Shown: piece by piece, positions 1-60,367 of the stretch
How the letters are laid out: every line of letters begins with the position of its first letter
Position numbering within the stretch: the stretch's first letter is position 1
IMG/VR virus record: IMGVR_UViG_3300032770_000024
Location: 1-60,367 of that record
Source of the DNA: a virus
Strand: one strand, 5' to 3'
DNA length: 60,367 nucleotides
Made by a program: the position numbers and the translations under genes
Notes under the pieces: generated by a model
Told to the model about the DNA's origin: nothing
The model's database searches: none
What the model saw: the letters and a program-made list of their open reading frames with translations, nothing else

Positions 1-75
1 CTTCGTACATCTGGCGCAGCAACCTCCCCTAGCGCGAGTGACATAATCCAAATCGGGCCTTGTATTGGGCATTAA
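1..75 (+). CDS. 3' end of a fibre gene (partial, cut by window edge)
   Basis: The window opens in frame within the last 24 codons of a gene whose full-length copy lies at 55766-56959. The residues from LRTSG to the C-terminal CIGH and the stop are the same as in that copy. The upstream part is outside the window. If the molecule is circular or permuted, joining base 56884 to base 1 would rebuild an intact 397-aa gene. Function is inferred only from the full-length copy, a secreted/fibre-like protein. Confidence 0.75.
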   Translation, partial: LRTSGAATSPSASDIIQIGPCIGH

Positions 76-78
76 ATA

Positions 79-114
79 GGCGGCACGCCTTCAATCGCAC
101 CGCAAGGAAATCAG
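79..114 (+). repeat. 36-bp repeat R1 carrying the RBS of the 117-aa gene
   Basis: A 36-base segment (GGCGGCACGCC...GGAAATCAG) lies directly before the ATG at 116 and includes its AAGGAA ribosome-binding site. The same segment with two changes occurs at 2829-2864 and unchanged at 56963-56998. It brackets the fibre/holin cassette at 116-2828 as a direct repeat and could serve as a homologous-recombination boundary. Confidence 0.8.
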
Positions 115-115
115 A

Positions 116-469
116 ATGGCAAATTATGCAAGTCCAACCTTCAACAATCTAACCTTATTGGGTTCATTTTCATACACGCCACAGGGGGCCGGTTTGGGCA
201 CAGATCACAGTGAAAATCCACCCGCGCCATTGACCGTTCTGGCCAGCGGCACAGTCTCTCATCCCGGCGCTCTTTATGTGATGAACCAGAGCGCTGCCAC
301 TATTCAGATTTGGCTTCAAGGCGCAACTGCACCTATCTTGCTCGATCCCGGCGCTGGTGCAGACCGTCAAGGTGGTGATTGGTCAGCGGTGATAAACATG
401 CCGTGGTTTGTCGGTACCTTTACGATCAACGGTGCTTCCGGCTCCCAGTTTTATGCCAACAGCAATTGA
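116..469 (+). CDS. Small fibre-region protein, 117 aa (left copy)
   Basis: Unknown function. The 117-aa protein is polar, has no signal peptide or membrane segment, and looks beta-rich (LYVMNQSAATIQIWLQG, FTINGASGSQFY). It is almost identical to the protein at 57000-57353; the first visible difference is Ala5 versus Pro5. In both places it sits between a secreted fibre-like gene and a variable fibre gene, so a fibre-base, chaperone or cap role is a reasonable inference. The ATG is preceded by AAGGAAATCAG. The bases from here to the start of the fibre gene are conserved between copies, with scattered mostly silent changes, so the two copies have been diverging and are not an exact assembly repeat. 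Confidence 0.85.
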   Translation: MANYASPTFNNLTLLGSFSYTPQGAGLGTDHSENPPAPLTVLASGTVSHPGALYVMNQSAATIQIWLQGATAPILLDPGAGADRQGGDWSAVINMPWFVGTFTINGASGSQFYANSN

Positions 470-477
470 GGCACATG

Positions 478-2505
478 ATGATTAGGAAATTCCTCCGCGC
501 ACTATCTGCCGCGCTTTTTCTCGCTGCGCCGATTTCCGCCAGTGCGGGCAATCCCCCTGTTTGGTCTGCCGCTGGCGTGTCTGGCGGGTTTGCGCCGCTG
601 AATGGGACTGCCGCCGGGACGCTGGGGTTTACGTCCGCCACGCCATACGCCTTCACTACGTCGCAAGCGCAGAGTTCCGCGACGCTGAACGAATTGGCGG
701 TTGCCAATTCTACCAATTTACAGGCCGGGCAAACGGTAGTCGGAACGGGTTTGCCGGCCGCCACTGTAATCTCCAGCATCGCGGGAAGCGGTGAAAACGT
801 CGAAAATGCGAACGGTTCATTTTTGGCGGGGCAACCGACAATCCCCCTGTCTAACACCGTCAAACTCGTTACGGGTATGCAGTGCACTGACGCGACCAAC
901 ACATCTGCGGTTCCGGCTGGGTCAATTATCACCAGCCTAAGCCCTGGCGTGAGCATTACGCTATCGAACAACCTGACGCAGAACAGCTCAGGTGCTTCGG
1001 ATTCGATCATATGCGACCCTGTGCTGACGCTCTCCAATAGCGCAACAAGCCCGCTGTCGGCTGGGGCTACTCTTTCCATTTACGATAACGCCACCATATC
1101 GTCTGGGAATATCGGCACCACCGGCACCATTTCTATCGGCGGGACAGTGGTGCTCGCAACCCCGTATCCGGGCGCACCGACGCAAGGCGGCCCGGTGCTC
1201 GTCGGGCCTGGAGCTGGGGCAGGCATAGGGCCAAATTCCGCCGGAACCACGTTTGTGGGCAATTCTGCGGGCGCGGCGGATAGCTCCGGCGTGGAAAATA
1301 CCGGCGTCGGCTGGCACTCTATGAACTTGCTGACCACCGGCAATTACAACACCGCTCTCGGCATCAACTCGATGGGCCATGATGTGCACGGCAGCAACAA
1401 CGTGGCGATTGGCGAGGACTCACAACGCAACACCACAAGCTCGACATGGAACGTCTCTATCGGCCCAAACGCCATGTATAGCGGGACCAGCACGGCAAGA
1501 AACATAGCGATTGGGCAGAACGCCCTTAACGGGCAAACATCTTCGGCAGAGGTGGATAATATCGCCGAAGGCTATTATTCTATGTCGTCCGGCTCCCTGA
1601 CGACCGCCTACCAAAACATCGGACTCGGTTCATACTCTTTCAACGCGCTTACGTCGGGCTACAACAATATCGGGATAGGCTATCAGGCGGAATACAGCCA
1701 GCTTACCGGGTACGACAATGTCGCTATCGGAACCGGCGCGGGATATGGCGGGACAAACACGGATTACGATATTTTTATCGGTCATAACGTCGGCCTGAAT
1801 ATAACAGGGAATGGCAACATAGCTCTGGGCGGCTACGCTATGAGCGGCGGCAGTGGAAGCGCGGGCGGAAATATCGCCATCGGATATAAAGCGGGGCAGT
1901 TCGTAGCCGGAAGCGCGGGGCTCAACAACGTTATGATTGGTTTCCAGGTAGGATATACCACGCTCCAAGGCGGCGGGAACAATATCCTCATCGGTACATC
2001 TGGATCGGTCGACGCCCAAACCTCATCACAGAACTACGGCGTTGACATCGGCAACGTCATCACAGGCTACCAGCAGGGCGCAACCAATCCGAACCTGTGT
2101 GTGATCGGAAGCCCTTGCATCCTCGGCGTGCGGCGTGGCGCGAACCTCAACAGTACGGCGGATCAAGCTATTACCGTTGCACCGCTGACCAGCGGTCAGG
2201 CCGGGTATATGCCCACGGCCAGCAAATACATCGTAACCGGCGTGTGGGTGGATAACTGTTCGGCGGCGTCTGGCACGGCGGCGGGCGGCATCTACACCGC
2301 CGCGAGCAAGGGCGGCACAACACTGGTGGCGGCAAGCCAGACTTATGGCAACTGCTCCAGCGCCACAACGATGCAGACTGCCACGCTGGCCGCCGCCGCA
2401 GCATCCAACACGCTCACGGCATCCACGCTGTACCTGTCCCTGACAACCGCGCAGGGAAGCGCCGATACGGGAGACGTGTATGTGTATGGCGTGCCGTTTA
2501 ACTGA
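478..2505 (+). CDS. Secreted/fibre protein with YadA-head-like GNNxAIG repeats (allele A)
   Basis: A 675-aa protein. Residues 1-24 form a signal peptide (MIRKFLRALSAALFL then ISASAG). The middle part, roughly residues 230-530, is a run of degenerate repeats of about 14-20 aa with cores such as NNVAIG, NNIGIG, GNIALG and NNILIG, the pattern of trimeric autotransporter (YadA/Hep_Hag) head repeats that build a left-handed beta-roll. The C-terminal third is a separate beta-rich domain with two cysteines. ATG 478 is preferred over 475 because GAGG at 468-471 is 6 nt away. It is the counterpart of the esterase-bearing fibre at 57362-59239: the first eight residues and upstream gene match, the body does not. 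The likely role is receptor binding. The signal peptide makes export of the protein before assembly an open question. Confidence 0.8.
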   Translation: MIRKFLRALSAALFLAAPISASAGNPPVWSAAGVSGGFAPLNGTAAGTLGFTSATPYAFTTSQAQSSATLNELAVANSTNLQAGQTVVGTGLPAATVISSIAGSGENVENANGSFLAGQPTIPLSNTVKLVTGMQCTDATNTSAVPAGSIITSLSPGVSITLSNNLTQNSSGASDSIICDPVLTLSNSATSPLSAGATLSIYDNATISSGNIGTTGTISIGGTVVLATPYPGAPTQGGPVLVGPGAGAGIGPNSAGTTFVGNSAGAADSSGVENTGVGWHSMNLLTTGNYNTALGINSMGHDVHGSNNVAIGEDSQRNTTSSTWNVSIGPNAMYSGTSTARNIAIGQNALNGQTSSAEVDNIAEGYYSMSSGSLTTAYQNIGLGSYSFNALTSGYNNIGIGYQAEYSQLTGYDNVAIGTGAGYGGTNTDYDIFIGHNVGLNITGNGNIALGGYAMSGGSGSAGGNIAIGYKAGQFVAGSAGLNNVMIGFQVGYTTLQGGGNNILIGTSGSVDAQTSSQNYGVDIGNVITGYQQGATNPNLCVIGSPCILGVRRGANLNSTADQAITVAPLTSGQAGYMPTASKYIVTGVWVDNCSAASGTAAGGIYTAASKGGTTLVAASQTYGNCSSATTMQTATLAAAAASNTLTASTLYLSLTTAQGSADTGDVYVYGVPFN

Positions 2506-2512
2506 CGCCGCC

Positions 2513-2593
2513 AACACCGTGACCGTGCGGGTATGTGCCATTGCAGCGGGAACACCTACCGCGTCCACGTATGATGTGTCGGTTAGTTACTGA
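2513..2593 (+). pseudogene. Vestigial C-terminus of the other fibre allele
   Basis: Immediately behind the stop of the fibre gene (2503-2505) an open frame reads 26 residues from NTVTVRVCAIAAG to the end, followed by TGA. This is the exact C-terminus of the SGNH fibre at 57362-59239 (its codons 59159-59239). No start codon or RBS serves it, so it is not translated as a fibre end here. It marks the right-hand crossover of a fibre-gene replacement. Confidence 0.85.
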
Positions 2594-2636
2594 TGCCCCT
2601 TGCTCAATTACAACCCAGTCATGTAGAAAAGACAGC

Positions 2637-2870
2637 ATGAACGCGACAACCGGAACCGTAGTCGGGACTTCTGGAGCCAGCACAATGCTGGCAACTGTGC
2701 TTGTCTGGTTGCTCTCGCTTCGTGGCATTACCATACCCGACGATGTTGCGCTTGCCATGACAGGGCTATTCACAATGGCCGCGCATTACCTTATCGGCGC
2801 CCATATCCGAAATACCGCCATTGGTGCAGGCGGTACGCCTTCAACCGCACCGCAAGGAAATCAGTCATGA
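2637..2870 (+). CDS. Holin-like membrane protein (intact copy), 77 aa
   Basis: A small protein with two predicted membrane helices, about residues 16-29 (TMLATVLVWLLSLRG) and 38-54 (ALAMTGLFTMAAHYLIG), and a polar C-terminus. Size, topology and position behind the fibre gene fit a phage holin; this is an inference from topology. The first 31 residues match the truncated copy at 59283-59393. Its stop overlaps the next start (ATGA at 2867). Its last codons run through the 36-bp repeat R2, so the repeat is coding here and 5'-UTR at the other two sites. Confidence 0.6.
   Translation: MNATTGTVVGTSGASTMLATVLVWLLSLRGITIPDDVALAMTGLFTMAAHYLIGAHIRNTAIGAGGTPSTAPQGNQS
2829..2864 (+). repeat. 36-bp repeat R2, right border of cassette A
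   Basis: This is the second copy of the 36-base segment seen at 79-114 and 56963-56998, with two T/C differences. It encodes the end of the holin-like protein and supplies the AAGGAA RBS for the gene starting at 2867. With R1 it flanks a 2.7-kb block holding the 117-aa gene, the fibre and the holin. Confidence 0.8.
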
Positions 2871-3166
2871 CCGTCGAAACCACCACGCAGACCATCGAAA
2901 CTATCGCCAATGCCGTTGTCGGGGCTGCCGCCGCTGCTGGCGTGCCGCACGCTGCCACCGCGCAGGCCGCTCTGTCCTCCGCTGAGACCGTCGCCAATGC
3001 CGTCGAGGCCGAGGCGCCGCATCACACCGCCGTGGCCGCCATCGGCGCTGGCGTGACTGCTCTGGCTAGCACTCCGATCGTGCAGACCAATACGCAGGCT
3101 GCTGCCGTTACAGGCATCGCTGCGTCGTTCTTCGCTTGGCTCAAGTCTGAGTTCGCCAAGCTCTAA
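2867..3166 (+). CDS. Small Ala-rich protein behind the holin, 99 aa
   Basis: Unknown function. It is Ala/Val/Thr-rich and probably helical, with a hydrophobic stretch near residues 76-92 and an end (FAWLKSEFAKL) that looks amphipathic. It resembles in composition and C-terminal layout the proteins at 24956-25231 (ends FLAALSKI) and 59460-59678 (ends IEAWLKAHF). All three follow a holin-like gene in this window. The start overlaps the holin stop (ATGA), which suggests translational coupling. A holin-associated role is possible but unproven. Confidence 0.65.
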   Translation: MTVETTTQTIETIANAVVGAAAAAGVPHAATAQAALSSAETVANAVEAEAPHHTAVAAIGAGVTALASTPIVQTNTQAAAVTGIAASFFAWLKSEFAKL

Positions 3167-3321
3167 TCCGGGTTGCGGTTCCCGGAGGGCTGAAAGGCCC
3201 GTGGCGGCGTTGCTGGCCGAAACGGATGATGGCTACAACGTGCTGGTTGGCAGCACGCCGTCTGCGGCTAGGGCTAATTAAGCGCCCCTTGCCGAATTAC
3301 ACACTATCCAGGTAGGATCAA

Positions 3322-3816
3322 ATGGCAACGCTTCCCTCTTCAGGTAGCCCTCCGCCGGGCACCCTCTACGGTTGGAATCCCAATAGCAGCACCTTTATTC
3401 CGCTGGCTATGGATGCCTACGGCAATCTCGGAGTTACCTTCAATTCAGGGGCTCCTGTTGGTACGCCGCCAGATGATATAGGCGCGAAGTTCGGTAATGC
3501 CCCGCCGGGCACCCTCTACGGCTGGAATTCTGCCCTTCAGTCCTATCTGCCGATTATCACCGACGCCTCGGGCAACCTGCTTTTCTCGGCGGCCATTAGC
3601 GACCTCTCGCAAGGTACAGTCATCCCGACAGGCCAAATGGCTGCGGTTACATTGGCCGCTGTCGCCTACGCGGCGCTTACCTCCAATCCGATCGACAACA
3701 CAGCCTTTAATATTCTAATGACCAACTGGTTCAACGCCCTTCCCACCAGCCCCACAGGTCAGGCAGTAGGCTCCTTCATTAATTCTGGCGGAACCCTGCA
3801 ACAAGTTCAACCGTAA
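3322..3816 (+). CDS. Virion-associated protein with two PPGTLYGWN repeats, 164 aa
   Basis: No family recognised. Two internal repeats of about 26 aa start near residues 11 and 61, each PPGTLYGWN followed by eight variable residues, P, four to six residues and DAxGNL. The rest is Ala/Thr-rich. It has a good RBS (AGGTAGG, 8 nt). It lies between the fibre/lysis block and the ejection-protein block, so a small tail or fibre accessory protein is plausible. The 155 bases before it (3167-3321) hold no supported gene. Confidence 0.7.
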   Translation: MATLPSSGSPPPGTLYGWNPNSSTFIPLAMDAYGNLGVTFNSGAPVGTPPDDIGAKFGNAPPGTLYGWNSALQSYLPIITDASGNLLFSAAISDLSQGTVIPTGQMAAVTLAAVAYAALTSNPIDNTAFNILMTNWFNALPTSPTGQAVGSFINSGGTLQQVQP

Positions 3817-3837
3817 ACTTCAGAAGGAAAGTGTGAA

Positions 3838-4071
3838 GTGGATAGACAGCAAGAACACGAATTTGGTCCCGAATTTTCTGGCGAGTTGAAAGAGGTGGTT
3901 AAAGAGGCGATACAAGAGTGGCTGGATAAGCAGTACGCTACGTTCGGGAAATGGTCTCTTGCTGGGCTCTTTTCTATGGCACTCGCGGGGCTTCTCTGGT
4001 TCTGGATTAGCACTCACGGATTTGACACAGCGACGGCTTCGCAGTACGTGGGGCCGCCGGCCAAGCCTTAA
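3838..4071 (+). CDS. Single-pass membrane protein, 77 aa, GTG start
   Basis: The start is GTG 3838 with AAGGAA upstream. Residues 1-40 are acidic and helical (EFSGELKEVVKEAIQEWLDK); a transmembrane segment follows near residues 41-59 (SLAGLFSMALAGLLWFWIS), then a short tail. This layout suggests a holin-cassette component or small spanin-like protein, but no lipobox or second spanin gene is visible. It is the last gene before the terminator at 4076. Confidence 0.65.
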   Translation: MDRQQEHEFGPEFSGELKEVVKEAIQEWLDKQYATFGKWSLAGLFSMALAGLLWFWISTHGFDTATASQYVGPPAKP

Positions 4072-4075
4072 GAGC

Positions 4076-4117
4076 GGGTGGAGCTACTTTAATCCTCGAA
4101 GTAGCTCCACCCTTTTT
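4076..4117 (+). terminator. Rho-independent terminator; member of the 13-9-13 hairpin family
   Basis: Arms GGGTGGAGCTACTT (4076-4089) and AAGTAGCTCCACCC (4099-4112) pair perfectly over 14 bp around a 9-nt loop, followed at once by TTTTT (4113-4117). It starts 5 bases behind the stop codon at 4071, so it closes the fibre/holin operon. The same arm sequence recurs at 17898-17932, 23933-23967 and 35022-35056, and in degraded form at 33151-33163 and 38798-38832. Confidence 0.9.
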
Positions 4118-4178
4118 CTCTGTCTTCCCTTCTGCCAGCAGCCTTGCGCTTCCTCTTCCCACATGCTAGGCATTTGGT

Positions 4179-4520
4179 ATGCCGCTCGCTTCTCTCTACG
4201 CTGTGGAATTCCCCACCCCAGAAGCCCTGGATAAGTGGGCCTTTAACCACGCGCAGCACCACTACGCCATCGTTCGGGCGCTGCAAGCTCAGGGCGGCTC
4301 GCCCCACCTCTACCAGCTCTATCCCATGAATACCGAAGACTTGATGGCCTGGAACCTCGATCACGCCACCATGCACCAAGAGATGGACGCAGTGGCGAGC
4401 GAGAATTCCAATAATATGCTCACCGTCAACTTTGGCGATCCCAGCGAACTTCGTCAGTTCCTCTACTACAACTACCAAGAGCACTTGGCTGTGGCCAAGT
4501 TCTTAAACCTTAACGCATAG
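4179..4520 (+). CDS. Unknown His-rich helical protein, 113 aa
   Basis: No family recognised. The protein is helical and rich in His and aromatic residues (FNHAQHHYAI, DHATMHQEMDA, YYNYQEHLAVAKF), with no membrane segment. It begins the ejection-protein block, 11 bases ahead of the next gene, so it is probably a small virion protein. The RBS is weak, so the exact start is uncertain. Confidence 0.7.
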   Translation: MPLASLYAVEFPTPEALDKWAFNHAQHHYAIVRALQAQGGSPHLYQLYPMNTEDLMAWNLDHATMHQEMDAVASENSNNMLTVNFGDPSELRQFLYYNYQEHLAVAKFLNLNA

Positions 4521-4530
4521 GACCCCACCA

Positions 4531-5136
4531 ATGGCCTCTGATCTTCCGCGCACTTCCTCCCCCAGTGCAAGCGCCGCAGCTCTTCTCGCCCCCCGCCGTC
4601 CAGCCCTGCCGCAGGTTCAGCAGATCAAGAAGGTTGATCTGGGTCCGCAGGACGTGGCTCCGGCGCAGCCTGATCCGCAACCGGCAATTCCTCACATGGT
4701 CCCCTGGATTGAGCAAGGGGAGAAGCAGGCAGTGTGGCGCCTTGGCGCTGCCGACACTGATGCGCTTCGCGCCAAAGCCTACCCGGCGCTCCAGGCCGTT
4801 TACCCCCACCTAGAGGATGGCGCTTTTGCGTACCTAATACTGTCCTCGCTGGGCCGCTCCGACAGCCGAGTACTTCGCGCGGAAAATGCCTTCGGCTACG
4901 CCTCTACACAGCAGACAGTCTACGATCCCCGACTGCAGGTGCAGGTACACTGGGTGGTGGGGCCGGCCGCTGAGGCGGCCCTTATCTATCAGGCTTTCGC
5001 TGAGTGGGCGCAAGAGATTCGAGCTGCCTCCCTGCAAGTGCTTCCCCTGCCAGGCACCAAGCTCAAGGACCAGATGGACCAGCTGGGCGCTTACAGCGTA
5101 GCTCCCATTTACTTCTTCGAGCTTCAAAATGGTTGA
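4531..5136 (+). CDS. GNAT-like virion-module protein, 201 aa
   Basis: A Pro/Ala-rich N-terminus of about 55 residues precedes a domain whose later part (ALIYQAFAEWAQEIRAASLQVLP, then an alternating C-terminal strand APIYFFELQ) resembles the second half of GNAT acetyltransferases. A similar protein follows directly (5129-5548, 8-bp overlap). Pairs of small GNAT-like proteins occur beside podovirus internal-virion genes. The acetyl-CoA loop (Q/RxxGxG/A) is not clearly present, so catalytic activity is doubtful. Confidence 0.55.
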   Translation: MASDLPRTSSPSASAAALLAPRRPALPQVQQIKKVDLGPQDVAPAQPDPQPAIPHMVPWIEQGEKQAVWRLGAADTDALRAKAYPALQAVYPHLEDGAFAYLILSSLGRSDSRVLRAENAFGYASTQQTVYDPRLQVQVHWVVGPAAEAALIYQAFAEWAQEIRAASLQVLPLPGTKLKDQMDQLGAYSVAPIYFFELQNG

Positions 5137-5548
5137 GCTTCGCCCGATGGTGGAGGCCGACTTGCCTGAAGCCATTGCCCTGGCTCAGACCAAGTACAAG
5201 AGGCAGCTTCCGCGCCTGACCTACGAGGGCGCTCGCGAGTTCTGCCTTCGCGCCTTCACTTCGCCTGAGTTCCTACTTATCCGGGGGGAAGATGTTTTTT
5301 ATTGCGCTGGCGCTACTCGCACTTTTATGGAGCCTGAAGTTACGGTTGGTTCTCTCTGGATTTTCTCCAAAAAGCCCAATACGCGGGAATTTCTGGGGGT
5401 TATTCGGGCGGCAGAGGATTGGGCGAAAGCTCTAGGCGCCGTAGAAGTCGGCTTTGGCAACATCTCTGACCGGGATTTCACACGGGTAGCGCGGCGGCTG
5501 GGCTACTACTCCAGTTCTCAGTATTTCACAAAGCGCTTGAGAGGGTAA
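5129..5548 (+). CDS. GNAT-family acetyltransferase-like protein, 139 aa
   Basis: The N-terminus VELRPMVEADLPEAIALAQ is the classic first strand and helix of GNAT domains. A central strand (TVGSLWIFSK), a helix (FLGVIRAAEDWAKALGA) and a last strand-helix unit (GFGNISDRDFTRVARRLGY) follow. The usual RGxGxG pantetheine loop is replaced by KPNTREFLG, so substrate binding may have changed. The family resembles internal/ejection-module proteins of T7-like phages. It overlaps the previous gene by 8 bp and is followed after one base by the next, indicating one operon. Confidence 0.6.
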   Translation: MVELRPMVEADLPEAIALAQTKYKRQLPRLTYEGAREFCLRAFTSPEFLLIRGEDVFYCAGATRTFMEPEVTVGSLWIFSKKPNTREFLGVIRAAEDWAKALGAVEVGFGNISDRDFTRVARRLGYYSSSQYFTKRLRG

Positions 5549-5549
5549 T

Positions 5550-6686
5550 ATGTCTCACGTTTTCGGCAAGGGCGGCGTCGGGGGCTTTCTTGGGCGCACC
5601 TTTTCAGCGAAGAACCTGGTTCCTGAGATCGCAACGATCGCCGGTGGAATTATAGGTGGGCCTATAGGAGCAGGTCTTGGTAATGTCGCTGGAAATCTTG
5701 TGGAAGGAAAGAGCCTTGGAAACGCGTTGAAAAGCGGTGCGATTTCCGGGGTGGAAGATGTTGCCCTTGGCGGCATTACCGGGGCAATAGGGAAGGCGGC
5801 AGGCGGCACCGGTACCGGAACCCTCATTGGCAATCTTGCCAACGATATAACTGGGGGCTCCTCAATCGTCGGCAACGCCATTAATACAGCGGGCGCGGAT
5901 CTCGGCATTGGCACAGCCGCCAGTGCAGCTGCTGGCGCTGGCACCGGGACCATTCTTGGTAACGCGATCAATAATATCGCTTCTACTGTGGGCCTCGGCG
6001 GAGTTACCGGCTCCGTTCTTGGAAATGCTGTTAATCAGGCAGGTGCGGCTGTTGGATTAGGTGGGGCTACTCCAGCGGCGGCAGCCGCACCCTCAACAGC
6101 ACAGCTGATCGCGCACACCGGCTCTGCCGCTGCAGATGCAGCCCTTGCTCCCGCTGCAGCCTCTGGCGGCGGGCTTGGCTCCCTTATCAGCGATGTAGGT
6201 GGTGACCTCGGTCTTTCTAAATCGGACATTCTTCCTGGAGCCCTACTCGGCTATACCATGCTTAAAGGGCAGCAGCAACTGCCAGGGCAATCCCAGATTA
6301 CTCAGGCGGCAGAGACTGCAGCACAGCAAGCGGCACAGCTTGAGGCCCCACTCACTTCCGGCGCCCCACTCCCTGGTGGCCTGTCCTCTGGCATCATGCA
6401 GGCCGCCGATGCGGCAAAAGCACAAATCCAGTCCAACTTCGCCAGTATGGGCCTTTCGGGCTCCACGCAGGAAGCGACCGCGCTGGCGCAGGTGGATCAG
6501 AACGCGCAAATTCAGACTGCGCAACTGGCGCAGCAGCTCTACACCGAGGGCGCGAACCAGGCCGGTGTCAGCACCGCGGACTACGCTACTACTATGCAGA
6601 CTGTAGCGCAGCAAGATGCCGCTTATCAGCAGGCACTGAACAACTTTGCGGCCGCACTGGGCGGCGGCACCACCAAGGCCGCATAG
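5550..6686 (+). CDS. Gly/Ala-rich ejection or internal virion protein candidate, 378 aa
   Basis: Residues 1-215 are dominated by Gly/Ala/Ile with repeated GxxxG-type segments (AGGIIGGPIGAGLGNVAGNL, repeated NxIxGNAI), a composition able to insert in membranes. Residues 235-378 are Gln/Ala-rich and probably coiled coil (AAETAAQQAAQLEAP, AQLAQQLYTEGANQAG). This layout and the placement before two long helical proteins match podovirus ejection proteins that form a transenvelope channel. The assignment is by composition and position only. Confidence 0.65.
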   Translation: MSHVFGKGGVGGFLGRTFSAKNLVPEIATIAGGIIGGPIGAGLGNVAGNLVEGKSLGNALKSGAISGVEDVALGGITGAIGKAAGGTGTGTLIGNLANDITGGSSIVGNAINTAGADLGIGTAASAAAGAGTGTILGNAINNIASTVGLGGVTGSVLGNAVNQAGAAVGLGGATPAAAAAPSTAQLIAHTGSAAADAALAPAAASGGGLGSLISDVGGDLGLSKSDILPGALLGYTMLKGQQQLPGQSQITQAAETAAQQAAQLEAPLTSGAPLPGGLSSGIMQAADAAKAQIQSNFASMGLSGSTQEATALAQVDQNAQIQTAQLAQQLYTEGANQAGVSTADYATTMQTVAQQDAAYQQALNNFAAALGGGTTKAA

Positions 6687-6695
6687 GAGGACTGG

Positions 6696-8543
6696 ATGGT
6701 TGGTTACACTTCTACGGCTCAAGTAGCACAAAGCGCGGCACCAAAGGCTCCGGCGGCTGCTCCGGCAGCACAAGCAGCGGGTACTGACCTCGACTCTCAG
6801 CTTTCGTCCCTCGAGTCCAGCGATCAGGCAGACCTTCAGACAATCGCCAAGGCGCAAGCGGCCATGCAGGCCTCCGCCCCTACCCTCACGCCCCCGCCTC
6901 AGCAGGCGCCCTCTAATCCGCTTCGCGCTTTCGGCAGCGCCGCTTCCCTCTTCGCCATCCTTGGCAGCTTAGTTTCCCGCGCCCCAGTGACCGCGGCACT
7001 TAATGCCAGCGCCAGCGCCATGAACGCGATCCACCAGAAGAACCTGGAAGATTACCAAATCCACTACAACAACTGGAAGCAAAGCACCGACTTCGCCCTC
7101 CAGCAGGCGCAGCTGCAGCAGCAGGCCTACCAGAATATCCTCGATAATGCGAAGCTGTCGCACAGTGAGAAGATGGACGCCATTAATGCGGCGGCTACCA
7201 TCCATCAGGATAAAGTCTCAGCTATGCACATGCGGAACTCCGACGCAATTGCCTTCCAGCAGTTGCAGATCGACCGCGCCAGCGCTGCAATGAACTTGCA
7301 GGTGCAGAAGGCCAATGTGCAGCGCACGCAATTTGATGAGTTTAACCAGAATCCTGCCCTTTTTACACTTCTCACACAGACGGGCGGTGGCTTCGATAAT
7401 CCGGCCTCTATTGTCAGTCAGGCGCAGGATGCCTATACTGGGGTGCAGAAGCTGAGTACGGCCAAAAGTCCGGTTTCCATCGACGGAACTTCTTACTCGC
7501 CGGAGGACTACAAGGCAGTAACGGCGCAAGGGGCCGATATTTCCAAGCTGACGCCAAAGCAGCAGCAGTTGGCAGCGCAAGTTTCAGCTGCTTCTGCCTA
7601 TGCCACATATCAGGCCTCACAGAACTCCGACTGGTCTTCCACTGTCGTCAATCCGGCGACCGGAATGAGCAATGCGGACGTTCATGCGCTGGCAATAAGC
7701 GACTGGCAAAGTGGGAATACCCGCCGAACCTTCCCAGACACTCAGCAAGGCAAGACAGCGGCCATGCTCTACAATAAAGCGCAGGCGCAGATTGAGGAAA
7801 CTCAGGGCGCTCCGGGGCAGTTGGACCCGAATACACTGAACTTTTACGTTCAAAGCTATATGGCTTCGGGTAAGCTGCCGCCGCTGCCGAAGGGGCCAAA
7901 GGGCTATGCGGAGAACAACCAAGTGATGCAAGCGGTGGCGAAGCAGGCCGCAGCTGAGAATATCACTCCAGGGGACATTATCTACAATGGGGTGAAGACG
8001 AAGGCCGTAACGGTGGGCCTGAGCCGCCTTACCACCACCTACTCTCAGCTCGATGCCGCCGATCAGACGGCTATGAGCAACATTCAATACGCGCTTTCTG
8101 TGCGTCCGCCAGATCTTGGCAATATTTCCCCGATCATGGTACAGGGGCAGTTGAAGCTAAACTACTTGGGCGGCGATAGGCAGACCCAGCAGTTCGTAAC
8201 CGCCCTTCAGACGGCGGTGGACGAGTACTCGAAGGTGGCTCAGGGCTCCTACGGGGCCGCCGGTACGACAGACTCAGCTAGAAACCTGGCGATGAGCATG
8301 ATTAACCCAGATATGACGGAAGATCAGCTGCAGGGAGCTGTGGAGGCAATGCAGAACGACATGCAGAATAAGAAGGCTGGGTATGCTATGGCGATCGGGT
8401 CGCTGGGCGGAGATCTGCCAGACCTTTCGGCGGGCTATGTGCCTGACTCTTCGCCAAATGCGGATGCTGGACCTTCTCAGCCTGTAGCTCCCTCCCCTGC
8501 TCCCGCACAGCCCTCGGCCCCTCAAACAAATCCCGCCTGGTAG
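6696..8543 (+). CDS. Internal virion / ejection protein candidate, 615 aa
   Basis: A long Ala/Gln-rich protein. A membrane-prone segment lies near residues 70-105 (ALRAFGSAASLFAILGSLVSRAP type), followed by a long helical region (DYQIHYNNWKQSTDFALQQAQLQQQAYQNIL) and a Pro/Ala/Ser-rich C-terminus. It has a clear RBS (AGGAGG, 5-6 nt before ATG 6696). It sits in the middle of the three-gene ejection block and is separated from its neighbours by fewer than 12 bases. No enzymatic motif seen. Confidence 0.65.
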   Translation: MVGYTSTAQVAQSAAPKAPAAAPAAQAAGTDLDSQLSSLESSDQADLQTIAKAQAAMQASAPTLTPPPQQAPSNPLRAFGSAASLFAILGSLVSRAPVTAALNASASAMNAIHQKNLEDYQIHYNNWKQSTDFALQQAQLQQQAYQNILDNAKLSHSEKMDAINAAATIHQDKVSAMHMRNSDAIAFQQLQIDRASAAMNLQVQKANVQRTQFDEFNQNPALFTLLTQTGGGFDNPASIVSQAQDAYTGVQKLSTAKSPVSIDGTSYSPEDYKAVTAQGADISKLTPKQQQLAAQVSAASAYATYQASQNSDWSSTVVNPATGMSNADVHALAISDWQSGNTRRTFPDTQQGKTAAMLYNKAQAQIEETQGAPGQLDPNTLNFYVQSYMASGKLPPLPKGPKGYAENNQVMQAVAKQAAAENITPGDIIYNGVKTKAVTVGLSRLTTTYSQLDAADQTAMSNIQYALSVRPPDLGNISPIMVQGQLKLNYLGGDRQTQQFVTALQTAVDEYSKVAQGSYGAAGTTDSARNLAMSMINPDMTEDQLQGAVEAMQNDMQNKKAGYAMAIGSLGGDLPDLSAGYVPDSSPNADAGPSQPVAPSPAPAQPSAPQTNPAW

Positions 8544-8550
8544 AAAAGCC

Positions 8551-10791
8551 ATGAGCATACAAGCCAAATCCTATGATGGAACCATCCACTCCTTCCCTGA
8601 CGGCACGCCGAGCAACGTCATTGATAATGCTATGCGGACGTACAAGGTGGAGAGTCAGTATGAGAAATCCACCTCCTTCATCCCAGGAGAGCCCGGCTTC
8701 TGGAATGGTGTAGCCTATGGCGGGCTGCAGACACTGGACAGGATTGCGGAAGCCGCCGCTCGCGGTGTGGGTGATGTGGCGCACGCCGCAGGGGCTCCCG
8801 CGTCCTTTACTCCGGGCGCGGATGTAGCAGCGATCACTGCTCCAGATGAGCAGCACATGCACGAAATCTGGGGTGGAAGCCCCGGCTTCAACGTAGGTGT
8901 AGGGGCCGGTGACGTGCTTGCGTCCCTTGCGCCCGCCGGGGATGTGGCTAAGGCGCAGCAAGTAGTGGGTGCTATCCCCGGCGCGGCGAAATTGGGCGGC
9001 GTCCTTTCGCAGGTGCCCTCCGATGTGGCCCGCTTTGCCAATTGGACCGCGCCTACCGTCCTTCCTGCCGCAGCAGCCAGCGCCGTCACTGCGAAGCAGC
9101 AAGGCTACGCACCCGCCATGCAAGCGGCGAAGCAGGGCGCTATCGCCGCTCCCCTTGCTGGAGCTGGCGCTGCTGGCGTATCGGCCCTGGCTCGACCTGT
9201 AGCCGCCGTTTCTCAGCATGTCATTGATATGTTCGCTCCGGGCTGGCAGAAAGCTATCAAGGACGTTAAGAATGACCTGAAGACCTATGGTATGTCGCCA
9301 AGTCAGGTGGATGCGGCGGTACAGGAACTTGGAAAGGACGCTGTTCCGGCGGATCTCGAGCGTCTTCAGTCGCGAGCAAAAGAGATTACCTCCAAGCCAG
9401 GCCTTGTATCGGAGAATGTGGTTAAATTCCTGCGTAGCAGGCAGGGCGCGGCCACGCAGCGCTCGATCCAGGCCGTGCAGGAGCTGACAGGGCAGAAGGG
9501 GCAGGTCTGGACGGAAGCGCAAGCGCTGAAAGCTGAGCGGAAAGCCCAGGCTTCACCCCAGTTCCAGGCTGCGATGCAGGGCGGGTCGCTGGCTCCGCTC
9601 AAGGAGCAGCTACAGAAGCAGAATTGGGCCGCAGGGAAAGCTGTAGCTGATCTGGACGAGCAGATTTCCCGCGCTAATTACCGGGTGACGCAGGCAGCGG
9701 CAAAGCTCACTGAGACTCGCGGAGACGTCTATGCGGAGTCGCAGGCCAGAAGAGAAGCGCAAGAAGCCAAGAACACGCAGATTTCTCTTCTCGACAAGAA
9801 GCGGCAAGCGGTGGCCCACCACAATGCTGTAAAGCAGGCGATGGTGGAAGCGCAGGCGGATGCTTCCTCCGGTAAGCGCGGAGCTATCTGGTCCCCCGCT
9901 ATTGATCAGTTCATGAGCCATCAGTGGACGAAGAAGGGGCTGGCCGAGGGCCTGAATCAAGAGAAGGCCCGCGCGATTGAAGAAGGCAGGACTTTCGACC
10001 CCACCGAATACGGCGTAACACAGGATAGGCAGGGAAATCCTGTGCTTGGCCCTGATGGGACGCCAGTAGTGGGTAAATTCCCTAACATGAATCTGCTCCA
10101 TGCAGCGAAGCAGGGCGTCGATAGCTTTATCAAAGCGAATACCAATATTGACGGAAGTCTGACCCCGAGCGGCGCTGCGGCCAAAGGGATGCTGAACAAG
10201 TTTCTAGAAGATGTGGATGCTCGGAACCCCGAGTACGGCAAGGCCAGGGCTACTTTCAAGTCTTACTCCAGTAAGCTGGAATGGCAGGACAAGGGCAAGG
10301 ATTTCCTGAAAACCGACCCTTCCCAGATACAGGCTATGCTGGCAAAGGCTTCGCCGGAGCAGAAAGCTGCCTATCTCAACGGCGTAGCTGGAAATCTGAT
10401 GGCGAAGATCAATGGTGTGCCCTCGGCCAACCTTGACGTAAAAACTATGCTGGATGTGCCGGGGGTTATGGAGCGGCTGGAGGCCGCGGTGGGCGATTCG
10501 GCCAAAATGTCCGCTTTCAAGAAGAAAGTGGAGGCCGAGGGCGCGTACCGCCAAACTGCGCAAGCTCTGGATACTGGCATTAAGCACCCAGAAGACGAGG
10601 ACGTGAACGTCCCCACCATGTTCAGGGCTGCGCAATTTGCCGACAAACCACTGCTGGCTATATCTAATGCGCTTCGAGCCATTCACTTGAAGCCGAATGA
10701 GGATAGAGCTAGGATGCTGCAGTATCTGCTGTTTCCGGGTGTGGGGGATATTGCCGCGCAAGGGTCCAAGATACCGCCGCTTAAGCAATAG
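8551..10791 (+). CDS. Large internal virion protein candidate, 746 aa
   Basis: It begins with the short motif SYDGTIHSFPDGTPSNVIDNAM, which is typical of the N-terminus of large phage virion proteins. A hydrophobic Ala-rich part follows (about residues 110-235), then a long coiled-coil-like region (residues 260-450, e.g. AQASPQFQAAM, YAESQARREAQEAKN) and a mixed C-terminal domain. No lytic transglycosylase motif is visible. As the largest and last gene of the block it corresponds in position to the big ejection protein of T7/N4-like phages. Confidence 0.65.
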   Translation: MSIQAKSYDGTIHSFPDGTPSNVIDNAMRTYKVESQYEKSTSFIPGEPGFWNGVAYGGLQTLDRIAEAAARGVGDVAHAAGAPASFTPGADVAAITAPDEQHMHEIWGGSPGFNVGVGAGDVLASLAPAGDVAKAQQVVGAIPGAAKLGGVLSQVPSDVARFANWTAPTVLPAAAASAVTAKQQGYAPAMQAAKQGAIAAPLAGAGAAGVSALARPVAAVSQHVIDMFAPGWQKAIKDVKNDLKTYGMSPSQVDAAVQELGKDAVPADLERLQSRAKEITSKPGLVSENVVKFLRSRQGAATQRSIQAVQELTGQKGQVWTEAQALKAERKAQASPQFQAAMQGGSLAPLKEQLQKQNWAAGKAVADLDEQISRANYRVTQAAAKLTETRGDVYAESQARREAQEAKNTQISLLDKKRQAVAHHNAVKQAMVEAQADASSGKRGAIWSPAIDQFMSHQWTKKGLAEGLNQEKARAIEEGRTFDPTEYGVTQDRQGNPVLGPDGTPVVGKFPNMNLLHAAKQGVDSFIKANTNIDGSLTPSGAAAKGMLNKFLEDVDARNPEYGKARATFKSYSSKLEWQDKGKDFLKTDPSQIQAMLAKASPEQKAAYLNGVAGNLMAKINGVPSANLDVKTMLDVPGVMERLEAAVGDSAKMSAFKKKVEAEGAYRQTAQALDTGIKHPEDEDVNVPTMFRAAQFADKPLLAISNALRAIHLKPNEDRARMLQYLLFPGVGDIAAQGSKIPPLKQ

Positions 10792-10924
10792 CGGGCAAAT
10801 CTAGCGGGGATTTTTGGCGCCGGGCGGGTTTTGCCGCAAGGCGGCTACCGTCATAGCCCCCGGGCCAAAAGCCCGTATAACCCCAAAATTTTAGCTCGTA
10901 CTCCACCTCCTGAAAGGACCCCAA

Positions 10925-11290
10925 ATGGCCATTAAGAACTTCAAAAAAGCCGGACGCGAGAAAACCGCCCTGGCCGCTTCCCTCGACAAGCTCGCAGCTT
11001 CCATCGTCAAAGATGTGGAAGAGCTGGACTTGGAAGTGAAACTCCTTGCTATGCGGACGCTGACCCAGTATTACTCAGCGACCACCAGAGCAGGAGATGG
11101 AGATGAACAAGGACTTGGGTTTGACGCGTTCCGGGACAAACTCGCGGCTGCAAGTAGTGGAGGAGGAAGTGCTGCCGGAGCCGCTGGAGGCCCCGAACTT
11201 CCCTCCGACGACCCCAAGATCGTCTCCCTCTTCGCACGAGGAGCTGATGATGCTACTGGCGAGGGCGAAAGAGGAGAGGACGAGGGCTGA
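10925..11290 (+). CDS. Unknown 121-aa protein, overlapped by the next gene in another frame
   Basis: Residues 1-65 are helical and charged (KTALAASLDKLAASIVKDVEELDLEVKLLAMRTLTQYYSATT); the rest is Gly/Ser/Asp-rich and probably disordered. It has a good RBS (GAAAGGA, 8 nt). The disordered half is read from the same bases as the N-terminus of the gene at 11103, which could explain its odd composition. The helical start is vaguely like small DNA-packaging or scaffold subunits, which I cannot support further. The leader at 10792-10924 contains a small CGGGC/GCCCG hairpin at 10860 but no clear terminator. Confidence 0.6.
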   Translation: MAIKNFKKAGREKTALAASLDKLAASIVKDVEELDLEVKLLAMRTLTQYYSATTRAGDGDEQGLGFDAFRDKLAAASSGGGSAAGAAGGPELPSDDPKIVSLFARGADDATGEGERGEDEG

Positions 11291-11552
11291 GGCGGCGCTG
11301 GAAGCCGCCGCGAAAGCAGAAGCCCGGACTGAGGCTTTAGCCTCAGTTGTAGGCATCGCCGGGACCATTCTTTCGCAGCGAGCAATCGCGCTCATGCAAG
11401 CGCTGATCTTGCCGCTTATCGCGGTGAGCGGAGGGCTGGACCTTTGGTCCCACATGCTTCGCAGCCCCACCACCCCCCAGCTAATTGCCGTAGCCCTGTA
11501 CGGCGCTCTTGTCCTTGCCCCGGTTCTTCTCTGGGCCAACCGCAGTAAATAA
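11103..11552 (+). CDS. Two-helix membrane protein, overlapping gene, 149 aa
   Basis: ATG 11103 follows AGGAG at 6 nt; an ATG at 11097 has no proper spacing. Residues 45-75 form a charged helix (EELMMLLARAKEERTRAEAALEAAAKAEA). Two membrane segments lie near residues 80-105 and 122-146 (IAVALYGALVLAPVLLWA). It is holin-like or an inner-membrane accessory by topology. About 188 bases are shared with the previous gene in a different frame, and the last 72 bases overlap the convergent gene ending at 11481. Confidence 0.6.
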   Translation: MNKDLGLTRSGTNSRLQVVEEEVLPEPLEAPNFPPTTPRSSPSSHEELMMLLARAKEERTRAEAALEAAAKAEARTEALASVVGIAGTILSQRAIALMQALILPLIAVSGGLDLWSHMLRSPTTPQLIAVALYGALVLAPVLLWANRSK

Positions 11553-12752
11553 CTTAGTAGTGCCCTTATAGGAAGCCCGAAGGAAGCCACTCGCTTCCAG
11601 TTCTTTAAGGGCACTACCAGCAATATGCGGCGGGAACTCTTCCAGCATCTTCCGCTTAAGCACGGACTCACTAACGGCACCACCAGCGGCCTTCGCCTCT
11701 TCCAGCACCCAAGCCTCGATATTCTTGATCGACTCGAAGGCGGGGCTTTCCGCTGAGAATTGAAGCGCGATATTTACCTGGGACTCAGCTTCTAGTAGCG
11801 CACCGAGCGCCTTCTTATAGTCTCGCATGGTGATGACCATGCGGTCAGGCTTTGACGCATCTGCCGCTGCATAGATCATGCAGAGCTTCAAGAAGTGCAG
11901 GATTCTTCGGCCCTGATACTCTTCCAGCCGGGGATTGTTGATCTTGGGAGGCATCCCAGCGTCAATCCAATTCTGAATCTCCCGTCGCACATTCGGCTCC
12001 ATCCGCATCTCCCCCTTCAAGCGGCAGATCTGCCCCAAGTCCTCCTTGAAGGAAGTAAGGTCTTCGACCGAGGCCGAAGAATACATGTCGGGCGGCTTTA
12101 CCTCGTCCGAGCAGATCAAATTAACCCGAGAAAGGAAGCCCATTCCTGAGCGGGCTTTTGTAAAGTTCTCGGCCAGTCCTCGGGGTGTTGTTCCGGCCAG
12201 GAAGCAGAGGAAGAGATTCTCGACTCGTGTCTCATCTCGCTTGAAGGTGTCGTAGGTCCAAATGCCGGGGCAGTCGTAGAGGTCTGTGAGGTCGTTGAGG
12301 AAGACTTGATCGTTCGGCTGGATAAAGGTGACGAGTTCAGTAACGAATGCTGCACAAGTGGTGGCAGATTGGCCCTCCACGAGGCGCGTAGCTTTTGAGA
12401 GTCGGTCAAGGAATTTCTCCTTCGTAGTTTTTGCGCCTGGGACAAAGATATTCGGGATAGATTTGACTAGCTCGTGGCAAGCGAGGACAGTCTGACTCTT
12501 GCCGCTGGCAGGAGGGCCGACTAGAAAGGCGTAGAGGTTGGGGTAGAGGCGGCGGCCCTGGAGGGAGAACCAGACTCGGCGCTGAAGCGCGGCGCCAATA
12601 GTGGCCGCCATTCCCCACTTGTTGAAAATGTCTGGCGAGTTACGGCTCTGCATTACCTCCACGAAGGAGTCGATCAAGTGTGGATGGTTCGCTTCGCGTA
12701 TCAGGCTTGCTGGGGTTGAACTTAATAAGCCCGTGAGGGTTTGTGAATTCAT
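11481..12752 (-). CDS. DUF3987-like primase/helicase-type AAA ATPase, 423 aa
   Basis: The motif GPPASGKSQT near residues 78-87 is a Walker A site. VFLNDLTDLYD is the likely Walker B and LCFLAGTTPRGL a sensor-like segment. The N-terminal FVEVMQSRNSPDIFNKWGMAATIGAAL matches the entry segment of DUF3987/YfjI-type ATPases, which often accompany primase or replicative genes. The C-terminal 80 residues resemble a winged helix (SESVLKRKMLEEFPPHIAGSALKELEASGFL). It follows and overlaps the polymerase by 113 bp, so it is probably the phage replication helicase. I saw no primase zinc finger or TOPRIM motif. Confidence 0.7.
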   Translation of the reverse strand: MNSQTLTGLLSSTPASLIREANHPHLIDSFVEVMQSRNSPDIFNKWGMAATIGAALQRRVWFSLQGRRLYPNLYAFLVGPPASGKSQTVLACHELVKSIPNIFVPGAKTTKEKFLDRLSKATRLVEGQSATTCAAFVTELVTFIQPNDQVFLNDLTDLYDCPGIWTYDTFKRDETRVENLFLCFLAGTTPRGLAENFTKARSGMGFLSRVNLICSDEVKPPDMYSSASVEDLTSFKEDLGQICRLKGEMRMEPNVRREIQNWIDAGMPPKINNPRLEEYQGRRILHFLKLCMIYAAADASKPDRMVITMRDYKKALGALLEAESQVNIALQFSAESPAFESIKNIEAWVLEEAKAAGGAVSESVLKRKMLEEFPPHIAGSALKELEASGFLRASYKGTTKLFTAVGPEKNRGKDKSAVQGYGN

Positions 12753-15066
12753 TATAGGAGTCCCAGTTAAAGCCTACTTCCGCATCGCACCCGACGACGC
12801 ACTCTCTGCCGTTGATCTCGATTGGCACCACGAGGTCATTCAGTATCTGCGGGATAAGCTCTTGCTCTTCGTCCGCCGGATACTGAAAGACAACCGCGTC
12901 ATGCACTTGAAGAAGGAACTCGACTTTCCTTCGGGAGTCGAAGATCCTGTCGTATTTCTGCCACACTCTGTAAAAGCCCAGGTTCAGCAAATCTCCAATG
13001 GTTGACTGCGGACCATACGCGATCGCAGACTTTATGGTATCGTTGTCCCAGTGTCTCCCTGGGAAATGACAGGTACGCCCGAAGGGAGTAGTGATGCGAC
13101 GGGTGGAAGCAAGCTGCTGCTTGATGTGATTGTGCCATTGCTTGATCTCTGGGAATTCTTCGTAATACCTGGCTGCAAAGGCTTCGGCTACGCCGATGGG
13201 GATTTTTAGATTGATGCTTAGCATCAGCGGAGTTACACCATAGTTGCTGTTTCCCGTGACAGAAATTTTTCCGTCCTTGCGAATGAAGAAAGCTCCGCTT
13301 TCAACTGTAGGGCAGTAAACTTGTTCATCTGCCTGTATCCAGCATTTTTGCTCCAAGTTGGCGATATTGGCGTATTGCCTGTTGTTCTGCTGCAAGCTGT
13401 AGCAAACTGTTCCATACTCACTGACTTGGCCTTTTTGGATGTTGCCACCGATGCCTACTAAGCGTCCAACGGTTTGTATCCACTCGAGGTGGCGCCGGTC
13501 AGCTGAGGCCACAGAAACGGCCGTTTTAGCGATGTACCCGTCCCAGTATTTGTGTTCATCTGTGTAGGCTTCTAGCGCCTCTCGAGTCCAAGTAAGAAGG
13601 TAAGGCCCAGCATACTTTGGAAATTTTGTTGTGTGCAGAAAGTACTTTTCTTGTTCCGGTTTTTCTTCGAGAAAGACGCCGCACTTCTCTGCGAGCATCC
13701 GGAGACGTTCCACCTTTCGATCTTTTCGCAGATGGAACTCTGTTCTATTTGTGGTTTTAATGTGACCATCCGCTTGAACAGCGGCTGCCATTCGAGCGAA
13801 CCACACAGATACAGAAATATTTCCGCCCACATAGTTATTTCCAAGTGGAATGAGTCCACTGTCTTGAAGTTCAGCCGCAGTTTTTACAAAAAGCTTTTCC
13901 TTAACTTTTGACTTGGGGTTAGCTGTGCGCTGCACATAGTAAACCCGGTGGTTAGGTGTCATGGTTATACTAAGAGCCCGACCCTCTAAGCGGAGCATCT
14001 TTCCTTTGTACTGGCTGCTATGCCAGTGCTGGACTGGAGCAAAATTGGAGCCTTGCTCAGACCATGTAAGAATCTCAGAGGGCATCTCGGAAATTTTAAC
14101 CCAACCGCCCCGAGTTAGAACCTCGTGATCACCTGTAACGCACGCATGGCCACCGCGCTTACCCATATCCCTGTACGAGTGCTGCCGGTAGAACTTGGTC
14201 CCGTCCGCGAGGGCCTTATCCTTCTTCGGATCTCCTGTCCACGGAAGTTCCTTGTTCCACACAGCGCGAGTGACATAGGTATGCACGTCTCCAGATTTGA
14301 CGGCGCGATAGTAGCGATCTCCCCAGGGAAGTGCAAGCATGGAAGTGATGACGCTTTCCGCTTGTTGCAGGTCCACATAGGCAAGTTTCATGCCTGGGTC
14401 GGGGATGAACATGCGGCGGAGCTTCTTGGTGATATTTTGCAAGTTCATCCCTCGACCGAAGACGTCGGAAGAAGAGGACCACCTGCCGGTTAGCGTACCA
14501 GCGACGTGGTAGCTGCAATACATGCGGCTATTCTCGATGTTCGTCTCAAGGACAGATTTCTTCTTATCTAAGTCGCGCAGCGCAAGGATTAGATCAGCGA
14601 AGGGCTTCGCCTTTCCTTCCTTCTGCAGCTTCTCTAGCGCTTCGCGCCCGGTTGTCACCACAGATTTTTTCGTATTTCTGTCATACTTGGTGGTGGGCTT
14701 CAGACCGAGAATTTGGAAGAAGAGCTTCTGCAGTTGAAGGGGCGAACGGTAGTTGATCTCGAGACCGAGGCCTTCGACCGTTAACCTCTTAAAGATTCGT
14801 TCAAACTTCTCCTTATCTGCCTGAATATCCTTCAGGGCCTCCTGGCGCTGGAAGTCGTCAATCCGCACCCCGCGGTTGGACAGAGTAAAAGAAGGCCCCT
14901 GCATGGCGCGGGACATGACGTAGGCGAAGGGTTCGCGGTTGTACTGGGCCTTGAGCTTGGAAAGAGCCTCGGAAGTGATGGCAGTGTCCAAGCCGTTGTA
15001 GGCCCAGAGCTGCTCCTGGGCGGAAAGGCGCTCGGGCTGGAGGGTTGCGGAGTCTAATACCCTCAT
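12640..15066 (-). CDS. Family A DNA polymerase (polymerase domain only) with an in-frame intein
   Basis: 808 residues before splicing, 510 after. Motif A is KLAYVDLQQAES (Asp232), motif B RDMGKRGGHA/SNYG is interrupted after residue 308, and motif C is LLQVHDAVVF. There is no 3'-5' exonuclease domain; it is encoded two genes upstream (15411-16553), so the polymerase is split into two polypeptides. After splicing, the O-helix Lys and Tyr of motif B become contiguous, so splicing is required for activity. ATG 15066 overlaps the stop of the upstream gene (ATGA). The C-terminal 37 codons are shared out of frame with the next gene. Confidence 0.9.
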   Translation of the reverse strand: MRVLDSATLQPERLSAQEQLWAYNGLDTAITSEALSKLKAQYNREPFAYVMSRAMQGPSFTLSNRGVRIDDFQRQEALKDIQADKEKFERIFKRLTVEGLGLEINYRSPLQLQKLFFQILGLKPTTKYDRNTKKSVVTTGREALEKLQKEGKAKPFADLILALRDLDKKKSVLETNIENSRMYCSYHVAGTLTGRWSSSSDVFGRGMNLQNITKKLRRMFIPDPGMKLAYVDLQQAESVITSMLALPWGDRYYRAVKSGDVHTYVTRAVWNKELPWTGDPKKDKALADGTKFYRQHSYRDMGKRGGHACVTGDHEVLTRGGWVKISEMPSEILTWSEQGSNFAPVQHWHSSQYKGKMLRLEGRALSITMTPNHRVYYVQRTANPKSKVKEKLFVKTAAELQDSGLIPLGNNYVGGNISVSVWFARMAAAVQADGHIKTTNRTEFHLRKDRKVERLRMLAEKCGVFLEEKPEQEKYFLHTTKFPKYAGPYLLTWTREALEAYTDEHKYWDGYIAKTAVSVASADRRHLEWIQTVGRLVGIGGNIQKGQVSEYGTVCYSLQQNNRQYANIANLEQKCWIQADEQVYCPTVESGAFFIRKDGKISVTGNSNYGVTPLMLSINLKIPIGVAEAFAARYYEEFPEIKQWHNHIKQQLASTRRITTPFGRTCHFPGRHWDNDTIKSAIAYGPQSTIGDLLNLGFYRVWQKYDRIFDSRRKVEFLLQVHDAVVFQYPADEEQELIPQILNDLVVPIEINGRECVVGCDAEVGFNWDSYNEFTNPHGLIKFNPSKPDTRSEPSTLDRLLRGGNAEP
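13249..14142 (-). other. Intein in DNA polymerase motif B (residues 309-606)
   Basis: A 298-aa intein. Cys1 is in CVTGDHEVLTRGGWV (block A), block B is SITMTPNHRVYYV with the conserved T and H, block F is EQVYCPTVES, and block G is ISVTGN followed by Ser as +1 residue. The penultimate residue is Gly instead of the usual His. The centre has a degenerate LAGLIDADG-type endonuclease: first motif near residues 425-435 (ARMAAAVQADGHI), second near 506-511 (KYWDGYI) without an acidic residue at the usual place. The insertion site in the polymerase O-helix codons is a conserved and therefore favoured homing target. By eye its bases are richer in A/T than the flanking exteins. Confidence 0.9.
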
Positions 15067-15410
15067 TTAATAACCGCCCCCTTCGCAATATAAAGGCTTC
15101 GTCTTTCCACTCGCTTACCGTGCATTTTTGCGTATATCTCTTCTTCCTTCATCCCCGCCGAAATGCCGTGGTCCACGTAAACTGCAACCAGTTCACATTT
15201 CACTATCATCTTCTTAGAAACCAGTATGCCTTCGGCCCGCTGCTCCTCATCCTCCTCGTAGAGGGCCCTAGTCCAGGCGAGCATTGCGTGAGAGGCCCAG
15301 GGGATTTCATCCCTCGCAAGGGAGTCGCGGATGCAGGCCCGAAGGTAGGCTTTGGCTTTATCCCCAGCGCCAAGGCCGGACCAGGGGGAGGCAATTACAG
15401 TTACAGTCAT
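15063..15410 (-). CDS. Nucleoside 2-deoxyribosyltransferase-like protein (DUF7768/DUF4406 type), 115 aa
   Basis: The sequence starts TVTVIASPWSGLG, matching the IASPYxG nucleotide-binding start of this fold. It continues with a YLRACIRDSLARDEIPWASHAML helix and ends with a VYVDHGISAGMKEEEIYAKMHGKRVERRSL segment, where the family has a conserved Gly-Ile-Ser-x-Gly-Met. Members of the wider family handle nucleosides or cut the glycosidic bond. The exact substrate is unknown. Placement between the polymerase and the uracil glycosylase/exonuclease suggests a nucleotide or base-handling role. Confidence 0.65.
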   Translation of the reverse strand: MTVTVIASPWSGLGAGDKAKAYLRACIRDSLARDEIPWASHAMLAWTRALYEEDEEQRAEGILVSKKMIVKCELVAVYVDHGISAGMKEEEIYAKMHGKRVERRSLYIAKGAVIK

Positions 15411-16553
15411 TTACGCATTATCCTTTTCTTCGCCGCCTCGTTGTCTCCAAACCTTCCACGACCGCTCATTCGCCCACACGCTGCCGATGTAGCCAAGGGC
15501 CTTCGGCAGAGCCGGGAATAGGCTGTGATGAAGGAGCATTGTGTCTTCGACTGAATTTGCTACCGCTATCTTGTAGTACCACAAATATGTCAAGTCGTAC
15601 ATTCCGTTCTGCCAGACCTTCGGCATTGGCGCCTGCAGCACCTGGCGCATGAACTTGTAGGCTTCCCTTTCCGCCTGGACGTCCGGCCAGTAGCTTCGCT
15701 CTGCGAAGAAGAAAGGCAGAATGTAGCTCTCCCAGGGGGTCGGGCTGAAGCCGATGCAGGTGATCTGCCTTCTCTTCGTCTCAATATCTACCGTTAGTTC
15801 GCTTGCACGAAGCAGTCGGGGAAGCCAGATCTTCTCTAAATCCTCGAGCGTCGGCTCGATATACAAGAGGCGGCTCTTGGGCTTCCACTCAGGACTGTAG
15901 CTTTCGGCCAGGGCCTTTCGCAGGTCCGCGATTACCGTGGGCCGTTGCTCGTACTGGCGGCGGGTGGTTTCCGGGCTATAGGTGGGAAGGATTTTATAGG
16001 GCCGTCCACGAAGGGTGGCTAGGTGGATAGTCCCCCGCAATTTGCCTATCCCGTGATCGCCCGTAAGGGCCGCTAGGGCCATGTTTCCCATTGCCACCAC
16101 CACGTTAGGCCGCGCTTCACTTATCTCCTTGTAAAGCCTCTCAAGCTCCGGAGTGACTAGGGAGGCCGGAAGCATCCCGCTCTTCCCGCGCAGCGCGTGG
16201 AAGGGCCTCACCGGGTCACGGCCTTCGGCTGCTTCCTTCCCGGCCACGCAAAGGCTGTTTATATCTCCGTCCTTCGGACGCTGAAAAAGCACCAGCGTCT
16301 GCGAGACTTCATCCAGGGAAAGCCCAACTTCTTCTAGCTCGCTCGCAAGCTCCTGCCCTGACTTCCCACAGAAAGGATAGCCCCGCATCTCTTCTTCCTC
16401 GGAAGGAAACTCCCCCACCACCATAATCCTCGCGCCAGGCCGGATGATGGGCTTGAACTCGGGAATTTTGCGCGGCGCCGCAGGATTTAATTTTCCGGTA
16501 GAGTCGGAATAAAGCGCCCGAAGCGCCGCTGGTAGTGGTGGGGGAGGGGCCAT
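15411..16553 (-). CDS. Uracil-DNA glycosylase-like domain fused to a 3'-5' exonuclease domain, 380 aa
   Basis: Residues 36-225 look like a family 4/5 uracil-DNA glycosylase: ARIMVVGEFPSEEEEMRGYPFCGKSG (motif GExPGxxExxxGxPFxGxxG), a middle NVVVAMGNMALAALTG strand-helix, and a late motif LPTYSPETTRR where catalytically active members usually have HPS/HPA. Residues 235-380 carry the DnaQ-like exonuclease motifs: ExoI LTVDIET, ExoII KVWQNGMYDLTYL and ExoIII-like DTMLLHHSLFPALPKALGYIGSVW. This supplies the proofreading half missing from the polymerase at 12640-15066. There are no iron-sulfur cysteines in the glycosylase part and His is replaced in the last motif, so it may bind rather than cut uracil. 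Confidence 0.75.
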   Translation of the reverse strand: MAPPPPLPAALRALYSDSTGKLNPAAPRKIPEFKPIIRPGARIMVVGEFPSEEEEMRGYPFCGKSGQELASELEEVGLSLDEVSQTLVLFQRPKDGDINSLCVAGKEAAEGRDPVRPFHALRGKSGMLPASLVTPELERLYKEISEARPNVVVAMGNMALAALTGDHGIGKLRGTIHLATLRGRPYKILPTYSPETTRRQYEQRPTVIADLRKALAESYSPEWKPKSRLLYIEPTLEDLEKIWLPRLLRASELTVDIETKRRQITCIGFSPTPWESYILPFFFAERSYWPDVQAEREAYKFMRQVLQAPMPKVWQNGMYDLTYLWYYKIAVANSVEDTMLLHHSLFPALPKALGYIGSVWANERSWKVWRQRGGEEKDNA

Positions 16554-16796
16554 TTATTCCTCGTATTCTTGCCAGTTGTTGAGAAGGAGTTCCTTGGGGT
16601 CTACGGCCCACTCGGAGGGAACTGCTTCGGGGGAGTGGTACAGAATTGTGCTGTTAGGCTCAAAAATGTACCACTCACGTTCAGGTTTTGGTGTTACGTC
16701 GATGTGGTCGCCGGGAGGCCAGGAAGAGAAGCGAATTTTCTTGCCTTCGCGGAGAAGACAAATGGCTCCAGCGAACGTGTAGAAACGCTCGGCCAT
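16554..16796 (-). CDS. DUF2829-like protein (possible Tad2 anti-Thoeris homologue), 80 aa
   Basis: The pattern FAGAICLLREGKKIRFSSW, then a mid-protein YIFEPNSTILYH strand pair, then WAVDPKELLLNNWQEYEE fits the DUF2829 outline (xxxAlxxLkxGkkvxRxxW ... DllAxDWxxx). Characterised members (Tad2) bind the Thoeris signal molecule and block host defence. This copy is short and diverged, so the family call is tentative. It starts on the stop of the upstream gene (TAATG at 16796), inside the replication operon. Confidence 0.45.
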   Translation of the reverse strand: MAERFYTFAGAICLLREGKKIRFSSWPPGDHIDVTPKPEREWYIFEPNSTILYHSPEAVPSEWAVDPKELLLNNWQEYEE

Positions 16797-17113
16797 TAAA
16801 TCTCCCGCACTTCGTAGGCGATAGCCATATAGGCTGCGCCGTCCACATAGTTGTCTTCCTTCTCAGCGCCGGTGGCGATGCGGGCAATCTTCTGCAGGAC
16901 GTTGAAGATTGCAGCGTCGTGCGCGGAGCTGGTGCTTTGGCCGGTCTTTTCCCTGTACTCCTGGTAGATGGAAAAGAGGGCACTGGCGCAGGCGAGGTTG
17001 ACGCCGGGAGGGCCGTAGGAGGCGTCCCGGTCGCCGCACGTCAGGGTGATAGCGGTGCGAAGCACCTCCTCGCGGGCGGGAACTTCCCGCGGCACTGGTT
17101 TTTTGGCAGCCAT
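16796..17113 (-). CDS. DUF6378-like protein, 105 aa
   Basis: The signature LTCGDRDASYGPPGVNLACASALFSIYQEY ... AAIFNVLQKIARIATG ... DNYVDGAAYMAIAYE matches a small helical phage family (DUF6378) with a MazG-like flavour: acidic residues plus GDR and DNYVD motifs. A nucleotide pyrophosphohydrolase-like role is possible but unproven. It lies between the methyltransferase fusion and the DUF2829-like gene with 1-3-bp junctions, so it is co-expressed with replication genes. Confidence 0.7.
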   Translation of the reverse strand: MAAKKPVPREVPAREEVLRTAITLTCGDRDASYGPPGVNLACASALFSIYQEYREKTGQSTSSAHDAAIFNVLQKIARIATGAEKEDNYVDGAAYMAIAYEVREI

Positions 17114-17116
17114 TTC

Positions 17117-18568
17117 TTAGACCCCTATGGTGGAAACGGAGGAAAGCGCCTCCTGCGCATCGGCGGACGACTTGATCCGCTGATAGGTTTTAAGTACGTG
17201 CGAAGCGTCAACGTCGAGGCCGAGGGCCGCGCTTGCGCCGTACTCGATTGCGACCTGGAGGGCGGTTCCGCCGCCGCAGGTGGGGTCCAGCATTGTGGTT
17301 GTGTTATCGACGGTGAGGGAGAAGAAGTGGCGGAGCATCTCCAAGGGTTTCTCCGAAAGGTGATGCTCTTTGGTAGTGGGGCCGGAGTAGCTGTCCGCTT
17401 TCAGCTTTGCCAGCTGGCGGTTGCCTCGGACGGCGAAGATCGCCACCTCGTAGGTGTGCCTTGGGAACTTGCGGACGTTCGAGGCAATTCCCGCGTTATC
17501 GCTCTTGTGCCAGATCAGGTTGTTGTCGTAGACGTCCCAGCCTGCGTGGCGGAAGCGCGCCTTCGCGGCAGCTTCGCTTTTCCCGGCACACCAGAAGATG
17601 CAGTGAGCGTTGTCAGCGATGAAGCGGCTCTGGTGCTGGAAGAAGGTTTCCAGAAGCTCGAGGTAGAGGGCAGGGCTGTCGTCGTAGCGCCCGTCGCCGG
17701 TGGCGACCCACTTCGAGGCCGAATTCTGCAAATTAGCAGAGTCCATGTTCAGGCCATAGGGGAAGTCGCAGTGGATGAAGTTGAAGCGCTGGCCGGTGTA
17801 GCGGGGAGCCCAGTGGCGGAAGTCCGCTTTCTCGGTGCGGAAGCCTTTGTAGAAGTAGGAGTCGGGCAGGGGCTTAGGCGCTGCTATCGGCGTAGCCGGT
17901 GGAGTTACTTTGAGGCTTGAAGTAGCGCCACCGGCCTTCGGCTCCCCTACCTCCCTTCCGGCATCTGCGACAACTGGGGCTGGCTCAAAGGGCTGCGCCT
18001 GCGGCGGCTGAAAAGGCTCGACCGCTGGTTCGTTCAGCATCTCCTCATTCAGAGAGTCCATTGCGCGGGCCGCGCGGGCCTTGAGAATATTGTAGACGGC
18101 GGAATACCCGCGCTGCTCCAGCAGGGCCGGTTCCTTCCTCACGGCTTCATGCACGGCGCACAGGATCGACACACTGGCTTCGGAAATGCCCAGCTCCAGG
18201 GCGACGACGGAAGAGGGGTTCTTGGTGAGCTTCACGTAGCCGTGAACGGCGGCTACGTACTCGGGCCACTCCAGCTGCTTCCGCTTGACATTCTCCTCGA
18301 ACTCGAAGATCTGCCTTTCTCTCAGGGAAAGGGAGGAATAAATCCGGGCCTCGATAACGCGCTTGCCGAGAAGCTCGTGGGCGCGGAAGCGCCTTTCGCC
18401 TGCCACCAGCTCATACTTGCCAGGATCTGTGCGGCGGACGATAACGGGCTGCAGAAGCCCATTGGCGGCAATGCTTTGCGCCAGGGAGGGCAGATCGCCT
18501 AAGTCTTTTCGTTGCCTCCCTTCCAGAACTGTAATTTCCGACAGATTGATAGTGAGAGTCTCGGCCAC
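17117..18568 (-). CDS. ParB-like domain fused to an N4/N6-type DNA methyltransferase, 483 aa
   Basis: Residues 1-135 form a ParB/Sulfiredoxin-type domain (DLPSLAQSIAANGLLQPVIVRR ... ELVAGERRFRAHELLG) followed by a KorB-like helix-turn-helix (SSVVALELGISEASVSIL). A Pro-rich linker spans about 175-235. Residues 240-470 are a beta-class amino-methyltransferase: the catalytic motif FIHCDFPYG (DPPY variant DFPY) comes before the SAM motif MLDPTCGGGTAL. The fusion probably methylates phage DNA at a specific site, protecting it from restriction or marking replication. The linker is encoded by one copy of the dispersed hairpin (17895-17935). Confidence 0.85.
   Translation of the reverse strand: MAETLTINLSEITVLEGRQRKDLGDLPSLAQSIAANGLLQPVIVRRTDPGKYELVAGERRFRAHELLGKRVIEARIYSSLSLRERQIFEFEENVKRKQLEWPEYVAAVHGYVKLTKNPSSVVALELGISEASVSILCAVHEAVRKEPALLEQRGYSAVYNILKARAARAMDSLNEEMLNEPAVEPFQPPQAQPFEPAPVVADAGREVGEPKAGGATSSLKVTPPATPIAAPKPLPDSYFYKGFRTEKADFRHWAPRYTGQRFNFIHCDFPYGLNMDSANLQNSASKWVATGDGRYDDSPALYLELLETFFQHQSRFIADNAHCIFWCAGKSEAAAKARFRHAGWDVYDNNLIWHKSDNAGIASNVRKFPRHTYEVAIFAVRGNRQLAKLKADSYSGPTTKEHHLSEKPLEMLRHFFSLTVDNTTTMLDPTCGGGTALQVAIEYGASAALGLDVDASHVLKTYQRIKSSADAQEALSSVSTIGV
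17895..17935. repeat. Dispersed hairpin copy inside the ParB-methyltransferase linker
   Basis: Arms GCCGGTGGAGTTACTT (17895-17910) and AAGTAGCGCCACCGGC (17920-17935) flank a 9-nt loop. One A/G mismatch and one G/T wobble interrupt a 16-bp stem. The arms match the terminator at 4076 and the hairpins at 23933 and 35022. Here the element is translated (residues around GGATSSLKVTPPATPI), exactly between the two enzymatic domains. Confidence 0.8.
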
Positions 18569-18596
18569 TTGTTATTCTCCAGAAGAAGGGCTTGGC

Positions 18597-18628
18597 AAAA
18601 AGAGAAGGGGAGGACCGAAGCCCTCCCC
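18597..18628 (-). terminator. Rho-independent terminator behind the Gly-Tyr repeat gene
   Basis: Read on the minus strand, a GGGGAGGGC / GTCCTCCCC stem (18628-18607) with a UUCG-type loop is followed by TTCTCTTTTT (18606-18597). It lies between the stop at 18639 and the start of the ParB-methyltransferase at 18568, so it partly insulates the two. Confidence 0.75.
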
Positions 18629-18638
18629 AGCAAAGGAT

Positions 18639-18854
18639 TTAAACCACAGAGCCATAGCCAGAGCCATCGCCATAGCCATCGCCATAGCCAGAGCCATCGC
18701 CAGAGCCATCGCCATAGCCAGAGCCAGAGCCATAGCCAGAGCCAGAGCCATAGCCATAGCCATAGCCAGAGCCAGAGCCATAGCCATAGCCATAGCCAGA
18801 GCCATAGCCATCGCCAGAAAATTCCTCAGCGGTCCCTTGGAGGAGCTTTGCCAT
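18639..18854 (-). CDS. Gly/Tyr/Ser/Asp hexapeptide-like repeat protein, 71 aa
   Basis: ATG 18854 has AGGGG at a good distance. The first 13 residues (MAKLLQGTAEEFS) are ordinary; the remaining 55 are only G, Y, S and D in GYGSG, GYGDG and GSGSGYG units. Such low-complexity Gly-Tyr sequences are disordered and sticky and are found in silk- or adhesive-like proteins and condensate-forming tails. Function unknown. It is followed by a terminator and preceded by one base after the stop of the next gene upstream. Confidence 0.7.
   Translation of the reverse strand: MAKLLQGTAEEFSGDGYGSGYGYGYGSGSGYGYGYGSGSGYGSGSGYGDGSGDGSGYGDGYGDGSGYGSVV
18652..18817. repeat. Hexanucleotide repeat tract in the Gly-Tyr gene
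   Basis: About 27 consecutive six-base units of GCCATA, GCCAGA and GCCATC (plus strand) encode Gly-Tyr, Gly-Ser and Gly-Asp on the minus strand. Unit order is irregular. Tracts like this can change length by slippage or recombination while keeping frame, because the unit is a multiple of three. Confidence 0.9.
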
Positions 18855-18855
18855 A

Positions 18856-19221
18856 TTATCGCCCCTGCACTGGTGCGTTATTCCAAGCCGTCTCTGCTGT
18901 CGAGTCAACGGAAAACACTGCGGTAATTCCTGCCAATGTTACCGATGGAGCTGTAGCCGAGATTTTGCAATTCTCGGTTGGTCCCTTTTCGGCTAGACCA
19001 AAGACTCCGCCGACATCCGAAGACCAGTAGAGGCACATACGTGCCTTGGTCAGAGTGAGTTCTTTGGCCTGCGGATCAGAGGTATAGCCAAAGACGACTC
19101 CGCGCTTATCCGTACAAACCAGCACCGGAATAGGTGCGCCAGTCGCAGACTGTGCCGCCGCTCCGCCGAACTTCGCAGCAATTTCCTTCAACTGTCCGTA
19201 AGTTAGATCGTCGAGGTTCAT
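18856..19221 (-). CDS. DUF6948-like phage protein, 121 aa
   Basis: The sequence opens MNLDDLTYGQLKEIAAKFG and contains VLVCTDKRGVVFGYT, LTLTKARMCLYWSSDVGGVFGLAEKGP and a beta-rich C-terminus, a layout I associate with DUF6948, a phage family of unknown role. The middle strand pattern suggests a small beta-barrel. The gap 19222-19280 holds a short imperfect inverted repeat (AACCCA ... TGGGTT, 19239-19277). Confidence 0.65.
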   Translation of the reverse strand: MNLDDLTYGQLKEIAAKFGGAAAQSATGAPIPVLVCTDKRGVVFGYTSDPQAKELTLTKARMCLYWSSDVGGVFGLAEKGPTENCKISATAPSVTLAGITAVFSVDSTAETAWNNAPVQGR

Positions 19222-19280
19222 TTTATGCTCCTGAGGGTGGGGTTGAACCCAGAGCTAGTTTTCCAGCTCCGGGCATTGGG

Positions 19281-19709
19281 TTAGTCTTCCAGCGGCGCAG
19301 TCTGGTTGATATTCACGCGCGGCGGGTTGGAGGACAGGTCGTGAGTGACCTGCACACGCAGAAGACGCCCGACGGCCTGCTGCAAGCCCTCACCGAGGGT
19401 CGCAGAGGTCAGATCGACCTTGAAGTGGTCTTCGACCAGCTGCCGGATGCGATATGCCGATTTGTCCGTGACAACCTGCCACGAACGGATCTTGATCGGC
19501 AGTTCGATACCCTGCAGGGCCTCCGGGTCGATCTCGATGCCCTGCTCCAGCTGATAGTCGAAGATGATCTGGTCATTGCCATTCTTCGTCTTCTGCTTGC
19601 CGGAGGTGTCGACGCTGACCAAGCGGGCAACGTACCAGCCCGGAGGGGCCGACTTCGGAGCTTCGATCTGGGTGCCGGGGGTGTTAAGGATGGAAAGCAT
19701 GTCAGTCAT
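19281..19709 (-). CDS. Unknown replication-module protein, 142 aa (possible ssDNA-binding type)
   Basis: No family recognised with certainty. The protein has an initial PPGWYVARLVSVDTSGKQKTKNGNDQIIFDYQL segment followed by LPIKIRSWQVVTD and VGRLLRVQVTHDLS strands and an acidic end (APLED). A beta-barrel core with an acidic tail inside a recombination operon is the usual description of a phage single-strand-binding or DUF669-type protein; this is an inference from layout. Confidence 0.55.
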   Translation of the reverse strand: MTDMLSILNTPGTQIEAPKSAPPGWYVARLVSVDTSGKQKTKNGNDQIIFDYQLEQGIEIDPEALQGIELPIKIRSWQVVTDKSAYRIRQLVEDHFKVDLTSATLGEGLQQAVGRLLRVQVTHDLSSNPPRVNINQTAPLED

Positions 19710-19766
19710 GTGAAGTTGTCTTTCGGTTGTTTAGTCGGTTGTGGGGTCGGGGCGAAGCCCCGTGCT

Positions 19767-19946
19767 CTAGTAGCCCCGAGCAAGGGCATCTTGCAGCTGC
19801 TGGATTGTGATAGCAGCTGCCTGATTGGGGCCGAGCTGTTTGGTTAGCTCGGAAAGGAACCAGCAGAGGGTCCGGCGGGAAAGGTTAGTATCGTGCGCGG
19901 CGTCATTTACCGCTTGGAGGAGGGCTGCTTGGGACGGCTGTTCCAT
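19767..19946 (-). CDS. Small helical protein, 59 aa
   Basis: Starts at ATG 19946, sharing a base with the stop of the upstream gene (TGATG), which supports translation. The product (MEQPSQAALLQAVNDAAH then LSRRTLCWFLSELTKQLG ... AITIQQLQDALARGY) is helical with no recognised domain. The 57 bases behind it contain a GGGGC/GCCCC hairpin at 19750-19762. Confidence 0.6.
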   Translation of the reverse strand: MEQPSQAALLQAVNDAAHDTNLSRRTLCWFLSELTKQLGPNQAAAITIQQLQDALARGY

Positions 19947-20170
19947 CAGCTGATGCCTATCAGCTTTTCATAAGCCGTGGGCGGGCGCTTACCTTTGGTA
20001 GCGTGGTAGCGCTTGCCGCCGAGCTTGATGATGCTGCTGTTCAACTGTCCGCGCTTGCTCCTACTCGGAGCACTCACCACAGGAACACGTTTGTCCCCAC
20101 CGTCTCGGTCCAGCTGTTCAGAGCGGCGGGCCGCAAGCATTGCTTTACGCTCAGGCGAATTTCGTTGCAT
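19946..20170 (-). CDS. Small basic protein, 74 aa
   Basis: Unknown. It is strongly basic in the first half (NSPERKAMLAARRSEQLDRDGGDKR) and ends with LGGKRYHATKGKRPPTAYEKLIGIS. The charge suggests nucleic-acid contact. It lies in the Sak4-like operon, 14 bases behind that gene. Its stop overlaps the next start. Confidence 0.6.
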   Translation of the reverse strand: MQRNSPERKAMLAARRSEQLDRDGGDKRVPVVSAPSRSKRGQLNSSIIKLGGKRYHATKGKRPPTAYEKLIGIS

Positions 20171-20184
20171 GGTTTGCTCCTTTG

Positions 20185-21024
20185 TTATTTGGCTGTGGGA
20201 TTCTGCGGCGAAGCGGGGACTCCGCGGAGAAGGGTGAAGAGCTTATCCAGGTCAGGGTCCATCTCGGGCTGGACCGCCGAAGGGCGCTCGGTCTTCAGGT
20301 CCACGTCGAAGGTGGACTTGGTGATGAGCCGGGGCTTCGTTTCCTTATTCACTGTTTTCTGCTCTACGAGCAGGGTGTTGTTGAAGTAGCGGGCAATCTT
20401 CGGTGCCAGCTTCTTGCCGATGGTGGAGATCATCAGCTTCTGCAGACCGCCGGATAGGTCGTCGGCTTGACGCGTCAGATGCGCGGTGATGACCACGTTC
20501 GCCTTCACCGCCGGATTGTACAGGGTTTCAAGCACGTTCTCCAGGGCATCCTGAATGGCGCCAATGTCCTGGATCTGGGGCTTGCCCCCCGACCTTCCTG
20601 CCAGCTTTAGCACCGAGTTCTGAATGATGTTGGCGAGGAAGGAGAAGGAGTCGAGGACGATAACGTCTTTCGGACCCCAGGAGTAGATGTTGCCGAGGCT
20701 CTTGCCGTCTTCTTCCTTCCAATCGGCCAGGGCCTTGTTGAACTTGTCGAAAGCGGTGCCTTCGGGCTCAGCCTTGCCCATCACAAACACTGTCTTATCG
20801 TAGAAGTGCTTGATGAAAATGTTCTTGCGCCACTCAGGAAGAACGATTTTCGGGTCACGAAGAATTTTCGTGCCGTTATCGAAGTCGTAGATGAAGAGGC
20901 GGTGGCTGCGCGCCAGGGAGCCAATGACGCCGGTTTTCCCGGCGCCTGAGTGGCCGAGTAGAAGCGCCTTGATGGCGCTCCCCTCTTGGCCTTCGGCTTT
21001 AATGTCGTCTTCGAGGGAGGCCAT
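20185..21024 (-). CDS. Sak4-like RecA-fold ATPase, 279 aa
   Basis: The start is ATG 21024, overlapping the upstream stop (TAATG); the open frame extends further but without an RBS. ALLLGHSGAGKTGVIGSLA (residues 20-38) is Walker A, LFIYDFDNGTKIL follows, and DVIVLDSFSFLANI is Walker B. NVVITAHLTRQ is a sensor-type strand. Sak4 proteins are single-strand annealing/RecA-like ATPases used in phage recombination, together with an SSB and an exonuclease. A Cas4/RecB-type nuclease is encoded at 21429-22391, fitting that scheme. Confidence 0.75.
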   Translation of the reverse strand: MASLEDDIKAEGQEGSAIKALLLGHSGAGKTGVIGSLARSHRLFIYDFDNGTKILRDPKIVLPEWRKNIFIKHFYDKTVFVMGKAEPEGTAFDKFNKALADWKEEDGKSLGNIYSWGPKDVIVLDSFSFLANIIQNSVLKLAGRSGGKPQIQDIGAIQDALENVLETLYNPAVKANVVITAHLTRQADDLSGGLQKLMISTIGKKLAPKIARYFNNTLLVEQKTVNKETKPRLITKSTFDVDLKTERPSAVQPEMDPDLDKLFTLLRGVPASPQNPTAK

Positions 21025-21326
21025 TAAGCGGCCTCCGGCCCGGCCAGCAGATTGAACTTGGCGTTCGCCTCGAAGTTCATGCGATGCTCGACCTCTTGCA
21101 CGGCAAGCATGAGCAGCTCGCTCTGCACGTTCTGATAGGGGTAGCGGGAACCGGCCTGCACGGACCACTTACCGCCCTCGTCGGAGAAGATGAACTGGAG
21201 GATGATTGAGTGCTCGGAAACGCCGTTGATGCTTTGCAGCGCTTTGGCTGCCGAACGGACGTATTCACGGATAAGCTGTTCCATCTCCAAGTCGGAGAAG
21301 TCAGCGAGAGCGGGTTTGGTTGTCAT
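21024..21326 (-). CDS. Unknown 100-aa protein, first gene after a promoter
   Basis: Acidic and mixed alpha/beta (DFSDLEMEQLIREYVRSAAKALQ ... KWSVQAGSRYPYQNVQSELLMLAVQEVEHRM). No family recognised. It opens the operon that continues into the Sak4-like gene through a TAATG overlap and follows the promoter at 21367-21395, so it is probably a recombination accessory. Confidence 0.65.
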   Translation of the reverse strand: MTTKPALADFSDLEMEQLIREYVRSAAKALQSINGVSEHSIILQFIFSDEGGKWSVQAGSRYPYQNVQSELLMLAVQEVEHRMNFEANAKFNLLAGPEAA

Positions 21327-21366
21327 GGTGGGGAGTCCTCTGTGGTGGTGGGGAATTAACGATTAA

Positions 21367-21395
21367 TGTATAGCGCCGGGTACGGCGGATTGCAA
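21367..21395 (-). promoter_or_regulatory. Sigma-70-type promoter for the Sak4 operon
   Basis: On the minus strand TTGCAA (21395-21390) is followed after 17 bp by TATACA (21372-21367). Transcription would start about 21360, 30-35 bases before the ATG at 21326. Four of six -35 and five of six -10 positions fit the consensus. Confidence 0.65.
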
Positions 21396-21428
21396 GAGAA
21401 AACGCTTCCCTTGCAACCAGTTTTCTTT

Positions 21429-22391
21429 CTACCGATCCTCGATCGGATTCCAGCGCTCGACCACGTAGGCCTGCCGCAGGATTGCCTCCCTAATCCCGGG
21501 CGGCTTCGAGCAGACTTCTCGGAACTCACAGCCCGAGAACTTGTTGCAGCTTTCCGTATTGTGCTGCCAGTAGTTGGCTACCGCCGAGCCCTCAAGCAGC
21601 TTCACCCAGAGAAGGGTGTCGTCCAGCCACTCTTCCAGGTGGGAGTTGACACGGTGAACAACCCTGCGCCCGAAACGTGAACTGTTAACCAGTACTTGGG
21701 CTCCATCAATAATAACACCGGACAGCTCAGTAGCAAAACAGATTTTGCCAGCCGTTGCATAGCCGCCGATCTGCGCAGAAAACGCGTAGCGGGCGTAAAA
21801 CTCATCGTTCAGGGCTCCCTTGGAGTGCTTGCGCTCGACGGCGTAGGTGCCACCGGCATAGTCAGAAATTTTGTCGATGTGGCCGCAGTACACGTACTTG
21901 TCGTTGGTTCCAGAAATAGTTTGTGGAAGGTAAAAGCGGAAGGAGAGCTCCAATCCCACCTTCCCATTGCCAAATATGTGAGTCTTAAGCGGATCTCTTG
22001 CCCGATAATTCGCAGCGTACCAGACGATAGTGCGGACGAGCGTTGTAAGTGTTCGCGCAGTGTCATCACCGAAGCCTTTTTCTGCAAGGGAGAAGGCCAA
22101 GCGGATTGCGGCCCGTAGGGCGGTTTGCTCGTCCTCCCCTTTGACAATTAGTAGGTCGTAAAGCTCGACAACCGAGTGGTAGGCCCCGCCCCAAGCGAGA
22201 GGAGGGCGGATGCCGGGGGCTCGGTAACCACAGACAATTTTGTAGTAGTACTTCCGGGGGCACTCCTTATAGACAGAGAGGGAAGTGTTGTCCAGGGCGA
22301 TCTGGAGGGAAGGCTTGCCGCTGTGGACGGCGATCGAGGAGTGGAACTGGCCGACCTCAATCTTGTCGCCCGCGGGGACTTCGGCGCTCAT
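21429..22391 (-). CDS. Cas4/RecB-like PD-(D/E)XK nuclease with cysteine cluster, 320 aa
   Basis: An N-terminal Cys in SVYKECPRKYYYKIVCGY and a C-terminal cluster (ESCNKFSGCEFREVC) are arranged as in Cas4/AddB nucleases that hold a 4Fe-4S cluster. The catalytic core is CGHIDKISDYAGGTYAVERKHSK, giving the D ... ExK triad, followed by a QIGGY helix (QxxxY motif). These enzymes resect DNA ends. With the Sak4-like ATPase it would form the phage recombination pair. It overlaps the next gene by 4 bp. Confidence 0.8.
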   Translation of the reverse strand: MSAEVPAGDKIEVGQFHSSIAVHSGKPSLQIALDNTSLSVYKECPRKYYYKIVCGYRAPGIRPPLAWGGAYHSVVELYDLLIVKGEDEQTALRAAIRLAFSLAEKGFGDDTARTLTTLVRTIVWYAANYRARDPLKTHIFGNGKVGLELSFRFYLPQTISGTNDKYVYCGHIDKISDYAGGTYAVERKHSKGALNDEFYARYAFSAQIGGYATAGKICFATELSGVIIDGAQVLVNSSRFGRRVVHRVNSHLEEWLDDTLLWVKLLEGSAVANYWQHNTESCNKFSGCEFREVCSKPPGIREAILRQAYVVERWNPIEDR

Positions 22392-22660
22392 ATCCCCAGA
22401 TCTCCCAGGTCAATATCCTCCAGGCCCAGGGAGGCGAGTGAAATGTCGGCGCCCTCCATCTTCTTGCCTGCGGCCTTGATCTTGCTCCGCGGCGCCTTCT
22501 TGCCTTCTTCCTGCGCCTTCAGCACGGCTTCTCGCTCGGCGCGGAACTGCGTTATCAGCAGGTCGATCTCCTCGTCGGTGAGTTCGGTCGCGTTCTTGGC
22601 GAGGATCTCGGAGAGGACGCCGGGATTGAGTTCGTCCTGGATTTTGTCCATATCTGTCAC
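22388..22660 (-). CDS. Small acidic helical protein, 90 aa
   Basis: Unknown. It is helical and charged (NPGVLSEILAKNATELTDEEIDLLITQFRAEREAVLKAQEEGKKAPRSKIKAAGKK) with an acidic tail ending DIDLGDLGI. It could be a small adaptor or SSB-tail-like interactor. It overlaps both neighbours by 4 bp (ATGA), which argues for a real coupled gene. Confidence 0.65.
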   Translation of the reverse strand: MTDMDKIQDELNPGVLSEILAKNATELTDEEIDLLITQFRAEREAVLKAQEEGKKAPRSKIKAAGKKMEGADISLASLGLEDIDLGDLGI

Positions 22661-22884
22661 TGAAGGGTCTCCTGTTGCTTCGCCAGAAGCCCTTCCTCGG
22701 AAAGAACCTCGATAATGGCGGTTGAAAGGATCTGGGCTTGCGGATGCTGCTCGAAGAGCCCTTCTTCGGAGGCGCTACGCGCTTCGGCCTCGGTAGAGGC
22801 GTAGCCGAAGGTGATGGTGTGAAGAGGCTGTGGGTTCTTCGGAACGAAGAAAACGGCGCTCCAGGCGAAGCATTTATTCACCAT
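22657..22884 (-). CDS. Unknown 75-aa protein
   Basis: The start is placed at ATG 22884 (MVNKCFAWSAVFFVPKNPQPLHTITFGYAS), 11 bases inside the previous gene; an earlier ATG at 22944 would put a basic shadow sequence in front. The rest is helical and acidic (TEAEARSASEEGLFEQHP). No family recognised. Confidence 0.6.
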   Translation of the reverse strand: MVNKCFAWSAVFFVPKNPQPLHTITFGYASTEAEARSASEEGLFEQHPQAQILSTAIIEVLSEEGLLAKQQETLQ

Positions 22885-23083
22885 GGCCGACCTCCGGGTC
22901 CCTGTTGCTATCAAGCACGGCCTGCGCTTGCGCGTCCACCTCAAGCACCTTCCGGCGCATGGAGTTGATGATGAACTTCGAGCTTGCGCCGTGGTAGGGG
23001 TAGATTTTTTTGAAGGCCTGGTATATGTCGCGGGGAACCCAGGCGCTCACGCGGATGTGGTTAGAATTGTCGAGGCGGGGCAC
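22874..23083 (-). CDS. Ribbon-helix-helix DNA-binding protein, 69 aa, GTG start
   Basis: GTG 23083 is chosen because AGGAG lies 7 nt upstream; the more distal ATG 23113 has no RBS. NHIRVSAWVPRDIYQAFKKIYPYHGASSKFIINSM is the strand-helix-helix of a CopG/Arc-type regulator. It heads the nuclease operon and is therefore a candidate regulator of early genes; its operator is not identified. Confidence 0.65.
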   Translation of the reverse strand: MPRLDNSNHIRVSAWVPRDIYQAFKKIYPYHGASSKFIINSMRRKVLEVDAQAQAVLDSNRDPEVGHGE

Positions 23084-23129
23084 TTTTCTTCTCCTGAAGT
23101 GGGGGTGGAGCATTTAAGCTCTAGGGCCG

Positions 23130-23150
23130 AAAAAGGGGGCCGAAGCCCCC
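23130..23150 (-). terminator. Rho-independent terminator after the 194-aa gene
   Basis: Minus strand: GGGGGC (23150-23145), loop TTCG, GCCCCC (23140-23135), then TTTTT (23134-23130). It follows the stop at 23175 by about 25 bases and precedes the RHH gene, so downstream genes need readthrough or their own promoter. Confidence 0.85.
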
Positions 23151-23174
23151 TCCCTCTGTGCGCGTAGCGCGCGA

Positions 23175-23759
23175 TTACTCAGCCGCTTCGGCGTCGTAAT
23201 CCTCGTCCGTCGACGCGTCCGGCGTCAGGTCCAGCTCGCCAAGCACGTCGTCGCCGCCCAGGAGGCTCTTGCGCTCCGCAACGATGACTTCGGCCTGACG
23301 GCGGAACTGGCCCTTGGCGACGATACCGGCGACCAGCTCTTCCACCTTCTCCTTGGCGACGGCGGAGAACTTGATGCCCTTCGCCTTGATCGCCTGCTTG
23401 ATGGCGGCGAGGGCCAGAGCGCGCTCCTCGATCTCCACCGGGTCGATGGCCGCGGCAGCGCGGGAGGTGGCACGGGCCTCGAACGAGTACTCGGCCACGT
23501 AGGCGTCGAAGTCGGCCTGGACCAGCTCACGACCGTCCTTCTCGGCGGCACGGCGCATGGCACCAGCGAAGTTGTTGCGGAGGTTCTCGCGGTAGGTCTG
23601 GTTCAGAACGTCAGCCTCGGCGGCGGACAGGACGTGGCCTTCGCCGTAGGGGATGGGGGCCAGGAAGACCTTGCCGTTGATGCGGACCTGGGCGAGCTGG
23701 ACAGTCGGCTCTTCATGTTCATTGGTCACTTCGATTACTTCCTTGTGCTTGCGTGCCAC
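23175..23759 (-). CDS. Conserved-looking phage protein of unknown function, 194 aa
   Basis: An N-terminal beta part (VQLAQVRINGKVFLAPIPYGEGHVLS) leads into helices (AADVLNQTYRENLRNNFAGAMRRAAEKDGREL) and a long Ala/Glu/Lys-rich stretch, ending in an acidic tail (DASTDEDYDAEAAE). An acidic C-terminus in a replication operon is typical of DNA-mimic or SSB-like partners, but no family is certain. It is the first gene leftward from the divergent control region 23760-24040 and has its own terminator. Confidence 0.65.
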   Translation of the reverse strand: MARKHKEVIEVTNEHEEPTVQLAQVRINGKVFLAPIPYGEGHVLSAAEADVLNQTYRENLRNNFAGAMRRAAEKDGRELVQADFDAYVAEYSFEARATSRAAAAIDPVEIEERALALAAIKQAIKAKGIKFSAVAKEKVEELVAGIVAKGQFRRQAEVIVAERKSLLGGDDVLGELDLTPDASTDEDYDAEAAE

Positions 23760-23928
23760 TGGGGAATCCTTTGGGGTGGCGGGGAACCGGCTAGGCCGGG
23801 CCGGGCAACATGCCCTTGACCATTACTTACTGCCACATTCGGGAAGTAAAAGCAACAGGAAAAGCGCTTCGTGGGCAGATTTTTCCACTTTTCTTTCTAC
23901 CTTTCCCCGAAGGGCCTCTCGGCGGGAC

Positions 23929-23971
23929 GCCCGGTGGAGCATCTTGAATTCTTAAAGTAGCTCCACCGGGC
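23929..23971. repeat. Dispersed hairpin copy in the divergent control region
   Basis: GCCCGGTGGAGC (23929-23940) pairs with GCTCCACCGGGC (23960-23971). Within it GGTGGAGCATCTT / 9-nt loop / AAGTAGCTCCACC (23933-23967) has the same 13-9-13 plan as the other copies, with two changes in the left arm. No T-run follows on either strand and genes diverge from it, so it is not a simple terminator and may be a regulatory site. Confidence 0.75.
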
Positions 23972-23988
23972 GCTCCACTTCAGCCTCC

Positions 23989-24017
23989 TTGCCCCCGCAT
24001 TTGCGGCGCGCTATAAG
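23989..24017 (+). promoter_or_regulatory. Promoter for the lysozyme-holin operon
   Basis: TTGCCC (23989-23994), 17-bp spacer, TATAAG (24012-24017), about 24 bases ahead of ATG 24041. The -10 box is a good match and the -35 box matches at four positions. It is the only evident promoter for this three-gene plus-strand island within the minus-strand early region. Confidence 0.6.
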
Positions 24018-24040
24018 AAGCTCCCAACCACGGAGCCCCC

Positions 24041-24652
24041 ATGCCCATCAACCTTATCCCCGACGACGAGATTCTCGTCCCAGTTTGCGCTGACCTTCTC
24101 TTCTTCCTCGAGGGCGAACGGCTGAAGCCGTACAGGGATGCCGGGGGCGTTTGGACCATCGGAGATGGGGAGACCGTTATCAATGGGCATCCCGTAGGGC
24201 CGAACACTCCGCCGCTTTCGGCTGCTCTGGCGAAAGAGGATCTCGTGCAGGGCATCCTGCAGCGCACTTCTTTCCTCCGCACGAATCTGCTGAACCCGGA
24301 CAACTACCAGCAGTTTACGCTGGACCGAGCCGCTTCCCTGGTTTCTTTCTGCTATAATGAGGGTGAAGCCGCTTTCAACGGCTCTACCCTGCGGAAGATG
24401 ATCCAGTTCCGGGATATGGATGCGGCGGCCCTGGAGTTCCCGCGGTGGAATCTGGTGGGCGGACAGGCCAACTTGGGTCTCGAGCGCCGTCGCCGCCGGG
24501 AGCAAGTTCTCTTCATGAACCTCTACTCAATCACTGAGGTCTTGAACGGGGCGTTCGACCCTGACCCGCTGCTAGGGCTGAAGGCCCTGCCGGAGAGGGC
24601 GGCTACGCCGCTGGAACCCGAGGCGATTCAACAACTTTTAACGGAGGATTAA
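24041..24652 (+). CDS. Endolysin, T4-type lysozyme (glycoside hydrolase 24), 203 aa
   Basis: FFLEGERLKPYRDAGGVWTIGDG contains the catalytic set Glu24, Asp33 and Thr39 with the same 9- and 6-residue spacings as Glu11, Asp20 and Thr26 of T4 lysozyme. The enzyme cuts the MurNAc-GlcNAc bond of peptidoglycan. LVSFCYNEGEAAFNGSTLRKM and FPRWNLVGGQANLGLERRRRREQVLF are the usual later motifs. The last 40 residues are an extra tail. No signal peptide or SAR segment is seen, so release depends on the holin encoded directly behind it. Confidence 0.93.
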   Translation: MPINLIPDDEILVPVCADLLFFLEGERLKPYRDAGGVWTIGDGETVINGHPVGPNTPPLSAALAKEDLVQGILQRTSFLRTNLLNPDNYQQFTLDRAASLVSFCYNEGEAAFNGSTLRKMIQFRDMDAAALEFPRWNLVGGQANLGLERRRRREQVLFMNLYSITEVLNGAFDPDPLLGLKALPERAATPLEPEAIQQLLTED

Positions 24653-24892
24653 ATGCTTTCTTTCTTCAAGCAGCGCACGACGATCACCGGCATCGCCACT
24701 ATCCTGGGCGCCGTTTCCACCTACCTCCAGGGGCAGGTGAATATCCACGACGCCATTTCTGCCATTCTCTTCGCCCTCGTCCTCATCATCTTCCCGGAAG
24801 AGAAGCAGGTGACGGCGGCGGAGATCGGCCAGATCGTGACTGCGGCTGGTGCATTCGCTTCGGCGGTTGAGCCGCCAAAAGCGGCTAAGTAA
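24653..24892 (+). CDS. Holin candidate, 79 aa
   Basis: Two hydrophobic helices, near residues 10-26 (TITGIATILGAVSTYL) and 32-47 (HDAISAILFALVLIIF), are followed by a polar tail. ATG follows the lysozyme stop without a gap. Topology and position behind the endolysin make it the canonical holin of this phage. Confidence 0.75.
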   Translation: MLSFFKQRTTITGIATILGAVSTYLQGQVNIHDAISAILFALVLIIFPEEKQVTAAEIGQIVTAAGAFASAVEPPKAAK

Positions 24893-24955
24893 TTCTCCCG
24901 GCTGTGCCGGGGAGTCTGTGTGGCGCAGTTCGCTACTTCCCCCAAGGAGTCTTCT

Positions 24956-25231
24956 ATGTCCGAAGCTATCGCTACTGATCTGACCAAGGCCGCTACTGCG
25001 GCTGTTGAAACCGCGCCGACTATCGAGGCCGGTGTCGCTTCGACCGAGGCCGCTGTTGCCTCCGGCAATAAGCTGGCTGCTGCTTCCGCCGCCGCTGGCG
25101 CTCTTTCGGCCACGCTGACGGAAGTGCAGAGCACCGGCACCATCGGTAACGCCGACGCGCAGCATGTTGGTATCGCCGCTGCGTTCGCCAACCTGCTCAG
25201 CGAATTCCTGGCGGCGCTCAGCAAGATCTAA
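24956..25231 (+). CDS. Small Ala-rich protein behind the holin, 91 aa
   Basis: ATG 24956 has AAGGAG 6-7 nt upstream. The protein is Ala/Thr/Glu-rich and helical, with a C-terminus (IAAAFANLLSEFLAALSKI) that is amphipathic. It resembles the 99-aa protein at 2867-3166, also directly behind a holin-like gene. Function unknown; the shared context suggests a lysis-timing or virion role. Confidence 0.65.
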   Translation: MSEAIATDLTKAATAAVETAPTIEAGVASTEAAVASGNKLAAASAAAGALSATLTEVQSTGTIGNADAQHVGIAAAFANLLSEFLAALSKI

Positions 25232-25250
25232 GGGCCGAAGGCCAAAAGAG

Positions 25251-25285
25251 AAACCCCCGGCTCTTTTTGAGGGCCGGGGGTTTTT
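25251..25285. terminator. Bidirectional terminator between convergent operons
   Basis: AAACCCCCGGC (25251-25261) pairs with GCCGGGGGTTT (25273-25283), with TTTTT at 25281-25285 for the plus operon and an A/G-rich AAAAGAGAAA start giving a T-rich tail on the minus strand. It separates the lysis operon from the convergent secreted-protein gene ending at 25299. Confidence 0.88.
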
Positions 25286-25298
25286 ATGTTCCGCTTAC

Positions 25299-25898
25299 TT
25301 ATTTGCAGTAATAGGCGTAGGTGGCCTTGTCAGCTTCATCGACTGGGATCTGCTGGTTGCAGAAGGCTGGGCGGTAGATGGTGGGCTGGGTAGCTGCCGC
25401 TGAGGCGGCGTAGCCTGCTGGGGCCGGGATAGGCGGACTACTTGCAGCGGCGGCCACCGGCGTCACAGCCACTTGGCCTGAGTCCCCGTACTGCGGCGGG
25501 CAGGGCTGGCCCTGAAGCGCTCGCGCTTTGCGAAAGTTAGCGAACTCGCACATCATGAGGACAGCGGTTGACTGCTGCTGCATATTATAGACTGCGCGGA
25601 TCTGTTCGAGGTCTTCACAGTTCTTGTCGGTCTTGGAGCCGGAGAGGCCGATGCCGAAGCCTACGGCGGCTGCGGTGCCGGAGTAGGTGGCTTGGCAGGA
25701 AGCGGTGGGGCTGTCGAGAAGTGTAGCCAGGGCTGGGACGGTAGCGATGCTGCTGTCCTTGTAGCTGGTGGTGCCGCCTCCGTAGGCGACAGCTTCAGCC
25801 CCGGCCCCGGCGACGGTGGTATTGGCACTGGAGGCGCTTTGGGCGTGGGCGGCGCCTCCTGCGAGAAGCAGAAGCACGCAAAAACATTTCTTAAGCAT
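25299..25898 (-). CDS. Secreted (periplasmic) protein of unknown function, 199 aa
   Basis: Residues 1-20 are a signal peptide (MLKKCFCVLLLLAGGAAHAQ, AHA/Q cleavage). The mature part holds six cysteines or so (TASCQATYSG, KNCEDLEQ, MMCEFANF, QPCPPQY, PAFCNQQ, YYCK), which could form disulfides in the periplasm, and a Pro/Ala-rich section. Similar small secreted proteins are seen in phage moron loci. It pairs with the next secreted gene upstream (25960-26301). Confidence 0.7.
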   Translation of the reverse strand: MLKKCFCVLLLLAGGAAHAQSASSANTTVAGAGAEAVAYGGGTTSYKDSSIATVPALATLLDSPTASCQATYSGTAAAVGFGIGLSGSKTDKNCEDLEQIRAVYNMQQQSTAVLMMCEFANFRKARALQGQPCPPQYGDSGQVAVTPVAAAASSPPIPAPAGYAASAAATQPTIYRPAFCNQQIPVDEADKATYAYYCK

Positions 25899-25928
25899 GA
25901 GCTGTTCCTTCTGTGGTAGGAGAAAGAA

Positions 25929-25951
25929 GGCCGGGGATTATCTCCCCGGCC
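25929..25951 (-). terminator. Terminator behind the 113-aa secreted gene
   Basis: Minus strand: GGCCGGGGA (25951-25943), short loop, TCCCCGGCC (25937-25929), then TTCTTTCT. It lies between the stop at 25960 and the start of the next secreted gene at 25898, so the two have separable transcripts. Confidence 0.75.
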
Positions 25952-25959
25952 CGAAGCAG

Positions 25960-26301
25960 TTAGAAGTTGAAGCCGGACGACTTGCTGCTGAAGCTGGTCG
26001 TGCCCTGCGTGTGGGCGTACGCGTTGGAGTTGAAGGTAGCGTTGCCGTTGGAATAGCCCTCGATGCCGAAAGTGGTGCTGGAGGCATTGAAAGCGGAGCC
26101 GGTACGCGGCGTGACGCTTACACGATCTTCGCCCACAGCGGAGCCCGTGCCGACCGCCAAGGCGCTGGAATAGCCGCTGCCGTTGAGAAAGCCAAAGGAC
26201 TCGGAGCCGAAGGAGTTGGTGCCCGTCACCGAGGTGGAAGAGGCAAAGGCCGGGACCGCAACTGCGAGAAGCAGGGCGGCGAGGATAGAGGTGTTACGCA
26301 T
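25960..26301 (-). CDS. Secreted Ser/Gly/Phe-rich protein, 113 aa
   Basis: Signal peptide MRNTSILAALLLAVAVPAFA/SS. The mature 93 residues have no Cys and are rich in Ser, Gly, Asn and Phe (NSFGSESFGFLNGSGYSS, FNASSTTFGIEGYSNGNATFNSNAYAH), which suggests a beta-structured or amyloid-like surface protein. Function unknown. The gene has its own upstream palindrome (26348-26367) and its own terminator, so it may be expressed independently of the phage programme, as morons are. Confidence 0.7.
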   Translation of the reverse strand: MRNTSILAALLLAVAVPAFASSTSVTGTNSFGSESFGFLNGSGYSSALAVGTGSAVGEDRVSVTPRTGSAFNASSTTFGIEGYSNGNATFNSNAYAHTQGTTSFSSKSSGFNF

Positions 26302-26347
26302 GAGAAGTCTCCTTGTGGGGTTTGAATCGGCACGGAATGTGTCGACT

Positions 26348-26367
26348 ATTTGCGTTTAGACGCAAAT
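26348..26367. promoter_or_regulatory. Palindrome ATTTGCGT-TTAG-ACGCAAAT upstream of the secreted gene
   Basis: An 8-bp perfect inverted repeat with a 4-base centre lies 47 bases upstream of the start at 26301, in an A/T-rich stretch where a weak minus-strand promoter (TTTACT, then TCTAAA after 16 bp) can be drawn. A repressor operator is the simplest reading. Confidence 0.5.
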
Positions 26368-26399
26368 TTGGGGGAAGTAAACAAGAATTTAGGAAAAGT

Positions 26400-26708
26400 T
26401 TAGAGGCCGAGATCGGCCAAAGATAGGTCAAAGCCCCCGGCCCTACGGGCCGAAATGACCACTACGGAAGGTCGTAGGGCGGCACGCCATGTGTCTTCGG
26501 GGAAAGCCTCGGCTTGCCAATTGGACCACGCCGCTGCTAAAGCGGCCTCCGCGCTTGGGCCTTCGGCCTGCTTGCAGACTTTGGGGCTTCGCCCTGGGAG
26601 GGGCTTCGCCAAGATGCAGCGCCAGGTCCAGCCTTCGGCTGAGGGCTCTTGGGACCAGTGCCATACGATGCCGCCGGAAGAGGCGAGAGAGGAGAGGATT
26701 TCATTCAT
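26400..26708 (-). CDS. Unknown 102-aa protein, last gene of the overlapping chain
   Basis: No family recognised. Trp-rich (IVWHWSQEPSAEGWTWRCI, AAAWSNWQAEAFPEDTWRAAL), a pattern sometimes seen in small phage proteins that handle host factors. It overlaps the upstream gene by 8 bp. Confidence 0.6.
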   Translation of the reverse strand: MNEILSSLASSGGIVWHWSQEPSAEGWTWRCILAKPLPGRSPKVCKQAEGPSAEAALAAAWSNWQAEAFPEDTWRAALRPSVVVISARRAGGFDLSLADLGL

Positions 26709-26988
26709 CCGGCTTCTCCGGCGCGGTCTCGGCGTCGATTAATTGCTGGAGGGCTTCACGGCATCCTTTGGTTGAACCGGCTGCCCAGCAGGCAGCGAGC
26801 GCCTCCACCCGCGCCTCCTTGGCGATGCGGGCGGCTTCGGCGGCGACGCGGTTCATGGCGCAGCCAAGGTGCATGTTTGGCAACGACGCAAAACTCAGCT
26901 TGCCGAATGGCAGCTTTGCCACGTGCTCAATGTCAGGCTCATCCAGCAGGGCGGCTAATATCCTAACGGCCAACGCTTTCTCATCCAT
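26701..26988 (-). CDS. Unknown helical protein, 95 aa
   Basis: Ala-rich helices (DEKALAVRILAALLDEPDIEHVAKL ... VAAEAARIAKEARVEALAACWAAGSTKGCREAL) with two or three cysteines. It overlaps both neighbours by 8 bp, which supports translation. No function can be assigned. Confidence 0.6.
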   Translation of the reverse strand: MDEKALAVRILAALLDEPDIEHVAKLPFGKLSFASLPNMHLGCAMNRVAAEAARIAKEARVEALAACWAAGSTKGCREALQQLIDAETAPEKPDE

Positions 26989-27304
26989 TTTTCAACTCCT
27001 TGTAGCGGGCGAGGGCGGCGCGAGCTTTGCGCAATCCACCTATCGTGCACGCGCCGGGACCTATGTGGGTGCTTCCACCACATATCAGACCAAGTGCGAT
27101 GTTATCTGGCGCGTCTTCAGACAGCGCGTCTGCAAATGCAGCGAACGTTTCCAACGCCTCCGCGAGTTCGTCCGCGCCGGTTACGCGCAGGGCTGTGTCC
27201 ATGACGTTGCCCCAATTCTCGTGCTGGTCGTTGTTAAATTCAGTGACAACCGAGTTGCGTATCTCCGCCGCAGCCTCTAGCCGCTTGTCTTTCAGTTCAG
27301 TCAT
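26981..27304 (-). CDS. Unknown helical protein, 107 aa
   Basis: Helical and acidic (KDKRLEAAAEIRNSVVTEFNND, LAEALETFAAFADALSEDAPDNIA), then a Gly-rich centre (LICGGSTHIGPGAC) and a basic end. It overlaps the upstream gene by 8 bp. No family recognised. Confidence 0.6.
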   Translation of the reverse strand: MTELKDKRLEAAAEIRNSVVTEFNNDQHENWGNVMDTALRVTGADELAEALETFAAFADALSEDAPDNIALGLICGGSTHIGPGACTIGGLRKARAALARYKELKNG

Positions 27305-28070
27305 GGCGGAGCACCTTAAGCGGCTGGGCGGGGATGGCGGGGATGATGGTGAAGCCTGCTATCTCAACAGCCGACCGCACTCCGCTGTAGTATCCGGGGC
27401 TTGCCACTTGCTCGGAAGTTTCATTGAGCAGACATTCGGCAAAATCGCGTAACTGCTCCAGAGCCGCCTCGGCTTTCGCTTTGTCCGCCTCGGCTTTTTC
27501 GGCGCGGGATTGCATCTCATCATATGCCGGGCGGCAGACGAAATTATCGTCAATGACGACATTTCCCTGCGGAACCAATAACTCGCGGGCGCGGCGGCCA
27601 ACGGCAGTCCACGTAAAAACAGGAACCCTCCGAAATGTGTCTGCCAACTCCTTGCCGATCTCCTCATCCGTAAGCGCGGGGCTTCCACCCTCTACCAGCG
27701 GCGGGGAAACGCCCGCCTGCCCTGATTCTTCGATTGCGCCGGGGAGGAGGTCATAATATTTAATCGGACCGACTTTCCAGCGTTGCCCGTTAGCCATAAA
27801 TGAGCACTTGATGCCTTTGTCGCTCAAAACGGCCATGTCGTACCCAGGTTCATCGGCGCAATAGCTAAGGATTTTCCATTTACGGCCTTCTCCGTTTAGG
27901 TACGTTTTTCCAACCTCAAACACCGGCTTCTCCATCGCCTCAAGCTGCCGGTTCGCGGCATCTGCGTAGAAGCGGGCGAAGAACTTAGCCGCCCCATCTC
28001 CATATGCCTCAGCTTCAATGCGCGCATTTACAGCCGCCTCAATCGTCGCCTCGTCAAATTCGATTTTCAC
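27297..28070 (-). CDS. Unknown 257-aa protein, GTG start
   Basis: The start is GTG 28070, whose bases overlap the upstream stop (GTGA). Residues 1-60 are helical; a small beta module follows (VFEVGKTYLNGEGRKWKILSYCADEPGYDMAVLSDKG), which looks like a short SH3-like or DUF-type barrel. Then comes a predicted coiled coil (MQSRAEKAEADKAKAEAALEQLRDFAECLL) and a hydrophobic end. No catalytic motif seen. Confidence 0.6.
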   Translation of the reverse strand: MKIEFDEATIEAAVNARIEAEAYGDGAAKFFARFYADAANRQLEAMEKPVFEVGKTYLNGEGRKWKILSYCADEPGYDMAVLSDKGIKCSFMANGQRWKVGPIKYYDLLPGAIEESGQAGVSPPLVEGGSPALTDEEIGKELADTFRRVPVFTWTAVGRRARELLVPQGNVVIDDNFVCRPAYDEMQSRAEKAEADKAKAEAALEQLRDFAECLLNETSEQVASPGYYSGVRSAVEIAGFTIIPAIPAQPLKVLRHD

Positions 28071-28423
28071 AGCACTTCCTCCAGCAGTTCGCAAAGAATT
28101 TCAGCAATCTCTTCGCCCCAGCCCTTATCCTTGGCCGCAATCTGGTCGAAAACCGCGTCGAGCGTATCAGCCAGGCTTTCGGCCTTGTGATGCCTTTGCC
28201 TGTACTCGAGCTTCTCGGTGAAGAGCCAGAAGCAGTGGTTCCACTCCTTCTCCGCCTCTTCCCGCGTATCGTCTTCGAGCTTCTGCCCGTACTTCGTCAG
28301 GACATAGGCGCCTGTATCCGACTCGGTGTAGCCGGTGGGCTCATCGGCGTCCTCCAGCGCTCGTTCGCAGCGCTCGGCAATCCAGGCCTCCTTGGCCTTC
28401 TCAATCGTGGAAAGTAGGTGCAT
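28067..28423 (-). CDS. Unknown acidic helical protein, 118 aa
   Basis: ATG 28423 is chosen over 28435 because GGAG sits 6-7 nt before it and the upstream stop ends at 28425. It is helical and highly charged (EEAEKEWNHCFWLFTEKLEYRQRHHKAESLADTLDAVFDQI, EIAEILCELLEEVL). No family recognised. Confidence 0.6.
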   Translation of the reverse strand: MHLLSTIEKAKEAWIAERCERALEDADEPTGYTESDTGAYVLTKYGQKLEDDTREEAEKEWNHCFWLFTEKLEYRQRHHKAESLADTLDAVFDQIAAKDKGWGEEIAEILCELLEEVL

Positions 28424-28424
28424 T

Positions 28425-28760
28425 TTAATCTCCATTAAGTTCGTGGTGAAGGGACAGTAGTTGGTCTTCGAGGTGGTTTCCTCGGAGCCAGTCGAGGAAG
28501 GCTTTGAAAGAGTGGGAGAAGCCGATGGCGCGCATGGAAGAGGCGATGAGCGCCGACTGCTTCTTTCTCTTCTCTAGGTGTAGCAAGTGACGGAGGACTT
28601 TTTCCGCTTCCTCCGGGGCCTCGGCGATGCCGAAGGTGAAGAGGTCTGGGTGGACGAGGATGCCCTGGGTTAGCTGAGAAGTTAGAGCTGTTCGCACCAG
28701 GTCCTGGCGCTCGAGGGCGGAAAGGCGGAGCAGCCTCGCGGGGAGAGTTGGACGTCTCAT
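28425..28760 (-). CDS. Unknown Leu-rich helical protein, 111 aa
   Basis: Basic and Leu-rich (PARLLRLSALERQDLVRTALTSQL, EKVLRHLLHLEKRKKQSALIASSM), possibly a helix-turn-helix-containing regulator, but no clear motif. It overlaps the upstream gene by 4 bp (ATGA). Confidence 0.55.
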   Translation of the reverse strand: MRRPTLPARLLRLSALERQDLVRTALTSQLTQGILVHPDLFTFGIAEAPEEAEKVLRHLLHLEKRKKQSALIASSMRAIGFSHSFKAFLDWLRGNHLEDQLLSLHHELNGD

Positions 28761-28993
28761 CGGAAGGCAGAAAGCTGAACCACAGGCTGGCGCTTCGCCG
28801 CTTCTTTCCAGGCTTTCTCCAGCATTGCCTTGCGACTCTTCGCCGCAATATAGCCGTGTGCGGCCTGTAGGCGCTTCGCAGCCTTCACATACCAGTCGAT
28901 GAAGCCGATGCTTCGCTCGAAGGCCTCTTCGGCGCTCAGCCGTAGGCTATCTTGAATTGACTGAGGCTGAGAAAGTTTAGTCTGCGGTGTCAC
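28757..28993 (-). CDS. Unknown 78-aa protein, GTG start
   Basis: GTG 28993 overlaps the upstream stop (GTGA); the longer open frame in front is out-of-frame shadow of the zinc-finger gene. A single helical domain (SAEEAFERSIGFIDWYVKAAKRLQAAHGYIAAKSRKAMLEKAWKE is read as two helices). Function unknown. Confidence 0.6.
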   Translation of the reverse strand: MTPQTKLSQPQSIQDSLRLSAEEAFERSIGFIDWYVKAAKRLQAAHGYIAAKSRKAMLEKAWKEAAKRQPVVQLSAFR

Positions 28994-29313
28994 TTGCTGC
29001 GCTCCTGTGGGGGTGTAGCGTACACTATAGGGCGGTTTGCTTCGGAAAGCAACAGCTTTCGTTTCGCCAAGAGCCTGAGCTTCTTGTGGAGCGCGTACAT
29101 GGTTTCGCGGCTGCGGTCGCGCTTGAGGCAGCCGCAGGACTTCGTTTGCTTCGCCACCAGCCTTACCGTTGGAACAGTGATCTCGGTTCCGCAGTCGCAG
29201 AGGCAGCGCCAGGAGTGGATGGAAGACTCCCCCTTGCGGGGGAGAAGTGGGCCTTCGGCCAAGACTAGGAGACGGCCGAAACGGGAGCCGGGAGAGAGTA
29301 CTCGGTAGGACAT
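28990..29313 (-). CDS. Zinc-finger protein of the HNH/AP2-associated type, 107 aa
   Basis: The core WRCLCDCGTEITVPTVRLV ... TKSCGCLKRD holds four cysteines in the CxCxCGxx...SCGCL arrangement that accompanies many phage HNH and AP2-type endonucleases. The N-terminus (SPGSRFGRLLVL) also fits that class. No HNH catalytic motif follows, so it is a stand-alone DNA-binding finger. Confidence 0.65.
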   Translation of the reverse strand: MSYRVLSPGSRFGRLLVLAEGPLLPRKGESSIHSWRCLCDCGTEITVPTVRLVAKQTKSCGCLKRDRSRETMYALHKKLRLLAKRKLLLSEANRPIVYATPPQERSK

Positions 29314-29595
29314 TTAGCTGAAGTCTTTGGTAAAGGCCTCGCCTACCGGCGTAAGTTTGATGAAGACCGAGCGCTTGTCTGCGGGGTCGGGGATGCGCTG
29401 AAGCCAATCACGCTCTTCGAGCTTGTCGAGAGCGCGGTGTATGGCTGGCTTGCTAACCGCTAATTCCGCAGAGAGGCCACGGAGAGTTCGGGGGCCTTTT
29501 CGCAGAGCTAGAAGGATGGAAAGCTGGCGCACGGTGAGATCAGAGTGGCCGTTTTTGCGGATGTGACTGAGGGCGCGAGAGAGGGGGTAGGTCAT
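29314..29595 (-). CDS. MarR-like winged-helix regulator, 93 aa
   Basis: ATG 29595 starts MTYPLSRALSHIRKNGHSDLTVRQLSILLALRKGPRTLRGLSAEL. The recognition helix region is VSKPAIHRALDKLEERDWLQRI, followed by the wing PDPADKRSVFIKLTPVGEAF. This is the MarR/DtxR-type layout with the usual DKR wing. It lies directly behind the helicase gene and could regulate early operons; its operator is unknown. Confidence 0.8.
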   Translation of the reverse strand: MTYPLSRALSHIRKNGHSDLTVRQLSILLALRKGPRTLRGLSAELAVSKPAIHRALDKLEERDWLQRIPDPADKRSVFIKLTPVGEAFTKDFS

Positions 29596-29606
29596 GGTCT
29601 GGTCCT

Positions 29607-30989
29607 TTACTTGGCTGGGGTGTGGAGGTGGAGAGCGCGCTTCGCACGAGTGCAGCCAACGTACCAGCAATTTGGTTCTTGGCCCTCCCAGCGGAGCTTG
29701 GAGTAGTCGAGGAAGGTAACATCGTCCCACTCAAGGCCCTTGGCCTTGTGGATGGTGCTGAGCACCAGTGCTTGGTCCTGTGGGGTGGCCGCGAGCTTCG
29801 CAATCACCTCTTCCACCTTGTTCGAGCCGTTGGCGTGGAGGGAAAGCAGGGACTGGTACTTGTCCTCGGCTTTCTGCCTCGCGCCTTCAGTTTTTTTGTT
29901 GGCCTTTTCGTGCTCGAGCCACTCGGCCAGCGCTGCAGGCGTGGGGTATTTCTGGTGGATCTTCTTCAGGTTCTTGATGAAGTCGCGGCCCTTGTAGTCT
30001 ACGCCGACGCCCTGACGGATGGCCCGGAAGGCATAGTCCACTAGCGGGGCGTTGTAGCGGCTTAGCACCGCCTTGCGTAGGGCCGGAATCGGCATGGTCG
30101 GACTAAAATCCACACTCCCTTCAAAGTCGCCCGCCGCTTCAATGTCAGGCACATACTTCTGCGCCTCCCTTACTACCGCCCGAGGGCAGCGGAAGGACGC
30201 GGTAAGAGCGGCCTCGGTGAGGGAGAACTTCCGCACGAGATCGTAGAAGCTGTTGGAGCTTGCGCCGCGCCAAGCGTAGATAGCCTGGTTCGGGTCTCCG
30301 ATAGCGACCATCTGGCAGCCTGCGGCTGCGGCGCGTCCGACCATTTCGTGCTGGAGAAGGGAGAGGTCCTGGGCCTCATCGACTGCGATGCGGTCGAACT
30401 TGGGGAAAGGGAGGCCGAAAAGAACAGGTATGTAGAGCTGATCGTCGAAGTCGATTGTGCCTTTCAGGGCTGCTGTCGTGCTGCGGCCAAGAATATCAGC
30501 GGCTATATCGGCAAAGGTGTCGGACCAGTCCAAGTCCATGTCGTCGGCGGCGGCCTCCCAGAGGGCGTAGTCCGGCCCTGGCTTGCCGCTGACGCCTGGG
30601 GAGAGGCCGATAATCCTCGCGAGGCGCGTGAGATCCAGGATCTCTTCGGCGTATTTCTTCAACTTCCCGCTCTGCGGATGTTCGTTCCAGATGCCCCAGA
30701 GCTTCCGGCTGTCCAGCTTCGGGCGAAGCCCCGTGCCGTTGACGTAGGCTCGATGACCGAGGGCGTTGAGCGTCATGGCTGTTACTTCGGCGGGGAGCTT
30801 CGCCTGAAGCTCTTCCGCGTTTCGCTTATTAAAAGCAAGGACGAGCGAGCGGCTCTTGGGCTTCGCTGAGGCGTTGAAGGCGGCCACCAGAGTCGTCGTC
30901 TTGCCCGATCCTGCGACGGCACGGCACGCGAGGGCTTCGCCCTGGGAGAAGCGGGAGATGAAGTTTTCTTGCTGGGGGGTGAGGTTCAT
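29607..30989 (-). CDS. UvrD/Rep-type superfamily 1 helicase, 460 aa
   Basis: ATG 30989 (MNLTPQQENFISRF) is the natural start: the Q-motif and CRAVAGSGKTTTLVAAF (Walker A) follow at once. Motif Ia is LVLAFNKRNAEEL, motif II IAVDEAQDLSLLQ, motif III VAIGDPNQAIYAWRGA, motif IV-like SFRCPRAVV, motif V LVLSTIHKAKGLEWDDV and motif VI VGCTRAKRALHLH. It is a 3'-5' DNA helicase, probably in replication or recombination. It is about 150-250 residues shorter than bacterial UvrD, lacking most of the 1B/2B insertions. Confidence 0.92.
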   Translation of the reverse strand: MNLTPQQENFISRFSQGEALACRAVAGSGKTTTLVAAFNASAKPKSRSLVLAFNKRNAEELQAKLPAEVTAMTLNALGHRAYVNGTGLRPKLDSRKLWGIWNEHPQSGKLKKYAEEILDLTRLARIIGLSPGVSGKPGPDYALWEAAADDMDLDWSDTFADIAADILGRSTTAALKGTIDFDDQLYIPVLFGLPFPKFDRIAVDEAQDLSLLQHEMVGRAAAAGCQMVAIGDPNQAIYAWRGASSNSFYDLVRKFSLTEAALTASFRCPRAVVREAQKYVPDIEAAGDFEGSVDFSPTMPIPALRKAVLSRYNAPLVDYAFRAIRQGVGVDYKGRDFIKNLKKIHQKYPTPAALAEWLEHEKANKKTEGARQKAEDKYQSLLSLHANGSNKVEEVIAKLAATPQDQALVLSTIHKAKGLEWDDVTFLDYSKLRWEGQEPNCWYVGCTRAKRALHLHTPAK

Positions 30990-31108
30990 TTTTCTGTGTC
31001 CTGCGAAAAAGGTTTCAAGAGGTGGCGGAAGGAGAAGGACCAAAGGAGGGAGGCGAGGCCAAGCGAGAAGAAAAGAAGGAAGAAGTAGTAGGAGATCTCG
31101 CGAACCAT
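30986..31108 (-). CDS. Small membrane peptide, 40 aa
   Basis: ATG 31108 shares a base with the stop of the 19-aa peptide gene (TAATG) and its own stop overlaps the helicase start (ATGA). Residues 5-25 are one membrane span rich in Phe and Leu (ISYYFFLLFFSLGLASLLW). The tight coupling on both sides supports translation. Function unknown. Confidence 0.55.
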   Translation of the reverse strand: MVREISYYFFLLFFSLGLASLLWSFSFRHLLKPFSQDTEK

Positions 31109-31167
31109 TAGCAGTGTACTCCGAAGAGGTGAAGGAGGAAGAAGATGAAGAGGGTTAGGCCGGACAT
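31108..31167 (-). CDS. Hydrophobic micropeptide, 19 aa
   Basis: It reads MSGLTLFIFFLLHLFGVHC and stops. The start overlaps the stop of the 175-aa gene and the stop overlaps the next start, both as TAATG. Such a chain of one-base overlaps is unlikely by chance. It could be a membrane micropeptide or only a coupling leader for the next gene. Confidence 0.4.
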   Translation of the reverse strand: MSGLTLFIFFLLHLFGVHC

Positions 31168-31694
31168 TAGAAGGGCTCCTGCGCCAGTTTCCAGGCATCG
31201 TCTGCCAGCTCGCGGAAGCGCCAGTGATCCGCGATCTTCTCGACCGGCAGACCACTGGCTTTCGCCTGAGCCCGGTAGAAGGCCTCCTTGAATTTCTCCT
31301 CGTCGGTCTTGTGCGCCTTCGGCGCCTCCTTCTCGTGAGGCAGGAGGGGGAAGCGTTTGAGGACTTCGTCCTCCGAGAAGCCCTTGCCGCGAAGCAGCTG
31401 GCGGTATTCTTCCCGGTCCACCTGCGAAGTCGCAGGTACGTTCACAGGCTTCCCGCCGACAGACACGCCGAAGGAGCTGAGGCCCTGGCGCTTGTCCTGG
31501 CCTGCGCGGCCGAGGAAGTAGCGGAGAGCGAGCTTATTTTCGACCACCACGCTCTCGGGGAGCTGGTCTACGAGGGAGTTGAGGTGGGAGATGGCTGCTT
31601 CGACGGCCTGGAGGGCCTGAAGGACTTCGGCAGTCTGCTCGGCGCTTCGCGCCTCGGCCTTTTGCTTCAGTTCTTGCTCAGTGTGGTAGGGCAT
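31167..31694 (-). CDS. Unknown helical protein, 175 aa
   Basis: ATG 31694 has AAGGAG about 8 nt upstream and lies just behind a strong promoter. The N-terminal half is coiled-coil-like (TEQELKQKAEARSAEQTAEVLQALQAVEAAISHLNSLVD); the C-terminal half is charged. No family recognised. It is the first gene of the operon that leads into the membrane peptides and the SF1 helicase. Confidence 0.65.
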   Translation of the reverse strand: MPYHTEQELKQKAEARSAEQTAEVLQALQAVEAAISHLNSLVDQLPESVVVENKLALRYFLGRAGQDKRQGLSSFGVSVGGKPVNVPATSQVDREEYRQLLRGKGFSEDEVLKRFPLLPHEKEAPKAHKTDEEKFKEAFYRAQAKASGLPVEKIADHWRFRELADDAWKLAQEPF

Positions 31695-31721
31695 TGGGGG
31701 ACTCCTTGTGTGGAATGGTCC

Positions 31722-31750
31722 ATTATATAAGGGGCAATGGGCCATGTCCA
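31722..31750 (-). promoter_or_regulatory. Strong sigma-70-type promoter for the helicase operon
   Basis: Minus strand TGGACA (31750-31745), 17-bp spacer, perfect TATAAT (31727-31722), 28 bases before the ATG at 31694. This is one of the best consensus matches in the window and would be read by unmodified host RNA polymerase, as expected for an early gene. Confidence 0.75.
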
Positions 31751-31770
31751 CAGGATTAAAGATATATCGG

Positions 31771-32052
31771 TCAGAAGTAGAAAGTAAGAGTCACTTGCCC
31801 AATTTTAGTGCCGACTTTTAGCACATGCTTCAAATGCGTATATGTGCGTTTGAACTGTTCCCGCGTTTGCGCTTGCGCGCACACAACTTGTAACATAAAC
31901 CAAAAATCTTTCAGGTCTTTGTGCGAGGTGAAACTTCGAACCACCCGAGAGCTGGTCGCTTCTTTGAGAAGCTCTAAGTAGTGTTCATAGTGTTCTTCAG
32001 GAATTGGACGCTTGAAGTTTAGAATTACGTCCGGGGATTCAATATTAATCAT
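31771..32052 (-). CDS. Unknown 93-aa protein of deviating base composition
   Basis: The protein (NFKRPIPEEHYEHYLELLKEAT, SHKDLKDFWFMLQVV, REQFKRTYTHLKHVLKVG) is helical, and its A/T-rich codons differ from the GC-rich neighbours. It forms a pair with the next gene. No family recognised. The pair may be a late acquisition. Confidence 0.6.
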   Translation of the reverse strand: MINIESPDVILNFKRPIPEEHYEHYLELLKEATSSRVVRSFTSHKDLKDFWFMLQVVCAQAQTREQFKRTYTHLKHVLKVGTKIGQVTLTFYF

Positions 32053-32070
32053 TGCAAGTTCTCTTTTATT

Positions 32071-32817
32071 TCAGGCTTCGTCAGAAAGCAGGTTAATTTC
32101 GGCCAAATTAAATTGTTCTTCTCGTTCTTTTTGCTTAGACTCCTTCTTTTGAAGTGCTGCGGCGGAGTGCATCCCAACCGCCCGATCGGCCCAAGCCTGT
32201 TTGGGAACCATTTTTATGTCTGTGCCATTTACAGCTTCGCCGATTTCGTAGACTTTCGCCTCTACTAAGGCGAAAGAGCTGTTGTATTTAAGCTCGAGTT
32301 CGTAAAGAGGGTCTATATAGCCAAAAATTCTCGTTCCCTGCTCGTAGAAATACATTGCTGTAGCATAGGCGGTGCCAGCAGTAGCTTCGCGCTCGTATCC
32401 AGGGCAAGCCGTGCTAATGAAATATTTGATACGCTCAAGCTGAATTAGATATTCGGTCTTTTCTTTCTGAATATCAATGTCTTTCACGCCAGAGGTGGTA
32501 ATGCGATTACCTTCAGCGTCGAGAATGTTGAGGTCCTCGAGAGAAGCGCCCGCTCGACGAATATGCAGTTGTGCGGTGCCGTCTTCTTCTTCCTTAATCC
32601 TAAACTCCACTGTGAAAAGACCGAGTGCCATGGAAGGAATCTGGCCCTCATTATAGCCAATTTTCTTTCGAACGGAGAAAAAGAGTGCTCGGTAACGCAC
32701 AGCATCAGCTTTTGATCCGCACTGAATAAAAATACCGTTTGGGCGCTCCATCGCAGTTTGTGCTAAAGCGAGGCACTTCATGTAGGTCTGATTGGAAATA
32801 ACTTTCTGCATTGCCAT
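32071..32817 (-). CDS. Unknown 248-aa protein next to the putative origin
   Basis: ATG 32817 follows GGAG at 7 nt. Mixed alpha/beta; contains FIQCGSKADAVRYRALFFSVRKKIG, an AQLHIRRAG strand, several Lys/Glu-rich helices and an acidic end. The base composition is lower in GC than elsewhere. It is the first gene leftward of the repeat arrays at 32935-33283, and an initiator or array-binding role is possible only by location. A -10-like TATAAT lies at 32860-32855 on the minus strand. Confidence 0.6.
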   Translation of the reverse strand: MAMQKVISNQTYMKCLALAQTAMERPNGIFIQCGSKADAVRYRALFFSVRKKIGYNEGQIPSMALGLFTVEFRIKEEEDGTAQLHIRRAGASLEDLNILDAEGNRITTSGVKDIDIQKEKTEYLIQLERIKYFISTACPGYEREATAGTAYATAMYFYEQGTRIFGYIDPLYELELKYNSSFALVEAKVYEIGEAVNGTDIKMVPKQAWADRAVGMHSAAALQKKESKQKEREEQFNLAEINLLSDEA

Positions 32818-32934
32818 ATGGTGGCTCCTGAGCTTGTGTTCGGGGATGATTCCCATTATAATCTATAATGTTTGGTTCGGTCATTTGAAAGCAGAATGTG
32901 AAAGTATTTCAGGTTGTAGCATGATTTGCCCCTG

Positions 32935-33018
32935 TTCTACCATTATCCTTCTACCATTATCCTTCTACCATTATCCTTCTACCATTATCCTTCTACCATT
33001 ATCCTTCTACCATTATCC
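32935..33018 (+). repeat. Iteron-like array 1: six exact 14-bp direct repeats
   Basis: The unit TTCTACCATTATCC occurs six times head to tail without spacers, starting at 32935, 32949, 32963, 32977, 32991 and 33005. There are no spacers, so this is not a CRISPR. It lies in a 546-base gene-free stretch (32818-33363). Confidence 0.95.
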
Positions 33019-33091
33019 CCTATTTGCCTTCATTTCGGGTGTTTTTGGTCGGGGGGTGACGGCGGTAATGGGGGAGGGAGGGGGAGGGTCT

Positions 33092-33163
33092 TATTTTATT
33101 ATAATAATTTTTTTTTTTAGACAAATTTTTTCCGTACCCCCCCCCCCCCCAGTAGCTCCACCC
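33092..33163 (+). other. AT-rich tract, C14 run and half hairpin between the two arrays
   Basis: Bases 33092-33130 are almost only A and T with a T11-type run. A run of 14 cytosines (33137-33150) follows, then AGTAGCTCCACCC (33151-33163), the right arm of the dispersed hairpin without its left arm. A melting-prone tract next to iterons fits an origin's DNA unwinding element. Confidence 0.7.
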
Positions 33164-33213
33164 GTACACCCTCTAGGGGGTAGCTAAAATTGACGGAAAC
33201 GACAGCAAATGAG

Positions 33214-33283
33214 CGGGAATGGTAGAAAGATAATGGTTAGTGCCTAATGGTGGTTGTCCAATGGTAGGCATCCAATGGCTGGC
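33214..33283 (-). repeat. Iteron-like array 2: five degenerate 14-bp repeats in inverse orientation
   Basis: The core AATGG recurs with exact 14-base spacing at 33218, 33232, 33246, 33260 and 33274. AATGG is the reverse complement of the CCATT core of array 1, and the first two units (AATGGTAGAAAG, ATAATGGT) match it further. So the two arrays face each other across the AT-rich tract. Confidence 0.85.
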
Positions 33284-33363
33284 TGCCGGAAAACGGGTTC
33301 ACCGCAGGCTCACCCGCACATATTCTACTTGCGCTTTCCGGCCCTCTGAGCTATGCAAGCACT

Positions 33364-33483
33364 ATGACCAGACTCAAAGCGCTACGCGCCGAACATCTCA
33401 AGGCCGCGCCTACCGATCCCCGGCTCAAGTGCCCGGCCACCGAGGCCCTGCGGGCGAAGCCCGAGGAGAAGAAAGATGCTTGA
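33364..33483 (+). CDS. Small basic leader protein, 39 aa
   Basis: The reading frame MTRLKALRAEHLKAAPTDPR... ends at TGA 33481-33483 and overlaps the nuclease start at 33476 by 8 bp. Codon use resembles the neighbouring gene. The RBS is weak, so this could be a real coupled peptide or a leader. Confidence 0.4.
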   Translation: MTRLKALRAEHLKAAPTDPRLKCPATEALRAKPEEKKDA

Positions 33484-33943
33484 GCATCTGCTGGAAATGA
33501 ATGGGCAGCAGCTCGACCGGGGCTCTAACGTAAGGGTGGTAAGGGATCTGCGCTGGGCGCAGCTGGCCGATTGCCCTTTTGCACCGCAGAAGCACTCGGG
33601 CGCGCGCCTAGCCGGGCTCCGGTTTGAGAAGGCGGTCTGGAAGAAGACCGGAGGGCTGCACAATCCCTGGATTGAGTTCGAGGACGCCAATGGCTCGGGC
33701 TTCGCCTGCCCGGACATAGTTCTTCCGGAGCGGAAGCTGATAGTGGAGTGCAAGCTGACGTACACGCCGGTGGCGGATATGCAGCTGGCGGGGCTCTACC
33801 TGCCCCTGGCAAAGGCCGTCTGGGGAGAAGGGGACTGGCGGCTGGTGGTCGCCTGTAAGCGGTGGGCGGGAGCGCCTAAGAGGCTTCTGGCGGGCTTTCA
33901 AGCTCTTCCGCCTCACGGAGAGATCGGATACCTTCTTTTCTAA
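33476..33943 (+). CDS. PD-(D/E)XK-type nuclease, 155 aa
   Basis: GSGFACPDIVLPERKLIVECKLT gives the PD ... ExK core (Asp near residue 79, Glu-x-Lys near 90-92), followed by the helix ADMQLAGLYLPLAKAVW with a Gln in the position used by this superfamily. Size fits a VRR-NUC or Holliday-junction-resolvase-like enzyme. It is the only plus-strand gene in this region and lies right next to the repeat arrays, suggesting a link with replication or resolution. Confidence 0.65.
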   Translation: MLEHLLEMNGQQLDRGSNVRVVRDLRWAQLADCPFAPQKHSGARLAGLRFEKAVWKKTGGLHNPWIEFEDANGSGFACPDIVLPERKLIVECKLTYTPVADMQLAGLYLPLAKAVWGEGDWRLVVACKRWAGAPKRLLAGFQALPPHGEIGYLLF

Positions 33944-34148
33944 CCTGTTCAAAGGTTTTGAACCAGGCGCAATACCAGTGAACTAATTCGCTGTGCGGGA
34001 TGCGCCCGCAGCGCAAACAGGTGAAGGTGCTGCGGGTACATTTGTGAAACTCTTGCGCTATATCCTCTGGCATTGAAGCAAGAGAGGTTACTAGCTCTTT
34101 GTATTCCCAGAGATCTGCGGGAGCTTTTCCGCACTTACAGCATTTCAT
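33876..34148 (-). CDS. Small zinc-ribbon protein, 90 aa
   Basis: Two CxxC pairs (KCCKCGKAP near the N-terminus and TCLRCGRIP near residue 44) suggest a single bound zinc. The rest is helical. Its 3' end overlaps the convergent nuclease gene by 68 bp. The start is coupled to the upstream gene by a 4-bp overlap. Confidence 0.6.
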   Translation of the reverse strand: MKCCKCGKAPADLWEYKELVTSLASMPEDIAQEFHKCTRSTFTCLRCGRIPHSELVHWYCAWFKTFEQVRKEGIRSLREAEELESPPEAS

Positions 34149-34759
34149 AGATCAACCCCTTTCGTCAGCCCGAATTTCTTCTCTGCTCGCGCGAACGCAC
34201 TTTCCTCACTTTCTTCCTCTTCTTTCGCCCGGAGCCGCGCTTCGCGCTCCATGAAGGCCAGAAGGGCCTGCGGGATGTCGATATCCTCTCCGCCCTTCTT
34301 CTGGCGCCGCTTCGCCGCGATTTGCGAAATAGGTGTTGGCTCGGGCGAAGCCGCTACGCGGCCGGAGCCTTCCCTTCCAAGGCGGATGACTTCGCCTCGG
34401 AGCCACTGCTCGCCTTCCAGCCGTATGGCGCGCAAGCGCGCAAGCGCATCCTCCAGTTCCGCCCTCGCAGCCGCCTCCGCGGCTTCCAAGAACTTCTCCT
34501 GATAAGGAAGGGCCTTCAGAAGGACTTCAGCGATTTCGGGTGTCGGGCTGGCTTCACCGGCAGCCCACATTATCAGCCGTGTGTTCTTGACGCGGTAGCG
34601 GAGGCAGAAGCGGTAGAAGCGCCGGTGCGTGGGGTTTAGCTGGGTGGTGTAGAAGGGCGTTAGGAAGCAGGCTCGGATGTATCGGAAGAGGACAGGGCCT
34701 TTGTATTCGGCCGCCTCGAAGAGAAGGTGAAGGACGGGGTAGCGGCGGGAGAGTTTCAT
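34145..34759 (-). CDS. Unknown helical, charged protein, 204 aa
   Basis: Basic N-terminus with aromatic residues (KGPVLFRYIRACFLTPFYTTQLNPTHRRFYRFCLRYR), a coiled-coil centre (EKFLEAAEAAARAELEDALARLRAIRLEGEQW) and a highly charged end (REARLRAKEEEESEES). No family recognised. ATGA overlaps on both sides place it in one operon with its neighbours. Confidence 0.6.
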   Translation of the reverse strand: MKLSRRYPVLHLLFEAAEYKGPVLFRYIRACFLTPFYTTQLNPTHRRFYRFCLRYRVKNTRLIMWAAGEASPTPEIAEVLLKALPYQEKFLEAAEAAARAELEDALARLRAIRLEGEQWLRGEVIRLGREGSGRVAASPEPTPISQIAAKRRQKKGGEDIDIPQALLAFMEREARLRAKEEEESEESAFARAEKKFGLTKGVDL

Positions 34760-34998
34760 CTAACCGCCTCCTCTAGCTCTAGCATGGCGAAATTGACATA
34801 CGGCGCGATAGCCCGTACCTGCGCGATTGCCTGGTCGATCCAGCTTTGCCCGGCCTGCTGCTGGGCGCGATATTCTTTGAATGTCGCAGGCCATTTAGGG
34901 CGTGTGTACATCTGCCAGTTGCCGTAGCACTCCTTCATGCGGCTTTCGTGCAAGAGGCGGCCAAGGAGGTAGAGGCGATAGTCTGAGATTTCTTCCAT
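34756..34998 (-). CDS. Unknown 80-aa protein
   Basis: ATG 34998 follows GGAG at 8 nt. A helical protein with several Tyr/Trp residues (SDYRLYLLGRLLHES, CYGNWQMYTRPKWPATFKEYRAQQQAG). No family recognised. It is the first gene after the hairpin at 35022-35056. Confidence 0.6.
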   Translation of the reverse strand: MEEISDYRLYLLGRLLHESRMKECYGNWQMYTRPKWPATFKEYRAQQQAGQSWIDQAIAQVRAIAPYVNFAMLELEEAVR

Positions 34999-35021
34999 AT
35001 TAAAGCTCCAGATAGAAAGAA

Positions 35022-35056
35022 GGTGGCGCTACTTGAATTATCAAAGTAGCGCCACC
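35022..35056 (-). terminator. Terminator-like hairpin, member of the 13-9-13 family
   Basis: GGTGGCGCTACTT (35022-35034) and AAGTAGCGCCACC (35044-35056) pair perfectly around the 9-nt loop GAATTATCA. On the minus strand TTCTTTCT follows (35021-35014), so it can end the transcript of the gene at 35080-35886. Two bases in each arm differ from the 4076 copy but remain paired (GC exchanged in both arms), a sign that the stem is under selection. Confidence 0.8.
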
Positions 35057-35079
35057 CGTTGACTGTTTACAGAAAAGGG

Positions 35080-35886
35080 CTACGCCACTGGATAAACATC
35101 CGCTCGCGGCGCCAGCCGCAGCACTGGCTCCTCGGTCCACAGGCACTGCCACTTGAACTCCCGCTCTCGTGTAGCGGGATTTAGCAGGCCGAAGGTGAAC
35201 ACCGAGTTCTCGCCCGTCTCCGGGTTTATCAGGAAGTGGGTGAGGTAAGTTCCGAGCCGGGTTAGGCTCACACGCGCGAGCGTCTTCGCCGCCTCCTCCG
35301 CAGGTGGGAGGGAATCGGTCGAAAGCCCCTGGTTCTGGTGGAGGAGAAGTAGCTGCTCGAAGGCGGCAGAGGGAAACCAGCCGTACTTCCAGCTATCGCG
35401 GATCTCCGTGAGGTCGAAGTTGGACCATTCGCAGAGCGCGGGCTGGTAGGAAGTGAGAATGCCCGTGCAGGTGCGATGCAAGTTGAGGAGCGTGTTAACA
35501 CCTATCTCCATTGAGAAGAGGTCTTCTTCGAGAAGATCAATAGCTTCGTCGAGGACGCCGAAAAGCTCGGGCAAGAGAGCCCAGTCGGTATCTTTCAGCG
35601 GCTGCGTTAGCGCGAGAAGCGCAAGGCTGCGCCCGAGCGAGCAGAGATTGTAAATCATTGCCACGCGAAAGGATTCGTGGCACTGGGCGCAATGGAAGGG
35701 ATTGCCGAGGCGTGCGTAGCGTTCACCGGCCCAGACTTGCTTCGGCAGCAGCGCGAGCTGCCGTGGCTGGGCTTGAAGCCAGAGGCGGAAGTCACGCTCG
35801 GGCAGGGCCGAAGGCATGAGGGCCGCGAGCGGCTGAAGCTCCGGGAGGAGGAGCACTTGCGTGGCTGGCTCAAAGGTGTAGTTCAT
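35080..35886 (-). CDS. Unknown 268-aa protein
   Basis: Mixed protein with a CAQCHESF cysteine pair near residue 65 and long Leu-rich helices (LCSLGRSLALLALTQPL, FGVLDEAIDLLEEDLFSMEIGVNTLLNLH). It ends in a beta region (SVFTFGLLNPATREREFKWQCLW). No family recognised. It sits between the hairpin terminator and a small upstream gene 4 bases away. Confidence 0.6.
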   Translation of the reverse strand: MNYTFEPATQVLLLPELQPLAALMPSALPERDFRLWLQAQPRQLALLPKQVWAGERYARLGNPFHCAQCHESFRVAMIYNLCSLGRSLALLALTQPLKDTDWALLPELFGVLDEAIDLLEEDLFSMEIGVNTLLNLHRTCTGILTSYQPALCEWSNFDLTEIRDSWKYGWFPSAAFEQLLLLHQNQGLSTDSLPPAEEAAKTLARVSLTRLGTYLTHFLINPETGENSVFTFGLLNPATREREFKWQCLWTEEPVLRLAPRADVYPVA

Positions 35887-35890
35887 GGGC

Positions 35891-36172
35891 TCAGGCTTCC
35901 GGTTGAATACGCAAGTAAGGGCTGGTAAGGGCTGCGGGCGTCAGCGTCAGGTACGTGCGAAGCCCCGCTTTAGCCGGGATCTCAAACCGGCCCTTATCCC
36001 GGACCCAGCGGCGCGTAGCGCCATTGCGCCTCAGGGTCCACCAGTTGCCGTTGGCCATGAGTGCCTGGAGGCGGCCCTGCGCGAGCACGGTTTCAAGCTC
36101 CGCGAGCGAAGCGAGGGGCTGGATGGCCAGCGTTAGCACGGGCTGAGAGATGTGGTTGGTCTTAGCGGGCAT
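35891..36172 (-). CDS. Unknown 93-aa protein
   Basis: Has AGGAG at 7 nt before ATG. Layout: a helix (LASLAELETVLAQGRLQALM) then strands (GNWWTLRRNGATRRWVRDKGRFEIPAKAGLRTYLTL). The Trp-rich strands resemble those of the 93-aa protein at 36542-36823 (GVWWTNNNGALYRHL), so both may belong to one small family. Function unknown. Confidence 0.6.
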   Translation of the reverse strand: MPAKTNHISQPVLTLAIQPLASLAELETVLAQGRLQALMANGNWWTLRRNGATRRWVRDKGRFEIPAKAGLRTYLTLTPAALTSPYLRIQPEA

Positions 36173-36272
36173 TGGAAAGCTCCTGAATCAGTTGCCGATA
36201 TTGACGGCGGAGTATAGCATGAAGGCACGGCTGAAGAGGCCGGTTACGGCATAGGCAGTTTTATACGAGCCC

Positions 36273-36542
36273 TTACCTGCCTGAATTAAAAACACCGTAG
36301 AGGCGCTCTAAGGTAATGCGTCCGAATGAGCCCTTATCGACTACGGTCATAAAGCTCGCGCCGTCCCAGGCCTCAATCGCGTTCAACGTATTAACTGCAA
36401 TGGGCCGGTCTAGCAACGCAGAGGCGCGCAGCCTTTCATAAGCCCAGAGGCGCGCGAGGCGCTTCGCGGCGGGGAGCTGTTGGCGGTAGGCGCTTCGCGC
36501 TGTGCCTGCGCCGTCGTCGTGAGTAATTTCGTATAGTGACAT
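36273..36542 (-). CDS. Unknown 89-aa protein
   Basis: Opens SLYEITHDDGAGTARSAYRQQLPAAKRLARLWAYERL and ends with an ASFMTVVDKGSFGRITLERL strand-helix. Its start overlaps the stop of the gene upstream (TAATG), so the two are translated together. No family recognised. Confidence 0.6.
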   Translation of the reverse strand: MSLYEITHDDGAGTARSAYRQQLPAAKRLARLWAYERLRASALLDRPIAVNTLNAIEAWDGASFMTVVDKGSFGRITLERLYGVFNSGR

Positions 36543-36823
36543 TATTTGTCCTCCAGAAGTTCAGCGAAGAGTGTGCCAAGGGGCTGACCTTTAGCGCCCC
36601 TGAGGTGGCGGTATAACGCGCCGTTGTTATTGGTCCACCAAACACCGGCCTCAAAGGATTTGTGATAGCGTTTAGGCAGTTGCCGCTTAACGCTTTCTGG
36701 ATCCGGTTGATATGGCACGCCATCGCGCCATGCGCCTGCTAAAGCAACAGGCGTTGAATCGGATGTGAAGCGCAGCCATTGTGTGCCGCAGCGCTGCAAG
36801 GTGATGGTGAATTGCGGAAGCAT
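36542..36823 (-). CDS. Unknown 93-aa protein
   Basis: Beta-rich start (PQFTITLQRCGTQWLRFTSDSTPVALAG), a basic centre (VKRQLPKRYHKSFEAGVWWTNN) and a short acidic helix at the end. It is the first gene of its pair. Upstream lies a long GC-rich gene-free stretch with no convincing promoter. Confidence 0.6.
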   Translation of the reverse strand: MLPQFTITLQRCGTQWLRFTSDSTPVALAGAWRDGVPYQPDPESVKRQLPKRYHKSFEAGVWWTNNNGALYRHLRGAKGQPLGTLFAELLEDK

Positions 36824-37131
36824 GGCGTCGGATCCTTTGTTAGTTCCGGGCGTAGCATATGCCGCCGCGTGGCGGTTTGCATACAGGATTAACCCGGTGA
36901 AGCCGGGCTGACACTTCTAGGGGTGCGGGCTGGAAGCCGGGGCTGGGTCCGGGTTAAAGCCGGGGCAAGCCGGGGTTGCGGTGGGGCGTGGTGGCGCTTG
37001 GCGCGTGACCCGCTAGTAGGGTAGCGGCGCTTGCATAGGGCCGTGTAGGGGCTTGGGAAGGGCTAGAAATATGTGGTAGGCGGCTACCACCGAAAAAGTA
37101 AAAGCCGCTAGGATAAATAGAGAAAGAAGGT
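36824..37131. other. GC-rich gene-free stretch
   Basis: There is no supported gene here. The stretch is full of GCCGGG/CCGGGG words and contains an inverted repeat around 36858-36885 (CCGCC ... GGCGG) and a 7-4-7 hairpin GTGGTAG/CTACCAC at 37073-37090. The GTGGTA/TACCAC arms return twice in the control region at 38.7 kb. Confidence 0.5.
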
Positions 37132-37157
37132 AAAAAAGAACCCGGCCAGAGGCCGGG
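37132..37157 (-). terminator. Rho-independent terminator after the 81-aa gene
   Basis: Minus strand: CCCGGCC (37157-37151), loop TCT, GGCCGGG (37147-37141), then TTCTTTTTT (37140-37132). It lies 9 bases behind the stop at 37166. Confidence 0.85.
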
Positions 37158-37165
37158 CTAGTGCT

Positions 37166-37411
37166 TTAAGCTAAGGCGGGGACTGTGAAGTATTCCCTAC
37201 ACGCGACACGCGCAAGCGTGCAATGCCGTGACGTAGTGACACTGTGCTTATTGGTGATTATTTGTGTGCCCTCGGGCGTATGCCGCGCTATCGGCACGGC
37301 GTAAGAATAAAGAGTAGCTCCTTCAAAACGGAGGTTGCCGCATTTGCCGCTAGGTGCGGATTGCGCGGCCCAGGCGCGAATTAGCGCTCTATTGTGTGGA
37401 TACGTCTTCAT
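37166..37411 (-). CDS. Unknown 81-aa protein with SVTTSRH motif
   Basis: Beta-rich: NLRFEGATLYSYAVPIARHTPEGTQIITNKHSVTTSRHCTLAR. The YSYxxPIAxH ... SxTTxRH combination recurs in small phage proteins I cannot name safely; the conserved His and Ser could be functional. It ends at a terminator and is the distal gene of the small operon from 38291. Confidence 0.6.
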   Translation of the reverse strand: MKTYPHNRALIRAWAAQSAPSGKCGNLRFEGATLYSYAVPIARHTPEGTQIITNKHSVTTSRHCTLARVACREYFTVPALA

Positions 37412-37420
37412 GGCGGGCTC

Positions 37421-37660
37421 CTAGGCCGGGTAGGAAAGAAGGCGGTAGATAAGGGCGGCGCAGGTGGCGATGCCGCCGGCCATCGCTAGGGCGGTTATAA
37501 GCCCCAAGCCAAGTACAAGCGTGTTAATGCGCGGCGCTTGCTTCACCCTTTGCGGGTTCACTCGCGGTGCGGGTTGCCAATGCCACGCGTAGGGGTGGCG
37601 GATGTAGGCGGTACGCGCAACGGCGAAGGCGGTAGGCCGGGGCTTAGTGGTGTTAGACAT
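37421..37660 (-). CDS. Single-pass membrane protein, 79 aa
   Basis: A basic, Pro-rich N-terminal half (about 45 residues) is followed by one long hydrophobic span (INTLVLGLGLITALAMAGGI and ATCAALIYRLL) near the C-terminus. A tail-anchored protein with a cytoplasmic basic domain is the simplest topology. Function unknown. Confidence 0.6.
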   Translation of the reverse strand: MSNTTKPRPTAFAVARTAYIRHPYAWHWQPAPRVNPQRVKQAPRINTLVLGLGLITALAMAGGIATCAALIYRLLSYPA

Positions 37661-37763
37661 GGGCGGGACTCCTAGTGGTGGTAAAAGGTAGTGGGTTTAT
37701 AGCGCGGGGCATTGCTGCCCCGTACCATAAGCCTACCTAATGCTTTTGTGTGGCGCTTCGCGC

Positions 37764-38291
37764 CTAGTCCAGGTCAATGTCCGCCATTGCGGCCATGCGA
37801 TCGGCGTAAAGGGCTTTGTAGCGGGCCAAGCGCTGCGCGGGCATGTTTTCGCGTGCATCTTCCACGAAGGCGTCCACCGCTTCGCGGTCAGCCTTGAAGT
37901 ATTTGATGCCTTCAATCTCCAGCCCGCCGGTGGCTTTTGCGGCTTTCAGCCGGGCGCGGGCCACGATAGCAAGCTCCCCGGCCAGCCATTTTTCAAACGG
38001 ATCGACGGAAGCGGAGCCAGTGGAAGCGGTACGTGCGGCCCAGCCGTTGGTGCGAAGCGAAGCAACCAGAGCATCTGCCACGGAGCGGGGTGTTTCGCCA
38101 TCTTTCGGCGCGACGTTCAGCTTGTCGTTAATCTTTTGCTTGAATCCGTGAGTAAGCGCGGCAAGCAGCGTTTCCTGATCGAAGTCCGCAAGGCGGAGGG
38201 TGTAGGGATTGCCGTCGCGGGCTAGGGTGAAAGAGATGGTTTCCGGGAGAGTGAGGCCGGAAGTGAAGGGGTTTGCGATGGAAGCGGACAT
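37764..38291 (-). CDS. Unknown early protein, 175 aa
   Basis: First gene leftward from the control region, with promoter at 38353-38382. The start (MSASIANPFTSGLTLPETISFTLARDGNPYTLRLADFDQETLLAALTHG) is followed by helical Ala/Lys/Glu-rich parts. No family recognised. As the most promoter-proximal early gene it may act on host functions or regulation. Confidence 0.65.
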   Translation of the reverse strand: MSASIANPFTSGLTLPETISFTLARDGNPYTLRLADFDQETLLAALTHGFKQKINDKLNVAPKDGETPRSVADALVASLRTNGWAARTASTGSASVDPFEKWLAGELAIVARARLKAAKATGGLEIEGIKYFKADREAVDAFVEDARENMPAQRLARYKALYADRMAAMADIDLD

Positions 38292-38352
38292 GGGAAGTTC
38301 CTTTGTGATGGTGGGAAGAAAGGTAGCCCGGCGATAGCCGCGCCGTGATTTA

Positions 38353-38382
38353 GTTCTACGTCTTTCCAGCCCTGCGTGTCAA
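38353..38382 (-). promoter_or_regulatory. Leftward early promoter
   Basis: Minus strand TTGACA (38382-38377, perfect -35), 18-bp spacer, TAGAAC (38358-38353). It lies about 60 bases upstream of ATG 38291 in an A/T-rich stretch. The -10 is imperfect, so it may need an activator or be regulated from the nearby dyads. Confidence 0.6.
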
Positions 38383-38581
38383 ATACTTTTTGAAAGAAAA
38401 GTGTGTTTTGGGAAAAATAAATGTAGCGGGTGGCGCGGGGTGCAAAATGGCTTAGGAAGGGGTTAGGTGCGGCTTTATCCGGGCTGGTAGGGTAGGCCGG
38501 GCTAAGGCTTGAAAGCCGCTAGGCGGCTTGCGCTTGGCGAATTGCGGGGCTTGCGCCCGGCTTGGGCTGAAGCCGGGGCTT

Positions 38582-38663
38582 AAAGGTGTAGAAAGGATGA
38601 ACCTTTAAAGGTGCAAAAGGGATGAACCTTTTAGACGTAAAGGTGAACGTAAAATGAACCTTT
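38582..38663. promoter_or_regulatory. Three dyads AAAGGT-N13-ACCTTT in a row (operator array candidate)
   Basis: AAAGGT at 38582, 38607 and 38639 are each followed, after exactly 13 bases, by ACCTTT at 38601, 38626 and 38658. In all three the four bases before ACCTTT are ATGA. Arm centres are 19 bp apart, close to two helical turns, as for dimeric repressors. The array lies about 200 bp from the leftward promoter in the 804-base gene-free stretch 38292-39095. Confidence 0.75.
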
Positions 38664-38670
38664 AAAAATG

Positions 38671-38832
38671 GTGGTACGGGGCTACCACACCTGCATTGAC
38701 CACTAACCCACTACGCAGTTGTGGTATTTGGCTACCGCAACTGCTACCGCTGCCGCCGGAAGGCCGGAGCGTAACGGGTTACCACAACTCCGCGCAAGGT
38801 GGAGCGGGTTCAAGTCTTCAAGTGGCGCTACC
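38671..38832. repeat. Cluster of hairpins in the control region
   Basis: Four potential stems follow each other: GTGGTA/TACCAC (38671-38688), a 12-bp stem GCAGTTGTGGTA/TACCGCAACTGC with a 6-nt loop (38715-38744), GTAAC/GTTAC (38771-38782), and a degenerate 13-9-13 family member (38798-38832). No T-run follows. Farther right, TGTCCTATAG is directly repeated at 38914 and 38932. No gene is supported between 38292 and 39095. Confidence 0.6.
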
Positions 38833-39095
38833 CTTTGTCGCTGGTAATAAGAACAGCACCAGCGCGCACGCGCGTAGCAAGAACCGTGCCAGAGCTGGCC
38901 TACCGGCTAGATATGTCCTATAGGGCCAGCCTGTCCTATAGAATTAGTAGGGAGAAAGCTGCCTACCCCGGTGGACTGTGGAATGGTAAATGCTGGAACC
39001 TCCTTTGAGAGTCCCCCTAAAAAATTTTTGGTCCAAGACCTCTACCCACTACCTTTCTGCTTGGCCTGAGGCCAGCAAAGAGGTAGAAGGAAGGG

Positions 39096-39950
39096 ATGAA
39101 AATCCTCCGCCCCGTAGGCCGAAAGCGAATGGACGACCCGGCGAGAGCCGGGAACTGGTGGGGGCCGGACGGCCCGCCGCTCGTGCAGGCGCTGTCGAAG
39201 GGAAAGATGCTCGCGGTGTATGAGACGCACGTCGCGGTGGAGGTGGAGAAGGCCGCGGGGGCGCGACGCCGAAACTGGCTCAGGGTGGATAAAAGGGATT
39301 GGGGGCTGGTGGAGGCGGGCATAGCCCGGTGGGGAAGGCTGCCGAGGCTGCTGCCGGGGAGAATTCACGCGCGGATGGGCTGGACTCACGGCCCAACCAG
39401 GCACTACCTAGATAGAATGGTGATGAAGGCTCACGGGCTGGAGCCCGAGCCCTACGAAGAAGTGGGCTACGTGAACTTCGACTTCTACGACGTGCGGCTG
39501 CTGAACTTGGAAGCGAAGGCGCCAGGGCTTTACCTGAAGGAGTGCGCGCTGGCGTACCGGGCGGAAGTAGCGGAAGAGGCGAAGCGGCAGGAGCGGCAGC
39601 AGAAGCGCTTGCGCGCAGAGAACCGGCAGGTGGAAGAGGAAATCTTGCGCTGGGCCGGGGAACTAGGCGCGCTGCTGCAGGAGCAGCTAAAGGCAGAAGC
39701 CCTGCCAAAGGCTGAGTTGACAAAGACGACAGCGAACGGTAGGGTGAAATGCCTGACTCCCGCCACCTTCCCCGACACTCCCGAAGCGCCGAAAGACCCG
39801 CTGGATGAGGCGTTCCCAACCACCCTGGCGCCTGCTAGAGGCCAGTTACTCGACCCCAACCATAGGAGCTATATGAATGAACGAGCAGATCGAGCAGAAG
39901 ACAACTCGAAACGAAGAGATAGCAAGAGAGTTGCGGGAATGGGCGGATAA
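39096..39950 (+). CDS. HNH/AP2-endonuclease-derived protein with degenerate active site, 284 aa
   Basis: Residues 55-140 follow the outline of phage HNH homing endonucleases: LRVDKRDWGLVEAG ... W ... then HYLDRMVMKAHGLEPEPYEEVGYVNFDFYDVRLLNLEAK, which aligns with the usual H-R-hhM ... V-D-H-x-N-x-D-x-x-D-N-R-x-x-N-L. The metal-binding His of VDH and the DNR are replaced (VGY, YDVR), so nuclease activity is unlikely. The C-terminal half is a charged coiled coil (EEAKRQERQQKRLRAENRQVEEE). Being the first late gene, shortly before the terminase, it could have been recruited as a DNA-recognition (small-terminase-like) subunit; this is an inference. Confidence 0.6.
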   Translation: MKILRPVGRKRMDDPARAGNWWGPDGPPLVQALSKGKMLAVYETHVAVEVEKAAGARRRNWLRVDKRDWGLVEAGIARWGRLPRLLPGRIHARMGWTHGPTRHYLDRMVMKAHGLEPEPYEEVGYVNFDFYDVRLLNLEAKAPGLYLKECALAYRAEVAEEAKRQERQQKRLRAENRQVEEEILRWAGELGALLQEQLKAEALPKAELTKTTANGRVKCLTPATFPDTPEAPKDPLDEAFPTTLAPARGQLLDPNHRSYMNERADRAEDNSKRRDSKRVAGMGG

Positions 39951-40137
39951 GATCGAGCGCTCGCCGTTTGAAGTTCACGGCCTGGGGCTGGTCTATTACC
40001 GGGACTTGGACCCGGTGGAGGTAGTGCTGAGCGATCCGACGCAGACAGCCGCGGGCTTCTACAAGTACGTAGATGAGAGAATTATCGACAAGTTCGACAG
40101 GAATAAGAGCCAAGGGCTCGTGGGCTTCGGGGGCTGA
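39877..40137 (+). CDS. Unknown 86-aa protein
   Basis: The start lies 74 bases inside the end of the previous gene, in another frame. It is charged and helical first (RNEEIARELREWADKIERSPFEVHGL), then YYRDLDPVEVVLSDPTQTAAGFYKYV. No family recognised. Two bases separate it from the micropeptide in front of the terminase. Confidence 0.6.
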   Translation: MNEQIEQKTTRNEEIARELREWADKIERSPFEVHGLGLVYYRDLDPVEVVLSDPTQTAAGFYKYVDERIIDKFDRNKSQGLVGFGG

Positions 40138-40139
40138 AG

Positions 40140-40223
40140 ATGGACCCGGTTTTCATTCCCGCCGAAGTAGTCGTACTCTGCATCCTAATTGCGGTCCTGT
40201 GGTGGCTGGAGCAGGGTGAATGA
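40140..40223 (+). CDS. Membrane micropeptide before the terminase, 27 aa
   Basis: MDPVFIPAEVVVLCILIAVLWWLEQGE is the layout of a single membrane helix with an acidic end; I describe it as residues 8-23 hydrophobic. Its stop overlaps the terminase start (ATGA), and ATG lies two bases behind the previous stop, which favours real coupled translation. Function unknown. Confidence 0.5.
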   Translation: MDPVFIPAEVVVLCILIAVLWWLEQGE

Positions 40224-42100
40224 TCTTCTCCCGCGAACAAGTGCCCGCGCTGCGGGAGATGTTCTACGAGTTCGCCTCGAACATCGAGATTGACTCGAAG
40301 GAAACCGGCGGCGCTGTCAGGTTTAAAGCCTACACGGCGCAGCGCCGGTTCTTCGACAGCATCTTCGACGGCCTAGCCAATGGCGTTCACTGGAATGTGA
40401 TTCTCAAGGCCCGCCAGCTTGGCATCTCTACCGGCAGCTACATCTTCGACATATTCTGGCTCTCGGTCTTCCCCGGCATCAAAGGGGCACTGGTCTTCGA
40501 CACAGAGGCCAACAAAGACGGTGCTAGGCTGGACATTCAGCGGATGTTGGAAAGCCTGCCTGCCCGGCTGCAGATTCCAGTCTTCAAGCACAACCGCACA
40601 GCCCTAGTGCTGCAGAATGGCTCCAGCCTGAGCTATCTGGTGGCCGGGACTCGGAAGAATGGCGGCCTCGGCCGCTCCAAAGGCTTGAGCTTCATCCACG
40701 CCTCGGAAGTAAGCTCCTGGGGCGATCAGGAGGGCGTCGAGTCCCTTACCAAGGCCCTGGCGCAGAAGTTTCCCGCGCGCTTATTTATCTTCGAGAGCAC
40801 TGCCCGCGGCTATAATCTGTTCTACAAAATGTGGGAACAGGCTAAGGTTGACCCGGTAAAGCGGGCTACCTTCATCGGCTGGTGGGCCAAAGAAGCCTAC
40901 GCCTATGACCCTGAAGACCCCACCGAGCGCGAGCTCTACCTGACCTACAGCCAAGCGCCCCTGACGGAGGACGAGAAGGAGAAGGTGGAGAAGGTGGAGA
41001 AGCTCTATGGCTTCAAAGTCGGCCTTCCGCAGATCGCCTGGTACAGGCACGAGAAGAACCCCTCCCTGGATGCGAGCGACGAGATCGACCCGGATGATGA
41101 GGGCAGTATCTTCCAGCAGGAACTGCCCTGGGACGAAGACGAAGCCTTCATCATTTCTGGAAATAGCTTCTTCAGCCCGAAGCGGCTGAACGACTGCATG
41201 AAATACGCCCTCACGCAAAAGTACTACGGCTACCGATACTTCTGCGGAGAGGAGTTCACAAGTATGGTGGTGGAGCCCACCAACTTCGCCAAGATGGCCA
41301 TGCTGAAGGTGTGGGAAGAGCCAGACCCCCTCGGCACCTACGTGATCGGCGCTGATCCTGCCTACGGCAGCAGCGATCAAGCCGACTACTACTGCATTCA
41401 GGTGCTCCGGTGCTACGCCGATGGCGCCGATCAGGTTGCTGAGTTCACCGTGAAAACGATGGAGACTTTCCAATTCGCCTGGGTGCTTATGCACTTGGCG
41501 GGGAGCTACCGCAATGCGCGGGTTATTCTGGAGATCAATGGCCCCGGCCAGGCTGTCTTCAATGAGATGCGGAACTTGAAACTGCGGCTGCAGAACGGCG
41601 AATTGCTGGGCAGGAACGGGGACACCAAATTCACCGAGGCCTTCAACAACGTGAAGAGCTACCTGTACTCGAGAATTGATAATGTGGCCGGTGGCGGCCT
41701 CAGCTACCACTGGAAGACGAACAATGAAAATAAGAATGTGATCTTCAACCAGCTGCGCGATAGCTTGACCCTGAACCAGGTGAAGGTGAGGTCCAGGGAT
41801 TGCATTGAGCAGATGAAGACCGTCGTGCAAAGCGGGCTGAGTATTGAGGGTGACGGCAATAGCCACGATGATCTGCCGATGGCGCTGGCCCTTGCCACGC
41901 ACGCCTGGATGATTCAGGAGCGACCCAACCTGCAGATACAGGGAAGGACGCGGGACGCTGACAGGAAGGCCGCTAAGTTTTCCGACGCCGACATGCCCTC
42001 TATCTATACGAGGAATATCCTGCAGAACTTCTTTAACGAGCGAGCCGCCCAACGGAGGAAAGAAAGCCTAGCGGCCTTGCGCGCTCGGCGTCGGCGTTAG
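40220..42100 (+). CDS. terL: Terminase large subunit, 626 aa
   Basis: The ATPase part has an adenine-binding region and the Walker-A-like VILKARQLGISTGS (residues 60-73), Walker B GLSFIHASEVSSW (acidic residue Glu), and a coupling motif LFIFESTARG. The C-terminal RNase-H-like nuclease has VIGADPAYGSSDQADYYCI (first Asp), VILEINGPGQAVFNEM (Glu/Asn site) and NSHDDLPMALALA (final Asp pair). It packages DNA into proheads by cutting concatemers. It heads the morphogenesis operon, with the portal two genes downstream. Confidence 0.95.
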   Translation: MIFSREQVPALREMFYEFASNIEIDSKETGGAVRFKAYTAQRRFFDSIFDGLANGVHWNVILKARQLGISTGSYIFDIFWLSVFPGIKGALVFDTEANKDGARLDIQRMLESLPARLQIPVFKHNRTALVLQNGSSLSYLVAGTRKNGGLGRSKGLSFIHASEVSSWGDQEGVESLTKALAQKFPARLFIFESTARGYNLFYKMWEQAKVDPVKRATFIGWWAKEAYAYDPEDPTERELYLTYSQAPLTEDEKEKVEKVEKLYGFKVGLPQIAWYRHEKNPSLDASDEIDPDDEGSIFQQELPWDEDEAFIISGNSFFSPKRLNDCMKYALTQKYYGYRYFCGEEFTSMVVEPTNFAKMAMLKVWEEPDPLGTYVIGADPAYGSSDQADYYCIQVLRCYADGADQVAEFTVKTMETFQFAWVLMHLAGSYRNARVILEINGPGQAVFNEMRNLKLRLQNGELLGRNGDTKFTEAFNNVKSYLYSRIDNVAGGGLSYHWKTNNENKNVIFNQLRDSLTLNQVKVRSRDCIEQMKTVVQSGLSIEGDGNSHDDLPMALALATHAWMIQERPNLQIQGRTRDADRKAAKFSDADMPSIYTRNILQNFFNERAAQRRKESLAALRARRRR

Positions 42101-42149
42101 TATATAAGTCCTTCCGGCTTCGCCGGTCCCACCAACTAGGAGCCTCGTA

Positions 42150-42422
42150 GTGGATACCAACGTGAGTATTTTCCCTGTCCGGATGCAGTTTCAAACTATC
42201 GAAGAAATGGCTGGGAGCCTGAAGAATACGGTGGCTATAAGCCCCGAAAAAGTCCTCCGCGTAGTCATTTTCATTGAGCGCGAACACCCTGATGGGGACG
42301 ACACGGAGAGCGCACTTTCCATCCTGAACCTGGACGTGGAGTCGGGCCTGGGGCTTACCAACGCTGCCCTACTCTGGCTTGTAAAACGCTTTGAATTCGG
42401 CCTTCTGGCGGGAGACTTCTAA
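42150..42422 (+). CDS. Unknown 90-aa protein, GTG start
   Basis: GTG 42150 has TAGGAG upstream at a good distance. Mixed alpha/beta (VLRVVIFIEREHPDGDDTESALSILN ... LTNAALLWLVKRFEFG). No family recognised. A promoter-like TTGCGC (42077) / TATATA (42101) with 18-bp spacing lies in the short gap before it. Confidence 0.6.
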   Translation: MDTNVSIFPVRMQFQTIEEMAGSLKNTVAISPEKVLRVVIFIEREHPDGDDTESALSILNLDVESGLGLTNAALLWLVKRFEFGLLAGDF

Positions 42423-42862
42423 TGCCCATTATGCGAACATATCAGTGCCCCGATTGCGGCGGGCGCTTCCGCTTCCTCCACATGACTTCGGATGAACCGG
42501 CACCGCAGGAGTGTGAGATCTGCCACTCGTATATGGGTGATAGCCCGGAACCGGAGCTGTCTACACCACACTTCCGGCCTAGTGAAAGCGCCGGGGCACG
42601 CATGAGCCAAAGCGTTGACCTTGTGCAAAGGGACATGGAAGCCCGAGGCATTACCGACTTCAAGGACGGGCTTAGGGAAGGGGACGTGGCTGCGAAGCCG
42701 GTGCATAACCCGGTGACGGAACAGATAGCCCAGATGGAAGCGGCGGGCGCTTCTATGTGGCAATCGGGCGGTGGCGGCTTCCGCGCCGCAGATTCTAATC
42801 CCAATCTGGATGGCCGCCCGGCGCTCAGCGCCATCACCCGTGGCCTTGGAGGGCGCAAATGA
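42422..42862 (+). CDS. Zinc-ribbon protein between terminase and portal, 146 aa
   Basis: The first 40 residues hold two CxxC knuckles (YQCPDCGGRF and QECEICHSYM), typical of a zinc ribbon such as FmdB/regulatory-type domains. The rest is polar, probably disordered (ALSAITRGLGGRK end). Small zinc-ribbon proteins occur next to phage portal genes. It overlaps the portal start by 4 bp. Confidence 0.65.
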   Translation: MPIMRTYQCPDCGGRFRFLHMTSDEPAPQECEICHSYMGDSPEPELSTPHFRPSESAGARMSQSVDLVQRDMEARGITDFKDGLREGDVAAKPVHNPVTEQIAQMEAAGASMWQSGGGGFRAADSNPNLDGRPALSAITRGLGGRK

Positions 42863-44592
42863 GAATCCCCGATACCGGCGGCGGGCAGAAAGCCCTCATC
42901 AAATTCGCCGAGGATCTGATCGAGGCCTGCAGCATCAGCCTCGGTGATCGCGCTATGCGGGCTAGAAGGCTGCGTCAGTGGCGAGCACTTGGTAGCGCCG
43001 ATGGCTCCGTAGCCACGTATAATAAGCTGCCGGGCTTTATAGACAGGGCCGCCGGGCTTATCTTCTCCCCCGCCGAGCTTCGCTACCTGCTGGAGTTCGA
43101 TACGGGACAACCGGCCCCGGTCCTGCAGCAGGCGGATATCGCCGCCAAGTACCTGACGAAGAAAGTGGAAGGCGCTGACGCCGACGTCATCTTCAACACC
43201 TGCCTTCCCGACGCCCTCCTCCTCGGCAGCATGATCTTGAAGGTCCAGCACGTCCACGGGAAGGGGAAGGTGCGCGCGATTCCCCCCTGGCAGTTCGGCG
43301 TGTTCCGGGATGACGTTAACGGGCTGGATGAGCAGGAAGCGATGCTGGAGATCAACGTGATCTCGAAGCAGGAACTTTGGAGGCGAATTATGCAGTCGGG
43401 CATCCCCAACCCTGACAAGGTGTATCAGCAGGCCCTGACGGACGCCAAGAAGAAAACGAACAGCTCAGATGCGGACACGTACTTTCACCAGGTACTCATC
43501 GCTACGCAGGGCGCGCCCGTTAACACCAGCGGCGTGGATACTAATCAGCCGGGAGGGCTGGTTGATCTGGCCAGTGACCCGATCGTGAGTCAGCTGGCTC
43601 CCTCCCTGCCGGACGAAATGATTATCCTCTATGAGCTGACGGTGGTAGATGACTCCACGGGGGACTACACGACCATACAGTATATCAATCCGGGTATCGT
43701 GCTGGCCCCCCGGCTCAAGCGCCGGAACTTCTTCGTTCCGCAGCTGCATCCGTATGTGCTGGTGCAGCCGATCTTCTCGATGGGCTACTTCTGGGGCCGG
43801 AGCTATATTAGCAACATGATAATGCTGCAAGACAAGCTGAGAGAAAGGTTCGCTGATTTCTCCCGCCTCATGTCCATGCAGTACGACCGCCTGATCATGT
43901 TCAAAGGCAATACGCAGATCTCAGATGAGATGTACGAGAACTTCCGGCAGGCCGGATACATCTCCGGCGACCCGACTATGGACGCGAAGGACTTGACCCC
44001 AGAAATTCCTCGCGCCGCCATGGAGGAGCTTCAGTTCGTACTCGAAGCCCTGAACGATGTGAGCGGGCAGCCCGCCACTATTCGCGGTGAAGGTGAGTCG
44101 GGGGTGCGAAGCAATGTCCAGGCAAAGACCCTGACAAAGACGGGGACACCGCAGATAAGGGATATGAGTCTGCTGGTGGAACGGCAGTGCGCGGACATGG
44201 GCTACAAATTCTTCAAGCTGCTGGCGCAGACCGACGCTACCCAGCTGGCTGCGGCGGCGAGCGAAGAAGAAATTCCGGGCTTCGTCCTGGCGCAGCTACC
44301 GGAAGATGTGCGGGTGGTGGTGGACAGCCATAGCACCAGCCCGGTCTTCGAGGAAGACAACCTGAACAAGGCGGCCTTCCTGCTGAAGGCGGGGGCCATC
44401 GACCCGGCAACTGTGCTGGATATGACCAACACCCCAGCGCGTGACCTCCTCCAGGCTCGCCTGAAGGCCCGCGAGCAAGAGAAGCAGCAGATACAAGCGG
44501 CCCTCTTGCAGGACGCGCAGAAGCGGGAAGCCGCCCTGCAGGCCCAGAAAACCGGCAAGGACATCAACGGGCTGACCGGCGGCAAGGGCTAA
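42859..44592 (+). CDS. Portal protein, 577 aa
   Basis: Position behind the terminase, size and content fit a podovirus-type portal: an N-terminal entry domain (IKFAEDLIEACSISLGDRAMRARRLRQWRALGS), a long alpha/beta stem region with clip-type segments (NTQISDEMYENFRQAGYISGDP), and a Gln-rich C-terminal helix (QARLKAREQEKQQIQAALLQDAQKREAALQAQ), typical of a barrel. The dodecameric portal forms the DNA channel at the unique vertex. It is longer than P22-like clip-only portals are on average. Confidence 0.8.
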   Translation: MRIPDTGGGQKALIKFAEDLIEACSISLGDRAMRARRLRQWRALGSADGSVATYNKLPGFIDRAAGLIFSPAELRYLLEFDTGQPAPVLQQADIAAKYLTKKVEGADADVIFNTCLPDALLLGSMILKVQHVHGKGKVRAIPPWQFGVFRDDVNGLDEQEAMLEINVISKQELWRRIMQSGIPNPDKVYQQALTDAKKKTNSSDADTYFHQVLIATQGAPVNTSGVDTNQPGGLVDLASDPIVSQLAPSLPDEMIILYELTVVDDSTGDYTTIQYINPGIVLAPRLKRRNFFVPQLHPYVLVQPIFSMGYFWGRSYISNMIMLQDKLRERFADFSRLMSMQYDRLIMFKGNTQISDEMYENFRQAGYISGDPTMDAKDLTPEIPRAAMEELQFVLEALNDVSGQPATIRGEGESGVRSNVQAKTLTKTGTPQIRDMSLLVERQCADMGYKFFKLLAQTDATQLAAAASEEEIPGFVLAQLPEDVRVVVDSHSTSPVFEEDNLNKAAFLLKAGAIDPATVLDMTNTPARDLLQARLKAREQEKQQIQAALLQDAQKREAALQAQKTGKDINGLTGGKG

Positions 44593-44716
44593 CCTGAGTT
44601 GCATTGCGCCTCTGGCCCTTCAGCTATAAAGTCCAACTATCGAAGCAGCCGCTTCTTTCAGCGTCCGGCCTGGAGCCGGGCAATCCTCTCCCTGTGTGGG
44701 ACATAGACAGGAGGCT

Positions 44717-44752
44717 ATGATGGCTCGTAAGCGCTCTCATAAGCGTAAGTAA
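44717..44752 (+). CDS. Very short basic peptide, 11 aa
   Basis: MMARKRSHKRK is preceded by a strong RBS (AGGAGG, 3-6 nt) in the 165-base gap behind the portal. The next gene starts 5 bases after its stop. Very basic phage peptides occur near DNA-packaging genes, but at this length the RBS may simply serve as a coupling site. A TATAAA with a preceding TTGC box lies at 44599-44630. Confidence 0.35.
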   Translation: MMARKRSHKRK

Positions 44753-44757
44753 GTGAT

Positions 44758-45174
44758 ATGGACGGAGCGTTAAATCCTCAGCAGGGAGTTGGCCCTGCGA
44801 CTGTCGGCGGACCCGCGCCCACTCAGGGAGCGTCGTCTGCGGCCCTCGCTAAGGTAGCGCTCGCAGTCCGTATCCTTGAGAGTACAATTCCCGAACTGGG
44901 AAGCGGCTCTGAGGCCGGTTTGGCCGTTCTCAAGGCGGTGCAGGGCCTGAGCAAAGTAGCGCACGACCAAGGTAGTGCGGGAACCGCTCAGACCGCCTTG
45001 ATGCAACTCATGATGCAGCAGCGGCAGGAAGCGCCGCTGCTCGCGCAGCTCAAGCAGCAGCAGATGCAAAGAGCACTGGCCGCCGGTGGTGGTCAAGCCG
45101 CTGGTGCAGCGCCCGCTGCCGCACCTCCCACCCCAGCCGCTCCGCCTGAAGGTGGCGGAGACTCAGGCACCTAG
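44758..45174 (+). CDS. Unknown structural-module protein, 138 aa
   Basis: A Gly/Ala-rich N-terminus, a helical core (ALAKVALAVRILESTIPELGSGSEAGLAVLKAVQGLSKVAHDQG) and a Gln/Met coiled coil (MQLMMQQRQEAPLLAQLKQQQMQRAL) precede a Pro/Ala-rich end. Small Gln/Ala-rich proteins between portal and scaffold occur in several podoviruses without assigned role. Confidence 0.65.
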   Translation: MDGALNPQQGVGPATVGGPAPTQGASSAALAKVALAVRILESTIPELGSGSEAGLAVLKAVQGLSKVAHDQGSAGTAQTALMQLMMQQRQEAPLLAQLKQQQMQRALAAGGGQAAGAAPAAAPPTPAAPPEGGGDSGT

Positions 45175-45238
45175 CCTTTAACGCGCCCTTGCTGTAGGGC
45201 GTAGGTTCTACCCGCACCCCAACCAAGGAGTTTTTCCA

Positions 45239-45415
45239 ATGGCTGTCGATATTTTCAAAGACACCCGCACGAACCTGCCGGACAACGATTCTCGCATTGT
45301 CCGCGTCGGCTTCGATGAAGAGCAGCTGGGCAACCGCCGCGCGCAGCAGCCGAACGTGAAGTCGGATGGCCGCTTCGGCATCCAGCACGTCAACACTGGC
45401 CGCGGTAAGAAGTAA
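45239..45415 (+). CDS. Small structural-module protein, 58 aa
   Basis: AAGGAG lies 8 nt before ATG 45239. It reads MAVDIFKDTRTNLPDNDSR ... and ends NTGRGKK. The stop shares a base with the next start (TAATG). A soluble protein with no recognised family, possibly a minor capsid or packaging component. Confidence 0.65.
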   Translation: MAVDIFKDTRTNLPDNDSRIVRVGFDEEQLGNRRAQQPNVKSDGRFGIQHVNTGRGKK

Positions 45416-45600
45416 TGGCCCGCGCTACTGGCCACAAAGGCCCTGCTGGGAAGATGCCGCCGATGAAGAAGGCGGCGCCGAAGCCTGCAGCCCTGAAGGG
45501 CGCTGCTGCACCCGCCGCTGGCGGCCCGAAGAAGGTTCCGGCCAAGCCTGTTAAGGCCGGAGGCAAAGCCGCCGCTGGCAAGTTCATGGGCGGCCGCTAA
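45415..45600 (+). CDS. Lys/Ala/Pro-rich histone-like tail protein, 61 aa
   Basis: Almost entirely Lys, Ala, Pro and Gly (PMKKAAPKPAALKG, KKVPAKPVKAGGKAAAG), resembling the tail of bacterial H1-like proteins. This composition binds DNA nonspecifically, so a packaged DNA-condensing or internal-head protein is a fair inference. It is expressed between portal and scaffold. Confidence 0.65.
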   Translation: MARATGHKGPAGKMPPMKKAAPKPAALKGAAAPAAGGPKKVPAKPVKAGGKAAAGKFMGGR

Positions 45601-45632
45601 GCCTCACCCTCCACCACAGATAGGAGCATCAA

Positions 45633-46250
45633 ATGACCGTTACCCCCGAAGAGCTGAAGCGACTGCAGAGCATCGACGCTCTCGTCACCAAGCTGGACGC
45701 CAACCCGAAGACGCATAAGCAGCTTCTGCGGATCATCAAGGAAGCGATGCCGGAGGTTCCTATCCCGGAACTGGACGCGGCGCAGCCGATCGAGGATGAG
45801 ATTGCTAAGGTGCGCGAGGCGCTGGCTTCTGAGCGCGATGCGCTGAAGGCGGAAGTGAGCGAGCTTCGCAACCTGCATAAGGCGGATAAGACTGCCCGCG
45901 GGATTGAGTCCGAGCGAGAGAAGCTGAGGGCGCAGGGTTGGGATGCCGAGGGCATCAAGAAGATTGAAGAGACGATGACCGAGAAGGGCATCATCGACTA
46001 CGATGTGGCTGCGGCCTACGTGGAGAAAACGCTTCCGGCTGATGAGCCGAGCCGTCCTTCCTACCAGAGCCGTGACTGGGGTTTTGCGGCGCCGGAGAAA
46101 GGGGATGCGGACCATGAGCTGCTCATGTCCAACCCCACGGCGTACAAGAACAAGATGGTCTCGCAGACAATGAATGAGCTGCAGGCCGGTAAGGGGTTCC
46201 GTCGCACGATCAGTCAGGGTGGTCCTACTGGTGCGTGGGGCGGGCAGTAA
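45633..46250 (+). CDS. Scaffolding protein candidate, 205 aa
   Basis: Directly upstream of the capsid gene; highly charged and helical with a central coiled coil (DEIAKVREALASERDALKAEVSELRNLHKADKTARGIESEREKLRAQG), and a basic C-terminus (NELQAGKGFRRTISQGG) able to contact capsid. This is the usual scaffold profile. No protease motif is seen. Confidence 0.75.
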   Translation: MTVTPEELKRLQSIDALVTKLDANPKTHKQLLRIIKEAMPEVPIPELDAAQPIEDEIAKVREALASERDALKAEVSELRNLHKADKTARGIESEREKLRAQGWDAEGIKKIEETMTEKGIIDYDVAAAYVEKTLPADEPSRPSYQSRDWGFAAPEKGDADHELLMSNPTAYKNKMVSQTMNELQAGKGFRRTISQGGPTGAWGGQ

Positions 46251-46277
46251 GGACTCAACTCTAACAGGAGATAGGCA

Positions 46278-47312
46278 GTGCCGATCCCGAATTCAGGTGT
46301 GGTTCCCGGCTCGGGAGCGATATATAACGAACTGACCTCCGTCACGCGGCGCGCGTTCATGCCGACCGTGACTGTGCAGATCTACTACAGCACCCCGACG
46401 CTGATGATGCTGATGCGTAATGCGCAGCGCTCCGCGGGCGGTCTGTCGCAGATCACCGGCCCGGTGCAGGGCAACAGCATGGTCCAGGGCTCCTGGGCCA
46501 GCTACTCGGGCAACTTCAACCGCCCGACCGTCATCCCCGGCCTCCAGAACTTCCAGTTCAATACTTCCTACTTCCTCGTCCCGGTCCCTCTGGTCCTCGG
46601 CGAAGCTCTCTTGCAGAGCACGGAAGCTGTCATCCCCATCCTTGACGTTCGCATGAACGACGTGAAGGCCGTGATGGTGCAGCAGATGGGTTCGGCGCTG
46701 TTCACGAACAACACCGCAAACAACCTGATGCCGAGCAGCTTCTTCGACGCTTTCGACAACGGCACCAACGTCACCTCCTACGGTGGCATCAGCCGCACGG
46801 CGGCTGGCAACAGCTTCTGGAAAGGCCAGTATTACGGCGCAGCCGGTGCAGTGCTGACCAGGAAGGCGATGGCCGCTTACCTGATTCAGGTGACGGATGT
46901 GGCCGGTGGTGAAGCTCCCGACTTCGTGGTTATGAGCCCCTCGGACTACGCCACGCTGCAGCAGGACTTCATCGGCGTTGAGCAGCAGTATATCAACCCC
47001 GGCCCGATGAGCAATCCGACGATCGGCAGCCTGGATACGGCGGTTCGCTCGGCCTTCCCGAACCTCGTCATCAACGGCGTGCCGTTCTTCATGGATCACT
47101 GGTGCCCGAAAGGCACCCTTTACATGATCAACAGCAAGTATACCTCGATGTACCTGTCCGAAGATGCCCCGTTCGCCTTCTCCGGCTTCTACAGCGGCAT
47201 CCCGCTGTTCCAGATCGCGCAGGTCGGTGTGGCGATTGTTGGCTATCAGGTCATAACCACGAAACCGATCTCGGGCGCGAAGATCACCGGCATCACCGGC
47301 GGCGCGTTCTAA
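46278..47312 (+). CDS. Major capsid protein, 344 aa
   Basis: GTG 46278 has AGGAG at 8 nt. The sequence contains a QGSWASYSGNFNRPTVIPGLQNFQFNTSYFLVPVPLVLGEALL segment typical of an HK97-fold E-loop/spine, then EAVIPILDVRMNDVKAVMVQQMGSALF (spine helix) and strands such as DFVVMSPSDYATLQQDF, FMDHWCPKGTLYMINSKYTSMYL and FQIAQVGVAIVGYQVI, the classic late strands of phage coat proteins. It is the expected major virion protein behind the scaffold gene. Confidence 0.88.
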   Translation: MPIPNSGVVPGSGAIYNELTSVTRRAFMPTVTVQIYYSTPTLMMLMRNAQRSAGGLSQITGPVQGNSMVQGSWASYSGNFNRPTVIPGLQNFQFNTSYFLVPVPLVLGEALLQSTEAVIPILDVRMNDVKAVMVQQMGSALFTNNTANNLMPSSFFDAFDNGTNVTSYGGISRTAAGNSFWKGQYYGAAGAVLTRKAMAAYLIQVTDVAGGEAPDFVVMSPSDYATLQQDFIGVEQQYINPGPMSNPTIGSLDTAVRSAFPNLVINGVPFFMDHWCPKGTLYMINSKYTSMYLSEDAPFAFSGFYSGIPLFQIAQVGVAIVGYQVITTKPISGAKITGITGGAF

Positions 47313-47327
47313 CAGGAAGGAAAGCAA

Positions 47328-48155
47328 ATGTCACTCTTTAATATTGCGGGTCCGGGCCAGGGTCTTCCGACCAATGTGGGCGCGAACCAGTTCAATACGC
47401 CGGGTCAGCCCTGGGCGGCTCCTGGCCCTAACAAGATTGGGCTCTATAGCGGGCAGTCCATTCTCATTCCCGCCGGTGAGTACATCATCAATCCGGGCGT
47501 CTACTCGAGCATTCAGTACCTCGACCCTGTGTCGGGCGTCTGGGCGAACTTCGAGACAGGCGCTGCGGCGGGCAATGGCCGCTGGATCAACTCGGATGGT
47601 GTGAACTGGCGCATCATCAACACGGCGTCCTGCCCGATCAGCGGCACGGTCACGGCGGCAGGTTCTGGCTATACCAGCACCCCGACCGTTACCTCGAGCG
47701 TCGGCGGCTCCCTGTGGACTGCGGTAGTTGGCGGCGCGGTAAGCAGCTCCTTCACCATCGGCACGGCGGGTTCCGGCTATCAGCAGCCGCCGCTGGTCCT
47801 CTTCGACGCGCCGCCCGCAGGCGGTGTGCAGGCCACCGGCTACGCCACCATTACTTCGGGCGCTGTGACGGCCATCACCCTGATCAACGCAGGTGCCGGT
47901 TACACGACCGCCCCGGGCATCACCTTCGTCACCTCGCAGACGGACGAGGGCACAGCGATTGTGTCGGCAGCCGCTACCTGCGTTCTGACCGGGGCCAACA
48001 CCGTGACCGCGGTTCTGCTGCAGAACCCTGGCCTGCCGGAGGCTTCGGCTCCGACCTTGACAATCACCGGCGGCGGTGGTAGTAGTGCAACGGCGACTGC
48101 AACGATGAATGGCTCGACGGCGGAAGCCGACACCATCGTCATTCAGCCCGCCTAA
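47328..48155 (+). CDS. Capsid-adjacent protein with GSGYTSxPTVT repeats, 275 aa
   Basis: The N-terminal 100 residues are a beta-type domain. From about residue 105 onward, units of about 40 residues begin with aGSGYTSTPTVT, GSGYQQPPLVL or GAGYTTAPGITF and contain IT.GAVTAITLINAG. The same unit makes up much of the 1143-aa tail protein. Directly behind the capsid gene, a decoration or head-fibre protein is plausible. Such repeats form beta-sandwich or beta-prism strings. Confidence 0.65.
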   Translation: MSLFNIAGPGQGLPTNVGANQFNTPGQPWAAPGPNKIGLYSGQSILIPAGEYIINPGVYSSIQYLDPVSGVWANFETGAAAGNGRWINSDGVNWRIINTASCPISGTVTAAGSGYTSTPTVTSSVGGSLWTAVVGGAVSSSFTIGTAGSGYQQPPLVLFDAPPAGGVQATGYATITSGAVTAITLINAGAGYTTAPGITFVTSQTDEGTAIVSAAATCVLTGANTVTAVLLQNPGLPEASAPTLTITGGGGSSATATATMNGSTAEADTIVIQPA

Positions 48156-48215
48156 GTTTGGAGCTTCGGCTCCTAAGAGTCCCTGTGGTGGGGGAGATCG
48201 TGAAGGAGTGACGCA

Positions 48216-48914
48216 GTGGCTTTAACTGCATACGTGCAACAGGTCCAGCGCCTCCTTCACGACACAACCGGACAATTCTACCAATACCCTGACCTCACGT
48301 ACTACGTGAATTCTGCTCGCGGACAAGTGGCGCTCGAAGGCGAATGTACTCGCGCCCTTTGCTCCCTAGCGACAGCCAATGGCCAGCAATCCTATACCCT
48401 TTCTTCAATTGGTAACCTGCCCTCCGGCGGGCAATACGCGCTGGTCGTGCGCGGAATTTACCTGAACGGGCAGACGTATGAGGCGCGGCCCTGGGAATGG
48501 TTCGCCAATTTGTGCCTTGGCACCGCTTTCAGCCCCGCTGTTCCGGTCTGGGCGCAATTAGGCTCTGGAGCATCTTCAAGCCTTTACATATGCCCCACCC
48601 CCTCTGTCGCGGTTGCTTTGCAAGTAGACAGTGTGATCCAGCCCATTCCGCTAAATACGGATGCAGACCCTGAGCTAATCCCCTACCCCTGGACCGACGC
48701 CGTACCCTACTACGCTGCTTACCTGGCCTACTTAGACGCCCAGCGCACACAAGACGCCCAGTTAATGTTCGAGCTTTACACCACGTTCGTCAATCGAGCC
48801 AGGAAGATCGTCACACCCACCTCTAACGCGAGACAGTGGCCCGGTGCGCTGGGCGCTCAGATTGCTGGCGCTGCTACAGGCCTTGCAAATCCTCAGGGGC
48901 TCCCCAATGGCTAG
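48216..48914 (+). CDS. Head-tail adaptor protein 1 (tail tubular A-like), 232 aa
   Basis: GTG 48216 follows AGGAG. TAYVQQVQRLLHDTTGQFYQYPDLTYYVNSARGQVALEGECTR is the start of head-tail adaptor proteins of podoviruses (gp11/gp4-like ring), and LIPYPWTDAVPYYAAYLAYLDAQ the matching later helix. It is homologous to the next gene. The 12-mer ring connects the portal to the tail. Confidence 0.7.
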   Translation: MALTAYVQQVQRLLHDTTGQFYQYPDLTYYVNSARGQVALEGECTRALCSLATANGQQSYTLSSIGNLPSGGQYALVVRGIYLNGQTYEARPWEWFANLCLGTAFSPAVPVWAQLGSGASSSLYICPTPSVAVALQVDSVIQPIPLNTDADPELIPYPWTDAVPYYAAYLAYLDAQRTQDAQLMFELYTTFVNRARKIVTPTSNARQWPGALGAQIAGAATGLANPQGLPNG

Positions 48915-49605
48915 TTTCACTGAGTACGTTCAAAGGGTCCGCTTGCTTGTTGGGGATGCTAATTATAGCCTCTTCAATCCCACCGACGTCGCCCTCTTCA
49001 TAAATGAGGCCCGCAGGCAGGTTGCGATGGAGGGCGAGGTACTTCGTTGCCTTCCGCAGGACCTCTATACGGTTGAAGGGCAGGAGATTTACCCCTTCTC
49101 AGCGGTCGATCTCACACCCTTTCCGGGCTATTCTTATGTGTATCAGGTAAAGTCGATCGCCCTTATCTGGGGCTCCTTCCAGTACGTGGTAGAGCGGGTC
49201 TCCTTCTCCAAATACCAGGCTGTAGTGCGGAACTACACGCAGGGCTTCCAGTACATTCCATGCGTTGGAGCGCAGTTTGGCGACGGCCAAAACGCCGTAA
49301 TGTACCTCTATCCCATCGCAAACGACGTGTACCAGATGTTCTGGGACTGCTATTGCGCCCCTATTGATCTATCGGGGGCCTCAGGGGAAGTAGAAGCGAT
49401 TCCAAGCCCCTGGACGGACGCAATCCCCTTCTACGCTGCTTACCAGCTGCTAAATACCATGCAGGTGAGTCCTGCGGGGCTGAATGAGAACCTCGCGAGG
49501 ATTAAGCAGGCCGATAGGATGTTCGGCGAGTACATGAAATTCATGCTTCGGGCGCGGCAATTCGCCTCTCGAGGCCAGATCAACAACCCCTATGGGAGGA
49601 GTTAA
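48907..49605 (+). CDS. Head-tail adaptor protein 2, tandem paralogue, 232 aa
   Basis: Start ATG 48907 lies 8 bases inside the previous gene. TEYVQRVRLLVGDANYSLFNPTDVALFINEARRQVAMEGE and AIPSPWTDAIPFYAAYQLLNTM align over their whole lengths with the first adaptor at the same relative positions; both are 232 aa. They arose by tandem duplication and may form two stacked or mixed rings. Confidence 0.72.
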   Translation: MASFTEYVQRVRLLVGDANYSLFNPTDVALFINEARRQVAMEGEVLRCLPQDLYTVEGQEIYPFSAVDLTPFPGYSYVYQVKSIALIWGSFQYVVERVSFSKYQAVVRNYTQGFQYIPCVGAQFGDGQNAVMYLYPIANDVYQMFWDCYCAPIDLSGASGEVEAIPSPWTDAIPFYAAYQLLNTMQVSPAGLNENLARIKQADRMFGEYMKFMLRARQFASRGQINNPYGRS

Positions 49606-49673
49606 TGTGCGCTATTCCGCTTCCCTCTGAGGAGCCAGGCACTCGGAAAGACCCTCCAGTTAAAAAGAGATAG
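49605..49673 (+). CDS. Micropeptide between adaptor and tail protein, 22 aa
   Basis: ATG 49605 shares a base with the adaptor's stop (TAATG), with GGGAGGAG just before it. It reads [22 protein letters not shown] and ends 2 bases before ATG 49676. It has the marks of a translated coupled ORF. Role unknown. Confidence 0.45.
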
Positions 49674-49675
49674 AA

Positions 49676-52600
49676 ATGGCCCTGAATTTTCCCGGCGCGA
49701 ACGGAGAGCGTGGTGCGACGCCCAACATTGTTGGGCTTCTTGGCTTTGAGGGACTGAACAACAACGATTCGCGCTCCGCAATCGACGACCAAGAGTGTGC
49801 CTGGTTGCTTAACCTCTTTCCGATTGGAAAGGGCAATCTGCGCACGCTCTATGGTGCCGGAGCAAATACCTATGGCACCGCAAGCACGGGAAGTGAAGCC
49901 ACAGGTAATCTGGAGTACGTCTACTACTTCACGATGGTTTCGGAGCAGACTCCTACAAGCGCTACCACTGTTCCCCCCAATCCGGATGAATGGGTATTTG
50001 CGGCCAGCGGCAACTCCGACCACTTCTACCTCTACAATATCACCCAAAATCAGGCCTTTGTCATCGCTAATACCTCCACTTATCGAGGAGGCACCTTTAC
50101 TACTTCTGTAATTGACAGCAGTCCCCAGGCCATCTGCTTCAACAACAAGTACCTGCTTGTGGTAGATAGTGTCAGTTTCCGTGTTATCCAGCCCTTCGTC
50201 TACCCTCCACATGACCTTAACTCCCCAAATTCTCTCGTAGTTACAGCCTTCGGGCCGGGCTCCCTTGCGCCGAACGTCACCATGACCAATTCTGGGTCAG
50301 GGTATGGGCTTGCAACCAATGTGACCATTGGAGCCACCATTTCAGGAGGCTCTGGCGAAGGGGCTTCAATATATCCCGCGGCAAATTCGACCACAGGCGC
50401 CGTTACAGGGGGAACTTTTATCAATTCGGGCTCGGGCTATCTGGCCTCTGATGCTTCCCTTCCGGCCCCTGTTATCTTTTTCACGGACAATCCCAGCGGC
50501 CAGATCACCGCTTCTTACACCAACAGCAGCGGTGTAATCACCGGCGTCACGGTAACTGGAGCCGGAAGTGGCTGGACTCGCAACCCGCAGGTCAACTTCG
50601 GCTGCCCTATCAGCTCAATCCTTGTAACTCAGGCTGGAAGCGGCTACCTTACAGCTCCCACGGTCACACTGATCGGCGGTGGAGGCACCTACACGTCTGC
50701 TACTGCCACACTGAGCGGTACCACGGTTTCCTCCATTGCAGTAACTGGCTCCGCTAACTACACCAGCGCGCCCCTGGTGGTGATTGGAGCCCCAAATCAG
50801 AACTCCAGCACCCCGGTACAGGCCACTGCTACGGCGGTACTCGGCGTGGGCTCGGTAGCTGCCCTTGGCTTTGCCAATCTGGTGCCCGGCCCTGTCGGCT
50901 ACATCGACGTTCTAAATGGTGGAGGGCAGTACAACAACCCTCCGACAGTGGTACTGCAGGGCAACGCTACCGCGGTTTCAACCCTTATCCCGGCGCCCCT
51001 CAACCACATCTATGTGTATGCGGGGGGTTCTGGCTACACCAGCCCGCCGACAGTAACTATTAGCGGCGGTGGAGGATCGGGCGCAACCGCGGTTGCCATT
51101 ATTCAGGGCGGCGCTGTAAAAGCGGCCGTTATCACGGCTAATGGCTCCGGCTACACTTCCCAGCCCACAGTGACTTTCAGTGGAGGCGGCGGTTCAGGTG
51201 CTATCGCCTACGCCGATATTGACACTTCGGTGGCCTCAATCACGCTGACAAGCGCCGGAAGCGGCTATACGAGTGTGCCGCTGGCGATCTTGGTGGAGCA
51301 GGGCGGGGCTCTAGCCACTGCAGCTGAAAGCGGGGGCGGGCTTAGCTCTGTTAACCTGGTGGCTGGCTATGCAGGAAGCTACTTAACACCTCCCGCGGTC
51401 ACAATTAGCGATCCCACCGGCTCCGGTGCAAGTGTCACAGCCAACTTGGCCTCCGTCAGCTTGCAGTCCAGCTTCTTCTATATCGTCAATGAGGGCATCG
51501 GTTTTACGCCGAACGTCCATATTCCGCTGACCATTACTGGTGGCGGTGGTTCTGGAGCTGCCGCTTATGTGCAGGTAAATGGGCAGGGCTACGCCGAGAC
51601 GGTCGTAGTCACCGCTGGTGGCTCCGGCTATACTAGCGCTCCTTCTTTGAGCGCCAGTCCCAGCCCCGGCGCCGGGCTCGTTGTCGTTTGCGTTCCCGTC
51701 TTCCCGATTGCCTCCTTTACCGTCAATACTCCAGGCACAGGCTATACCAAACCTACCGCTGTAGTAGCGGGCACACAATTCACCACTCCCGGCTTCGGCG
51801 CATCCACCATCACCTACATGCAACCCACCGGCATTGCCAGCATTACTGTGGCTTCCGGCGGCGCTGGTTGGACCACCAACAGCTCAGTAACTGTGGGCGG
51901 CGTAGGAGCCACAGCCACAGCCAATTTAATGCCCTTTGGCGTTGCGGGCACCACGGTTGAGATCTACCAGGGTCGTGCCTGGGTTGGCGGCAAGACCACC
52001 GTACAATTTTCTTCCGCCATTAATCCGTGGGACTTCTCCATCCCCAACGGCGCTGGTGCCTTCTCTGTCCAAGAACAGTACTTGAAACGGAAAATTTCGG
52101 CCCTCAAGCAGGCCAACGGCTTCCTCTATATCTTCGGCGATAGCTCAATCTACGTTGTCTCGAACGTCAACCAGAGTTCAACCACCTCGGGCGGAATAAC
52201 CACCACCACAACCACCTTTCAGGTGTATAACGTGGACCCGCAGGTCGGCACCGTCTGGCGTGACACTGTTCAGCAGTACGGCTACTCTATCATCTTTGTA
52301 AACCCTGATGGGGTTTATACGCTGCTGGGTGGTGCGGCACAGAAGATCTCTACTCCGATTAACGGGTTCTTTGCCAGCAATCCGTATAAGAATAATCCAG
52401 AGGCAGTGCAGTATTCAGCAGCCATTGCCACCATTTTTGGCATCCGCAGCTACGTCTTCCTCTTTGATACCTATGACTATCTGGGTAATCCGGTGCGCTT
52501 GCTGGTGGGCTGGAACGCCGGGAAATGGTTTTCCGCCACTCAAACCTACAATCAGCTTCTGCTCAACGCAATCGGCGGCAGCGTGGCCTCGAGCCCCCTC

Positions 52601-53107
52601 CTTGGCTCCACCATCAACACACGCTTCATCTGCACAAAGGAACTGGACAGTGCGCTTTCTATCCTTGGTACTGATGGCACTTACATTATGGATTATTTTA
52701 ATACTCCTGATAACACACTACCCAAGCAGCTTCAGTCGAAACTTTTCGACGGGGGCAATATTTTTGTCTACAAGCAGGTCTTCCGTACTTACGCTTTCCT
52801 ACAGCCCTTTTCCTCTTCTACCGCAGACGTGGTAACTATGCAGATCGACACGTCAGGCTCCTTGGACGTGTCCTCCGCTTCCTTCCTCGGAGAGGGTTTT
52901 AATTTTGTAAATGTGCAGGGGCAGGTTGAGCAGTTCCAAGATAACACACCAGCTAATCTGTACTTTGAGTCCACATCTCCGCGAATTTCTGGGGCCAATG
53001 TACAGGCAAATGACTTGCTTGTCGGCTTCACCATGAACACGTATAATGCAGATTTGACTTTTGTGGGCCTTTATATCCAGTTCAAGCCTGCAACCTCTTA
53101 CGCATAA
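49676..53107 (+). CDS. Giant tail/hub protein built around GSGY repeats, 1143 aa
   Basis: Residues 1-165 (e.g. [45 protein letters not shown]) and 750-1143 ([81 protein letters not shown]) look like the beta-propeller/nozzle fold of podovirus tail proteins such as gp10/gp12. Between them about 580 residues consist of roughly 14 units with [20 protein letters not shown]-type cores. The insertion makes the protein 300-600 residues longer than usual for this class. The repeats probably project from the tail as a fibre or brush. Confidence 0.75.
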
Positions 53108-53116
53108 GGAAAGCAG

Positions 53117-53908
53117 ATGGCCCAGGTTCCCTACATCTTCGCTACATTGCCTGGAGGGCTGGTTCCAGCTAGTTATCTGGATGCCAATTTTGCCGCGGTG
53201 AATCCTCCCGTTCTTTATGGCACAGATACTGGCTCAGTTAATACACTGAATATAACTGTCCCGGTGCCCTCTTCAGTCGTAAGTCTGGCTAATCTGACGG
53301 GCTACCTATTTCAGGTAGTTCCCGCCTTTGCCAATACTGGAGCGGCTACCATTGAGGTAAATGGCTACCCTTCAGTTCCTGTCCTGGAGTACGATGGCAC
53401 TACGCTGCAGCCCTACGCGCTCCGCGCTGGTGTTCTGGCACTCATGGCCTGCCAAGGCACTTCCATGGTCGTTCTTTCTGTGGGAGGGCCAGTCTATTTC
53501 AATGCTCCTTCCGGCTACGTGGGCGACCTGCTTAATCTGAAACTGAATGGAACAACCGTTCTTTCTGTAGACCAGGCTGGTAATCTGGCAGGGCAGTTAA
53601 ACATTACCAATTCGCTTAGTCCCGCAGTTACAGCCGCAGGGACTACTCAAGGCACTGCCACTACACTGACCTCTACGTGGAACGTGGTAACAACCAACGC
53701 GAGTGGCACAGGTGTAATTCTTCAAACTACTCCCACCGGAACAGCAATTCGCGTCTTCCATGCAGCCTCCGGCGGTAACATACTCAGCGTTTACCCTCCT
53801 GCCGGGCACACAATCTTTTCCCTTACCACAAACTCCCCCGCGGGAATGCTAGAAAATCAGGTAAACGATTTCTGCTATCTCGGCTCCAACCTTTGGATGG
53901 TGAAATAA
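53117..53908 (+). CDS. Tail fibre/tail-accessory protein, 263 aa
   Basis: The start AQVPYIFATLPGGLVPASYLDANFAAVN is a typical phage tail-fibre N-terminus. The centre has an Ala/Gly-rich beta region with trimerisation-like heptads around SLANLTGYLFQVV, and the C-terminal half is Thr-rich and beta-structured (SLSPAVTAAGTTQGTATTLTSTWNVVTT). It carries no signal peptide, in contrast to the next genes, so it is the best candidate for the virion-attached fibre base. Confidence 0.7.
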   Translation: MAQVPYIFATLPGGLVPASYLDANFAAVNPPVLYGTDTGSVNTLNITVPVPSSVVSLANLTGYLFQVVPAFANTGAATIEVNGYPSVPVLEYDGTTLQPYALRAGVLALMACQGTSMVVLSVGGPVYFNAPSGYVGDLLNLKLNGTTVLSVDQAGNLAGQLNITNSLSPAVTAAGTTQGTATTLTSTWNVVTTNASGTGVILQTTPTGTAIRVFHAASGGNILSVYPPAGHTIFSLTTNSPAGMLENQVNDFCYLGSNLWMVK

Positions 53909-54958
53909 ATGCGTAAATTTTTATACCTTCTAACCTTTCTCTTTGGTGCTTGCGCTCAAGCAGCAACTGTCCAGGGACCCTTGCAGGCGCAAAACGCTTT
54001 GGCCGAGATAGCAGCCAACGGTTCTACCGCGCAGGCTAGTGCCCGGACAAACATTGGAGCTGCTTCAACTGCATCTCCCACATTTACTGGCACGGTTACA
54101 ATTCCAACCGGCTCCGTACTTAATACTCCGGCATCTATTAACCTAACCAACGGAACGGCTCTCCCGTACACGGCGTTGCCTTCTTTGAGTGCTAATCAGC
54201 TGCTAGGCTCTCTTACGGCAACCACTCCAAGCGGCCAGTCTGTGCCTTCGTGCAGCGCTGCAGGAGATGCGTTATCCTGGACTTCCGGCACAGGTTTTGG
54301 TTGCTTTACGGGATATGCGCCACTGGCCAATCCGGTATTCACCGGAAGTTTTAATGCTGCGACAGGTGCCACATTCGGAACAGTAATAAACAGCGGTACC
54401 ACAACCTTTCTAACAGATGAAAATGTATCTTCTGCTCCTGGCACTGCAGCGGTTGTTTTAGCTTTGACCGGGGGCGCGGACTTTGCCGAGTTAATCAATC
54501 TCGACGGCACAACCCCCACAGCTTTTCTTGAAAGCGGCAGCGGCGATACTGGCGGTTTGGTTATTCAGACCAGTGCGGGACCGATTGTACTTGCCAGCAA
54601 CACGGTTTTCACTGGAACAACCTTCTCGGTTGCACATACGCTTTTCGCTTCTACTGCTCCAACGATCGCTTCCGGTTTTGGCACCAGCCCTTCGATCGCG
54701 GCAAATAATGGAACAGCGGCTTTCGCCGTTACCGTCGGGACAAGCCCGGGTTCTAGCGGCGTTTTGACTTTGCCGGCAGCTGCAGATGGTTGGGCCTGTG
54801 ATGCAACTGATATAACTACACAAAGCGCCAGCGTCTTTCTTACAAAAGAGACCACCACCACTACAACTACTGTCACGCTTACGCAGTACAACGATGCGGC
54901 AGTGGCAACGCCATGGGTTGCGGGCGATAAGCTCTTAGTTAAATGCTCTGGCTATTAA
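53909..54958 (+). CDS. Secreted fibre-like protein with shared C-terminal domain, 349 aa
   Basis: ATG follows the preceding stop without a gap. A signal peptide is clear: [19 protein letters not shown]. The body has the phage fibre repeat [21 protein letters not shown] and [18 protein letters not shown]. The C-terminal 100 residues ([28 protein letters not shown] ... [14 protein letters not shown]) are homologous to the C-terminus of the protein at 55766-56959. Fibre sequence plus Sec signal is an unusual combination. Confidence 0.7.
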
Positions 54959-54969
54959 GGAGAAGAAAA

Positions 54970-55107
54970 ATGCCATTGAAAAAGGGTAAGTCGAAAAAGG
55001 CCGTGAGCGGGAATATTTCCAAGCTCTCACACGAAGGGTATCCGCAAAAGCAGGCAGTTGCTATCGCGCTCTCAACGGCACGGAAGAGCAAGAAGAAAGG
55101 GAAGTAG
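54970..55107 (+). CDS. DUF6496-like small basic protein, 45 aa
   Basis: Strong RBS AAGGAG 6-8 nt before ATG 54970. It begins [19 protein letters not shown] and contains [23 protein letters not shown]. The [12 protein letters not shown] signature occurs in a widespread family of small phage/bacterial proteins of unknown role (DUF6496-like). It lies among fibre genes. Confidence 0.7.
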
Positions 55108-55155
55108 CTCTTCCCTTTTATTCGAGCTAATCTCCCTACAAATTTGGAGGCTTTT

Positions 55156-55764
55156 ATGAAGCTCAGACTCCTTTCCCTCTTGCTGGTCCTGCTGCCAGGC
55201 CTCGCCCTGGCGCAGACTACCAACTTCCCGACTCCCCCGCTGAACGGCTTCCAGCAGTATGTTCCGGGGCAGATGTGTATGAGCCTGAACGGCTCGAACT
55301 ACGCGGTGCCCTGCAGTAGCAGCAATCCTCTGCCGGTCACGGTGACTGGTGGGGGAGGCAGTACGGTAAATCAGGGTAATGCGGGGAGCGCGGCGCAAGC
55401 CTGGTTCTCGCAGCAGGTGCTGGGCGGCACCGTAGTTAGCAACACCAACCCGATGCCGGTGACTGTCATTTCTGGTAGCGGAACGCAGGCTATTGCCTAT
55501 GCTGCGCCGGGCTCGACGGTTTCTGTTACCACAGCTTCTACCTCCGTACTCGGCGCTGCCGCTTACACCCACACTCTGACGCTGTGCACCGAACCGGCGG
55601 ACGCAGGAAATGTGTGGCTCAATCTTTCAGGAGGCGCCGCTGTAGTGAATACGGGCTTCTATGTGCCCTCCGCCGGAGGCTGTGTTACCATAGCCCCTCC
55701 AACCGCAGCCATCACCGGAATAAGCGATAGCGGCACTTCGCACCTGACTGTTCAGGGAGGTTAA
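55156..55764 (+). CDS. Secreted protein in the fibre block, 202 aa
   Basis: ATG 55156 is chosen because TTGGAGG at 55144-55150 is its RBS. Signal peptide MKLRLLSLLLVLLPGLALA/Q. The mature protein is Gly/Ser/Thr-rich and beta-structured with Cys pairs (GQMCMSLNGSNYAVPCSSSNPLPVTVTGGGG, LTLCTEPADAGNVWLN, GGCVTIAPP). The NPLPVTVTGG and NPMPVTVISG repeats are typical of prophage tail proteins. Function unknown. Confidence 0.65.
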   Translation: MKLRLLSLLLVLLPGLALAQTTNFPTPPLNGFQQYVPGQMCMSLNGSNYAVPCSSSNPLPVTVTGGGGSTVNQGNAGSAAQAWFSQQVLGGTVVSNTNPMPVTVISGSGTQAIAYAAPGSTVSVTTASTSVLGAAAYTHTLTLCTEPADAGNVWLNLSGGAAVVNTGFYVPSAGGCVTIAPPTAAITGISDSGTSHLTVQGG

Positions 55765-55765
55765 T

Positions 55766-56959
55766 ATGAAAAAACTTCTTAGTCTACTGCTTGCGGTGCT
55801 GCTCTGCGGCCCTGCCCTGGCGCAGGGTGTTGTCAATCAACCAGCGGTCTCTATTTACAGGCCGGGGATTGCAGCCAACGGCGGCACCGGCAACAACATC
55901 ACCCTCAATGGCACAACCAATATCACAGGCAGTGCCAGCAATGCCGTGACGCAGCCGCCAGTGGATAACACCACTCGCCTCGCCACAGACGCTTTTGTGC
56001 AGTCCCTGTTCGCCGTCACGCGATCCACCGTCTATCTCTCGGGTGTGACGGGCGGGACGATGAGCTTTGCCTCGATCGGCACGGGGGCGGCGTTCAGCTT
56101 CACCGCGACGGGCGGCGTTATTACGTCCATCGATTCCATATTCGCGGGCGGCTCCGGCTATAAAGTCGGGGACGTGCTGTACATCCCGCGCGGCAACTAT
56201 GACAACTACATCAGGGTCACGGGCGTTTCTGGCACCGCGATCACGTCGGTCCAAATCCTGAACGGTGGCACAGGGAATACGAGCGGCCTCGACGTTACCG
56301 CAATGGCGGCTATCGAAGCCCCGATCATCTACAACGTGAGCGGCACGCTTACCTCTAACTTGCAGGTCATCGCCTCCAACGGCGCAGTGCTGGGCTATTC
56401 TGGCATCTTCCTGCTCATCAACAACACGACCGGAAACTATACCGAGAGCGTCTGCATCAGCAATGGCTCCGACGCCTGCAATGGCAATGGCTCCGTCAAC
56501 ATCCCACAGGGCAGCGGAAATAGCTGCGCGACGCTGACATATACGGATGGCTCTACGCCATGGCTGGTGGCTCCTACGGAGTGCGGGGCGGCGCAGTTTG
56601 CTACCAGCAACGTGACCTCTGCGTTCTCCCTCAACGGCGTAAAAACTATGAGTGCTACCGCGCCGACCATCTCAAGCGGATTTGGAACCGGAGACGCCAT
56701 TTCCCAGGCAAATGGAACAGCCGCCTTTGCCGATACGGTTGGGTCATCCCCCGGATCGACGGCCACATTTACGATGCCCGCTGCGGCTAATGGTTGGGAC
56801 TGCTCGGCCTATGACCAAACTACAAATACGATCTCTGTGGTGCAGAGTGGGCAATCTTCTACAAGCATCACGCTAAAAACCTATCTTCGTACATCTGGCG
56901 CAGCAACCTCCCCTAGCGCGAGTGACATAATCCAAATCGGGCCTTGTATTGGGCATTAA
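55766..56959 (+). CDS. Secreted fibre-like protein, 397 aa
   Basis: Signal peptide MKKLLSLLLAVLLCGPALA/Q, similar to the one before. It holds a GGSGYKVGDVLYIPRGNY unit and a C-terminal domain (APTISSGFGTGDAISQANGTAAFADTVGSSPGS ... MPAAANGWDCSAYD) shared with the protein at 53909-54958. Its last 24 codons recur at 1-75. Possible roles are a fibre tip, an adhesin or a secreted host-range factor. Confidence 0.7.
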   Translation: MKKLLSLLLAVLLCGPALAQGVVNQPAVSIYRPGIAANGGTGNNITLNGTTNITGSASNAVTQPPVDNTTRLATDAFVQSLFAVTRSTVYLSGVTGGTMSFASIGTGAAFSFTATGGVITSIDSIFAGGSGYKVGDVLYIPRGNYDNYIRVTGVSGTAITSVQILNGGTGNTSGLDVTAMAAIEAPIIYNVSGTLTSNLQVIASNGAVLGYSGIFLLINNTTGNYTESVCISNGSDACNGNGSVNIPQGSGNSCATLTYTDGSTPWLVAPTECGAAQFATSNVTSAFSLNGVKTMSATAPTISSGFGTGDAISQANGTAAFADTVGSSPGSTATFTMPAAANGWDCSAYDQTTNTISVVQSGQSSTSITLKTYLRTSGAATSPSASDIIQIGPCIGH

Positions 56960-57359
56960 ATAGGCGGCACGCCTTCAATCGCACCGCAAGGAAATCAGAA
57001 TGGCAAATTATCCAAGTCCAACCTTCAACAATCTAACCTTATTGGGTTCATTTTCCTACACGCCACAGGGGGCCGGTTTGGGCACAGATCACAGTGAAAA
57101 TCCACCCGCGCCATTGACCGTTCTGGCTAGCGGCACAGTCTCTCATCCCGGCGCTCTTTATGTGATGAACCAGAGCGCTGCCACTATTCAGATTTGGCTT
57201 CAAGGCGCAACTGCACCTATCTTGCTCGATCCCGGCGCTGGTGCAGACCGCCAAGGCGGTGATTGGTCTGCTGTTATAAACATGCCGTGGTTCGTTGGAA
57301 CATTTACGATCAACGGCGCTTCTGGCTCCCAGTTTTACGCCAACAGCAATTGAGGAACA
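56885..57359 (+). repeat. Right copy of the sequence that opens the window (1-475)
   Basis: Bases 56885-57359 align without gaps to 1-475. The first about 125 positions are identical; the 117-aa gene shows scattered changes (for example G/C at 57011 and A/C at 57056). Repeat R3 lies within it at 56963-56998. Homology ends shortly inside the two fibre genes. Confidence 0.9.
57000..57353 (+). CDS. Small fibre-region protein, 117 aa (right copy)
   Basis: Near-identical twin of 116-469; same length, same RBS and the same flanking repeat. The conservation of this protein next to two unrelated fibre bodies suggests it interacts with the shared part of the system or with the phage tail, not with a specific fibre. 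Confidence 0.85.
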   Translation: MANYPSPTFNNLTLLGSFSYTPQGAGLGTDHSENPPAPLTVLASGTVSHPGALYVMNQSAATIQIWLQGATAPILLDPGAGADRQGGDWSAVINMPWFVGTFTINGASGSQFYANSN

Positions 57360-57361
57360 TG

Positions 57362-59239
57362 ATGATTAGGAAATTCCTCCGCACCCTGGCTGCTGCTTCT
57401 ATCGCGGCGATAGGCTTTTCTGCGCCGTCATATGCGGGCTACCCGCCGACGCCATATCTTCCAGCGATGCAGGATGTGGGTGCGCCGACCAGCTGCCCGT
57501 TTATCATTATCAATTCCGGTCAGAGCAATGCCGAAGGGTTTGACTATTCTGGCGGCTCATACACCCATACTTTGGGCACGAATATCCTCACAACAAACGC
57601 CAACATCAACAGCACACCTACCTCAATTATCACCGCAGCGTACGGCACATATCCGTGGAACCAAACGACCAGCGCCAACGGCGGGTCAACTTCGACGCCA
57701 AATCTCGTCTATGTCAACCAGGCTCTCTCGTTTGCGACATACCTCCGTAACAGCGGTATGATCCCGGCGAGCCGTCCAATTCTCGTCGTGCCAAATTGGT
57801 ACGGCAATCAGTCGATTTCGGATTGGGTTGATATGACGCCGATCGACATGTGGACGCCGCTGACCGCCTCCATGACGCTGGTGGAGAATACCTATCCAGG
57901 CTGTCCGATTAATGATGTGATTTGGGATCAAGGAGAGTTTGACAGCACAGCCTCAGCGGGAAGTAATTATAATTCGTTTTCTTTGTATCAAGGAGCTTTC
58001 ACTCGTCTGATTGCTCAATATCAGGCGCTGCCAGGCTGGTCTACACAAACGCGAATGCAGGTCGTTGAGCTTGCTCCGTTTGCTGATAACCCCGAACAAG
58101 CTCGCAATGATTTCCTGCGCACATTGCAAAACGGCCAAGGCAGTTCCGGTGTCGAAGGCAGTGCGGGCGCATATCCGTTCATCACTTTTGTCTCTGGCTC
58201 AGGGTTGGTCGAAAGCACCCAGAACCCGCAGGAACACTACGACGGCTACAGCCAGCAGACACTTGGGCAGCGCATTTTCCAGGCATGGGCGCAGGGGCGG
58301 GTTTTTGGCTCATATAGCGGCGCGGTAACAAGATACGGCTCGACCTATGCCTTCCCGAACTTCATCACACTGACAAGTGCAGGTGCGGCTCTCTCTCCTG
58401 ACCAAATCCGTACCGGGGCGCTGGTCTCGGTTGGCGGCGGCACTGTGACGCTGCCAAATCCTGCGAGTATGCCGCTGACGTTTCCGCCGATCATCTTATC
58501 TGCTCAATCTGGCACCACGACAACAATTTCGACGGGAGGCACGACGCAGGTTGATGGCCTTGGGATCGCGGCGAGCTTCAACATCTACTCCGGCGATACC
58601 TACGAGGCTGTGATGCAAAACGGAACCACATGGCTTTTCAAAAAGCTGTGGGGGACGGGAGGTGGTGCCGGTGGGCCTGGATTCTCCGCCTACGTTGCAG
58701 GCGGCCTATTGAGTGGTACAGTAAACCTACCATATGCTCAGACGTTAGGTGGCACCTATACGCTCAATGGGGCCACGATGACTATCACTACCGGCAAAGG
58801 GAGTATCTTAACTTTAGCAGATCAAATCGCAGCCTCTACAGTAACCACCTCAACCGGTAGCTTCGAGTTTCCGAACGGTTCAACCTCTAGCAGCTTAACG
58901 CTACAGCCAGGGCAGACGGCCAGCCTTGCATCTGGTTTCGCAACAGCCAGCAATGCGCTTTATACATACGTCACCTCTATCACCCCCCTCACCGCCGTTT
59001 CCGCCAGCATCGGCGGTTCGTCACTGTCGGCGGGCGCTTGCACCAGCGGCGCGGTTACGGTCAACGGCGCCTCGGCTTCCTCGGGCCTGACAGTCAAGGC
59101 CACGCCGAACACCGACCCTGGCGCGGGCTTTACGTGGGGTGCATTTATCAGTTCGGCCAATACGGTGACCGTGCGCGTGTGTGCCATTGCAGCGGGAACA
59201 CCTACCGCGTCCACGTATGATGTGTCGGTTAGTTACTGA
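57362..59239 (+). CDS. Secreted fibre with SGNH/sialate-esterase-type domain (allele B), 625 aa
   Basis: Signal peptide MIRKFLRTLAAASIAAIGFSAPSYA/G. Residues 45-330 form a GDSL/SGNH hydrolase of the SASA (sialate O-acetylesterase-like) type: FIIINSGQSNAEGF (block I, Ser55), NDVIWDQGEFDS (block III-like QGExD) and NPQEHYDGYSQQTLGQR (late block with Asp/His pair). It would remove acetyl groups from surface polysaccharide and thus act as a receptor-modifying enzyme. The C-terminal 200 residues are beta-rich (LTLQPGQTASLASGFATAS ... TVTVRVCAIAAG). It replaces the YadA-like fibre of the left copy. Confidence 0.78.
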   Translation: MIRKFLRTLAAASIAAIGFSAPSYAGYPPTPYLPAMQDVGAPTSCPFIIINSGQSNAEGFDYSGGSYTHTLGTNILTTNANINSTPTSIITAAYGTYPWNQTTSANGGSTSTPNLVYVNQALSFATYLRNSGMIPASRPILVVPNWYGNQSISDWVDMTPIDMWTPLTASMTLVENTYPGCPINDVIWDQGEFDSTASAGSNYNSFSLYQGAFTRLIAQYQALPGWSTQTRMQVVELAPFADNPEQARNDFLRTLQNGQGSSGVEGSAGAYPFITFVSGSGLVESTQNPQEHYDGYSQQTLGQRIFQAWAQGRVFGSYSGAVTRYGSTYAFPNFITLTSAGAALSPDQIRTGALVSVGGGTVTLPNPASMPLTFPPIILSAQSGTTTTISTGGTTQVDGLGIAASFNIYSGDTYEAVMQNGTTWLFKKLWGTGGGAGGPGFSAYVAGGLLSGTVNLPYAQTLGGTYTLNGATMTITTGKGSILTLADQIAASTVTTSTGSFEFPNGSTSSSLTLQPGQTASLASGFATASNALYTYVTSITPLTAVSASIGGSSLSAGACTSGAVTVNGASASSGLTVKATPNTDPGAGFTWGAFISSANTVTVRVCAIAAGTPTASTYDVSVSY

Positions 59240-59282
59240 TGCCCCTTGCTCAATTACAACCCAGTCATGTAGAAAAGATAGC

Positions 59283-59393
59283 ATGAACGCCACAACCGGA
59301 ACCGTAGTCGGGACATCTGGGGCCAGCACAATATTGGTCACCGTGTTTGTCTGGCTGCTATCTCTGCGCGGTATCGGAGCGCTGTTGGAGTGA
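59283..59393 (+). CDS. Truncated holin-like protein, 36 aa
   Basis: Starts with the same residues as the 77-aa protein at 2637 (MNATTGTVVGTSGAS, then one membrane helix TILVTVFVWLLSLRGI) but then diverges to GALLE and stops. The second helix is lost. It may be a degenerate copy or a one-helix antiholin-like peptide. Confidence 0.55.
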   Translation: MNATTGTVVGTSGASTILVTVFVWLLSLRGIGALLE

Positions 59394-59459
59394 TTGCCTA
59401 TTTGGATATCTATTGGTGGGGACTAAAAAGAAATATAAGACTCTATTAAGGAACCAACT

Positions 59460-59678
59460 ATGTCTGAGACTGCCCCCTCCACCTCCACATCGACCCCCGC
59501 CGAAACCCAGATCAACCTCATTGCAAGCATCAAAGCAAAGATTGTTGCGGAGCTGGTTGAACTGGAGTCTGCTGCAAAGATCGACCTCTCTAAAGCCAAG
59601 GCCGAGATCCTCAGAATCGGCACGGAAGTTGAGGGATTTGGCGCAAAGATCGAAGCATGGCTGAAGGCTCACTTCTAA
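59460..59678 (+). CDS. Small helical protein, 72 aa
   Basis: Thr/Ser-rich start (SETAPSTSTSTPAETQ) then a long amphipathic coiled coil (INLIASIKAKIVAELVELESAAKIDLSKAKAEILRIG) and the end KIEAWLKAHF. Third member of the small helical proteins found after holin-like genes (compare 2867-3166 and 24956-25231). RBS AAGGAA 7 nt upstream. Confidence 0.65.
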   Translation: MSETAPSTSTSTPAETQINLIASIKAKIVAELVELESAAKIDLSKAKAEILRIGTEVEGFGAKIEAWLKAHF

Positions 59679-59929
59679 ATCCGAATCCCACCCAGAGTCC
59701 AGCCCCTCGGCTGGGCTTTTGGTCTGGACTTATTGCAGGTCGGGATGGGAATCCCGATGAGGCCGCTATAGCGTTTCTGGCTGGCGTAGTAGCGATTATT
59801 GGCCTTAAGACTTTCTCCGTCATCTGTCCCGGCCATGACTTCAATGCAGCAGAATTCTCAGCCGGGTATGGTGGGCTGCTGAGCTTCTATAATGCCTCCA
59901 AGGGCGTATTGGGGAGGCTCGGAAGCTGA
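59657..59929 (+). CDS. Small membrane protein, 90 aa
   Basis: Overlaps the previous gene by 22 bp. A polar N-terminus of about 33 residues, one membrane span (AAIAFLAGVVAIIGLKTFSVI), then CPGHDFNAAEFSAGYGGLLSFYNASKGVLGRL. The size and AEFxxGYGGLLxxYxASK end resemble phage holin-associated membrane proteins. The stop shares a base with the next start (TGATG). Confidence 0.6.
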   Translation: MAEGSLLNPNPTQSPAPRLGFWSGLIAGRDGNPDEAAIAFLAGVVAIIGLKTFSVICPGHDFNAAEFSAGYGGLLSFYNASKGVLGRLGS

Positions 59930-60367
59930 TGCTCTCCATGGCCCTCCTTGCCCTTACAGGCGGTCTGCTGTGGAGGCTGGGGGGAGGGGCTGCCACCACC
60001 ATCACAGGGATAGATCTAGGCACTGATCCCGCCAGGCTCCTGAGGGCATTGCTGGCCTTGATCTTCCTCACCGCCTTGTGGTGGCCCTATGCTCTCGCCC
60101 TCTTGGTGGCGCTCTTTGTGGGAATCTGCATAGGGGGGTGGGGTCCCTTCCAAGGTATGGGCCTTCCGGCCTTTGGCAAACCAGAATCTAGCTGGAAAAG
60201 ATGGCTGCCAGAAGTACTTGGATTCCCGATCGGTACGATTGCCCACGATTTTATCGGGATGGCGGAATCTGGCCTATCTTGTATGGCCCCTATGATTCTT
60301 GTTACGGCTGTTCTTGGACACTATGCGGCAGTAGGCTATCTCGCCTGCCTAGGCCTTGGCTTTGCGC
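59929..60367 (+). CDS. Polytopic membrane protein, partial (146+ aa, cut by window end)
   Basis: Begins MLSMALLALTGGLLWRLGGG and has hydrophobic segments near residues 2-12, 40-65 (LLALIFLTALWWPYALALLVALFVGICIGG) and 117-143. The middle WKRWLPEVLGFPIGTIAHDFIGM is a loop. It is open at the right edge; if base 60367 were joined to base 1, it would stop after 10 more codons. Unknown phage membrane family. Confidence 0.6.
   Translation, partial: MLSMALLALTGGLLWRLGGGAATTITGIDLGTDPARLLRALLALIFLTALWWPYALALLVALFVGICIGGWGPFQGMGLPAFGKPESSWKRWLPEVLGFPIGTIAHDFIGMAESGLSCMAPMILVTAVLGHYAAVGYLACLGLGFA

Follow-up and report, generated by a model that had tools for sequence, protein, structure and literature searches.

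The two ends of this viral record pose a question of genome structure: why does a single contig carry two versions of one fibre/lysis cassette, one at either end? An earlier note on this DNA had offered two answers, either a real duplication within one genome, or two population alleles that an assembler had set at opposite ends of a genome with a circular or permuted map. The window analyzed here is one full IMG/VR record (60,367 bases, classed as 'linear'). We found strong support for population alleles and no positive support for a real duplication.

Near-identical borders enclose unrelated fibre bodies

We compared the window ends by blastn. Positions 1-498 aligned with 56885-57382 without gaps (482/498 identical), and only 3 of the 16 mismatches fell before position 367. 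The earlier note had given this match as 1-475 and 56885-57359; it is real, and the alignment extends to 498 and 57382. The block spans the end of the gene for a 397-aa protein (g397), the entire gene for a 117-aa protein (g117) and codons 1-7 of the following fibre gene. Beyond these codons the fibre bodies (499-2505 and 57383-59155) show no relation to each other, as had been noted before. Homology resumes on the 3' side, where 2510-2713 matches 59156-59359 (189/204) and extends to holin codon 31. The earlier note had placed this return at the fibre end and through the first 31 holin codons. The holin part stands, but in the left-hand version (allele A) the segment lies outside the fibre gene, which stops at 2505. 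A third homologous piece, absent from the earlier note, is a 37-bp direct repeat (35/37) at 78-114, 56962-56998 and 2828-2864. The E-values of the end homologies and of the repeat range from 0 to 1e-8, far past chance. Near-identical flanks enclosing unrelated bodies are the pattern of metaviromic islands and of receptor-binding gene exchange.

The contig begins at an exact 127-base overlap

Counting identical runs, we found that positions 1-127 equal 56885-57011 exactly, and that all other identical runs between the ends are shorter, the longest being 122 bases (245-366) and 99 bases (2534-2632). Neighbouring edges of an assembly graph of the metaSPAdes type share k bases. Related large IMG/VR records were examined as a control for such overlaps. 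When the ends of 20-25 such records were compared, 6 had a self-overlap of exactly 127 bases (G009, G010, G016, G023, G025 and G028). In a further record, G024, the first 127 bases recur 55 bases before its end and then fall to 80% identity, a pattern like that of the window in miniature, with an overshoot of 55 bp versus 3.36 kb. The remaining overlaps were 123, 99, 69 and 43 bases, and several records had none. JGI runs metaSPAdes with k = 33, 55, 77, 99 and 127, the largest being 127 (PMC7171226). The overlap of the window start with internal sequence is thus exactly the largest k, a value that also occurred in 7 control records, and after the divergence no run shared by the two branches (122, 99) is as long as k.

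The exact overlap and the control records indicate that base 1 is very probably the point where two branches, alleles A and B, leave a shared vertex of the assembly graph. The circular metaSPAdes contigs among the controls likewise start at an internal 127-mer, whereas in the window the alternative branch carries the contig 3.36 kb beyond this match. True terminal repeats were considered and rejected: exact identity is lost at base 128, and IMG/VR lists the record as linear.

Gene order in relatives supports a circular or permuted map

Homologues of the right-end tail gene g1143 (49676-53107) precede homologues of the left-end genes g113, g201, g139, g378 or g615 on the same strand in 29 IMG/VR loci. 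Note that these loci are carriers of the capsid gene or its neighbours, and that some are near-duplicates of one another. In L088 (IMGVR_UViG_3300032954_000064) and L230 (IMGVR_UViG_3300033004_000003), the holin and g99 come after g397 sequence, matching a join of 56884 to 1. Right-end genes thus lie directly before left-end genes in relatives, which argues for a circular or permuted map. Moreover, the gene truncated at its 5' end by base 1 is present complete at 55766-56959, and the MCP relatives G009, G010 and G016 close as circles with the 127-base overlap. The join of 56884 to 1 on a circle of about 56.9 kb, proposed in the earlier note, is therefore backed by the overlap, the control records, the gene order of 29 relatives and the truncated 397-aa gene. 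It gives a strongly supported circular or circularly permuted map of 56,884 bp that carries allele A; allele B is an extra, alternative right arm of 3.36 kb, whose end at 60367 leads back to no 127-mer of the main genome.

Among annotated phages, the terminase and capsid come closest (about 40% identity) to those of MW202753 and MW202825, circular genomes of 34-36 kb from Manatee Spring with other fibres and no match to the cassette. The DNA of positions 1-20000 had no match among annotated phages, the g615 query found no relatives in viral contigs, and MCP and holin queries against bacterial genomes found nothing. Elsewhere on the map, a frame at 15411-16553 (- strand) carries a uracil-DNA-glycosylase domain, weakly matches a 3'-5' exonuclease and adjoins a family A DNA polymerase frame (12640-15066, - strand); PHROGs treats the two frames as parts of one polymerase family. 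A frame at 17117-18568 (- strand) fuses a DNA methylase domain to a ParB-like N-terminal domain, and 18647-18818 holds a degenerate short tandem repeat with copies about 85-92% alike.

A fibre relic suggests that allele A is derived

The genes and border elements of both alleles lie on the + strand. Allele A opens with the 3' end of the 397-aa fibre gene, of which the contig start leaves 25 codons (1-75; identical to 56885-56959), followed by g117 (116-469). The first residues of the g117 protein resemble the mature start of the L230 fibre (match over residues 2-19). Between A and B (57000-57353), g117 differs by 14 synonymous codons and 1 non-synonymous codon. The divergence between the alleles is mosaic, with 3 bases within the first 366 and 13 within the next 109, which suggests crossovers inside g117.

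The fibre gene of allele A, fibA (478-2505), encodes 675 aa with a signal-peptide-like N-terminus and a body that resembles beta-repeat adhesins and tail spikes. It matches tail-spike and virion PHROGs (phrog_4636, 1.9e-16; phrog_6002, 9.4e-21) and aligns at about 30% to tail fibres from other phages. Past the fibA stop codon and in another frame lie 27 codons (2510-2593) that translate to ANTVTVRVCAIAAGTPTASTYDVSVSY and a stop. This is the end of the protein encoded by the fibre gene of allele B, fibB, with 4 synonymous and 0 non-synonymous differences. The segment is coding in B and a relic in A. Because this B-type C-terminus is retained after the fibA stop, allele A looks derived, and the simplest reading is that fibA recently took the place of a B-type fibre. 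The position of A's 3' homology past the fibre stop codon, as a relic, is new here. The relic is followed by the holin leader (2594-2636), an intact holin of 77 aa (2637-2870; phrog_9284, 6.3e-08; 91% to L088) and g99 (2867-3166), a small post-holin gene common to A, L088 and L230.

Allele B starts from the complete g397 (55766-56959; 94% amino acid identity to L088 over residues 38-397). After g117 comes fibB (57362-59239), encoding 625 aa with a signal-peptide-like N-terminus and a SASA-type domain (PF03629, 6.9e-08; 32.8 bits versus a curated cut-off of 24.8). The profile match, the serine block (GQSN, residues 53-56) and the WxQGE block (WDQGEFD, 188-194), with QEHYDG at 290-295, indicate that fibB is a putative SASA/SGNH carbohydrate esterase; it had no match in annotated phages. 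Queries with g117, fibA and fibB found no third contig with A or B and no relatives in a set of viral contigs from which close records may be missing. Structure predictions without alignment (mean pLDDT 34 and 39) were too poor for use. The holin leader of B (59240-59282) is followed by a holin stub of 36 aa (59283-59393), of which 31 codons are homologous and the rest unrelated. The genes beyond it (59460-60367), g72B, g90B (59657-59929) and g146B (59929 to the end, open), replace the post-holin genes of A and have no match elsewhere in the window or in relatives. Since the B holin keeps 31 homologous codons and then gives way to unrelated DNA with its own small genes, the lysis side has been exchanged too.

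The slot before the holin has different occupants in other phages

The 37-bp repeat marks the left border of the inserted module. Its original copy lies within the 3' end of the A holin (2828-2864), and the copies in A (78-114) and B (56962-56998) are scars comprising the holin 3' end and the ribosome-binding region that follows. The scar in A also matches the L088 holin end (33/37). At the right border, comparison with L088 and L230 showed a common leader motif, GCCCCTTGCNNAATTACA, which occurs before the holin at 2595-2612 and 59241-59258 and again before g164 at 3284-3301; near-identical forms precede the holin in both relatives. Its spacing to TAGGAT suggests a promoter-like element.

In L088, the 397-aa gene is followed by 51 bp, an intact holin and g99, and g117 and the fibre are missing. 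The g397-holin-g99 block is 86-94% identical to that of the window, and the other genes of L088 largely differ. Despite this, short stretches of 26800-28069 are 90-98% identical in DNA to L088 11928-12887, which suggests that recent exchange has extended beyond the fibre region. In L230, the g397 body lies within a 525-aa gene, followed by a 799-aa fibre, holin and g99. The L230 fibre has a g117-like start after its signal (ANYASPTYNN), a middle that looks like a right-handed beta-helix and the g397 tip domain at its end. From the differing occupants and the shared borders across the window, L088 and L230, we infer that exchange takes place at the slot preceding the holin. At least four states of this slot are known: it encodes a beta-repeat adhesin in A, an esterase-bearing protein in B and a beta-helix-like fibre in L230, and it is empty in L088.

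Two haplotypes are more probable than one duplicated genome

A true tandem duplication, with cassette B followed by cassette A in one genome and the shared left block collapsed by the assembler, would explain why both cassettes are on one contig. A repeat collapsed in one genome would also start the contig at the 127-mer, and the 37-bp direct repeats could mediate such an event. However, the contig is not seen running from B back into the repeat: its last 127 bases, and likewise its last 21, have no second occurrence within the window. In relatives the fibre region is single and compact, lying between the tail genes and g113, and in L088 and L230 one fibre slot leads into one holin/g99 block. 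In the window the B holin is a stub, and the B post-holin genes replace those of A. As this reading also needs both an unassembled gap and a collapse, we regard it as very unlikely. A chimeric join, in which the B arm comes from a different phage and is linked only through the shared fibre-region segment, draws on the presence of the g397-holin-g99 block in the otherwise different L088, which indicates that the block moves between phages. Yet A and B are 97% identical in DNA over 498 bases and also match in the 3' block, much closer than L088 (86%), and the left identity runs across two genes, making such a join highly improbable.

Two unrelated variable bodies within conserved borders could also reflect programmed variation in one phage through an invertible segment, a diversity-generating retroelement or a site-specific switch. 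Among the larger ORFs scanned (small ORFs were partly covered), there was no recombinase, invertase or reverse transcriptase. An inverted-repeat switch was rejected, as no long inverted repeats surround the body, and a retroelement was rejected, as the larger ORFs scanned contain no reverse transcriptase. Furthermore, the alleles are unrelated proteins and not point-diversified copies, and a silent second copy would be needed in the genome. The probability of programmed variation is close to negligible. Given the lack of such enzymes in the larger ORFs and of flanking inverted repeats, the exchange probably came about through ordinary recombination when phages co-infected a cell.

Thus, the window ends very probably represent two population alleles of one fibre/lysis cassette, on a circular genome that was opened by the assembler where they diverge, and not a duplication. 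The source population would have held at least two haplotypes of the cassette on a circular or permuted genome of ~56,884 bp. The assembler would have broken the circle at the final 127-mer that the two haplotypes share, with branch A becoming the left contig end and branch B the extra 3.36-kb right end. Recombination in short conserved borders would swap the protein encoded in the slot that separates the 397-aa fibre gene from the holin. The left border would consist of g117 together with fibre codons 1-7, and the right border of the 3' end of the fibre gene, the leader of the holin and its first codons.

Signal-like N-termini in fibre-region proteins

By a simple heuristic rule, not SignalP, five fibre-region proteins have signal-peptide-like N-termini: g349 (53909-54958, + strand), g206 (55156-55764, + strand), g397 (55766-56959), fibA (478-2505) and fibB (57362-59239). 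Such N-termini are unusual for virion proteins. The fibre-type protein g349 shares with g397 a C-terminal tip domain (54605-54955 and 56600-56956; 43% alike). This domain occurs in 97 stretches of contigs from uncultured viruses; a comparison with about 50,000 annotated phage records gave no match. By the same rule, 38 of 58 distinct IMG/VR proteins with this tip domain have a signal-like N-terminus, versus 29 of 780 ORFs (3.7%) in capsid-relative loci. A limited literature search found no paper describing this pattern in fibre-region proteins. Phage-encoded targets of diversity-generating retroelements are reported to lack signal peptides (PMC6199706). One tentative and rather doubtful possibility is that the exchanged proteins carry Sec-type signal peptides and are exported, to attach to virions at lysis or to act on the cell surface; they might then form a large class in uncultured phages, with the pre-holin slot as an exchange site for exported surface-active proteins.

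Relation to known recognition islands and implications

Variation in recognition islands is already known, and the window is an unusually well resolved case. In marine phages, metaviromic islands distinguish near-identical phages by a block of tail-fibre and other recognition genes (Mizuno et al. 2014, PMC3909814). The likeness to our case lies in near-identical phages with a differing recognition block; in contrast, an assembly branch has brought both alleles into a single record here, and the block takes in the holin as well as the lysis-region genes that follow. In cryoconite phages, tail-fibre/GDSL-lipase variants co-occur in one metagenome, recombination has been invoked, and the variable island is where contigs break (PMC7468147). 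The window belongs to a different phage group, its variants are unrelated proteins and not diverged homologues, and the relic gives a direction.

In conclusion, what looks like a strange duplication is very probably a circular phage genome, represented once in full, with an alternative allele added. An exact 127-base match of a contig start inside the same contig is a simple fingerprint for hidden second alleles in public viral contigs. The exchange itself is resolved to its borders, to a relic that gives its direction and to four occupants of one slot across phages. The earlier note had taken either arrangement to mean strong selection for receptor switching; this goes too far, as two alleles demonstrate exchange and not selection, and host-surface recognition by the swapped proteins is itself read from sequence, through the tail-spike-like and SASA esterase matches; the signal-like N-termini are unusual for virion proteins. 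The likely role of the swapped proteins would be surface attachment or modification, and their exchange would shift which host variants are recognised.
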